37,392 nucleotides of DNA, taken from a virus. Positions 1 through 37,392 of the stretch are shown here, piece by piece. Under the pieces are notes generated by a model. That model saw only the letters and a program-made list of their open reading frames with translations. It was not told the origin of the DNA and ran no database searches. Position 1 is the first letter of the stretch, and the number at the start of each line of letters is the position of its first letter. The stretch is from IMG/VR virus record IMGVR_UViG_3300013130_000014, positions 1 through 37,392 of that record; one strand, 5' to 3'. Position numbers and translations under genes: made by a program.

Positions 1-1
1 A

Positions 2-1240
2 AGTTATAGAGACCCACAATTGATTCCAACAATTGAAGATATGTTAAAAAATGCAAAAAAACCTGAAAACTTGGTTTTAGGTATTGCAAGACAATACTCT
101 GAAAAAGACGGGTTTGATAACTTAGACGAGTATAAAAAAGATAAAAGATTTAGAATATTAGATATTCCATACCAAGAAGCGAAAGGTGTTTGTTGGGCAA
201 GACATTTAGTGCAACAATTATACAAAGGTGAGAAATATACAATGCAAATTGATTCTCATATGAGGTTTGTTAAAGATTGGGATGAAATCCTAATCAATAT
301 GATAAAGGGTCTACAAAAAGACGGGTATAAAAAACCTCTACTTACGGGTTATGTACCCTCTTTTGACCCTGAGAATGACCCTGCGGGTAGAGCACAAGAT
401 GCGTGGAGAATGGTATTTGATAGATTTATACCTGAAGGAGCAGTATTCTTCTTACCCGAGACAATACCAGGTTGGAGAGAAATGACAAAACCCGTACCTG
501 CAAGATTTTACTCGGCACACTTTTGTTTTACAATCGGTGCTTTCTCAAAAGAGGTACAACACAATCCTGAGTATTATTTCCACGGTGAAGAGATTTCAAT
601 TGCCGCAAGAGCATACACTTGGGGTTATGATTTGTTCCATCCACACCTTCCAATCGTATATCATGAGTATACTAGAAAAGGTAGAACTAAACAATGGGAC
701 GATGACAAAACATGGGGAGACAAAAATAAACATTCCCATTTAACAAATAGAAAGTTATTCGGAATGGATGGAGAAAAACAAGAGGGTCATGATGGTCCTT
801 ATGGTTTCGGAACAGTCAGAACCCTTAGGGAATATGAAAGATATTCTGGATTATTATTTGAAAAAAGAGCAGTAGACCAAAATTGTATTGATAAAAAATA
901 TCCACCAAGTCCAAGAATTGAGAACGAAGAAGATTGGAAAAAAAGTTTTTCTACAATATTCAAACATTGTATTGACGTGGGATACCCAAGTGTTCCTGAA
1001 AAAGATTATGATTTTTGGGTTGTCGCATTTCACGGACCTGATGACCAAACCTTGTTCAGAAAAGATGCAGATAAAAATGAAATCGCAGGATTTATGAGAG
1101 ACCCTGATAAGTATTGTAAAATTTGGAGAGAGTTTCCAACTACTGTATTGCCTAAGTATTGGGTGGTTTGGCCTCACTCAGAATCTAAAGGCTGGTGTGA
1201 TAGATTAACAGGTCAATTAACCCATAATCACGTAAGTTAA
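2..1240 (+). CDS. GlcNAc-transferase-like glycosyltransferase (5' partial)
   Basis: The reading frame is open from base 2. The residues before the first usable start codon (TTG at 20) read S-Y-R-D-P-Q and continue into IPTIEDML, matching the conserved N-terminal 'SYRDP.L..T' signature of the GlcNAc glycosyltransferase family (Pfam GlcNAc type, related to Skp1 GlcNAc-transferase). The true start therefore lies before the window. The family's central block is present: ARHLVQQLYKGEKYTMQIDSH, then a WDE motif, with the D-S-H acting as the DxD-like metal/nucleotide-sugar site. Further downstream is the PIVYHEYTR block. It is expected to be a GT-A enzyme moving a sugar from a UDP-sugar, in the host cytoplasm. 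The substrate is unknown; virion protein, DNA or host surface glycan are all possible. The stop overlaps the next start (TAATG), implying translational coupling in a four-gene glycosylation operon. Confidence 0.85.
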   Translation, partial: SYRDPQLIPTIEDMLKNAKKPENLVLGIARQYSEKDGFDNLDEYKKDKRFRILDIPYQEAKGVCWARHLVQQLYKGEKYTMQIDSHMRFVKDWDEILINMIKGLQKDGYKKPLLTGYVPSFDPENDPAGRAQDAWRMVFDRFIPEGAVFFLPETIPGWREMTKPVPARFYSAHFCFTIGAFSKEVQHNPEYYFHGEEISIAARAYTWGYDLFHPHLPIVYHEYTRKGRTKQWDDDKTWGDKNKHSHLTNRKLFGMDGEKQEGHDGPYGFGTVRTLREYERYSGLLFEKRAVDQNCIDKKYPPSPRIENEEDWKKSFSTIFKHCIDVGYPSVPEKDYDFWVVAFHGPDDQTLFRKDADKNEIAGFMRDPDKYCKIWREFPTTVLPKYWVVWPHSESKGWCDRLTGQLTHNHVS

Positions 1241-1983
1241 TGAAGTTTAAAGATATACCTAAGTTTGTTGTCAATTTGGATAGAAGGGTTGATAGACTCG
1301 AAAGTATTACTTTTGAGCTTTCCTATTTGGGTTGGGAATGGGAAAGATTTTCAGGAATCGATACCAATTCATACATGGGAATAACTCGCTCTACTTTAGA
1401 GATAATAAAAATTGCTAAAGAAAGAAATTACCCTCAAGTTATGATTATTGAGGACGATTGTTCTGTGATGCCGTATGCAAATAGTTTATTGGATAAAATA
1501 GAATCCGAATATCCTAATTTGGAGTATGCAATTTTTAATTTGGCACCTACACAGAACCGCGAGATAAAAATATCTGACAAATATCCATTATTACTTGATA
1601 TGACGAATACACCGCCTGCACCTGAAGATGCCCGTGGTATATACGCCGCGAACATGATTATTTATGACCAATCGATATATGATGAAATGTTTGACATTGC
1701 TCTCACAGGGTTTTCAAGTGGTGATTTCTTCCATGCGTTAGATGATTTTACGTGGAAGTTTATTGTTCAAAACAAACAAAGTTATTGTCCTATTTTACCG
1801 ATAGCACCACAAAAGGCGGGATATTCTAATATTTCTGAAGGTATGTATGGTAATTGGTATCTTCAAACATATAATTGGAACAGGTGGACTGAGGTTAAAA
1901 TACCCAATGAGTTTATGGATGAAGGAAGAGTCATGGAAATGAAAAGAAAAAAAGAATATAAAGATTTTTATTATGTCAGTTAA
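1240..1983 (+). CDS. GT25-like glycosyltransferase
   Basis: This 247-residue protein has the hallmarks of glycosyltransferase family 25 (LPS biosynthesis / procollagen galactosyltransferase type). An N-terminal block FVVNLDRRVDRLES (residues 9-22) corresponds to the family's 'iNLdrr.dR' motif. A following Leu/Trp-rich strand ends at an R-F-S-G-I-D segment. The acidic metal-binding motif IIEDDCSV has EDD at residues 71-73. The middle part (residues 120-175) carries a Y-x-A-N-M-I-I block like the family's acceptor-side strand. The start is the ATG overlapping the previous stop (TAATG), and the end overlaps the next gene by 11 bases. The target sugar and acceptor cannot be read from sequence. 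The context points to glycan decoration together with its three neighbours. Confidence 0.78.
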   Translation: MKFKDIPKFVVNLDRRVDRLESITFELSYLGWEWERFSGIDTNSYMGITRSTLEIIKIAKERNYPQVMIIEDDCSVMPYANSLLDKIESEYPNLEYAIFNLAPTQNREIKISDKYPLLLDMTNTPPAPEDARGIYAANMIIYDQSIYDEMFDIALTGFSSGDFFHALDDFTWKFIVQNKQSYCPILPIAPQKAGYSNISEGMYGNWYLQTYNWNRWTEVKIPNEFMDEGRVMEMKRKKEYKDFYYVS

Positions 1984-2854
1984 GTTTATTACTTCAATAT
2001 ACAGTGATTTATATGGAACGGAGTTTGGAGGTAGACCAAACAGGGGTGGTCACTATAGATTCAGTTTATTATCACTTCTAAAAATGACAGATGCGGACTT
2101 TCTCTGTTATACTTCCGAAAGAGAAATAGATTCTCTTAAAAGATTTTTTTACGAAGAACATTCTATTGACTCCTCAAAATTGAAGTTCAAAGTTTTCGAT
2201 ATCTCAAATACAAAGTTCAAAGATTTAATTAACCAATACAAAGTTGTTGAGGATATCAAAAAAGGAGACAGATGTATAGAAATCCAATATTGTAAGTTCC
2301 ATTGGTGGTGGAATGAGGATAAATCATATGACTATTATTATTGGATTGACGCTGGATTATCACATTGCGGGTTGATACCTTTGAAATATCTCAAGAGTGA
2401 ACATATGACTGCGAGATATTACGAGAGCACCCTTTTCAATAATGATTTTCTAAAAAATGTAATTGAAGATACAAAAGAAAAGTTCTTGATATTGGGAAAA
2501 GAAAACGTGATGAATTATTGGTCGGGAACTGTAGATGCGAAGTGGTATAAAGAATATGATAGGTCTATACATATCATAGGTGGACTTTTTGGCGGACATA
2601 AATCCAAATGGGATGAGATTGTTAACTTGTTCGAAGACTATACGAGTAAAATAATGTCGGAAGATAAAGGTTTACCACATGAGGAAAATGTTATGACTTT
2701 GATGTGGTACAACCACCCTGAATTATTTGAAAGAAAACATTTTGATATTTGGTGGTGTAGGGATAATGCACCGAGAGGTACATCTGAAGAGTTGTTTCAA
2801 AACAATAAAAGTTTCTTTAGAATCTTAGAAGAATTCAATAGGATATATGAGTAA
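1973..2854 (+). CDS. HtrL/YibB-like protein (putative glycosyltransferase)
   Basis: The 293-residue product resembles the HtrL/YibB family, found beside LPS and capsule genes and considered glycosyltransferase-like. Family signatures visible are an N-terminal 'FITSIYSDLYG' strand, the WIDAGLSH motif near residue 123 (family 'WiDaG'), and GGLFGGHKS near residue 202 (family 'GG.FGG'). A conserved acidic/His block HEENVMTLMW follows near residue 240, then an aromatic-rich segment ending FDIWWCRDNAPRG. The gene overlaps the genes on both sides by 8-11 bases, so it is translated as part of the glycosyltransferase operon. It is paralogous to the N-terminal half of the next gene. Catalytic activity is inferred from family and context; the enzymology of this family is poorly defined. 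Confidence 0.7.
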   Translation: MSVKFITSIYSDLYGTEFGGRPNRGGHYRFSLLSLLKMTDADFLCYTSEREIDSLKRFFYEEHSIDSSKLKFKVFDISNTKFKDLINQYKVVEDIKKGDRCIEIQYCKFHWWWNEDKSYDYYYWIDAGLSHCGLIPLKYLKSEHMTARYYESTLFNNDFLKNVIEDTKEKFLILGKENVMNYWSGTVDAKWYKEYDRSIHIIGGLFGGHKSKWDEIVNLFEDYTSKIMSEDKGLPHEENVMTLMWYNHPELFERKHFDIWWCRDNAPRGTSEELFQNNKSFFRILEEFNRIYE

Positions 2855-4517
2855 TATTACTTTAGTAACTGGTATATGGGATATTGGTAGGTCTGAGCTT
2901 TCTGAGGGATGGTCAAGACCTTACAAACATTATTTAGATAAGTTTGAACAATTATTAAAGATAGATTGTAATCTGATTATATTCGGTAGTAGGGAATTGG
3001 AACAATTTGTTTTAGACAGAAGAGATATTTCCAAAACTCAATTCATATTCAGAGACTTATCTTGGTTTAGAGAGAATGAGTTTTTCCATAAGATTCAAGA
3101 AATTAGAACAAATTCAGATTGGTTCAATATGTCTGGTTGGTTGAAAGATTCGACGCAAGCTAAGTTGGAAAATTATAATCCTTTGGTTATGTCCAAGGTT
3201 TATCTTTTACATGATGCGAAGATTATGGATAGATTCGATTCTGAACATTTATTTTGGATAGACGGAGGTATAACAAATACTGTTCATCCGGGTTATTTCA
3301 CACATGACAAAGTGATTGACAAACTTTCGAAATATATTTCAAAGTTTTCATTCATATGTTTCCCATATGACGCGAACAACGAAATACATGGATTTGAGTA
3401 TAATCAACTGAATAGTTTAGCGGGTGCGAAGGTCAACAAAGTTGCAAGAGGGGGGTTTTTCGGTGGACCAAAAGATTCGATTTCGGATATCAACTCAATT
3501 TATTATGGCTTGATGAAAGACACCTTATCAAACGGGTTGATGGGTACTGAAGAGTCAATCTTCTCAATAATGACTTACAAACATGCCGATTTGATAAACT
3601 ACTTTGAAATAGAAGGAAATGGTCTAATTGGAAAATTTTTTGAGGATTTGAAGAACGATGAGTTGAAACCAAAGAGTGAGTCTGTTGTTAAGAGTGTCAA
3701 CAAATTGGATATAAATAAAGTTGGTTTGTATGTTATAACTTTCAATAGTCCCAAACAATTCAAGACATTGATTGATTCTATGTTGGCTTATGATAAGGAT
3801 TATATAAATAAAACAAAAAAGTTCCTATTAGACAACTCGAGTGATGAATCAACTTTTGGTGAATATAAATTATTGTGTGACGAATACGGATTTGAACATA
3901 TTAAAAAAGATAATTTGGGAATATGTGGTGGCAGACAATTTATAGCAGAACACTTCAATGACACGGATTTAGACTATTATTTATTTTTTGAAGATGATAT
4001 GTTCTTCTACCCTGACGAAGGAGTATGTAGAAATGGATTCAACCGATACGTTCAAAACCTTTATACAAAATCTTTAGAAATTGTAAAAAAAGAAAACTTC
4101 GATTTTATTAAATTGAATTATTCTGAGTTTTATGGTGATAATGGAACTCAGTGGTCTTGGTACAATGTTCCTCAAGATGTAAGAACAAAATTTTGGCCAA
4201 GTAACCCGAGACTTCCACAAATGGGATTAGACCCGAACGCACCAAAAACAATCTTCGAAAAGATTCTTAGTTATAAAGGTGTACCATATGCTTGTGGTGA
4301 AGTTTATTATTGTAATTGGCCTCAGATTGTGAGTAGAGACGGTAATAAAAAAATGTTCTTAGACACAACTTGGGCACATCCATTTGAACAAACGTGGATG
4401 AGCCATATGTATCAGTTGACGAAGAAAGGTGATTTATCTAGTGGTTTACTATTATTAACACCTACTGAACACAACAGGTTCGAACATTACCAAAGAGAAT
4501 TACGTAAAGAGTCATAA
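2847..4517 (+). CDS. HtrL/YibB-like + GT-A glycosyltransferase fusion
   Basis: This 556-residue protein has two recognisable halves. Residues 1 to about 275 are HtrL/YibB-like, with an FWIDGGITNT motif near residue 136 and GGFFGGPKD near residue 202, paralogous to the upstream gene. Residues from about 287 onward look like a GT-A (GT2-type) domain: a first strand GLYVITFNSPKQF, then LLDNSSDES, the loop N-L-G-I-C-G-G-R where nucleotide-sugar enzymes have 'N.G...g.N', and an acidic metal motif FFEDDMFF near residue 381. A conserved HPFEQTWMSH block near residue 510 probably belongs to the acceptor side. Fusion of both modules supports HtrL/YibB proteins acting in glycan assembly. The start overlaps the previous gene by 8 bases, and an AGGA lies just upstream of this ATG, one of the few plausible ribosome-binding sites here. 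Confidence 0.75.
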   Translation: MSNITLVTGIWDIGRSELSEGWSRPYKHYLDKFEQLLKIDCNLIIFGSRELEQFVLDRRDISKTQFIFRDLSWFRENEFFHKIQEIRTNSDWFNMSGWLKDSTQAKLENYNPLVMSKVYLLHDAKIMDRFDSEHLFWIDGGITNTVHPGYFTHDKVIDKLSKYISKFSFICFPYDANNEIHGFEYNQLNSLAGAKVNKVARGGFFGGPKDSISDINSIYYGLMKDTLSNGLMGTEESIFSIMTYKHADLINYFEIEGNGLIGKFFEDLKNDELKPKSESVVKSVNKLDINKVGLYVITFNSPKQFKTLIDSMLAYDKDYINKTKKFLLDNSSDESTFGEYKLLCDEYGFEHIKKDNLGICGGRQFIAEHFNDTDLDYYLFFEDDMFFYPDEGVCRNGFNRYVQNLYTKSLEIVKKENFDFIKLNYSEFYGDNGTQWSWYNVPQDVRTKFWPSNPRLPQMGLDPNAPKTIFEKILSYKGVPYACGEVYYCNWPQIVSRDGNKKMFLDTTWAHPFEQTWMSHMYQLTKKGDLSSGLLLLTPTEHNRFEHYQRELRKES

Positions 4518-4535
4518 CAATATATTTATTGTTAT
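4514..4535. repeat. Perfect 9-bp inverted repeat spanning a stop/start junction
   Basis: ATAACAATA (4514-4522) and TATTGTTAT (4527-4535) are exact reverse complements with a 4-base loop. The hairpin covers the stop of the glycosyltransferase fusion gene, the TATTTAT element and the ATG of the next gene. There is no U-tract, so a simple Rho-independent terminator is unlikely. An operator or a translation-occluding hairpin is possible. Confidence 0.6.
4523..4529 (+). promoter_or_regulatory. TATTTAT element (candidate late promoter)
   Basis: The core lies 4 bases before the ATG at 4534, inside a 9-bp inverted repeat. The context is TATATTTATT. It is one of eleven such elements placed before structural genes or operons in this window. 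Confidence 0.45.
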
Positions 4536-4911
4536 GGAATTTTTTATCAAGCAAAACGCCACACTTCCAGTTTTAAAAATGCAAGTTGTAAAAGACGGTC
4601 GCGCTGGTTATATCCAACTTATGGAAGATATTCCCGTGTCAACAATTTTTTTTACAATGATTAACGAACAAACAGGTATTCCTAAAGTGGTATCTGCACC
4701 TTGTGAGTTTGTCAATTTAATTTTGGACTTAGGTGCTCCACCTGAATATTATATTTATTTCAAGTTTACAAAAAGGGATACAAATGAAGTTGGTAGATAT
4801 GTGGGTCAATTTTTGATTAAAAACGATGAAGGTAATTTGATTCTACCACTTAGAGAACAACTTTATATCAATGTTCAAGAAAGTTTCATTTCGGAAACCG
4901 CTTGTTGTTAG
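4534..4911 (+). CDS. Small beta-rich protein, possibly virion-associated
   Basis: This 125-residue protein has no firmly recognised family. The alternation of short hydrophobic strands and turns (LPVLKMQVV, IPVSTIFFTMI, EYYIYFKF, RYVGQFLI) and the opening 'FIKQNATLPVLKMQ' loosely recall the N-terminal Ig-like domain of BppU-type baseplate/fibre proteins. It ends in Cys-Cys. The gene is preceded closely by a TATTTAT element in a perfect inverted repeat and stands apart from the overlapping glycosyltransferase genes, so it may be expressed late, as virion proteins are. A structural role is inference from the beta-rich look and the motif, not from homology. Confidence 0.55.
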   Translation: MEFFIKQNATLPVLKMQVVKDGRAGYIQLMEDIPVSTIFFTMINEQTGIPKVVSAPCEFVNLILDLGAPPEYYIYFKFTKRDTNEVGRYVGQFLIKNDEGNLILPLREQLYINVQESFISETACC

Positions 4912-4936
4912 TTGATTATAATCTCACAATTTTTTA

Positions 4937-4943
4937 TATTTAT
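4937..4943 (+). promoter_or_regulatory. TATTTAT element upstream of DNA polymerase
   Basis: The context is TATATTTATT at 4935-4944, about 58 bases before the preferred polymerase start. A TATAAT hexamer also occurs at 4917-4922, but no good -35 lies at the right spacing, so the promoter assignment is uncertain. Confidence 0.35.
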
Positions 4944-5001
4944 TGAGGAAGGTAAATTTCACCAAAGCGTGAAAGCTAATAAACCACCCAACAAAATTGA
5001 T

Positions 5002-7791
5002 ATGATATCTAACACAGAAATTGAATCATTTCTGCAAGGAAATGACCCCGAACCTTTTATAGTTGCAATTGAGTTTGACTACGCATCTAATTCCATTTTC
5101 AAAATCAAAGAAGAACCCGGTAAAGGAAAAGAAATCCGAAAGGATACTTTTGTTCCTTTCGCGTGGGTTGGAGATTTACGTGGGCTGAACTTTTATAATG
5201 ATTCCAAAATGGCCCAAAAAGAGGGTATGTCAAAATATGGTATTGTTATTGAAAAACTTGAAACCAAAGGTGATGAAAGACTTGAGAAAGGTTTGACCTT
5301 CATGGTAAAATCTCTCAAAGGATATAGAGAATTGATTCAGTTTTTTAGAGATGGTGGTTGTGACCCTTGGGGTGAGAAAGCGAAGGATAGAATTATGATT
5401 TTACCGCCAGTAGAACAGTATTTTATCTCTAAAGAAAAAAGATTGTTCAAAGGATATGATGACTACGACCAAGTTACTCGTCTCGTATTTGACTTAGAGA
5501 CTAACGCTCTTGACCCCAAAGATGGTCGAATCTTTATGATAGGAATCAAAACAAACAAAGGTTATCATAAGGTAATTGAGTGTCTTGATGAGTCACAAGA
5601 AAAAGGTGCTATTATCGAGTTTTTCAATATTATCAACGAAATCAAACCATCAATCATTGGTGGGTACAATTCCGCAAACTTCGACTGGCACTGGTTATTT
5701 GAAAGAGGTCAAAGATTGGGTATCGATTTGAGAAAATCAATCAAATCATTACATCCACAACATTCATACACAAGAAAAGAAACAATCTTGAAGTTAGCAA
5801 ACGAGGTTGAGGACTTCACTCAAACTTCAATTTGGGGTTATAATGTGATTGATATTATCCATGCGGTTCGAAGGGCTCAGGCCATCAATTCTAACATAAA
5901 AGCGGCGGGTCTTAAGTATATTACAAAATATATTGGTCAAGAAGCTCCTGACCGTGTTTATATCGACCACACGGATATCGGAAAAATGTATGCAGCTAAG
6001 GAAGAGTATTGGTTAAATACTCAAAATGGAAAATATAAAAAGGCCTCTGAGTATGCGGATTTGGATATAAAGTTTCCTGGTGTATATATTAAGACCACAG
6101 GCGATAATTTAGTTGAAAGATATCTTGATGATGACTTAGAAGAAACCTTGGCGGTTGATAAAGAGTTCAACCAAGCGTCGTTTTTTCTCGCTTCTATGAT
6201 TCCAACGACATATGAAAGAGTTGCTACTATGGGTACTGCAACACTTTGGAAGATGCTTATGTTAGCTTGGTCATACAAACACAACTTGGCTATCCCCGAA
6301 AAACAACAGAAGACAGATTTTGTCGGTGGACTTTCTCGTCTACTAAAAGTTGGTTACTCAAAGAATGTTCTCAAACTTGACTTCTCCTCTCTTTATCCTT
6401 CTATACAACTTGTCCATGACGTGTTCCCCCAATGTGATGTCTCAGGAGCCATGAAAGGAATGCTTAAATATTTCCGTGATACCCGTATCAGGTATAAACA
6501 ACTTGCTGAAGAGTTTGAAAAAACTGACTTACAAAAATCTGTATCATATTCAAACAAACAATTACCAATCAAGATTTTTATCAACTCGATGTTCGGTGCC
6601 TTATCTGCTCCACAAGTTTTTGCGTGGGGTGACATGTATATGGGAGAACAGATTACTTGTACGGGTAGACAGTATCTCCGTCAAATGATTAAGTTTTTCA
6701 TGAGTAAAGGTTATACCCCGCTCGTTATGGATACGGACGGTGTAAACTTTTCAAGTCCTGACGACGTTGATACACATAGGTATATTGGTCGAGGATTGAA
6801 TTGGAAGGTCAAGGTTGGAAAAGAATACAACGGCCCTGATGCTGATGTAGCTGAATATAATGACATCTTTATGAGGGGGGAAATGGCTTTAGATACGGAT
6901 GGCGTTTGGCCTTCATGTATAAACCTTGCCAGAAAAAATTATGCGGTCATGGATGCAAAAGGGAAGATAAAGTTGACTGGCAATTCCATTAAATCAAAGA
7001 AGCTTCCACTGTATATCGAAACGTTCTTAGATAAGGGTATCAAGATGTTACTTGAAGGTAAAGGAAAAGATTTTATCGAATACTATTACGAGTATCTCAA
7101 AGTAATATTTGACCAAAAGATTCCACTTTCTCAAATTGCTCAAAGAGCTAAAGTCAAATTGACTTTAGATGACTATAAGAAAAGATTAACACAGAAAACC
7201 AAAGCGGGAAATAGTATGTCTCGGATGGCACATATGGAACTTGCAATTCAACAAAATCTAAGTGTAAATTTGGGTGATGTAATAATGTATGTTAATAACG
7301 GTAAGAAAGGTTCTCAGGGTGATGTTCAGAAGATGACGGCTAAACAAATCAAGGACCTAAATGAATATAACAAAACTCAGAACCCTAAAGCTAAAATGGT
7401 TGAAGATGGAGTAATTGTAAATTGTTATATGTTAGACCCAAGTACTTTTGAATCAAACCCAAATCTTACGGGGGATTATAATGTACCGAGAGCAATAGCC
7501 ACTTTCAATAAAAGAATCGAACCTTTATTGGTTGTGTTTAAACAAGAGGTTAGGGATGGTTTGATTGTTGCTGACCCTGAGAACAGAGGTATTTTTACAA
7601 CTGCTCAGTGTGAGTTGATTAATGGTATGCCGTTCGGAGAGGATGACCAAGATAAGTTAGAAGAAGACGTTCTTAAAATTACAGAACAAGAATTGGACTA
7701 TTGGAAACGTAGAGGTTTAGAACCTACTTACATCTATGAACTTGCTGAAAAAGATTGGGAAGGAAAATTAGGATTGTTTCAAACCGTCTGA
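5002..7791 (+). CDS. Family B DNA polymerase (gp43-like)
   Basis: This is the replicative DNA polymerase with 3'-5' proofreading exonuclease. From the ATG at 5002 it has 929 residues, close to T4 gp43 (about 900). The frame extends upstream to a TTG at 4912, but the extra 30 residues are poor coding sequence and cross the TATATTTATT element, so 5002 is preferred. Exonuclease motifs in order: ExoI FDLETNALD (about residue 161), ExoII GGYNSANFDWHW (about 219), ExoIII-like YLDDDLEET (about 373). Polymerase motifs: motif A DFSSLYPSI (about 459), motif B KIFINSMFG (about 523), motif C DTDG (about 576). All catalytic acidic residues are present, so the enzyme should be active. It sits between a glycosylation operon and structural genes rather than in a replication cluster, unlike T4. 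Its 3' end overlaps the convergent minus-strand gene by 24 bases. Confidence 0.96.
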   Translation: MISNTEIESFLQGNDPEPFIVAIEFDYASNSIFKIKEEPGKGKEIRKDTFVPFAWVGDLRGLNFYNDSKMAQKEGMSKYGIVIEKLETKGDERLEKGLTFMVKSLKGYRELIQFFRDGGCDPWGEKAKDRIMILPPVEQYFISKEKRLFKGYDDYDQVTRLVFDLETNALDPKDGRIFMIGIKTNKGYHKVIECLDESQEKGAIIEFFNIINEIKPSIIGGYNSANFDWHWLFERGQRLGIDLRKSIKSLHPQHSYTRKETILKLANEVEDFTQTSIWGYNVIDIIHAVRRAQAINSNIKAAGLKYITKYIGQEAPDRVYIDHTDIGKMYAAKEEYWLNTQNGKYKKASEYADLDIKFPGVYIKTTGDNLVERYLDDDLEETLAVDKEFNQASFFLASMIPTTYERVATMGTATLWKMLMLAWSYKHNLAIPEKQQKTDFVGGLSRLLKVGYSKNVLKLDFSSLYPSIQLVHDVFPQCDVSGAMKGMLKYFRDTRIRYKQLAEEFEKTDLQKSVSYSNKQLPIKIFINSMFGALSAPQVFAWGDMYMGEQITCTGRQYLRQMIKFFMSKGYTPLVMDTDGVNFSSPDDVDTHRYIGRGLNWKVKVGKEYNGPDADVAEYNDIFMRGEMALDTDGVWPSCINLARKNYAVMDAKGKIKLTGNSIKSKKLPLYIETFLDKGIKMLLEGKGKDFIEYYYEYLKVIFDQKIPLSQIAQRAKVKLTLDDYKKRLTQKTKAGNSMSRMAHMELAIQQNLSVNLGDVIMYVNNGKKGSQGDVQKMTAKQIKDLNEYNKTQNPKAKMVEDGVIVNCYMLDPSTFESNPNLTGDYNVPRAIATFNKRIEPLLVVFKQEVRDGLIVADPENRGIFTTAQCELINGMPFGEDDQDKLEEDVLKITEQELDYWKRRGLEPTYIYELAEKDWEGKLGLFQTV

Positions 7792-8103
7792 TGACAATAT
7801 ATACCAGTGGCCGTTAGCGAATAAGAACTCAACACAAGCAAACTTATCTAAAATAAGTTCATCATATTCTTCATCGATTTTACTTACATCAGGTAAAATT
7901 ATTACCCTTGTCATGGCTTTGATAACTATGTGGTCTGTTGTAGAGGAATCCAAAATCACATTCGAATGAGCAATTCCTCTCACGATAATTTTAGATTCTC
8001 CATGTGTTCTATAATCTAATTCTGATACTACAGAAATTTCCGAAGTATTGACTATGTTACCGTTGATGATTCTTTTTGCTGGAATAGTTCTTACAATTGC
8101 CAT
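7768..8103 (-). CDS. Small beta-rich virion-like protein
   Basis: This 111-residue protein has no confident family. It starts 3 bases after the stop of the upstream gp13-like neck gene on the same strand, so the two are co-transcribed. The sequence is a run of short beta strands (SEISVVSELDY, SKIIVRGIAHSNVILD, HIVIKAMTRVIILPD) followed by an acidic stretch (DEEYDELILD) and an aromatic tail (CVEFLFANGHWYILSSDG). That layout resembles small surface or appendage proteins that fold as beta-helices or beta-barrels, with a turn-rich tail module. Its end overlaps the DNA polymerase 3' end by 24 bases in convergent orientation with no terminator visible between them. A virion role is inferred from the neck-gene partner. 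Confidence 0.6.
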   Translation of the reverse strand: MAIVRTIPAKRIINGNIVNTSEISVVSELDYRTHGESKIIVRGIAHSNVILDSSTTDHIVIKAMTRVIILPDVSKIDEEYDELILDKFACVEFLFANGHWYILSSDGLKQS

Positions 8104-8106
8104 AAA

Positions 8107-9234
8107 TTAAATTACATATATTTGACGGGGCATTGCTCTAAACCTCATTTGTTTATTCAAGTTTTCGGCAATATTAGCTTCCCTCTCCATTACTTTTTCG
8201 GGTCTCAATCTTGATAACCAACCATTCTCACCAATCAATTCCTCAAGTAACTTTGATTTTTCGTCTTTACCTTCAGTTGCTAAACTAGCGTAATCCATTG
8301 TGATTTCACTATCTGGTGTTTTTAGGTTACCTGAATATTTTCCTCTAACTCTTGATAGAGTTTCTTTACAATAAGCGGTGAACCATCTTCTTACCCATTG
8401 CTGACCTGGAACATTCAAATCCTCCCAACTCAATTCTGAGATTGGAACATCTGTTGGTAATTTGATAACATCTGGATTGTTTTTCAAACAATCGGCTCTG
8501 CTGTCAGGTTCTACATCATAGTACCAATACCAAACGGCTTTTCCTACGTATAAATTGTAATTTGACCAATTGAACTTACCACCAGGCGTGTTGTAAAGAT
8601 GAATCATCTTTTTTCCGTCAGGTAATCCTGTAATTCTGTAAGTTAAGGAACCACCTAAGATTCTGTTTAGGATATTTGCTTCTTGCATTCTTATGAGATA
8701 GTCAAAACCTGACATCATAAAGTAAGAACCTTGATATCCCATTTGGGCGTAACCTGCTTCGTTAGCACCTAATCCTATCCCACCAAATCCAAAACCACCT
8801 AAACCTCCGAGTCCGAAGGCGGTCCAAGCTTGGTTACTGAACCATAAAAGTTCATTTACCTCACGACCTGCAGGTATTTCATAATCTTGTTTGTTGGCTT
8901 CAAGAATAAAATAGTCTTTCTTGAGGACCCAAGGACCCTCTGTTTGTAGACCAACAATTTTGGAATAAGAGTAGCTGAACTGTTGTTCAAAATCCATCGT
9001 CCTTGTGATGAGAGCACGAGCAACAGACCTTTCATTCATGTTCAAATTGACCAAGTTTACCCATTGACTATCAATGAGCCATTGAAGAACATACTCCTCG
9101 TAATCTCCGAGCGATAGCTCAACCAAAGAGTCTAACATCTCGTCAGTAAGTTCAACACTTCTTAGAGGAGCACCTAATAGGTGTTTGATTCTTGTATAAA
9201 GTCGTGACCTTTCTGGTTCTGGAATTGCCGCCAT
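8107..9234 (-). CDS. Putative neck protein (gp13-like)
   Basis: The 375-residue product is probably a head-tail connector/neck component. The C-terminal part (residues about 265-345) contains QQWVRRWFTAYCKETLSRVR followed by GKYSGNL, an ITMDYASL turn and a charged E-K-L-L-E-E-L helix. This pattern matches the helical region of T4 gp13-type neck proteins ('w...ya.alckE.LG..R.Ky...i...l.g..L..e'). The N-terminal 100 residues are helical, and residues about 135-165 form a Gly-rich low-complexity stretch (GLGGLGGFGFGGIGLG) that is unusual for a neck protein. Other neck-type genes (gp14-like, gp15-like) lie at 13032-14597 on the opposite strand, consistent with a split neck cluster. A TATTTATA element on its coding strand lies just upstream. 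The assignment is moderate: residue-level homology was judged by eye. Confidence 0.5.
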   Translation of the reverse strand: MAAIPEPERSRLYTRIKHLLGAPLRSVELTDEMLDSLVELSLGDYEEYVLQWLIDSQWVNLVNLNMNERSVARALITRTMDFEQQFSYSYSKIVGLQTEGPWVLKKDYFILEANKQDYEIPAGREVNELLWFSNQAWTAFGLGGLGGFGFGGIGLGANEAGYAQMGYQGSYFMMSGFDYLIRMQEANILNRILGGSLTYRITGLPDGKKMIHLYNTPGGKFNWSNYNLYVGKAVWYWYYDVEPDSRADCLKNNPDVIKLPTDVPISELSWEDLNVPGQQWVRRWFTAYCKETLSRVRGKYSGNLKTPDSEITMDYASLATEGKDEKSKLLEELIGENGWLSRLRPEKVMEREANIAENLNKQMRFRAMPRQIYVI

Positions 9235-9238
9235 ATTC

Positions 9239-9246
9239 TATAAATA
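9239..9246 (-). promoter_or_regulatory. TATTTATA element (candidate late promoter)
   Basis: On the minus strand this reads TATATTTATA-GAAT-ATG, with the core 4 bases from the start of the gp13-like gene. It is one of two minus-strand instances; both keep the same orientation relative to their genes. Confidence 0.5.
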
Positions 9247-9252
9247 TATTCT

Positions 9253-10788
9253 TTATTCAATTTCGTGTAATAAAGCATTTTTTGGGAATATGTAACGACC
9301 GTTCAATATTTTACAATCGTTTTTGAAAATCAAAACGTGATTAGACTTGGTTTGGAAAAATATCATCCAATTCACATTATATTCTTTCACATCTGCATCT
9401 GTGAAAATTATATATGTGTCTTTAGCTGTCTTGAAATAATTGTAAGGTTTGACCTGACATGTGTGGACTCTGTCGTTTATCGTGATAGTTAAATCAACAC
9501 CTTTGATAGCATCCAATTTTTTTCCCGCACCACTAGTTTTTTCGATTGTAGCGTCACCTTCAAAATATAAATCAATTTTTTTCAATACACTGTTTTCAGA
9601 ATCCTCCCCACGTTTCCAAGTTTTCAACAAAACCTTAAGGATATTGATGAACTCAGAGTTTTCTTTCGAATAAAGTTTGTTTGCAAAATAATCCAAAGCT
9701 TTACCGAAACGAATAATTTCTTGAGGTGTTCTTTTCTTTTCATCGTAAAAATTGAAGATTTTTTCTGGTTTACCTCTTCCTTGAATTAGATTGTTAACCG
9801 CTTTTACCATTAAACAGAAAGTGTTATGGTTGGTATTAAGATTGTTCAAAACAGACCTGCCCTCAGATTCCAAATTATAAAACCCAGACATAGTATCATT
9901 CGTTTGTTCCGCCCAAGCATCACCGAAAACTTTTCTCAAAGAATTGGTAATTGCTTTGATGTATATCCTTTTCATAGTCTCATCGAACAGGATTTCTTTG
10001 TATACCGAAACATCGTCCTTTGAACAAAATTGGGCGGTGTCTTTTTCATCAATCAATTTTTTGAACTCAATTTGTTCAAGTAATTTCGTTTCAACTTTCA
10101 TTTCGAAAAGTTTAGACACAAACTCCCAATTGACTACTTTCCAAAAGTTTGATATGTACTCGTCTCTTTTGTTTTTATATTTCAAATAGTATGCGTGTTC
10201 CCATAAATCTAACCCTAAGAGAGGAAACCCACCCCCCTCAATTACGTTCATCAAAGGATTGTCTTGATTTGGGGTAGACATAATTTTAAGTTGGTTTTTT
10301 GGTGTTAGTATAAGCCACACCCAACCAGAACCAAATCTATCTTTAGCAATAGTCTCGAACTTTTTCTTGAAGTTAGTAAAGGTACCAAATTCTTTAGTTA
10401 TCTTTTCGAATAGTTCACCTTCCAATTTTTTTGGTTTAGGTGTTAGCATGTTCCAAAAAAGTGCGTGGTTAAAAGCACCACCAGCGTTATTTCTAATTGT
10501 TTTATCGTATCTGTCGATATTCTTGATAATGTTTTCTAAATCAACATCACCCTTCTTTTTCTTTGACAACGCATCGTTAAGTTTATCAACATACCCTTTG
10601 TAATGTTTGTTGTAATGGAAGTTCATTGTCTCGGGGTCAATGAATTGTTTCAGGGCTGTGTAGGAATAAGGTAATTTCTCTATTCCGATTTTTTTCATTT
10701 CTGTAATCAACAAGGACTTTTCATTTTGTATGTGTCTCTCTTGAATTTGTTTTTCAATTTGTTGAATCCTCTTTTCTGTATTCTGCAT
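9253..10788 (-). CDS. Fe/Mn superoxide dismutase fused to a PD-(D/E)XK-like domain
   Basis: Residues about 38-230 form a complete Fe/Mn superoxide dismutase, converting superoxide to O2 and H2O2. All four metal ligands are visible by alignment with E. coli SOD: His58 (in FHYNKHY), His108 (in NHALFWN), Asp194 and His198 (in DLWEHAYY). Typical blocks include GSGWVWLIL, STPNQDNPL (a Gln here is the Mn-type second-shell position) and VNWEFVSK. Normal SODs end there (about 200 residues), but this protein continues for about 280. Near the C-terminus are a GVDLTITI strand (Asp432) and CQVKPYNYF (Gln445-x-Lys447), spaced like a PD-(D/E)XK nuclease core with a Q-x-K variant. The first 35 residues are a Gln/Glu/Lys-rich helix, perhaps coiled coil. 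The gene has a TATTTATA element upstream, hinting at late expression. The SOD call is very secure; the nuclease call is tentative. Confidence 0.88.
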   Translation of the reverse strand: MQNTEKRIQQIEKQIQERHIQNEKSLLITEMKKIGIEKLPYSYTALKQFIDPETMNFHYNKHYKGYVDKLNDALSKKKKGDVDLENIIKNIDRYDKTIRNNAGGAFNHALFWNMLTPKPKKLEGELFEKITKEFGTFTNFKKKFETIAKDRFGSGWVWLILTPKNQLKIMSTPNQDNPLMNVIEGGGFPLLGLDLWEHAYYLKYKNKRDEYISNFWKVVNWEFVSKLFEMKVETKLLEQIEFKKLIDEKDTAQFCSKDDVSVYKEILFDETMKRIYIKAITNSLRKVFGDAWAEQTNDTMSGFYNLESEGRSVLNNLNTNHNTFCLMVKAVNNLIQGRGKPEKIFNFYDEKKRTPQEIIRFGKALDYFANKLYSKENSEFINILKVLLKTWKRGEDSENSVLKKIDLYFEGDATIEKTSGAGKKLDAIKGVDLTITINDRVHTCQVKPYNYFKTAKDTYIIFTDADVKEYNVNWMIFFQTKSNHVLIFKNDCKILNGRYIFPKNALLHEIE

Positions 10789-10794
10789 ATTTGT

Positions 10795-10820
10795 GAGTTA
10801 TTCGTTATTATAAATAACTC
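10795..10820. repeat. 8-bp inverted repeat around a TATTTATA element
   Basis: GAGTTATT (10795-10802) and AATAACTC (10813-10820) are exact reverse complements separated by 10 bases. The repeat lies between the SNF2 helicase stop and the SOD-fusion start and overlaps the minus-strand TATTTATA core. It may be a weak terminator for the helicase, or an operator. Confidence 0.5.
10809..10816 (-). promoter_or_regulatory. TATTTATA element upstream of the SOD fusion
   Basis: Read on the minus strand as GTTATTTATAATAA, about 20 bases before the ATG at 10788. It separates the SOD-fusion gene from the upstream SET/SNF2 genes, which have a sigma70-like promoter instead. Confidence 0.45.
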
Positions 10821-10829
10821 AATATTTTG

Positions 10830-12587
10830 TTATTTCCTCAGCTCGTTTATTCTTTTTAATATTTCTTCTGCAGCATCTGAGGAATCTACATGGTCACCTA
10901 ATACAGTTGAAATGTTTTTTTTCTTATCATTCACAATTGCGTAGATGATTCCTTCAATTGTGTTTTCAAAAATGGGATAATATACTAAAACGTTATTTTT
11001 TTGTCCGTATCTGTAAGCTCTGTCTTCGGCTTGACTCATGTCACCAGGAACAAATGATAAATCGTTAATAATCACAGCTTCGGCTGCGGTGAGGGTTAAT
11101 CCGACACCAGCGGCTTTTATATTACCAACAAAGACTCTTATCTTATCGTTGTCTTGGAATGAATCAACACTTAGTTGTCTTTCCCCTTTGGATAGAGAAC
11201 CATCAACTTTGACTGCGGTCTTACCGAAATGTTCACAGATTTTGTTTAATGATTCGGTGAAATTACAGAATATGATTATTTTTTTTCCTTGTTCTATGAT
11301 GTTTTCGGCAAGTTCAATTGTTTGGTCGATTTTCTCATTAGCAATAATTTGGCGAACCTTTGTGAGTTTTGTAAATTGTACTGTCAATGATTTTGATTCT
11401 TCTGGTTTTTTATCTAACCAATTATAGTATTCACCCATTACTTCCTCATAGTCCTTTGATTTGAGTCTTAGATATATTGGGGTAATTATTTTTTCAGGTA
11501 AATCCAATACGTCTTCTTTCAATCTCCTTAATGTCAGTCCTGAAGTACGGTCTCTGAGTTCCTCTAAGTTTGAGGCACCCATAACATTCCAAACTTTTCT
11601 CACACCTACCTTGAATTGATATCCACTACAATATCTTATTACATAAGCCATCCAATTTTTGGCAACAGGCGAATCAACCAAACTCAATAAATTGAAATAG
11701 TCGATAGGTCTTGATGTCATGGGTGTTCCCGTTAGTAACCAAAGTCTGTCAACTTTTTTTACTAAGTCATTTATTAATTTCGTTCTTTGCGCTTGAGCGT
11801 TTTTAATATAGTGTGCTTCGTCAATAACCACCAAATCAAAACCGGCTCTAAGAATCTGTGAATCATCTTTCTTTTTCGAGTCATGGAAGTTTTTTAATAT
11901 ATCATAATTTATTATAACAAAGTCGTGTTCTGTACTAAAACTTTTACCTTCCGAAATATACACTGACCTATCGGTATAGTTTTCAATTTCTCTTTTCCAA
12001 TTTATTTTTAAAGTTGCAGGACAAATGATTAAAACTTTTTTTGCTCCTGTCTCCAAAGCGGCTATAATTGTTGAGGTGGTTTTTCCCAACCCCATATCAT
12101 CCGCCAAAATGAACTTTTTGTTTTCAACTAATTTTTGTATAGATTCTTTCTGATGATTAAGTGGTGGTCTATTGGAATATTTGTCATAATTAATTACCAC
12201 ATTTTTCACAGTGTTGTCTTTTATCACTGACGCCTTAGGTAACCAAAAATCGTAGAGTTCTTCTGTTTCCCAAACCCTTCCCCAAATATGAAACGCTTTA
12301 TCTTTTTCTGCCAATATTTTTTCTACCCAAACTTTTTTGGGTATTTCGGTGTATAATTTATCATCCGCTAATTTTTGTGCAAAGTATGAATCGAGTATTA
12401 CCCACTTTCTTGCGACTTTGGGGTTTTGGTCGTGATTGTCAATTATGTATTGAGACTGAGCTCTTGTTGGGTAAAACCTTTTGTTCGTTTGAAACTTCCT
12501 TTTTAAGGACAAGATGTAGTTGTTGGCGCCATCGTAGGTTTCCAAATGTGTTATTGCTCTTGACTCTAATGAAAGATTACTACTCAT
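10830..12587 (-). CDS. SNF2-family (SMARCAL1-like) helicase/translocase
   Basis: This 585-residue SF2 ATPase has all core motifs. Motif I is ADDMGLGKT (about residues 162-170), then Ia LIICPATLKINW, motif II DEAH (about 255), motif III LLTGTPM (about 287), a helicase-C motif IIIFCNFTESL, motif V GVGLTLTAA and motif VI QAEDRAYRYGQ (about 518-528). The arrangement, with a short 130-residue N-terminal region and the RAYRYGQ ending, is that of SNF2 annealing helicases of the SMARCAL1/ZRANB3 type. It probably remodels forks or anneals strands during phage replication, filling the UvsW-type niche of T4, although UvsW itself is a different SF2 branch. Its ATG overlaps the SET-gene stop by one base (TAATG), so the two are translationally coupled. 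Confidence 0.93.
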   Translation of the reverse strand: MSSNLSLESRAITHLETYDGANNYILSLKRKFQTNKRFYPTRAQSQYIIDNHDQNPKVARKWVILDSYFAQKLADDKLYTEIPKKVWVEKILAEKDKAFHIWGRVWETEELYDFWLPKASVIKDNTVKNVVINYDKYSNRPPLNHQKESIQKLVENKKFILADDMGLGKTTSTIIAALETGAKKVLIICPATLKINWKREIENYTDRSVYISEGKSFSTEHDFVIINYDILKNFHDSKKKDDSQILRAGFDLVVIDEAHYIKNAQAQRTKLINDLVKKVDRLWLLTGTPMTSRPIDYFNLLSLVDSPVAKNWMAYVIRYCSGYQFKVGVRKVWNVMGASNLEELRDRTSGLTLRRLKEDVLDLPEKIITPIYLRLKSKDYEEVMGEYYNWLDKKPEESKSLTVQFTKLTKVRQIIANEKIDQTIELAENIIEQGKKIIIFCNFTESLNKICEHFGKTAVKVDGSLSKGERQLSVDSFQDNDKIRVFVGNIKAAGVGLTLTAAEAVIINDLSFVPGDMSQAEDRAYRYGQKNNVLVYYPIFENTIEGIIYAIVNDKKKNISTVLGDHVDSSDAAEEILKRINELRK

Positions 12588-12982
12588 TAAATTATTTTAG
12601 TGTCAGACCTTCCGTCATTCCAGTAGTCATCACCTCCGTACCAGACAAATATTTCTTCATCGGGTAAGATTTCATTCAAGGCATAAAACTCAAATGCGTC
12701 TAATTCGTGGTTCGACCTCCAGCTTGCATTTGGCTTATTGCTATGGTTATAGAAACTTGAAAACCCGAGACCAACGACTTGTTTGTCCCAATTGCTATTT
12801 CCTTGTGGCCAGTTAAATCTGTGATTTATTAAAGTGGCACTTGAAATTCCTTTGGGTATTTCAAGGTCTAAGTAAGGACATATTTCAAAAACCTCGTTTA
12901 TGAATATTTTTTCTGAAGCAAATACTCCTTTTCCGTGAATTGGACTTTTTGCTAGGTAAATTTTCTTTGGGGGTCGTATCAT
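12587..12982 (-). CDS. SET-domain protein (putative lysine methyltransferase)
   Basis: This 131-residue protein is almost entirely a SET domain. The N-terminal IHGKGVFASEKI matches the family's 'GrGvfA.r.I' opening. SSFYNHSNKPNASW (about residues 74-87) is the SAM-binding, knot-forming 'NHS..PNa' motif, and FYALNEILPDEEIFVWYG (about 98-115) ends in the conserved Tyr-Gly of 'GeEl...YG'. SET proteins transfer methyl from SAM to a lysine side chain; the protein substrate here is unknown. A post-SET Cys cluster is absent, as in other short bacterial and viral SET proteins. It is the first gene of the operon with the SNF2 helicase, and a TTGATA-N17-TATTAT promoter lies directly upstream. Phage SET proteins are uncommon. 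Host proteins or the phage's own replication proteins are possible targets. Confidence 0.85.
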   Translation of the reverse strand: MIRPPKKIYLAKSPIHGKGVFASEKIFINEVFEICPYLDLEIPKGISSATLINHRFNWPQGNSNWDKQVVGLGFSSFYNHSNKPNASWRSNHELDAFEFYALNEILPDEEIFVWYGGDDYWNDGRSDTKII

Positions 12983-12999
12983 AAGTTTTTTTATTACTA

Positions 13000-13028
13000 A
13001 TAATAATAAATCTAAAAGTATTTATCAA
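13000..13028 (-). promoter_or_regulatory. Sigma70-like promoter for SET + SNF2 operon
   Basis: On the minus strand TTGATA (13028-13023) and TATTAT (13005-13000) are separated by exactly 17 bases, each 5/6 to consensus. The predicted start would give a leader of about 10-15 bases before the ATG at 12982. The -35 overlaps the divergent TATTTAT element of the gene at 13032, so the two promoters could exclude each other. Confidence 0.55.
13019..13025 (+). promoter_or_regulatory. TATTTAT element (candidate late promoter)
   Basis: Context AAAAGTATTTATCAATAT, core 6 bases before the ATG at 13032. The same TATTTATCAAT context recurs before the sheath gene (14834). Confidence 0.5.
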
Positions 13029-13031
13029 TAT

Positions 13032-13544
13032 ATGGATAAATTAGTTCCTATAACTCGACTTGGTAAATTCTTTGGTGGAGAGGATTATGCTCTCGATATT
13101 GATATGGGCGAGGAGTGGTTGATTGGTGACATGAACTTCACGGTTATTCTTTATAGAATCGATAGATATAAAACTAAAACTGATGATGTTTATGGTGAGG
13201 TATTGGAAGATGGTATTCAGTTTTTAGCTCCTGTGGAGTTAAAAGGATATGTTCAAGTTTCCACTCCGACAAACAAGTTTATTGGTACTTCTAAAATTGA
13301 ACAACAAGAACCTGGTAATATGAGGTTCTCAATTTATCAAAAAACTCTTGAGGATTTGGGTGTTGAGATTTTCATGGGGGACTATATCGGATATTATGAA
13401 ACTGAAGATAGAGTAAGATATTACGTTGTTGCAGATGATGGATACGTAAGGTCAGATAATAAACACACTTATGGTGGATACAAACCATTCTACAGGACGG
13501 TTTTGGCCACTTACGTGAGTGAAAATGAGTTCAGAGGAATATAA
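13032..13544 (+). CDS. Putative neck / head-completion protein (gp14-like)
   Basis: This 170-residue protein has no strong motif. It is beta-rich and contains the block GDYIGYYETEDRVRYYVVADDG (about residues 115-136) followed by a short aromatic segment YGGYKPFYRTVLA. T4 gp14 contains a comparable 'GD.I.f......feI..v....PFyq.g' block, as do other head-closure barrels that describe the connector opening. It precedes the gp15-like tail terminator with a 12-base gap and is separated from the sheath only by that gene and a small regulator, as neck genes are in T4-type genomes. A TATTTAT element lies 6 bases before the start. The role rests on position and a weak resemblance, so treat it as a neck candidate only. 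Confidence 0.5.
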   Translation: MDKLVPITRLGKFFGGEDYALDIDMGEEWLIGDMNFTVILYRIDRYKTKTDDVYGEVLEDGIQFLAPVELKGYVQVSTPTNKFIGTSKIEQQEPGNMRFSIYQKTLEDLGVEIFMGDYIGYYETEDRVRYYVVADDGYVRSDNKHTYGGYKPFYRTVLATYVSENEFRGI

Positions 13545-13556
13545 AAACTATTATAA

Positions 13557-14597
13557 ATGCCATTTCCTAAACAAATAAAACCAACTCTTCCTTTAGTGCC
13601 GAAAAAAACTTTATCTGCACGAAGGGAGCAACTTTTGGAATACATCAAAAAAGATGGAACTTACTTACCTAAATCCGTTCTTCATGCAGATTTAGATAAA
13701 GGTATGTTGGATTTTGTTAAAGAAGAATTACAAGTTGTCACTGCAGGAAAAATCGTTCCGATGGTTGATATAATTTTGACAACACAGAATTGGAGTCAGT
13801 ATGTTGAAACCGCACAATTTGTTAATTTTGATTTTAATGCGGAACCACCATACATAACAGTTGTAAGACAACCTGAGGTAAAGTATGGTACAAATCCTGC
13901 ATTAATTTATAACATACCGAATAGAAAACAATTTTACTATGCTTCGGTTCCGACTTGGAATGGTAATGTACAAGGGATGGATATATATACTATTCCCCAA
14001 CCTGTTCCTGTTGATATCACATATAATGTTAAAATAGTTTGTAATAGGATGAGAGAGTTGAATCAGTTCAACAAAGTTGTGATGCAAAAATTTGCTTCTC
14101 GTCAGGCATATACTTTTATCAAGGGCCAATACGTTCCAATAATTTCAACAAATATCTCCGAAGAAGGTCAAATGAATATTGATTCAAGAAAATACTATGT
14201 TCAAAATTATGATTTTCTGATGATGGGATATCTGATAGATGAAGAAGAGTTTGAAATCAAACCCGCGGTTGCAAGAACAAGTTTGGTTTTCGAGATGGAC
14301 ACCTCGACAAGGATGAAAAAAGCTGAAAAATGGCCAAAGAATCCTGATGAATTTTTATCTAACTTTTTGTATGTCGTTGGTAATAATATTTTGGAAGAGT
14401 ATATTGATTTTACTGCTAATATGAATTGGGCTAATTCAACAAACGTTCAATCTTATGATGTATTCATCAACGGTTATTATTTTGGTACGAATGTTAATAG
14501 AATTGAAATAACCACAAACGATTTGTTGAGGATTGTGGTTGTGAAAAATGATAATACGAAAGAAGCTTCGATACAGTTCGACAACACTTTAGTTTAA
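13557..14597 (+). CDS. Tail terminator / sheath stabiliser (gp15-like)
   Basis: This 346-residue product probably caps the tail tube and stabilises the sheath, joining tail to neck. The central part (about residues 150-245) has the pattern of gp15-type tail terminators: a strand PVPVDITYNVKIVCNRMREL, a helix NQFNKVVMQKFASRQAY, then a strand preceding PI-I-S-T and a Y-D-F-L-M-M-G-Y-L-I-D-E-E-E-F segment. This recalls the 'P..i.yel.i.ak...d..qi.eqil..F.p' fold. T4 gp15 is 272 residues; extra length here lies at the N-terminus and in a C-terminal domain of about 80 residues (YDVFINGYYFGTNVNRIEI). It follows the gp14-like gene and lies directly upstream of the sheath, matching the T4 order 13-14-15-18-19. 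Its stop overlaps the stop of the convergent RHH gene. Confidence 0.6.
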   Translation: MPFPKQIKPTLPLVPKKTLSARREQLLEYIKKDGTYLPKSVLHADLDKGMLDFVKEELQVVTAGKIVPMVDIILTTQNWSQYVETAQFVNFDFNAEPPYITVVRQPEVKYGTNPALIYNIPNRKQFYYASVPTWNGNVQGMDIYTIPQPVPVDITYNVKIVCNRMRELNQFNKVVMQKFASRQAYTFIKGQYVPIISTNISEEGQMNIDSRKYYVQNYDFLMMGYLIDEEEFEIKPAVARTSLVFEMDTSTRMKKAEKWPKNPDEFLSNFLYVVGNNILEEYIDFTANMNWANSTNVQSYDVFINGYYFGTNVNRIEITTNDLLRIVVVKNDNTKEASIQFDNTLV

Positions 14598-14755
14598 TCT
14601 TCCCCGTACAAGTCTTTCTTTTCTTTACACTTCTCAAGTATAATTTGTTCCAAGAACTTATATATTTTTAGACCTCTTTTGTCACAATACTTTTTTAAGG
14701 TTTCGTGTACTGCAGGGTCAATTTTTATATTCTTTATTTCCTTCTTTATTTTCAT
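14594..14755 (-). CDS. Ribbon-helix-helix DNA-binding protein (53 aa)
   Basis: A short minus-strand gene with ATG at 14755 and TAA at 14596-14594. The product is very basic and reads as a minimal ribbon-helix-helix protein. A short strand KNIKIDPAVHE (residues 8-18) is followed by helix A (TLKKYCDKRG) and helix B (KIYKFLEQIILEKC), the 'k.k.d..vh..lk.yC.k.G.ki..f.e..i' pattern of Arc/CopG/MetJ-type repressors. These proteins dimerise, insert the paired strands into the major groove and usually bind palindromes, often autoregulating. A perfect palindrome AGAATTAATTCT lies 15-26 bases upstream of its start. It points away from the sheath gene and could control its own expression or the adjacent late genes. 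Too short for typical ORF cut-offs. Confidence 0.75.
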   Translation of the reverse strand: MKIKKEIKNIKIDPAVHETLKKYCDKRGLKIYKFLEQIILEKCKEKKDLYGED

Positions 14756-14769
14756 GGTAGAAAAAAGGT

Positions 14770-14781
14770 AGAATTAATTCT
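14770..14781. promoter_or_regulatory. Perfect 12-bp palindrome, candidate RHH operator
   Basis: AGAATTAATTCT is exactly self-complementary and lies 15-26 bases upstream of the ribbon-helix-helix gene. RHH repressors typically bind such sites. It also sits in the sheath gene's upstream region, 94 bases before its start. Confidence 0.4.
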
Positions 14782-14833
14782 CACCGTTTACAAATAGATA
14801 TCCAAAAGTCAAGTTTTTTCATCTTGATATGAA

Positions 14834-14840
14834 TATTTAT
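14834..14840 (+). promoter_or_regulatory. TATTTAT element upstream of the sheath gene
   Basis: Context GAATATTTATCAATAAAA, core 34 bases before the ATG at 14875. Distance and context resemble the tube gene's element (19018), also about 34 bases upstream. Confidence 0.5.
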
Positions 14841-14874
14841 CAATAAAATAAATCTGCAATAGAATAATTTAATA

Positions 14875-17800
14875 ATGGCAACAGCACAAGTTAATCAAAA
14901 AGTTTTTGTATCACCTGGTGTTTATACTTCTGAGACGGACTTATCGTTCGTGGCACAGAGTGTCGGTGTTACAACCTTAGGTTTGGTTGGTGAGACAATT
15001 AAGGGTCCAGCTTTCGAACCAATTTTTATAACAAATTACGATGAGTTTCAGGCCTACTTCGGTGGTTCTGAACCAACTAAATTTGTGAATACACAAATCC
15101 CAAAATATGAGGCGGCTTACATCGCTAAGTCTTATTTACAACAATCAAACCAATTGTTCGTTACAAGGGTGCTCGGTTTGTCAGGTTATGATGCGGGTCC
15201 TTCGTGGAGTATAACTGTAAATGCAAATGTAGACCCTACAACTATCGGTTTGTCTACAGGTGTCGGAACGGCTTTCACAGTTAATTTTGAGGGTAACTCA
15301 ACAGGTAATACATTTAGTTTTACAACAGGGTCACTACCTCCAGCGGTAACTGCAGAACTATTCCAACAATATAGAATGGCTGATGGTAGTACGTCTACTA
15401 TCTTTGCTGATATATCATCACAAATTGGTTTAATTTTAGATACACCATCTTTATCCTCAACAACTTCCGTTTTTTACGGTGCAATTGATGAGACAGATTA
15501 TTGGAATGTTGTTGACCAATTTTCAGCGGTTACAAATCAATATGCTTGTGACTCTGTAAATTTGGCTCAAAACGATTTGACAGCGGCAAGTAATGACGCT
15601 TGGTATTACGCTAATTTCGGTAATTATTCTGCAGACAATTATTCGGGATATTCTTGGTATTATACTGTATCAAGTCTATCAGGTGATGGTAATTCAAACT
15701 TTGTGGGTACTATAACAGGTATGTCTTATAATTTCTCAGGAACTGCTTTCGGAGAATATAATGGAATGGTAGTTGCTACACTTCGTTCGAGAGGTATTTC
15801 CTTATTCACAAATGATGCAGATAGTGATAATCACGGACCTGTTTATCAGGTAACTGGTCTAACTGATGTTGTGCTTGTTTGTTCAAATCAGTATTCAGGA
15901 ATTACAAATGACCCATTCAACGTCGCTGGTTTCTTGATTTCAGGTATCACTAATGATAATGATACTTTCTCATTCGAAACTTCTTTAGCGGCTTCTTCAT
16001 CGAAGTTCTTAACTAAAGTTTTGGGTGTTGATAATTTTGGTAAATCTAGAACTGAGGTTCCTTTGTTTGTAGAGGAAATATATCCAAGTAGTTTAGCTTA
16101 CGCATATAATCAAGGTTATATTCGTGGTCTAAATTGTAATTTGATTGCTCTACCTGGTGCTAGAAGTGAAAACCCTCAATCTATTGCTTATAAAGTTACT
16201 CAATACAAATCACCAGAAACTCCTTTCTTCGTTTCTGAGTTGAGAGGTAATAAAGTTTATAATTTATTCAAGTTAATTTCTATATCTGATGGTGATTTAG
16301 CTAACACTGAAATCAAAGTTTCAATCACGAATATTTCTTTCAACAATATGTCTTTCGATATACTTGTAAGAAACTTCTTTGATACAGATGCTAATCCGAT
16401 TGTGATTGAGAAGTTTACTAACTGTAACTTAGACCCTGATGATAATAATTTCATAGGTGTTAAAATCGGTACTTCAAATGGTGAGTACGCGTTACTTTCA
16501 AAATATATCATGGTTGAGATGGCGGATGAAGCTCCTATTGATGCTTTACCTTGTGGATTCTATGGTTATAGACAAAGAGAATACGGTGATGTAACAGTGA
16601 ATCCTTCTCCCTATATAAAATATAAAACTAAGTATGATTTTCCTGGTGAGGTTATTTTGAATCCTCCTTTCGGTACAAGTACTGGTGGAAGTAATACTGT
16701 AGAATCTCCTGGCGATATCGTTAGAAGAAGTTATCTCGGTTTCTCTACTCAGATTGGTATTGATGAGTCTTTCTTGTCTTACAAAGGAGCTCAAAATCCT
16801 ATCGATTGGGTTAACTCAGCATTACCTGTTGATGGGGCTAGATGGAATGTACTTTCAAAAGGTTTCCACATGGACTCAGGTGCTACGGTTGTTACAATTG
16901 CTAACAGCTTCTTGACTAGTGGTGAAACCGCTTTCGAGTGCGGAACCGCTGATTTTAGAAGCGACCCAGAGACACAAGAGAATCCATATTACTTCATCTA
17001 TTCAAGAAAGTTCACTACATGTTTTGCAGGTGGTTTTGATGGATGGGATATCTATAGAGAGTTCAGAACAAATCAGGATAGATTCCAACTTGGTTCAAAC
17101 GGTTATTTGGCAGGTTCTTCACCTTCTCAAAGATACCCAACAGCAACAGGACAAGGTTTATTCAAGAGAATTGTTGTTCAGAATAATACACAAGATTTCG
17201 CAAACACTGACTACTACGCTTATTTGCTTGGTATCCTAACGTTTGCAAATCCTGAATCAACTAACATCAACGTGTTCGCAACTTCATCAATTGATTATGT
17301 AAATAACTCCAACTTGGTTGAAGAGGCAATTGACATGGTACAATTCTCAAGAGCTGACTCTGTATATATTGCAACAACTCCTGACTACTTCATGTATACA
17401 CCTGACGGAACAAACTCCTTGGATATAATTTATCCTCAAGAAGCTGTTGATAATTTGGACAATACAGGAATTGATTCTAACTATACTGCAACATACTATC
17501 CTTGGATTCTAACAAGAGATACGGTTAATAATACACAAATATACTTACCACCAACGGGTGAGGTTTGTAGAAACTTAGCTTTAACTGATAATATTGCTTT
17601 TCCATGGTTCGCTTCGGCGGGTTATACGAGGGGTCTTGTTGATTCAATCAAAGCGAGAGTGAAGTTGACTCAAGAAGATAGAGATACATTGTATCAAGGA
17701 AGAATCAACCCTATCGCAACATTTGCTGATGTAGGAACAGTTATTTGGGGTAATAAAACATTACAAGTTGCTGACTCTGCACTCAATAGATTAAATGTAA

Positions 17801-18096
17801 GAAGATTGTTGTTACAAGCTCGTAAATTAATTTCAGCGGTGGCTGTTAGATTGTTATTCGAACAGAACGACCAAATTGTTAGACAACAGTTCTTAGATTC
17901 GGTTAACCCAATCTTAGATGGTATCAGAAGAGACAGAGGTCTTTACGATTTCCGTGTAACGGTTTCTTCTTCACCTGAAGATTTGGATAGAAACACACTT
18001 TCAGGTAAAGTTTACCTTAAACCTACGAAGGCACTTGAGTTCATAGAAATTGAATTCTTTATAACTCCAACAGGAGCATCCTTCGAAAATATCTAA
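14875..18096 (+). CDS. Contractile tail sheath protein (gp18-like)
   Basis: The main tail sheath subunit, which contracts to drive the tube into the host. The N-terminus (FVSPGVYTSETDLSFV, then GLVGETIKGPAFEPI and FITNYDEFQAYFGG) is the standard sheath opening. The C-terminal 175 residues are diagnostic: FPWFASAGYTRGLVD, DTLYQGRINPIATFADVGTV, IWGNKTLQ, LNRLNVRRLLLQARKLI, LLFEQND, and a terminal strand block with GKVYLKPTKALEFIEIEFFI. At 1073 residues it is about 400 longer than T4 gp18 (659). The extra mass lies mostly between residues about 105 and 580, as Ser/Thr/Asn/Gly-rich beta segments likely to form surface-exposed domains. The gene ends just before a strong G/C hairpin terminator, consistent with very high expression. 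Confidence 0.95.
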   Translation: MATAQVNQKVFVSPGVYTSETDLSFVAQSVGVTTLGLVGETIKGPAFEPIFITNYDEFQAYFGGSEPTKFVNTQIPKYEAAYIAKSYLQQSNQLFVTRVLGLSGYDAGPSWSITVNANVDPTTIGLSTGVGTAFTVNFEGNSTGNTFSFTTGSLPPAVTAELFQQYRMADGSTSTIFADISSQIGLILDTPSLSSTTSVFYGAIDETDYWNVVDQFSAVTNQYACDSVNLAQNDLTAASNDAWYYANFGNYSADNYSGYSWYYTVSSLSGDGNSNFVGTITGMSYNFSGTAFGEYNGMVVATLRSRGISLFTNDADSDNHGPVYQVTGLTDVVLVCSNQYSGITNDPFNVAGFLISGITNDNDTFSFETSLAASSSKFLTKVLGVDNFGKSRTEVPLFVEEIYPSSLAYAYNQGYIRGLNCNLIALPGARSENPQSIAYKVTQYKSPETPFFVSELRGNKVYNLFKLISISDGDLANTEIKVSITNISFNNMSFDILVRNFFDTDANPIVIEKFTNCNLDPDDNNFIGVKIGTSNGEYALLSKYIMVEMADEAPIDALPCGFYGYRQREYGDVTVNPSPYIKYKTKYDFPGEVILNPPFGTSTGGSNTVESPGDIVRRSYLGFSTQIGIDESFLSYKGAQNPIDWVNSALPVDGARWNVLSKGFHMDSGATVVTIANSFLTSGETAFECGTADFRSDPETQENPYYFIYSRKFTTCFAGGFDGWDIYREFRTNQDRFQLGSNGYLAGSSPSQRYPTATGQGLFKRIVVQNNTQDFANTDYYAYLLGILTFANPESTNINVFATSSIDYVNNSNLVEEAIDMVQFSRADSVYIATTPDYFMYTPDGTNSLDIIYPQEAVDNLDNTGIDSNYTATYYPWILTRDTVNNTQIYLPPTGEVCRNLALTDNIAFPWFASAGYTRGLVDSIKARVKLTQEDRDTLYQGRINPIATFADVGTVIWGNKTLQVADSALNRLNVRRLLLQARKLISAVAVRLLFEQNDQIVRQQFLDSVNPILDGIRRDRGLYDFRVTVSSSPEDLDRNTLSGKVYLKPTKALEFIEIEFFITPTGASFENI

Positions 18097-18103
18097 TATA
18101 AGA

Positions 18104-18130
18104 GGGGGGGACAAAATCCCCCCTTTTTTT
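18104..18130 (+). terminator. Rho-independent terminator after the sheath gene
   Basis: Seven G (18104-18110), a 7-base loop ACAAAAT, six C (18118-18123) and seven T (18124-18130). It lies 8 bases after the sheath stop and only 8 bases before the next ATG, with no TATTTAT element between. Confidence 0.9.
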
Positions 18131-18138
18131 AATTTCCT

Positions 18139-18966
18139 ATGAGAAGAATTGTTTTAGAGGCTTTTATTGATGAGAAAACTCCAGAGTTAAAGTATTACGC
18201 TTTCGATTGGGACGACAATATTGTTCACATGCCAACTAAGATTTTAGTAAAAGATGATGAGGGTGAAGAGGTCGGTATGAGTACTGAGGACTTTGCTGAA
18301 AACAGACAGCAAATAGGAAAAAAAGATTTTGATTACAATGGTCACACAATTGTTGGTTACTCCGATGAACCATTCAAGTTTTTTAGACGTGAAGGTGATA
18401 AACAATTTTTGATTGATGCAATGTCCGCAAAGCCAGGACCAGCATGGAAAGATTTTGTTGAGTCTATAAATAATGGTTCAATTTTTGCAATTATCACAGC
18501 TCGTGGTCATAATCCAAATATACTCAAAGAAGCGGTTTATAACTATATCATAAACGATTACGAAGGTATAAATAAAGGAGAACTATTAAAGAATCTTAGA
18601 AAGTATAGAAGTTTCACAGACGAAGAAAATCTAACTGATGAAGAATTAATAAGGTCTTATTTGGAGTTGAACAAATACCATCCAGTTTCTTTTGGGAATG
18701 AAGAGAGTGCTGCAAGTCCTGAACAATTAAAGGTCATTGCGATGGATGATTTTGTGAGTTATATAAAAAGTATGGCTGCGATTCTTAATAAAAAAGCATT
18801 CCTCAAAAAAGATGTAGGAAATAAGTTTGTACCTAATAAACCAGTAATAGGTTTTTCAGATGACGACCCTAAAAATATAGAAGTAATGAAAAAACATTTT
18901 GAAAATAAACCAGATGCTATTAAAACATATTCTACAGCTGGTGGAACAAAAAAAGAAGTGAGTTAA
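18139..18966 (+). CDS. HAD-superfamily hydrolase-like protein
   Basis: This 275-residue protein carries the haloacid dehalogenase motifs. Motif I is YAFDWDDNIV with Asp23 and Asp25 as nucleophile and acid/base. Motif II is IITARGHNP (Thr about residue 120). Motif IV is IGFSDDDPKNIEVM (adjacent Asp about residues 239-241). The spacing allows a large cap of about 110 residues between motifs II and IV, rich in charged helices. HAD enzymes mostly hydrolyse phosphate esters; the substrate cannot be inferred. It sits between sheath and tube genes, directly behind a strong terminator and without an evident promoter, so it is probably made at low level by read-through. A function in virion assembly is possible but unproven. 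The motif II 'TARG' form recalls phage and host 5'-nucleotidase-like HADs. Confidence 0.7.
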   Translation: MRRIVLEAFIDEKTPELKYYAFDWDDNIVHMPTKILVKDDEGEEVGMSTEDFAENRQQIGKKDFDYNGHTIVGYSDEPFKFFRREGDKQFLIDAMSAKPGPAWKDFVESINNGSIFAIITARGHNPNILKEAVYNYIINDYEGINKGELLKNLRKYRSFTDEENLTDEELIRSYLELNKYHPVSFGNEESAASPEQLKVIAMDDFVSYIKSMAAILNKKAFLKKDVGNKFVPNKPVIGFSDDDPKNIEVMKKHFENKPDAIKTYSTAGGTKKEVS

Positions 18967-19017
18967 CGATATCATTTTTAAAAATTGAAGTAAATAGAAA
19001 TATTTTCAATAACCCTA

Positions 19018-19025
19018 TATTTATA
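19018..19025 (+). promoter_or_regulatory. TATTTATA element upstream of the tail tube gene
   Basis: Full context CCTATATTTATAGG (19014-19027), in which CCTATA and TATAGG are inverted repeats around TT. The core ends 34 bases before the ATG at 19060. The surrounding 93-base gap between HAD and tube genes shows nothing else recognisable. Confidence 0.5.
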
Positions 19026-19059
19026 GGTAATAAACAAAGAAAACAAAATCTAATATATT

Positions 19060-19548
19060 ATGGCTGATTTACTGATGAAAATGCCAATACCTTACGAACC
19101 GAAACGTCAGAATCGATTCATTCTAAGATTTCCTTCGAGCTTGGGTATTAATGAGTGGTTTGTAGAATCGACTGCAAGACCACACATCACAATTGTGGCA
19201 ACTGAAATCCCTTTCTTGAACACATCTACGTATGTTGCAGGAAGATTCACTTGGCAAACCTTAAACGTTACATTCAGAGACCCAATTGGACCATCTGCAG
19301 CTCAAGCTCTAATGGAGTGGGTTCGTTTACACGCTGAATCAGTAACAGGTCGTATGGGTTACGCTGCAGGTTATAAGAAAGATATTGACCTCGAGATGTT
19401 GGACCCAACAGGAGTTGTTGTGGAAAAGTGGATTTTGTACGGAACGTTCTTGTCTGATGTTAACTTCAACAACCTAGCATACAATACGGACGGACTTGCA
19501 ACAATCACAGCGACACTCAGAATGGACAGATGTGTTCTTGTGTACTAA
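19060..19548 (+). CDS. Tail tube protein (gp19-like)
   Basis: The subunit of the inner tail tube, 162 residues, the same size as T4 gp19 (163). The family layout is clear: an N-terminal FILRFPSSL-like strand after 'QNRF', a W-F-V-E-S-T-A-R-P segment, FTWQTLNVTFRDPIGPSAAQ, LMEWVRLHAE, and a C-terminal half with a DLEMLDPTGVVVEKWILYGT block and LATITATLRMD. These match the gp19/Hcp-type tube fold, which stacks as hexameric rings. It is the second major tail protein after the sheath and is followed by a TATTTATA element and a very strong hairpin terminator. Tube followed by chaperone and tape measure is the usual tail gene order. Confidence 0.93.
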   Translation: MADLLMKMPIPYEPKRQNRFILRFPSSLGINEWFVESTARPHITIVATEIPFLNTSTYVAGRFTWQTLNVTFRDPIGPSAAQALMEWVRLHAESVTGRMGYAAGYKKDIDLEMLDPTGVVVEKWILYGTFLSDVNFNNLAYNTDGLATITATLRMDRCVLVY

Positions 19549-19551
19549 TAG

Positions 19552-19559
19552 TATTTATA
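19552..19559 (+). promoter_or_regulatory. TATTTATA element between tube gene and terminator
   Basis: Context TAATAGTATTTATAAAAAA, directly after the tube stop. It is followed by a strong terminator before the next start at 19620. If it is a promoter, its transcript would carry the terminator in its leader (attenuation); if not, the element has another role. Confidence 0.4.
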
Positions 19560-19580
19560 AAAAAAACAAATTAATTATAT

Positions 19581-19619
19581 TTAACCGTATAGGACTAAAC
19601 TATACGGTTAATTTTTTTT
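19581..19619 (+). terminator. Strong terminator abutting the chaperone start codon
   Basis: A perfect 12-bp stem TTAACCGTATAG / CTATACGGTTAA (19581-19592, 19600-19611) with a 7-base loop GACTAAA is followed by eight T. The next gene's ATG begins at the very next base (19620). It should sharply limit transcription from tube into chaperone. Confidence 0.92.
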
Positions 19620-20363
19620 ATGCAAGACCAATCAAGAGAATACGGACAAAGAGAGATGACACTACCACATGACGTGGTACCTTTACCTTCTGGTGGAGTG
19701 TTTTATAAGAATAAAAAGAAATCACTTAAAGTAGGGTATTTGACCGCTCAAGATGAAAACATCTTGATGGCGGGTGGAAACGACCTGACTATAACACTAC
19801 TCAGAAATAAAATCTACGAACCAGATGTAAGAATTGAAGATTTACTTCAAGGTGATGTAGAAGCTGTTCTAATATTTTTGAGAAACACAGGATTCGGACC
19901 CGAAATGTCTTTATCTCTTAAAGACCCCAAAACAGGTAACCCCTTCAACGCAACCGTTATGTTAGACCAACTTTCAACAATTGAGGGTCAAAAACCAAAC
20001 GAAGACGGGACATTTACAGTACAACTTCCAAAAACAAACTCAACAGTAAAATTGAGACCGCTCAGTTATGGTGAGATATTGGACATTGACAAACAAGTAG
20101 AAACATATCCACAAGGAAGAGTTGCTCCAAAGATTACTTGGACATTGAACAAACAAATTGTTGAGGTCAACGGAACTACGGACAAAGGGGAAATCGCAAA
20201 GTTCATCGAATCTTTGCCGATTATGGATTCTAAACATATCAGAAAGTTCTTGAACGAAAATGAACCGAGATTGGACATGGTCCGAGTTGTAATAGCCCCA
20301 TCAGGAGAAAAACTAGCTGTCAACGTTGGTTTTGGGGTTGAATTTTTTCGCCCTTTCTTCTGA
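19620..20363 (+). CDS. Tail/baseplate assembly chaperone (gp26-like), zero-frame product
   Basis: This 247-residue protein matches the T4 baseplate-protein family (gp26 type). Its opening contains LPSGGVFYKNKKKSLKVGYL followed by TAQDENIL, an IEDLLQGDVEAVLIFLRNTGFG helix region, a SLKDPKTGNPF turn, LRPLSYGEI and an SLPIMDSKHIRKFL segment. Proteins of this type act as chaperones on the tape measure during tail-hub assembly. The gene lies exactly where tail assembly chaperones occur, between tube and tape measure, and its frame runs into a second frame near its end (see the separate entry). The 0-frame product ends GVEFFRPFF-stop. The ATG follows directly on a terminator T-tract with no ribosome-binding site visible, consistent with low expression for a chaperone needed in small amounts. 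Confidence 0.75.
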   Translation: MQDQSREYGQREMTLPHDVVPLPSGGVFYKNKKKSLKVGYLTAQDENILMAGGNDLTITLLRNKIYEPDVRIEDLLQGDVEAVLIFLRNTGFGPEMSLSLKDPKTGNPFNATVMLDQLSTIEGQKPNEDGTFTVQLPKTNSTVKLRPLSYGEILDIDKQVETYPQGRVAPKITWTLNKQIVEVNGTTDKGEIAKFIESLPIMDSKHIRKFLNENEPRLDMVRVVIAPSGEKLAVNVGFGVEFFRPFF

Positions 20364-20502
20364 GTATAGGAAAGGACAAATTGACGAATACTACTATCTT
20401 ACAACACTGATGAATGTCAGTTATACAGATTTTGAAAAAATGCCAATTTTTATTAGGAAGTACATGTTGGATAAGTGGATTGAAGAACATAAGAAGGACT
20501 GA
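20347..20502 (+). CDS. Frameshift extension of the tail assembly chaperone
   Basis: In the +1 frame relative to the chaperone, an open stretch runs from the TTTTTTC run (20343-20349) to TGA at 20500-20502. Slipping the Phe codon TTT (20346-20348) by +1 to TTC (20347-20349) keeps Phe pairing and would add 50 residues after Phe243, giving a 293-residue fusion. A -2 slip on the same T run reaches the same frame. The extension contains EYRKGQIDEYYYLTTLM and FEKMPIFIRKYMLDKWIEEH, which looks like genuine coding sequence and like the C-terminal parts of tail chaperone frameshift products. A free-standing start (ATG 20410) would give only 30 residues. Frameshifted chaperones between tube and tape measure are well known, mostly -1; a +1/-2 event is less common. 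No experimental proof is available here. Confidence 0.6.
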   Translation, partial: FALSSEYRKGQIDEYYYLTTLMNVSYTDFEKMPIFIRKYMLDKWIEEHKKD

Positions 20503-20519
20503 GAAAAATCAGTCCTTTT
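20494..20519 (+). terminator. Rho-independent terminator after the chaperone extension
   Basis: A 9-bp stem AAGGACTGA / TCAGTCCTT with loop GAAAAA is followed by a short T run (20516-20519). The TGA of the frameshift extension forms part of the 5' stem. Its position right after the +1-frame stop supports that frame being the real gene end. Confidence 0.8.
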
Positions 20520-20520
20520 G

Positions 20521-20528
20521 TATTTATA
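20521..20528 (+). promoter_or_regulatory. TATTTATA element upstream of the tape measure gene
   Basis: Follows the terminator immediately (order terminator, element, gene) and ends 16 bases before the ATG at 20545. This order fits an independent promoter for the tape measure gene. Confidence 0.5.
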
Positions 20529-20544
20529 TAGAAAATAACCTACT

Positions 20545-22503
20545 ATGTTTCAAATGAGCGGTGAAGACCCGAACGTGAAATCTCTTAAGAGTATCACAGA
20601 CGAGCTTAAAGACTTAGCGGAAAACTTTGGCGCCCGATTAGGGGACACGATGACAAACCTCATCGTAAAAGGTTATGAAATCAATAAGATTTTCGGACAG
20701 ACTGGGGAAAGGTTAATTGAGATACAACAAGCAGCCTCAGACGCAATACCATCGATAACAAGACTTGGTGGTAATATTGATAGCGTCGGTCAAATCATGT
20801 CCGAAGTTGCAAAGGAATCCCTCAGAAACACAATCGCGACCACAGACCAAATGGAGAAACTCTATGCTACCTTTAGGGTAACGGGGTTAGGTGTGGGAAC
20901 ATTGACCAAGAGTTTTTTAGAAGCCGGATACGGATTGAACAAGGTTGGGGATGAGATGGAGAGCGTAGTAAACTATGTTAGAAGTATCGGGGGAAATGTT
21001 GAACAAGTTACAAAATCTGTTGTGAGCAATCTTGACGCGGTTAACAGATTCTCATTCGAAAAAGGTGTAGCTGGTTTTACCAAAATGGCGGCACAAGCTT
21101 CCATTTTGAGATTCGATATGCAAAACACTTTGGATTTTGCAGATAGGGTTATGAACCCCGAAGGTGCAATCGCCATGGCATCCGCATTTCAAAGACTCGG
21201 TGTTGCTGCAGGAAGTATAGGAGACCCATTCTCCATGTTGAACCAATCCATAACAGACCCATCAGGACTTCAGGATAGTTTAATTAACATTGGTAAACAA
21301 TTCGTTGAGTTCAACAAAGAAGCAGGTAAGTTCCAAATTAGTAGAGAGGGTGTTTTAAGATTACGAGAAGTGGAACAAGAGGCTGGATTGGCTAGAGGTA
21401 GTTTATCTAAAGCAGGTATTGCAGCAGCAGAACTCGATGCAAGATTATCCCAAATAAGTCCTTCGATAAAGATCAAAAATGAAGAAGATAAGATGTTACT
21501 AGCTAACATCGGAAGAATGGGGGATGGCGGTCAATACGAGGTGCAGATTGAACCAGGTGGAGACTATGTGAAACTGAGTCAATTGGGTCAAAAACAAATA
21601 GATGAACTTATAAAAAAACAAGCAGAAGCACCAAAAGATATGGAGGAAATTGCGAGAGCTCAAATGAGAATCGACGAAACAATTTCCGCGGATGTAAAAG
21701 TAATTAAAAACACACTTCTGTATGGTGCTGCAAGCCAAACAGGTGTTTTAAGGGAAACGCAAAGGTTTGGTAATGTTGCTAGAAATATGGGTGGAGAAGT
21801 CTCTGGTATGGCTAGCACACAGGGCACTAGAAGAATGTTTGAAAAAGCGGGAGATGTTCTCAAAGAACTCGGGAAAGATATTTTACAAGGTAGAGGTATG
21901 ACAAACGCCGAAAAGTATGTCAAGGCATACGAAGGACTCGGCACGGAAGTAAAAGACTTTTTAAAGGAAGCATTCGGAAAGGCGGTAGAAGCGGGGAAAA
22001 AAGAACTCAAGGCTGACGAACTCACCTTTATCAAAGACTTCTTGAAAAAACAAGGATTTGACTACAACGATTCTTTAAAAACAATCAACGATAAATTAGA
22101 GCAAAACAAAACCCAAACCCAACCAACAACAATACCCTACCAAATGCAACCAGCCAACACTCCAAAACCTTTGGGGATTGATTTCAAACCAGATGAAAAA
22201 GTAAGAACAGATTATCAAAAACAGAATGTGCCTGAAAATTTTGTTCGAGGTGATAGAGAGATGGCACAAGCCGTGACAAATGTCAACCAAGAGAACGGGA
22301 ACATGACAATTACACAAAAAGTCTCAATCGACCCATGGACCATAACGGTAAACGCACCGGCAGGAGTTGACAAACAATATCTAAGTAATGTATTGAACTC
22401 TAACGAGTTTAAAGCAGGGTTCACAGAACAAATCATGAAATACATGAAAGTTGATAAAGGGAATCAGACTATGCCACCTTTCGCATATCAAAAAATGGTT
22501 TAA
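20545..22503 (+). CDS. Putative tape measure protein
   Basis: This 652-residue, mostly helical protein follows the tail chaperone, the usual place of a tape measure. The N-terminal 300 residues are amphipathic helices with Ala/Gly/Ser/Val-rich stretches (for example IAMASAFQRLGVAAGSIG), which could form the inner filament. Residues about 500-560 are Pro/Gln/Thr-rich (TQTQPTTIPYQMQP), a flexible linker. The C-terminal 60 residues hold a short beta segment (NMTITQKVSIDPWTITV) before a final helix. No long transmembrane segments are obvious. T4 gp29 has 590 residues, so the size is comparable. Identification rests on gene order, length and composition rather than on a conserved motif. The stop codon lies within a 7-bp hairpin. 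Confidence 0.6.
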   Translation: MFQMSGEDPNVKSLKSITDELKDLAENFGARLGDTMTNLIVKGYEINKIFGQTGERLIEIQQAASDAIPSITRLGGNIDSVGQIMSEVAKESLRNTIATTDQMEKLYATFRVTGLGVGTLTKSFLEAGYGLNKVGDEMESVVNYVRSIGGNVEQVTKSVVSNLDAVNRFSFEKGVAGFTKMAAQASILRFDMQNTLDFADRVMNPEGAIAMASAFQRLGVAAGSIGDPFSMLNQSITDPSGLQDSLINIGKQFVEFNKEAGKFQISREGVLRLREVEQEAGLARGSLSKAGIAAAELDARLSQISPSIKIKNEEDKMLLANIGRMGDGGQYEVQIEPGGDYVKLSQLGQKQIDELIKKQAEAPKDMEEIARAQMRIDETISADVKVIKNTLLYGAASQTGVLRETQRFGNVARNMGGEVSGMASTQGTRRMFEKAGDVLKELGKDILQGRGMTNAEKYVKAYEGLGTEVKDFLKEAFGKAVEAGKKELKADELTFIKDFLKKQGFDYNDSLKTINDKLEQNKTQTQPTTIPYQMQPANTPKPLGIDFKPDEKVRTDYQKQNVPENFVRGDREMAQAVTNVNQENGNMTITQKVSIDPWTITVNAPAGVDKQYLSNVLNSNEFKAGFTEQIMKYMKVDKGNQTMPPFAYQKMV

Positions 22504-22513
22504 AAAAAACCAT
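22495..22513 (+). repeat. 7-bp hairpin over the tape measure stop codon
   Basis: ATGGTTT (22495-22501) and AAACCAT (22507-22513) pair across an A5 loop. No T-tract follows, so termination is doubtful. Confidence 0.4.
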
Positions 22514-22520
22514 AATTACC

Positions 22521-22528
22521 TATTTATA
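22521..22528 (+). promoter_or_regulatory. TATTTATA element upstream of the baseplate operon
   Basis: Context TTACCTATTTATAAGAAATA, ending 14 bases before the GTG start at 22543. It would drive the three overlapping baseplate genes 22543-35394. Confidence 0.5.
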
Positions 22529-22542
22529 AGAAATAATATTGA

Positions 22543-25500
22543 GTGGGAAGTCCTTTAGATTTTGTAAGTTCAGACGGTTTCAGAAAAAGGCTCATAACAA
22601 GAAACCTTACACCGTACGCTAAAGCGCCAAGCAGACCCACGCTCCCCATAAACGTAGAATACGTTCAATCGGATACCTCCGTACAAGATAGTCCCGACCA
22701 GTTAATTGACGAACCATCTTTTGCCAATCAACTATATCCACTTAACCAGTATGGAAATGAGGGTGGATATAAACAAGTACCTGACCCAAATGCACTTCTT
22801 AACTCTAAATCAAATGAAGGGGAGTATGGAGTACAAGATGCAAGGATAATCGACGAAGCTTTACCCGAATCACAAAAGTGGAAACCACTCAACACTTTCT
22901 CGAATGGTAATCAATTACCAATCGACGGAGCTGAGTTTATATCAAGTTTAGACAGACCTGCAGGATATTCTAACAGGTTCAACAATCAACCATATCCACA
23001 GTTCAACTATTCAAGTTATGGTCCCGTTTCAATTCTATTATCCCCTGACCCACAGGGTAGTAACGGGCTATTGAGTAGGGATTCATTTATTGCCAAGTTA
23101 GGTGCTGCAACTCTGAGAGATTTATTCCAAAAAAGAATTGCAACGCAGATTGTAAGACAAACGGTCGGAAGGGCCAACGCGTTCAATGTTAGAGGAGGGA
23201 CAGATGTTTTAAGTATTGTAACAGGAAGAGTTCCAATCATAGAACCAAATTACCAAATTACAATCCCCGCTAACCCGATAATTGCGGCGACAGATTTTGC
23301 TTTAAGACTTGCCGGAAGTACAATCCCTATATCACCAATTCCAGGAAACTACTTCGACCCTAACACATCACTTATACAACCTACGACAATCCAACAAATG
23401 ACTAATGCTTTTAGAAAGTCTGGTGTCGGTAAGTTTTTCAATAGATTGTTGGGTGGTGGGCAGACAGGTTCACAAATCATGTATAATAACATGGGTGGTG
23501 GACAAAAGTCACGTTTATTCAATAATATAAATTATAATAGATACAAACCTAGTTTTGACAGAACCTTATTTGACAGACTTGCAGGTGCATTAGTGGGGTC
23601 TACAACAAACAATGCAAACTATTACATAGGTAGTTTGAGCTCAGACCCCTCAAGAGTTTTTTCACCAGCAGGAGACATACCAGTCAATTCATATGGTATT
23701 GAACAACAGTCACCTGTTTATGGTCCTTCAGAACTCGCTCAACTATATGAGGGTCCAAGTAAAGACATAAGACTTGGAGCAAACGGTCCAATTTACTCCA
23801 ACGGTGGTGGTATTGAAGGTGGTTTCACTTGGGTATCAAAAAAATATAAAGGTAATGCAGGAAAAACAGTAGGTATTAATGGTGAAATCGTAAACCAAGA
23901 TGAGGATTTCAAACCATCGTCATACAACACTACAGAATCAACAAACCGCGAGTATACCCAAGGGTCTATATTGGACGATACACAAAGAATTATTGATAGC
24001 CAACCACAAGGTGGTAAAAGATTACAACATGTCGGAAACGCTATTGACCAAGTATCAAAAGTATTCAACGACGGATATAAAGAACTCACAAAAGGTTCGA
24101 GAGTTTATAAATACGTCGGGGAAATCGGACAAGAAGTAGGTACGGAATATTGTAGAGTTTTCGCAAAAGATGTTCCTTATTTACAATACAATGATTTACA
24201 AAAGACGGATGGTGTAGTCACAGAGGGAAGAAGATTTTCTTACTCCGTTTTGGATAAAACTTACAACCTTAACATCGCACCAAACAAGCAAGAAGGGGGA
24301 CAAGATTCCTCAAACCTTATTAATGGACCAGGAGGCTCAAGCACAAACGCTGCTTATGCAAAGAAATATATGTTCTCACTTGAAAACCTTGCTTGGAGAA
24401 CATCTTCGACAGCAGGTTTTTCTGTGAATGATTTGCCAATATGTGAAAGAGGACCCAACGGTGGTAGGGTTATGTGGTTTCCCCCTTATGGTTTGACCTT
24501 CAGTGAAAATAGTAACGCAAACTGGAAATCAAACGATTTCTTAGGAAGACCAGAACCAATATATACTTACAACAATACATCAAGAACAGGAACCCTTCAG
24601 TGGAAAATAGTTGTCGACCACCCTTCAGTTCTGAATGTTATCGTTAACAAAGTATTGGCTAAAGAAACTAATAAAACTAGAGTTGATAGTATTTTAGAAT
24701 CATTCTTTGCTGGATGTAGAAAATATGATTTATATGAACTAGCAAAAAAATACTACACAATAAATCCTAACGACCTCTATCAATTACAACAGGCAATCAG
24801 TTCAAAAGAGCTTACAAGAAACCAATTACAGGCCGTAATTGCTAATCAACAAACAGGGAATAATTCTCCGAATGGTGCGACAAATCCAACACAAGGAAAC
24901 GTAAGCACAAACCCATTTGAGAAATATGTCAACAATGCCCTTTATTTCGAAAACGATTTCCCGAAAAAGACTGGAACTTTGGATTATAATACTCTTTATA
25001 ATCAATATATTTCTACCACGAACATTACAACTTACGAGAAAAAATCTCCGAGCACTGCAGAGTCAACAAAAAACTTTTTTGAAAAAGTAGTCAAACCAAA
25101 TAAAAACAAGTTTGATGAAATGGCTAAAGAATTAATTAAAGAACTTAATCAGGCCGAGTCGGGTTCAGTTACCGTAGTGTTAAACTCAAGTGCTTCCGCA
25201 CCGGCAACAGTTGCTTACAATAAGGAACTTTCTTCAAGAAGAATATCTTCGGCACGAAGATTTTTCGATGGATATTCAGAATTAAAAAAATATATTGACG
25301 GTAGTGACCCAAAGAAAAAACTTATTCTCCAACAAGAAGGACAACTAGGGGAACAATCACAAGTCAAACAATATGACGAAAAGGGTAATGAGGTTGCAGG
25401 TAAAACGGTTTCATGTACAGATTCCGACCCACAAGCGGTTGGAGGTGACGTTTCTGTTGGTTCGAAAGAAGTATACACTACGAACGCTATGGCTTGTAGG

Positions 25501-27612
25501 AGAGCATTCATTCTTAGAGTCGAATATAAATTGAATCAACCCACTAATCCCCCACCACCAGGAAATAAACAAAATCCGATAGGAAATGTTGTACCGTCAA
25601 CAACTAGAACCCCACCACCTGAAGACCAGTTGGTTCCAAGAGACAATATTACAAAAAGAATATTAAGAGCCCTTTTATCGGAGTGTGATTACTTCGAGAC
25701 CATCAAGGAAGAGACTCCAATGGTGTATGACAATTTGAAAGACAAATTAAAGTTTTTTCAACCAGCGTTTCACTCAATTACACCAGAGGGTTTAAACTCA
25801 CGATTGACATTCTTACAACAATGTATGAGACCTGGGCAAACGATACCAACCATTAAAGACTCGGGAGAAGGTTTCACTTCGTTGGAATATAATAATGCAA
25901 CCAACACAGCCTTTGGTTCTCCACCTGTTTTAGTATTGAGGGTGGGTGATTTTTATAACACGAAAATTATTCCTGATGGACTACAAATAGCTTATGAAAA
26001 CTTAGACATAAATCCAGAAGGAATTGGCATTCAACCAATGATTGCAACCGTTACATTAAACTTCAAGTTTGTTGGAGGAAGCGGACTTAAAACCTCGATT
26101 GACAAACTACAAAACGCCTTGACTTTCAATTACTATGCGAATACTGAAATGTATGATGACAGAGCAGATGTTACGGATTCAAGTTATAAGGTTATAGATG
26201 CGGATTTCTTGAAGGAGGGATTGGGTACTGCACCTCCATCAAATAATCAAGCAAATATCAACGGTAGAGATAATGACAATACAATCGGTACAATTACCGG
26301 TATAGTGCTTTCGGGAACCACAGGACAAACTGAAGATACGGGCACGATACAGTATACAGACTTTATGACCAAAGCCTTAGAGACCACACAAACGTATTTT
26401 CAAAATATTGTTAATAAGAATAAAGAAATTGTAAGACAATACAATAATGGAGTGCGTCAACAATGGATGACAGAACGAAACTATGTTAAAGGCAATTTGG
26501 TTACCAATATCGAGGATATACCATTATTTGGTAAACCAAACAATGTCCAACAAAGGTTTGATTCAATTTTTGCTAAGTTTATAGAGGAAATAGACAATAA
26601 TTCTGATGGGTTTTTACAATATATCAATGCTGGAAATAACAATTTTAGTCCAACTTTCTTGTCGATAGTTAAGACTAATTACAAAAATTATGTCAATAAC
26701 CTCAAAGGTTCCTATCAGAATGCTATAACAGGAATTATTCAAAGTACGGTTCAACAAGAACAAGGTTTGATTAATGTTTTTGCGAGAATGAACGTTATTA
26801 CTTTCAACGCAGAATCACCTAAAAACACAGGTACAGATGGATTCCAATTTAATAAAGGTCCTGTTAAGATTTATAATATCAGTGGTACTACGAAGGTGAG
26901 TTCCACACCTAACGGAGCAACAGATACATTTACCGAATTGAAAAATGATATTAAAAAAATGGGAGATGATATGGTTGCTTTCAACACCGCAACCACCACA
27001 ACCAGTAAGTTTGTATTCACAGGAGATAAAAAAAGTTACGAAGGAACTTTGGTATTCCCAATCTCACCTAATGACGGAAAACAAAGTGGTGCGGATAAAC
27101 TTACAGTAGACAATGTGTTTTTCCCATTTTCTACTGATTCAAAGTTCACAAGCAACAATTTCAGAAGAGAATATTTTGTTTTGGCTCAGACAATTATAGA
27201 TGAAACGAAATATCAAGATTTCAAAAACAAACTTATAGGTCCACAATTTTTCCAAACCGCACAAGTACCGGTTACAAGTCAAAGAGTATTTGAAAAGTTT
27301 TTTGATGAGTATTGGATTAAGATTTGTAGAAAATTATTCAAACAAGAGAACGACATAACATTACAGTTTATTGACAACTTAGAAAAAGGAAGATTGAAAA
27401 ACTTTGTAATTTATACTCCGTTTACTAAAAAAACAAGAGAGTTAACATTTACTACGGCTAGTTCTGCGAGTGACTCGAACAAATCTGCGCAAAAAACTTT
27501 AATTACTCAGTTGGGTTCTACGACCAACATAAACACCAGTACAAATACTTGGAATGATAAACCAAACGGGGGAGTTCCTTTGGAGTACGTATCCAAGTCT
27601 AAATTGAATTAA
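22543..27612 (+). CDS. Large baseplate protein with tube-initiator-like and OmpA-like domains
   Basis: This 1689-residue protein starts with GTG (22543); no ATG occurs in frame nearby and the TATTTATA element lies 14 bases upstream. Residues about 1-450 are Pro/Asn/Gly-rich. Residues about 615-710 contain GGRVMWFPPYGLTFSE and GRPEPIYTYNNTSRTGTLQW followed by a VVDHPS strand, the look of gp48/gp54 and CIS tube-initiator domains that connect baseplate to tail tube. Residues about 835-1010 resemble an OmpA-like peptidoglycan-binding domain (YNKELSSRRISSARRFF near 891). Residues about 1070-1210 contain FHSITPEGLNSRLTFLQQC and PPVLVLRVGDFYNTKIIPDG and a final beta block, again baseplate-like. The remaining 450 residues are helical, then beta-rich. 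The stop overlaps the next ATG (TAATG). The fused layout suggests several T4 baseplate functions in one chain. Confidence 0.65.
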   Translation: MGSPLDFVSSDGFRKRLITRNLTPYAKAPSRPTLPINVEYVQSDTSVQDSPDQLIDEPSFANQLYPLNQYGNEGGYKQVPDPNALLNSKSNEGEYGVQDARIIDEALPESQKWKPLNTFSNGNQLPIDGAEFISSLDRPAGYSNRFNNQPYPQFNYSSYGPVSILLSPDPQGSNGLLSRDSFIAKLGAATLRDLFQKRIATQIVRQTVGRANAFNVRGGTDVLSIVTGRVPIIEPNYQITIPANPIIAATDFALRLAGSTIPISPIPGNYFDPNTSLIQPTTIQQMTNAFRKSGVGKFFNRLLGGGQTGSQIMYNNMGGGQKSRLFNNINYNRYKPSFDRTLFDRLAGALVGSTTNNANYYIGSLSSDPSRVFSPAGDIPVNSYGIEQQSPVYGPSELAQLYEGPSKDIRLGANGPIYSNGGGIEGGFTWVSKKYKGNAGKTVGINGEIVNQDEDFKPSSYNTTESTNREYTQGSILDDTQRIIDSQPQGGKRLQHVGNAIDQVSKVFNDGYKELTKGSRVYKYVGEIGQEVGTEYCRVFAKDVPYLQYNDLQKTDGVVTEGRRFSYSVLDKTYNLNIAPNKQEGGQDSSNLINGPGGSSTNAAYAKKYMFSLENLAWRTSSTAGFSVNDLPICERGPNGGRVMWFPPYGLTFSENSNANWKSNDFLGRPEPIYTYNNTSRTGTLQWKIVVDHPSVLNVIVNKVLAKETNKTRVDSILESFFAGCRKYDLYELAKKYYTINPNDLYQLQQAISSKELTRNQLQAVIANQQTGNNSPNGATNPTQGNVSTNPFEKYVNNALYFENDFPKKTGTLDYNTLYNQYISTTNITTYEKKSPSTAESTKNFFEKVVKPNKNKFDEMAKELIKELNQAESGSVTVVLNSSASAPATVAYNKELSSRRISSARRFFDGYSELKKYIDGSDPKKKLILQQEGQLGEQSQVKQYDEKGNEVAGKTVSCTDSDPQAVGGDVSVGSKEVYTTNAMACRRAFILRVEYKLNQPTNPPPPGNKQNPIGNVVPSTTRTPPPEDQLVPRDNITKRILRALLSECDYFETIKEETPMVYDNLKDKLKFFQPAFHSITPEGLNSRLTFLQQCMRPGQTIPTIKDSGEGFTSLEYNNATNTAFGSPPVLVLRVGDFYNTKIIPDGLQIAYENLDINPEGIGIQPMIATVTLNFKFVGGSGLKTSIDKLQNALTFNYYANTEMYDDRADVTDSSYKVIDADFLKEGLGTAPPSNNQANINGRDNDNTIGTITGIVLSGTTGQTEDTGTIQYTDFMTKALETTQTYFQNIVNKNKEIVRQYNNGVRQQWMTERNYVKGNLVTNIEDIPLFGKPNNVQQRFDSIFAKFIEEIDNNSDGFLQYINAGNNNFSPTFLSIVKTNYKNYVNNLKGSYQNAITGIIQSTVQQEQGLINVFARMNVITFNAESPKNTGTDGFQFNKGPVKIYNISGTTKVSSTPNGATDTFTELKNDIKKMGDDMVAFNTATTTTSKFVFTGDKKSYEGTLVFPISPNDGKQSGADKLTVDNVFFPFSTDSKFTSNNFRREYFVLAQTIIDETKYQDFKNKLIGPQFFQTAQVPVTSQRVFEKFFDEYWIKICRKLFKQENDITLQFIDNLEKGRLKNFVIYTPFTKKTRELTFTTASSASDSNKSAQKTLITQLGSTTNINTSTNTWNDKPNGGVPLEYVSKSKLN

Positions 27613-27938
27613 TGCCAAACTTTCCTTATTATAACAGATATAGTGAGTTCCTTATCAATGGAGAACAAACAGTTGTGCCTTTTGTAAACATACCGCCAAA
27701 AGTCACAGATAAATCTTATATCTATAAAGTTGGGAGAAGTAGATTAGACCGAGTTTCACAAGAGTTCTATAGTTCTCCTGTTTACAATTGGCTAATTCTA
27801 CAAGCAAATCCTCAATTCGGAGGATTGGAGAATAATATCTATGATGGTGCTATCTTGATTATTCCATTCCCCTTACTACCATCTTTACAGGATTATAAGG
27901 CGGCAATAGAGAATTATTTTTATTATTATGGCAGGTAA
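27612..27938 (+). CDS. Baseplate wedge protein (gp53-like, LysM-type fold)
   Basis: This 108-residue protein matches T4-type gp53, which ties baseplate wedges together. The signature is clear: RLDRVSQEFYSSPVYNWLIL followed by QANPQFGG, a short N-N-I-Y-D-G-A turn and a LIIPFP strand. This corresponds to the family's 'D.ls...Yg.p.yWwli..aN.......i..G..i.iP' LysM-like core. T4 gp53 is about 196 residues, so this is a short, core-only version. It is translationally coupled to both neighbours: its ATG overlaps the previous stop, and its last 11 bases overlap the next gene. Confidence 0.85.
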   Translation: MPNFPYYNRYSEFLINGEQTVVPFVNIPPKVTDKSYIYKVGRSRLDRVSQEFYSSPVYNWLILQANPQFGGLENNIYDGAILIIPFPLLPSLQDYKAAIENYFYYYGR

Positions 27939-30900
27939 TATTCAAGCCGATAACAGCGGTAACATATTAGTAGAATTTGATTATAACAATATTATCGTAG
28001 TTGACCCAAACAAAACAATTGACGATTTCGGGAACGTCAATGAAAGATTGGTTGACCACGAAAAACTTGTTATGTATGCCAATTTAGAGGCTGAAGTTTT
28101 ACCGAGAACTAAGATGGCTGTTGGAGCAAGTCCTAATTCCACAGGGATACAGACAATATCTGTTGCAAAAATCAATTTCTTAAAGCCAACCAAAAACACT
28201 TATTTAGATACAGGGTATTACGACACACTCACTGGTCAAGACACCACAAAAAAGGCAGGTACTAACCAACCTCTCGAAGTCGCTCAAAAGCAAATAGATG
28301 GACAACAACCGTATTTCCAAAACACAGTACAAAACCAAAACGATGTGATTGACCAAGGTTTGCTTGGAATCACACAAATTAATATCACCACAAATACCTC
28401 TTTTATTCCTAATGTTAAAATTGAACTCGAAGATGTACAAGGAAAGGCGCTTTTTCAACTTGGAGAGGACTCACCATACTCTGCATTTTTCAACATGCCT
28501 TACCCTCAATTTTATCTTACTCTTAAGGGTTACTACGGACAAGCGATAAGATATCAATTGCAACTGAAAGACTTTAATTGTAGATTCAATAGTTTCAGTG
28601 GAAACTATCAAATCAGTTTACAATTTTTTGGATACAAGTTCAATATAATGGGTGAAATAAGTATGGGTCATTTATTGGCTATTCCTCACATGTATCCTGA
28701 CACTGTTGAGTTGAAAAACATTCCAGCACAATTACAACAATCTGGTAAACAACAAGACTCTCAAACACAAGGACCCTTAGCAAAAGAGGCATCCAATTCA
28801 CAAACGGGTGTGGCTAAACAAATAGTCACAGAAAGGGGATATCAAAAGATTGTTGAAGTATATGCGGAGTATAAGTCCAAAGGTCTTATACCTCCCGATT
28901 TTCCTGAGTTGACAGTTGCTCAATTGATGCAAAACTTAGAAAACTTTGAGAAAAACATATTGGCTTCTTTTCCCCCTGTCAAATTGGAACCTCTAACTAA
29001 TATCAGAGAGTATAAAAAACAGCTCACAACATATTTCAATGCCGTAAGAGGAGATTTACCATCATCTTGGTTTATTAAATATTGTGACACACAGCCAATT
29101 GTTTTGAGTAACGACAATAGATATTATGTTTTCAAACGAGGCTTGAAAGAAGAGGAGAAGATAAACGCAAGAAGTGAATTACAAGCAATTATCACCGAGA
29201 ATAATGAGATGTTGGCAAGAAACCCGACACTTGGGGCATCAGGGACTAATCCATTACGTAATCCAATCACCTATAAAATGATTTCCAAAAGTGTGGATTT
29301 GAAAAGTATTGATTGGTATAAGACTGCGTCCGCACAAACAGCAATCCCTTTAGAGAAATTAACACCTCAACAAGTAGAAAAAATCAGAATTACTTATCCG
29401 ACATTATTGGCGGGTGAACCAAAAATTGAAGAGGATGAAGAAACAGGTGCCCTACAAATAGAATTGAAACCGCCCGATTTTTTCACTTTCGAGTTCAATA
29501 CACAAGTTGGAACGTTCAACGTACAGATACCGATTTTGGGACAGAGATTTGATGATGCAATAAATCTTCTTAAAGCAAACGCTCAAAATCAATTATCAAG
29601 TTATGAGGCACTCATAACAGCCGAGCTTGCAAAAAAAATTGAAGACACTGCAACAGGGATTGGTTTCAGACCATCAGTTAGAAATATGGTTGCGGTAATT
29701 ATGGCCTCTACAGATGCTTTCGTCAGACTCATGGACGATGTACACGTTAATGCTTGGAGCCAAAGAACAAACCCAATTAGGAAGGATGTAATATTGAATA
29801 ACCCCTCATCTGCGAAAAGTTCGGATAGTTACGACTACGTTGCTATAGCCCCGAACAGTTATATCACAAGAGAACAATTAAAAAATGCCGAGGTACCGGT
29901 ATACCCTTGGCCACAATTTTTTGTAGAAACAAACGAAGATAAGAAAGGACGTTTCCAACTCAAGTATTTGGGAGACCCTTCACTTGTACAATATACGAGG
30001 GGTAACTTATATACTGTTTGGCCAGAGGTTGAGTTTGTCGAAGAATACTTGAGAGGCATTAACCAAAAGTTCAACCCCCCTTTAGCACCCGAGATACTCA
30101 AAAACCAAAACGATACTAATGAAGTTAACATAAACGCTATAGAATTTCCTCAGAGTGATATTGCTTACATCACAAAAGAAGAGATAAGATTTTTATATGA
30201 GATTTGGGAAAGACAATTTATAACAAGTCATTATTCAGGATACAACAGAGCGATGAACAATCAATTTGAGGAACTTATAAAATTGAATACAGAAGTCGAA
30301 GTAAACAACATCGTTACGCAAATTGCATTGAACGCGGTTTTACTAAGTTTCACTTTGAAAAATTATAAGTTGACCTCTGCGAATTTTGAGGATAATTTGA
30401 AAAACGTTTCAAACGCGGGGACAGGTAAATCATGGCAAACATTCATAAGAGATTTATATGTTACCCCTTACTTGAGAGTCGATACAGAAAACCCATTTAG
30501 TATATTATCGTTGGAAAACATAGGTAAGAACCCGTTGAACAATCCAAAAGTTGAGGCATTAGAACAATTAATTAAAAATGTTCCTAACGCACCAAAAATT
30601 GTAGATACATATCCTTTTACAGATTATACGTGGGATTTGGGGAACCTCGCTAATTCGAGTATATCAAAAGATGATTTGGTATTCAAAGCGTCAAGCACTC
30701 TAAAAGTATTCAAGGAAAGAAATATTATTTCTAACTTTTCGGATTTGAATGATTTCACAACCAATAGACCTGTCACAAACTTCGGTTATCTACTTTCACA
30801 GAAGAATCCAACACCACAAAGTAGTTTTGTGATGAGTCAATTTTATCAAACAAGGATGGCAGAACCTAATAAGTTTCTTGCAACCGAAGGAGTGATAACT

Positions 30901-33900
30901 TCAATACCACCAACTGGTTCACCCATCCCCTTTTCATCAACAACCTCTATGTTGAATACTCCGTTTTTTGTGAACGCGATTCAAGAAGGTACTAACAACC
31001 AAAGGTCAAACGCAAGATACCCGTACGTCGCTGCGGCTTATCTATTCCTTAATTCATTACCTTTAGCTTCCCTCAGGGAGAGATATAAAACAGCCACAGA
31101 CAGTAGTTTCACCGAACTCGATTACATTGCATCTTGTTTCAATAAGTTTGGAGCAATCCATAAAGTTCCTTATGCTTGGATTCTAAAGTTAGGTTCCATT
31201 TGGCACAGATATAAAACCTACAAGAATAACGGTAGAGATATTCTTGGTAACGTTTGGAAAGGATTTGATTATAAGAAAAACTATTACCCACCAACAAGTG
31301 ATTTATCACACACATACAATTTCAAGTACAACAAACTCAATGTATCAATTACGGGGCAAAAAATTGAACAACAAACTTTGACTCAAGAAGTTGGATTCTA
31401 TCCACAATTGATTTCCGATTATTGTTATTTTGTTAATGGAGTAGATTTATATTCAGGGTACACTAACGAGGAGATACAAACAAGTATCGATGCTGGTGTC
31501 AGAATACACAATTATTCAACTTCAAACATTACAGGTGCAATTACGGACGGAAAAGTTTATACCGAAAAAACTTGGTCAGTTATTATACCCGAAGCAAACC
31601 TTTTCTTGGAACCAAATGTTTGTGACCCGAACAATAATTCATCGGCACCTGTATATTATATTTGTCCTTCATTCGGTAGTAATGTGAATCAAGTGGTTGA
31701 GGAGTGTTTATCATTCCCTCCTGGTTTGATAACGATACCAACTACACGCACACAGATGGCTGACAACCAAAACATTTTCAATGGTAGTGTGAGATGTTTG
31801 TGGGGAGCTCCGAACTACGGATACTTTGATGTATCTCAGGCTATCATTCCACCAACCGACGCCTACTTGAACCTTATCAACACAGGAAACACTCAATTCT
31901 CGTTTTCGATTTTCGAAAAAGATTATTATTCAAAAATCGAAGAAGTTTTTTCTGTCTTTGAAAAATCACAGCTCGACACAATGGAAACACAATTTTTGGA
32001 TTTTTGTAGAGCTGAAACAAATCAAAGCGTACAAGCCGAGTTTGCAAAATCCGACCAATCAACTGGCGGGATATATACACAATATAGAAACTTTCAGACA
32101 CTGTTCAAAAATATGATGCAGGTAGACGCTCAATTAACGAACAAAGAACAGAGTCAATATTTTAATGATTTATTCGACAATCAACTTCTTTCTTTTGAAA
32201 ACACCGTAAAAAACTTTTTAGAATACGATGTAATAATTAGGAATGGTAATCCTACTAAATATAGAAGAAGAATATTCTATTCATTCATTTCTTACCAAAA
32301 CACACCTGTAGTTGAAGACCCATTACCATTCGCTCCTTATGTTAGAGGTTCGTTACCAAGTGCGAACGGAACAACAACGTTAGCTCAATCAAAAGCACGG
32401 TATCCAAGAGAGTGGAGAACTTTAGAGTTAGAGGTTGGTTTCTCAACTATAGAAAGATTAAGATATTCAGATTTGGGTTCCTATATAACAGACTTTTTCA
32501 TCGATTGTAATCTTGAGTTTTCAACATTGAACATAGAAACTTTGGCACCATTGATAAAAATGTACGCTACACAAAAGTTGAAGAACTCACAATATGATTT
32601 ATCAACATTCCAAAATGATTTGAATACGTATTTCATTGAACAAGAAGTTTTCCAAAATTTATTATTGGATTCCTTACTTACTACACTAAATAATGTTTTA
32701 CCTGATTCACAAATACAGAGTGACAGAAGCACCATATCCGTTTTACAAGGTGAGCAAAGTAAAGTTCAACTTTATGAAATATTCAAATCGCTTAACGATA
32801 AGTGGATTTCAGGGGCAGATTGGAAAGAAAAGACCCTATTTGAAGATATTCTGTTTTTAGATAGAGCATCGAGAGATATCGGTGATACTATATTGATTGA
32901 TATTTTTTCTTTGAAAAACACTTTCAATAAAGATTCAATAAACGCAGCTATGAGTGTTTATACTTTCGTAACAAGTATGATGATTAACAACAACTTCGTC
33001 TGCATGAATCTCCCTGCCTATGTCAACTTCTACAATATACAGGAAGTAAGTAATCAGATTCAAACACCAAAAAATGAGGGGTCCTTGGAATTCGCAAATA
33101 GTCTATGGGGAACTTTCTTAGATGTGGATTATAGAAAATCTTCTCCGAAATTGATTTGTTTCTTTGTACCAAAACCGTCACAATACGTGAATACTCCAAA
33201 ATTCTCGAGATTCCGTTCAGATGCGTTTGATATGAGAAGAGCAACTGATAACCCTCTAATAGAAAATCAAAAAAATAAAACTGATTGGGCTAGGTCAAAC
33301 AGATGTGTTGGTTTCAATGTTGATATTGGAATCAGGAATCAAAATATATTTTATTCTTTCTCAGTATCTCAAGATGCGGGTAAAGCAACCTCAGAAGCGT
33401 TGAATATGGTCGTTCAAATGGCTAATCAGGCTGGAGGTAAGAATTACGCCACCCAAAACGTTAGCTTGTACAATATGTACATGAACAGAAGTTATGCTTG
33501 TCAAGTTGTTTGTTTGGGAAATGCTCTTTTACAACCGATGATGTATTTCAACTTGAGACACGTTCCGATGTTTAACGGACCATATCTAATTCAAGAAGTA
33601 CAACATGCAATCACACCAGGTAACTTCCAAACAACTTTTACAGGTACAAGACAAAGTATTTTTGATTTACCGTCAATAGACAATTATCTACAAAGCGTTA
33701 ATCAAAATCTTTTGACAAAACTTGAACAGATTGTTAAAACAAATAAAGAGGACACCCCAACTGAAAAAACAACTGAACAACAAAAACAATCCTCACTTGT
33801 AAACTCCTCCAAAAACTCTAAAGCGCCATCTAATAGTTGTGTTGCTAAAGTTAATCCTGCTTATCTACCTCCACAACAAGTCTCAGCGGCTTCATGGGTT

Positions 33901-35394
33901 GAAAAGACTGATATCACGGGTACAAGTAAAACACCACAAGAGTTTGCGGATATTCTATTGGATAAGGTTCCTAATTTTGCATCTGTAAGAGCGGCAATTT
34001 ATTCGATATGTTATTTGAGAACTTATAATAAGAAGTCTAAGAAGTTTGAGAGTTGGGGTAATAACTTTGCCACCGTAACTTTAGAAGATGATTTATTCCC
34101 TTCAGCTTCAAAATATTTTAGTAAAACATACTCTTGTGTAAATCTATCTTTAGCGAACGGTTCAACCAATACATCATCTCCAATAGTACATTTTGAAACA
34201 TTTGAAAAATTTATAGATTTCATGGTTGATAAATTAATCAATCAAGAAGATAGGATTTTGGAAGGAATGACCAAGTTTTATGTTTGTTATTGGCCGAAAA
34301 ATAATGTATCACCAATATATTTTTCACAGAACCCTAACGAGTTTAAAAGTTATGATGCAACTTTCGATGCCGCTTTGAAATCTGCTCAAAATGTAAAAAT
34401 AGTAAACGTAGCACAGGCTCAACAAGTTTCTTCAACTAGTAAACAATCTACTCCGAGTCCATCAGGAACACCAACGGTAACCAGAACGCCATCTGTAAGT
34501 ACACCATTTGGAACATTAACAAATGTCTGCGACCCACCAGCAATAACAAACTTTTCACCTGTTGTTGGTAATAGTAATACTGTAATTACAGTTAATGGTA
34601 GAAATCTTGAAAGTATTTTGTATATAGAAGTTTTGGGTGTGAAGATTTTACCGAAGGATTTGACTGTTTTACCTGATGGAAAACAATTTAAATTCACTTT
34701 ACCTTCACCCAATAACCCATCTAACCCCATTTCAACAATCCAAGTATCAACTTCAAACGGATTTGTTAACTCAACAGGTCAAATTAAGTATGATGTCAAT
34801 GCAAACTCTGGTTCAGCTGCCGCCCCTCCACCAACTCAATTACCTCAACCAAGTCCAACACCACCAGCGAGTAGTGATAAGAGTATGATTGCTTTTGCAT
34901 ATAGTGTTGATAAATCATTCCTAAACTTTAGGACTTATAAAGATGGTGTATTGAAAGGTAGATGGTTCGAAAGCGAAGGTTCTTTGCAATCAAATCATAA
35001 CGCCACTTTATATATCTTGAACAAAAGTGGTGTTAAGGTAAAGGTTGCTGATTTTGTTATCAATAATGCATCTGGTACACCTCCGAACGCTGGAGATTTT
35101 GTTAGTTCAGTAGATAGGTGGGAACAAATACTTTCTTTAGTAGCTGAAGGTGACAAACAACTTGTTTATTTTACTGTTGAAATACCTGATTTACAATTAA
35201 AACTAACGTACAGTTTTTCGTTCATGGGATTTGACTGTCCGACTTCAGGTTACGTTTTCGGTGATGTTATCAGTATAGATGATTATGAGACAATTCTGGA
35301 AAACCCATGTTGTGCTTGTTACGCTAACGGTACAGGTGGAAGAAGAAGGATTGTACTAGGTAAGGAGTGTAACCAAACAAGTAATCCTTGTTGA
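27928..35394 (+). CDS. Giant baseplate hub-like protein with IPT/TIG and Cys-rich tail
   Basis: This 2488-residue protein is the largest in the window. The N-terminal 260 residues are beta-rich, including FNMPYPQFYLTLKGYYGQAI and a DFNCRFNSFSGNYQISLQFF block. The middle (about 300-1800) is long and without a recognised family. Around 1845-1917 the sequence YACQVVCLGNALLQPMMYFN, NGPYLIQEVQHAITPGNF and TGTRQSIF resembles the ending of gpD/gp27-type hub proteins ('v.v.Gnp.l.pG.......G.Y.i..v.H.i..g.f.t.l.l.r'). Residues about 1987-2150 may be a degenerate murein-hydrolase-like domain. Pro/Ser/Thr linkers near 2170-2195 and 2296-2316 flank an IPT/TIG beta-sandwich (about 2200-2290; PAITNFSPVVGNSNTVITVN). 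The last 170 residues end in a Cys-rich patch (NPCCACYANG, then two more Cys). The likely role is the hub/spike region at the cell-contact end of the tail. Confidence 0.6.
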   Translation: MAGNIQADNSGNILVEFDYNNIIVVDPNKTIDDFGNVNERLVDHEKLVMYANLEAEVLPRTKMAVGASPNSTGIQTISVAKINFLKPTKNTYLDTGYYDTLTGQDTTKKAGTNQPLEVAQKQIDGQQPYFQNTVQNQNDVIDQGLLGITQINITTNTSFIPNVKIELEDVQGKALFQLGEDSPYSAFFNMPYPQFYLTLKGYYGQAIRYQLQLKDFNCRFNSFSGNYQISLQFFGYKFNIMGEISMGHLLAIPHMYPDTVELKNIPAQLQQSGKQQDSQTQGPLAKEASNSQTGVAKQIVTERGYQKIVEVYAEYKSKGLIPPDFPELTVAQLMQNLENFEKNILASFPPVKLEPLTNIREYKKQLTTYFNAVRGDLPSSWFIKYCDTQPIVLSNDNRYYVFKRGLKEEEKINARSELQAIITENNEMLARNPTLGASGTNPLRNPITYKMISKSVDLKSIDWYKTASAQTAIPLEKLTPQQVEKIRITYPTLLAGEPKIEEDEETGALQIELKPPDFFTFEFNTQVGTFNVQIPILGQRFDDAINLLKANAQNQLSSYEALITAELAKKIEDTATGIGFRPSVRNMVAVIMASTDAFVRLMDDVHVNAWSQRTNPIRKDVILNNPSSAKSSDSYDYVAIAPNSYITREQLKNAEVPVYPWPQFFVETNEDKKGRFQLKYLGDPSLVQYTRGNLYTVWPEVEFVEEYLRGINQKFNPPLAPEILKNQNDTNEVNINAIEFPQSDIAYITKEEIRFLYEIWERQFITSHYSGYNRAMNNQFEELIKLNTEVEVNNIVTQIALNAVLLSFTLKNYKLTSANFEDNLKNVSNAGTGKSWQTFIRDLYVTPYLRVDTENPFSILSLENIGKNPLNNPKVEALEQLIKNVPNAPKIVDTYPFTDYTWDLGNLANSSISKDDLVFKASSTLKVFKERNIISNFSDLNDFTTNRPVTNFGYLLSQKNPTPQSSFVMSQFYQTRMAEPNKFLATEGVITSIPPTGSPIPFSSTTSMLNTPFFVNAIQEGTNNQRSNARYPYVAAAYLFLNSLPLASLRERYKTATDSSFTELDYIASCFNKFGAIHKVPYAWILKLGSIWHRYKTYKNNGRDILGNVWKGFDYKKNYYPPTSDLSHTYNFKYNKLNVSITGQKIEQQTLTQEVGFYPQLISDYCYFVNGVDLYSGYTNEEIQTSIDAGVRIHNYSTSNITGAITDGKVYTEKTWSVIIPEANLFLEPNVCDPNNNSSAPVYYICPSFGSNVNQVVEECLSFPPGLITIPTTRTQMADNQNIFNGSVRCLWGAPNYGYFDVSQAIIPPTDAYLNLINTGNTQFSFSIFEKDYYSKIEEVFSVFEKSQLDTMETQFLDFCRAETNQSVQAEFAKSDQSTGGIYTQYRNFQTLFKNMMQVDAQLTNKEQSQYFNDLFDNQLLSFENTVKNFLEYDVIIRNGNPTKYRRRIFYSFISYQNTPVVEDPLPFAPYVRGSLPSANGTTTLAQSKARYPREWRTLELEVGFSTIERLRYSDLGSYITDFFIDCNLEFSTLNIETLAPLIKMYATQKLKNSQYDLSTFQNDLNTYFIEQEVFQNLLLDSLLTTLNNVLPDSQIQSDRSTISVLQGEQSKVQLYEIFKSLNDKWISGADWKEKTLFEDILFLDRASRDIGDTILIDIFSLKNTFNKDSINAAMSVYTFVTSMMINNNFVCMNLPAYVNFYNIQEVSNQIQTPKNEGSLEFANSLWGTFLDVDYRKSSPKLICFFVPKPSQYVNTPKFSRFRSDAFDMRRATDNPLIENQKNKTDWARSNRCVGFNVDIGIRNQNIFYSFSVSQDAGKATSEALNMVVQMANQAGGKNYATQNVSLYNMYMNRSYACQVVCLGNALLQPMMYFNLRHVPMFNGPYLIQEVQHAITPGNFQTTFTGTRQSIFDLPSIDNYLQSVNQNLLTKLEQIVKTNKEDTPTEKTTEQQKQSSLVNSSKNSKAPSNSCVAKVNPAYLPPQQVSAASWVEKTDITGTSKTPQEFADILLDKVPNFASVRAAIYSICYLRTYNKKSKKFESWGNNFATVTLEDDLFPSASKYFSKTYSCVNLSLANGSTNTSSPIVHFETFEKFIDFMVDKLINQEDRILEGMTKFYVCYWPKNNVSPIYFSQNPNEFKSYDATFDAALKSAQNVKIVNVAQAQQVSSTSKQSTPSPSGTPTVTRTPSVSTPFGTLTNVCDPPAITNFSPVVGNSNTVITVNGRNLESILYIEVLGVKILPKDLTVLPDGKQFKFTLPSPNNPSNPISTIQVSTSNGFVNSTGQIKYDVNANSGSAAAPPPTQLPQPSPTPPASSDKSMIAFAYSVDKSFLNFRTYKDGVLKGRWFESEGSLQSNHNATLYILNKSGVKVKVADFVINNASGTPPNAGDFVSSVDRWEQILSLVAEGDKQLVYFTVEIPDLQLKLTYSFSFMGFDCPTSGYVFGDVISIDDYETILENPCCACYANGTGGRRRIVLGKECNQTSNPC

Positions 35395-35412
35395 TATTTG
35401 ATACGTAATGTA

Positions 35413-35420
35413 TATTTATA
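35413..35420 (+). promoter_or_regulatory. TATTTATA element (candidate late promoter)
   Basis: Context AATGTATATTTATATAAAAAC, ending 13 bases before the ATG at 35434. It shows that the following small genes begin a new late unit. Confidence 0.5.
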
Positions 35421-35433
35421 TAAAAACATTTTT

Positions 35434-35658
35434 ATGAATTTAAAAGCAACCTTGGACTCATATTTAGGGAAATCTGTAAGATTTTCAGAGTCAGATAATG
35501 GTGATGGTACAAAAGAAGTTTGTGACTTGGACACAGGAGAATGTTATGTGGTTAGAGAAAGAGACGGTCTTATCGAAAGAGCCGGTCACCAAGTTTACAC
35601 TAACAGGAAAGTCAAAGTTGAAACAGTCAAAGGAATTAAACAATTATTAAACGGATAA
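35434..35658 (+). CDS. Small protein of unknown function (74 aa)
   Basis: The frame is open from a TTG at 35398, but that start would place the TATATTTATA element inside the gene; the ATG at 35434, 13 bases after the element, is preferred. The 74-residue product is not recognised. It has a short N-terminal helix (LKATLDSYLGKSV), a Cys pair in a turn (CDLDTGEC), a YVVRERDG strand and a basic C-terminal stretch (NRKVKVETVKGIKQLL). The two cysteines flank a D-T-G-E loop and might form a hairpin or bind metal. It is followed by the Pro-rich gene after 4 bases, so the two are probably one transcript. Confidence 0.6.
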   Translation: MNLKATLDSYLGKSVRFSESDNGDGTKEVCDLDTGECYVVRERDGLIERAGHQVYTNRKVKVETVKGIKQLLNG

Positions 35659-35662
35659 TAAA

Positions 35663-36331
35663 ATGAGTATCGATAAGAAAATACTTAGTGAATTAGATAG
35701 ATATAATCAAATCAATAAGTACATTATGGAACAAGCTGATTTGGGGGCACTTGCTCCACCACCAGCCGACCCTAACGCTGCACCCCCACCAGCACCTGCT
35801 GCTGCGGTACCCCCCCCACCTCCAGGCGGAGCTGCTGAACCACAAAAGATTGATGTGGAAACAGACCCTGACGTAGAAAAAATTGATGGTGATGGTAAAT
35901 CAGAGGAAACAGGAAAAGACGAATCAGGAACTGAGGAATTGGACATCACTGATTTGGTCGACTCACAAAAATCAATCGAAGCAAAACAAGAGGAGTATTT
36001 CCAAAACCTATTCAGTCAACTTGATGACTTACAAGGTAGACTTGGCGAAATGGACCAAATCATGACAAAACTTAACACTTTAGAAGATAAGATTGAAAAA
36101 TATAGACAAAAGACTCCTGAAGAAAGATTAGAACTTAGAAGTTTGGACTCATATCCTTTCAATCAAAAACTCTCTCAATTCTTCGATGAAAAAGAAGAAG
36201 ATATGGACAAGACAGGAAAAAATGATTATGTTCTAACCTCGGACCAAGTTATGGATATCAATGTTAATGACATCAAGAGCTCCTTCCAACCAGGTTCAAA
36301 TCCAATAGATAACTTCGAATTTAAAAAATAA
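35663..36331 (+). CDS. Acidic Pro/Ala-rich coiled-coil protein, unknown function
   Basis: This 222-residue protein has a helical N-terminus (residues 1-25), then a low-complexity Pro/Ala tract (about 28-58, including runs APPPAP and VPPPPPGG). An acidic Asp/Glu/Lys linker follows (about 60-100). Next comes a helical, probably coiled-coil segment (about 103-155, with LFSQLDDLQGRLGEMDQIM and LNTLEDKIEKY), and a C-terminal tail ending FEFKK. No family is recognised. The layout of flexible linker plus coiled coil is seen in scaffold, spacer and adaptor-type phage proteins. It follows the 74-residue gene and is closed by a terminator just before the gp32 promoter. A structural or assembly role is plausible but unproven. 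Confidence 0.6.
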   Translation: MSIDKKILSELDRYNQINKYIMEQADLGALAPPPADPNAAPPPAPAAAVPPPPPGGAAEPQKIDVETDPDVEKIDGDGKSEETGKDESGTEELDITDLVDSQKSIEAKQEEYFQNLFSQLDDLQGRLGEMDQIMTKLNTLEDKIEKYRQKTPEERLELRSLDSYPFNQKLSQFFDEKEEDMDKTGKNDYVLTSDQVMDINVNDIKSSFQPGSNPIDNFEFKK

Positions 36332-36358
36332 AAAAAGGGGACCGAAAGGTCCCTTTTT
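36332..36358 (+). terminator. Rho-independent terminator upstream of gp32
   Basis: GGGACC (36338-36343), a GAAA tetraloop and GGTCCC (36348-36353), flanked by A and T runs, with T5 following. It starts right after the Pro-rich gene's stop and isolates the gp32 promoter from upstream transcription. Confidence 0.92.
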
Positions 36359-36361
36359 AAT

Positions 36362-36390
36362 TTGACATATGGGGATTTCCCAATTATAAT
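36362..36390 (+). promoter_or_regulatory. Perfect sigma70 consensus promoter for gp32
   Basis: TTGACA (36362-36367) and TATAAT (36385-36390) are both exact matches separated by exactly 17 bases. Transcription would begin near 36397, leaving a leader of about 20 bases before the ATG at 36416. The spacer holds a 13-base near-palindrome TGGGGATTTCCCA (36370-36382), a possible operator. Confidence 0.85.
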
Positions 36391-36415
36391 TAATAAACAA
36401 TTAAACACTTTTATT

Positions 36416-37267
36416 ATGAGTAATGTATTAGACGCCGTATTGGCACAGTATGAAAAAAATCAAATTGGGGGCGGGGCCCAATCGAGAATGTCGCAAGACG
36501 AAAGAATGAAAAAGTATTTCGCTTTAATCCTTGGTGATAAAGAGAAATCAGGTCAGAGAAGAGTAAGAATCCTTCCTACCGCAGATGGTTCCTCACCATT
36601 CAAAGAGGCTTGGTATCATGAAATCCAAGTAGGTGGTCAGTGGCAAAAGTTCTACGACCCAGGAAAAAATGACAACGAACGTTCATCCTTGAATGAGGTT
36701 TACGAAGAGTTGATGTCTACAGGTAAAGAGTCAGACAAGGAACTTGCAAAGCAGTACAAGTCACGTAAGTTCTATATCGTAAAAGTTATCGACCGTGATA
36801 ACGAAGCTGACGGACCAAAGTTTTGGAGATTCAAACACAACTACAAGAACGAAGGTATCCTTGACAAAATCATTCCAATTTGGAGAAACAAGGGTGATAT
36901 TACAGACCCTGAAAAAGGTCGTGACCTCATTATTGAGTTGGCTAAATCCAAAACACCAAAAGGTAAAGAATACACAACAGTAAGCGCTATTATGTATGAC
37001 GACCCAACTCCTGTACATGCAGACAAAGACCAGTTAAAAGAGTGGATTACTGACGAACTCAGTTGGACTGATGTATACAGTAAAAAACCTGTTGAGTATC
37101 TTGAAGCAATTGCAAGAGGAGAAACACCAAAATGGGATAACGAAAAAGGTGGATATGTCTACGGTGATTCATCTGTAAATGAAGAAACAATCGGTGGTGC
37201 TAAACCATCAAAAAAATCAGTTGACCCACAAGAAGATGCTGAAGTAGATACAGATTTACCATTCTAA
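36416..37267 (+). CDS. Single-stranded DNA-binding protein (gp32-like)
   Basis: This 283-residue protein corresponds to T4 gp32 (301 residues), which coats single-stranded DNA during replication and recombination. The core is recognisable: an RVRILPTADGSSPFKEAWYH strand region, SRKFYIVKVIDRDNEADG, then FWRFKHNYKNEGILDKI, which aligns with gp32's 'vfkyrfGkkIwdkI'. The frame is open from a TTG at 36362, but that lies on the promoter -35; the ATG at 36416 is clearly the start. There is no cysteine in the protein, so the zinc knuckle of T4 gp32 (three Cys and one His) is absent. The C-terminus is acidic and ends DTDLPF, resembling the partner-binding tip of bacterial SSB (DDDIPF) more than the T4 tail. 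The gene is monocistronic, with its own promoter and a terminator on each side. Confidence 0.88.
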   Translation: MSNVLDAVLAQYEKNQIGGGAQSRMSQDERMKKYFALILGDKEKSGQRRVRILPTADGSSPFKEAWYHEIQVGGQWQKFYDPGKNDNERSSLNEVYEELMSTGKESDKELAKQYKSRKFYIVKVIDRDNEADGPKFWRFKHNYKNEGILDKIIPIWRNKGDITDPEKGRDLIIELAKSKTPKGKEYTTVSAIMYDDPTPVHADKDQLKEWITDELSWTDVYSKKPVEYLEAIARGETPKWDNEKGGYVYGDSSVNEETIGGAKPSKKSVDPQEDAEVDTDLPF

Positions 37268-37276
37268 TTTTATAAC

Positions 37277-37310
37277 ATGTTCCCGACATCCGTGTTGGGA
37301 ACATATTTTT
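37277..37310 (+). terminator. Rho-independent terminator after gp32
   Basis: A 12-bp stem ATGTTCCCGACA / TGTTGGGAACAT (one G-U pair) with loop TCCG is followed by A and T5. It begins 9 bases after the gp32 stop. Confidence 0.92.
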
Positions 37311-37315
37311 GATTT

Positions 37316-37392
37316 ATGAGTTATACAATTAAAGAACAACCAAAAAAGATTTACGAATCTGTAACTTTTGAACTCACTGTTACCAACGAAAA
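37316..37392 (+). CDS. Start of an unidentified gene (3' partial)
   Basis: An ATG at 37316, six bases after the gp32 terminator, opens a frame of 25 codons to the end of the window (MSYTIKEQPKKIYESVTFEL and on). Too little is present to identify it. The strand-like ending suggests a beta-rich N-terminus. No promoter is visible between terminator and ATG. Confidence 0.5.
   Translation, partial: MSYTIKEQPKKIYESVTFELTVTNE

Follow-up and report, generated by a model that had tools for sequence, protein, structure and literature searches.

The stretch of DNA analysed here (the window), 37,392 bases long, is a virus record from IMG/VR and carries a T4-like tail module. Its upstream tail genes span 14875..22503 on the plus strand in the order found in Flavobacterium phage immuto: a tail sheath gene of the T4-like module (14875-18096), a gp19-like tube gene (19060-19548), a gene for a T4 baseplate protein of family PF12322 (19620-20363) and a putative tape measure gene assigned by position (20545-22503). 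The gene that follows (22543..27612, plus strand, GTG start) encodes a 1689-residue baseplate protein with an OmpA-like domain and is syntenic with immuto26A_236. Further downstream on the same strand lie a gene for a small gp53-type baseplate wedge protein of 108 residues (27612..27938, phrog_7145), LysM-like by inspection, and one for a 2488-residue protein in the position of a gp27-like hub (27928..35394), a gene order shared with immuto and other cousins. A gp25-like assignment for the 108-residue product was dropped, as the sequence resembles LysM and the PHROG to which it belongs, a baseplate wedge family, also takes in the immuto counterpart. The sheath protein comprises 1073 residues and matches sheath domains only at residues 839-1071, leaving a large N-terminal part without a match. 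Elsewhere in this T4-like phage contig, a 511-residue open reading frame (ORF) on the minus strand (9253-10788) contains a complete Fe/Mn superoxide dismutase (residues 36-226, both Pfam domains, E 1e-39), followed by ~280 residues without a match.

The central part of the 1689-residue protein can be divided into seven segments. The first half of a split baseplate domain (residues 636-693, 24448..24621, plus strand throughout; FPPYGLTFSE..NW..FLGRPEPIYTY.NTSR.GTLQWKIVVDH) leads into a conserved N arm (residues 694-764, 24622..24834), which measures 70-71 residues in all relatives, and then into a flexible linker (residues 765-796, 24835..24930; 22-42 residues in relatives) that consists to 59% of P/G/S/T/N/Q and has low pLDDT at the start of the structural model. 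The OmpA/Pal-like domain (residues 797-996, 24931..25530; 185-223 residues among relatives) runs strand, helix, strand, helix, strand, insert, strand. It is followed by a Pro/Thr-rich linker, again of low pLDDT (residues 997-1036, 25531..25650; 37-54 residues in relatives), by a highly conserved C arm of exactly 57 residues in all relatives (residues 1037-1093, 25651..25821) and by the second half of the split domain (residues 1094-1175, 25822..26067; PPVLVLRVGDFYNTKII...PMIATVTLNF). Mean entropy is 0.5-0.9 bits in the well-conserved arms and host domain, against 2.0-2.3 bits in the variable linkers and OmpA core. For neither arm (694-764 and 1037-1093) was a PDB match found, and nothing corresponding to them could be detected in cousins that lack the insertion. 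Judged from the alignment and the predicted structure, the OmpA module is tethered, with two fixed-length arms and two flexible linkers that would hold the domain out from the central baseplate domain.

An OmpA-type fold in the baseplate protein

A first-pass annotation of the DNA had proposed an OmpA-like domain at 24990-25560, on the basis of a motif, YNKELSSRRISSARRFF, preceded by a strand, TVVLNSSASAPA. Both elements are present in the 1689-residue ORF, the motif beginning at residue 892 (nt 25216), and the domain itself is upheld by sequence, by predicted structure and by comparison with cousins that lack the insertion; its limits, however, have to be shifted slightly. The first strand (residues 799-801, nt 24937-24945) lies upstream of 24990, and the fold stops near residue 996 (nt 25530), with 25531-25560 already belonging to the linker.

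Taken alone, the window protein has no OmpA match in Pfam or PHROGs, and the relation emerges only when relatives are included. When 50 relatives were scanned singly, 34 matched the Pfam OmpA family (PF00691, best E 2e-6), and the NCBIfam models for PorE (the best, 4.6e-6) and Pal (8.8e-5) were also matched. A profile built from 50 sequences retrieved 25 chains from the PDB sequences, 24 of them of the OmpA family, at E 0.03 or worse; with 75 sequences the best E-value improved to 2.4e-4 (OmpA, Pal, PorE), and the top 32 matches were all OmpA-family. The PF00691 cut-off of 27.2 bits, which is a curation threshold and not a biological feature, is not reached: the window protein has no match, and the baseplate copies of jumbo relatives score 19-21 bits.

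An AlphaFold2 model of residues 781-1050 has a mean pLDDT of 81, exceeding 90 in the core. This model matches essentially only OmpA-family folds. Superposition with VIA-align gave Z 10.8 over 139 residues for PorE of the type IX secretion system, which is also the best NCBIfam match, Z 10.0 over 123 residues for diaminopimelate (DAP)-bound Acinetobacter baumannii OmpA and Z 9.2 over 111 residues for TagL of the type VI secretion system. The matches listed by Foldseek are mostly OmpA-family, none with E <0.001, and the best match in a viral structure library, an 'OmpA-like domain-containing protein' of an uncultured virus, is unconvincing (E 0.08). In a larger model (residues 395-1245) confidence is low outside the OmpA domain, and the fold of the surrounding baseplate domain has no confident model.

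Conservation was assessed in 169 distinct relatives that span the region, which group into 75 clusters when the OmpA-like domain is compared at 70% identity. Features common to the phage domain and the OmpA/Pal/MotB C-terminal domain (PF00691) are the predicted fold, the N..LS..R helix, the GE turn and the RR strand. The 'GE' hallmark (G936-E937, 25348..25353, plus strand, as for the residues below) is present in 169/169 relatives; in MACRR (residues 983-987, 25489..25503), the counterpart of the OmpA NRRV strand, M983, C985 and R986 are found in 169/169 and R987 in 167/169. At the end of strand 1, YFEND (residues 801-805, 24943..24957) contains N804, again in 169/169. The phage GE-RR segment differs from that of OmpA/Pal/MotB in being longer and in containing an invariant Cys (C958, 25414..25416; 169/169), with a second invariant Cys, C985, just before RR. 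Both cysteines (25414-25416 and 25495-25497) occur in 169/169 relatives, and a disulfide or a metal site is possible; a third Cys, in SCSAPA, is common among relatives and is Ala in the window.

Could the likeness be a chance or convergent resemblance of motifs, with no real OmpA domain behind it? The lack of a Pfam OmpA match for the window sequence alone and the Foldseek E-values above 0.001 would fit such an explanation. It is nevertheless highly improbable, given that the best E-value of the family profile is 2.4e-4 and its top matches are OmpA-family almost without exception, that single members match the Pfam OmpA (2e-6) and PorE (4.6e-6) models, that the VIA-align Z is about 10 and that the hallmarks are invariant or nearly so. 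Residues ~797-996 are accordingly described here as a predicted OmpA-fold domain.

Insertion into a domain contiguous in cousin phages

Among 50,697 deposited phage records, tblastn with the full-length protein detected no relative, and a consensus of the flanks gave only a weak match (E = 2), to immuto at the syntenic gene. Since the gene order agreed, this match was taken as a lead and then tested by profile comparison. In immuto, the order is sheath, tube, hub protein, tape measure, the syntenic protein immuto26A_236, a gp53-type protein and hub. The same ~150-residue baseplate domain is found in immuto, Microcystis phage Mel-JY01, Rhodothermus phage RM378, the 484-kb LR756508 and 80 IMG/VR loci. 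Both the gp53-type and the hub gene also lie downstream in Mel-JY01, and the hub gene does so in RM378 and LR756508.

Comparison of the window family with a 62-sequence cousin family (hhalign) gave two segments. Residues 636-693 of the window protein align with cousin positions 32-89 (E 9e-7), and residues 1094-1175 with 87-178; the latter segment is weak on its own (E 0.0015) but is collinear with the first and abuts it. The N-terminal half alone gave E 4.9e-9, compared with 0.1-0.8 for control comparisons with other parts of the protein. The two halves of the domain are thus adjacent in the cousins, joining at 87-89, and ~400 residues apart in the window protein. From these alignments, the OmpA module appears as an insertion in a ~150-residue baseplate domain that is contiguous in the cousins: the immuto26A_236, Mel-JY01 and RM378 proteins share the gene position and the domain and lack the insertion. 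The complete records of four cousins contain no PF00691 match, and an OmpA profile run against them found only a marginal, stop-interrupted stretch in LR756508 (E 0.013), outside the tail protein.

Two features of the cousins' own proteins were observed alongside. The protein in the hub position of immuto (L096 9841-12657) has at its C-terminal end a VanY D-Ala-D-Ala carboxypeptidase domain (E 7e-10), which was sought and not found in the 2488-residue counterpart of the window. In the syntenic protein of Mel-JY01 (L098 3-5801), the shared baseplate domain is preceded by a long series of repeats of ~47 residues each (FAQLYDTKYIPESSIFDWDGKRE...).

The blocks that flank the OmpA-like domain had initially been described as tube-initiator-like and as conserved baseplate blocks. 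The second description holds. The first agrees with gene order, the gene lying between the tape measure and the gp53/hub genes as in immuto, but no match in sequence or structure to solved initiators was found: PDB searches with either half of the flanks or with the cousin family returned no tail protein. The putative identity of the surrounding domain as a tube initiator (T4 gp48/gp54-like), like its position in the particle, is taken from gene order.

Close relatives come from uncultivated viruses. Scans of IMG/VR with four starting sequences retrieved 226, 392, at least 599 and 64 encoding stretches, and >600 IMG/VR stretches match the baseplate protein; no relative turned up in bacterial and archaeal genomes scanned by alignment. 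Several of the matches sit on contigs of 317-321 kb, which makes the lineage at least partly one of jumbo phages. On these sequence data, the lineage appears to be a large group of uncultured T4-like, partly jumbo phages. A host among the Bacteroidota is suggested only by two of the cousins, immuto and RM378, and by the resemblance to PorE.

The altered pocket and its possible ligands

OmpA-type domains are the usual means by which Gram-negative bacteria attach machines to their cell wall, among them the flagellar motor and the type VI and type IX secretion systems. Here, such a domain sits within the injecting machine itself, and it has lost one contact residue while retaining the rest, as might be seen if the pocket had turned to a new partner or if it still touches the wall. 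Either outcome would bear on the assembly of contractile baseplates or on their encounter with the envelope. No OmpA domain within a phage baseplate was described in the open-licence papers that we searched.

In TagL, DAP is contacted by Asp486, Asn494, Leu497 and Arg501 (PMC8253398). The identical 8-3-4 spacing is reproduced in the window protein by Ser885, Asn893, Leu896 and Arg900. As the first-pass annotation had noted, the DAP-binding Asp is replaced: its position (residue 885, 25195..25197) is Ser in 169/169 relatives and never Asp, a constant difference from OmpA/Pal/MotB. The remaining pocket residues N893, L896 and R900 (25219..25242) are each present in 169/169, so that the LSxxR motif extends to the baseplate proteins of the relatives, its S varying between S, A and G. 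Since only 14 of ~210 positions are fully invariant (154-sequence set) and the median identity of the OmpA-like domain to that of the window is 41%, this constancy is not a by-product of low divergence. The pocket is, as far as the alignment tells, a putative binding site held under constraint without the residue needed for DAP.

This substitution bears directly on the suggestion, made with the initial annotation, that the baseplate grips peptidoglycan. In A. baumannii OmpA, D271A and R286A are reported as critical for DAP binding (PMC6572160), and the first of these positions corresponds to the residue that is Ser throughout the phage family. Canonical anchoring to DAP-type peptidoglycan is therefore disfavoured and would not be expected. 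Because the key wall-gripping residue is replaced in every relative examined, a new binding job is probable, and from a pocket that is constrained and yet lacks the Asp required for DAP we infer a new ligand.

The reading that we prefer, with a probability of roughly one half, is that an OmpA module was captured and re-specified as a tethered docking domain in the baseplate. The module would sit on flexible tethers, on a baseplate protein near the tail centre. Its ancestral DAP pocket, with Asn, Leu and Arg kept and Ser in place of the DAP-pairing Asp, would take another ligand, for which the best candidate is a carboxylate-bearing peptide end or loop on an adjacent protein of the baseplate, wedge or fibres, and docking would help assembly, or baseplate locking and release. 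Consistent with this proposal, the module is tethered, and the N, L, R and Ser are found in 169/169 relatives although the domain is far more variable than its surroundings.

Two of the same features can be turned against docking. Flexible linkers would also be in keeping with a domain that extends towards the cell, and an invariant N/L/R pocket, with three of the four DAP-contact residues unchanged, is what would be expected if a cell-wall-like ligand were still bound, to which the Ser could hydrogen-bond. The main rival to docking is accordingly noncanonical cell-wall binding, in which the domain would meet the periplasm after contraction and hold peptidoglycan or another envelope component through the modified Ser/Asn/Leu/Arg pocket, keeping the tube steady as injection proceeds. 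The OmpA module is homologous to domains that bind peptidoglycan, one of its best matches being PorE of the Bacteroidota type IX secretion system, and this would favour such a role. Cousins whose hosts are named include a phage of Flavobacterium and one of Rhodothermus, both Gram-negative, and point the same way. Against it stand the absence of the DAP-critical Asp in 169/169 relatives (PMC6572160) and the location of the gene among central baseplate genes and not with those for tip or fibre proteins, and we regard it as possible at well below even odds. A broader form of the idea is slightly more doubtful still: that a jumbo lineage captured a host wall-anchoring domain, re-specified its pocket and made of it a tethered latch in the baseplate centre that would engage peptidoglycan or an envelope ligand at injection.

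Known systems offer partial parallels. In TagL, an OmpA domain is likewise tied to a contractile injection machine; TagL, however, is the inner-membrane anchor of a host-side complex and keeps the Asp, whereas the phage domain is part of the tail baseplate protein itself. The OmpA/Pal/MotB domains differ similarly in belonging to secreted periplasmic proteins. A peptidoglycan-binding fold does occur inside the baseplates of other phages: both T4 gp53 and A-1(L) gp16 contain LysM domains, with subunits of the wedge and the initiator surrounding gp16 (PMC10966104). Both fold and protein differ from the OmpA-like case, and a gp53-type protein exists in the window too, as the next gene (phrog_7145). 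By analogy, these LysM domains provide a precedent for the reuse of a peptidoglycan-binding fold in baseplates.

The same precedent would suit pure fold reuse, the other option raised at first, in which the OmpA fold would serve for spacing or packing alone and its pocket residues would be kept for folding; the GE and RR hallmarks are indeed fold-related and nearly invariant. This option is not clearly right as it was put. The N, L and R of the pocket stay constant across 75 clusters while the rest of the domain is highly variable, and the linkers, flexible and of variable length, speak against a rigid spacer. We rank a pure spacer as less likely than noncanonical wall binding and consider it improbable.

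OmpA-like sequences are also found elsewhere in the lineage. The 318-kb contig of one jumbo relative (that of L311) contains two further OmpA-like ORFs, one of 339 residues that scores above the PF00691 cut-off (L331 1414-2433, minus strand, E 8e-7) and one of 393 residues (L335 757-1938, minus strand, E 0.009). The second directly adjoins a gp23-like major capsid gene (L335 2020-3198; PDB match E 1e-22), and this neighbourhood in one jumbo relative suggests that the OmpA fold recurs among the virion genes of the lineage.
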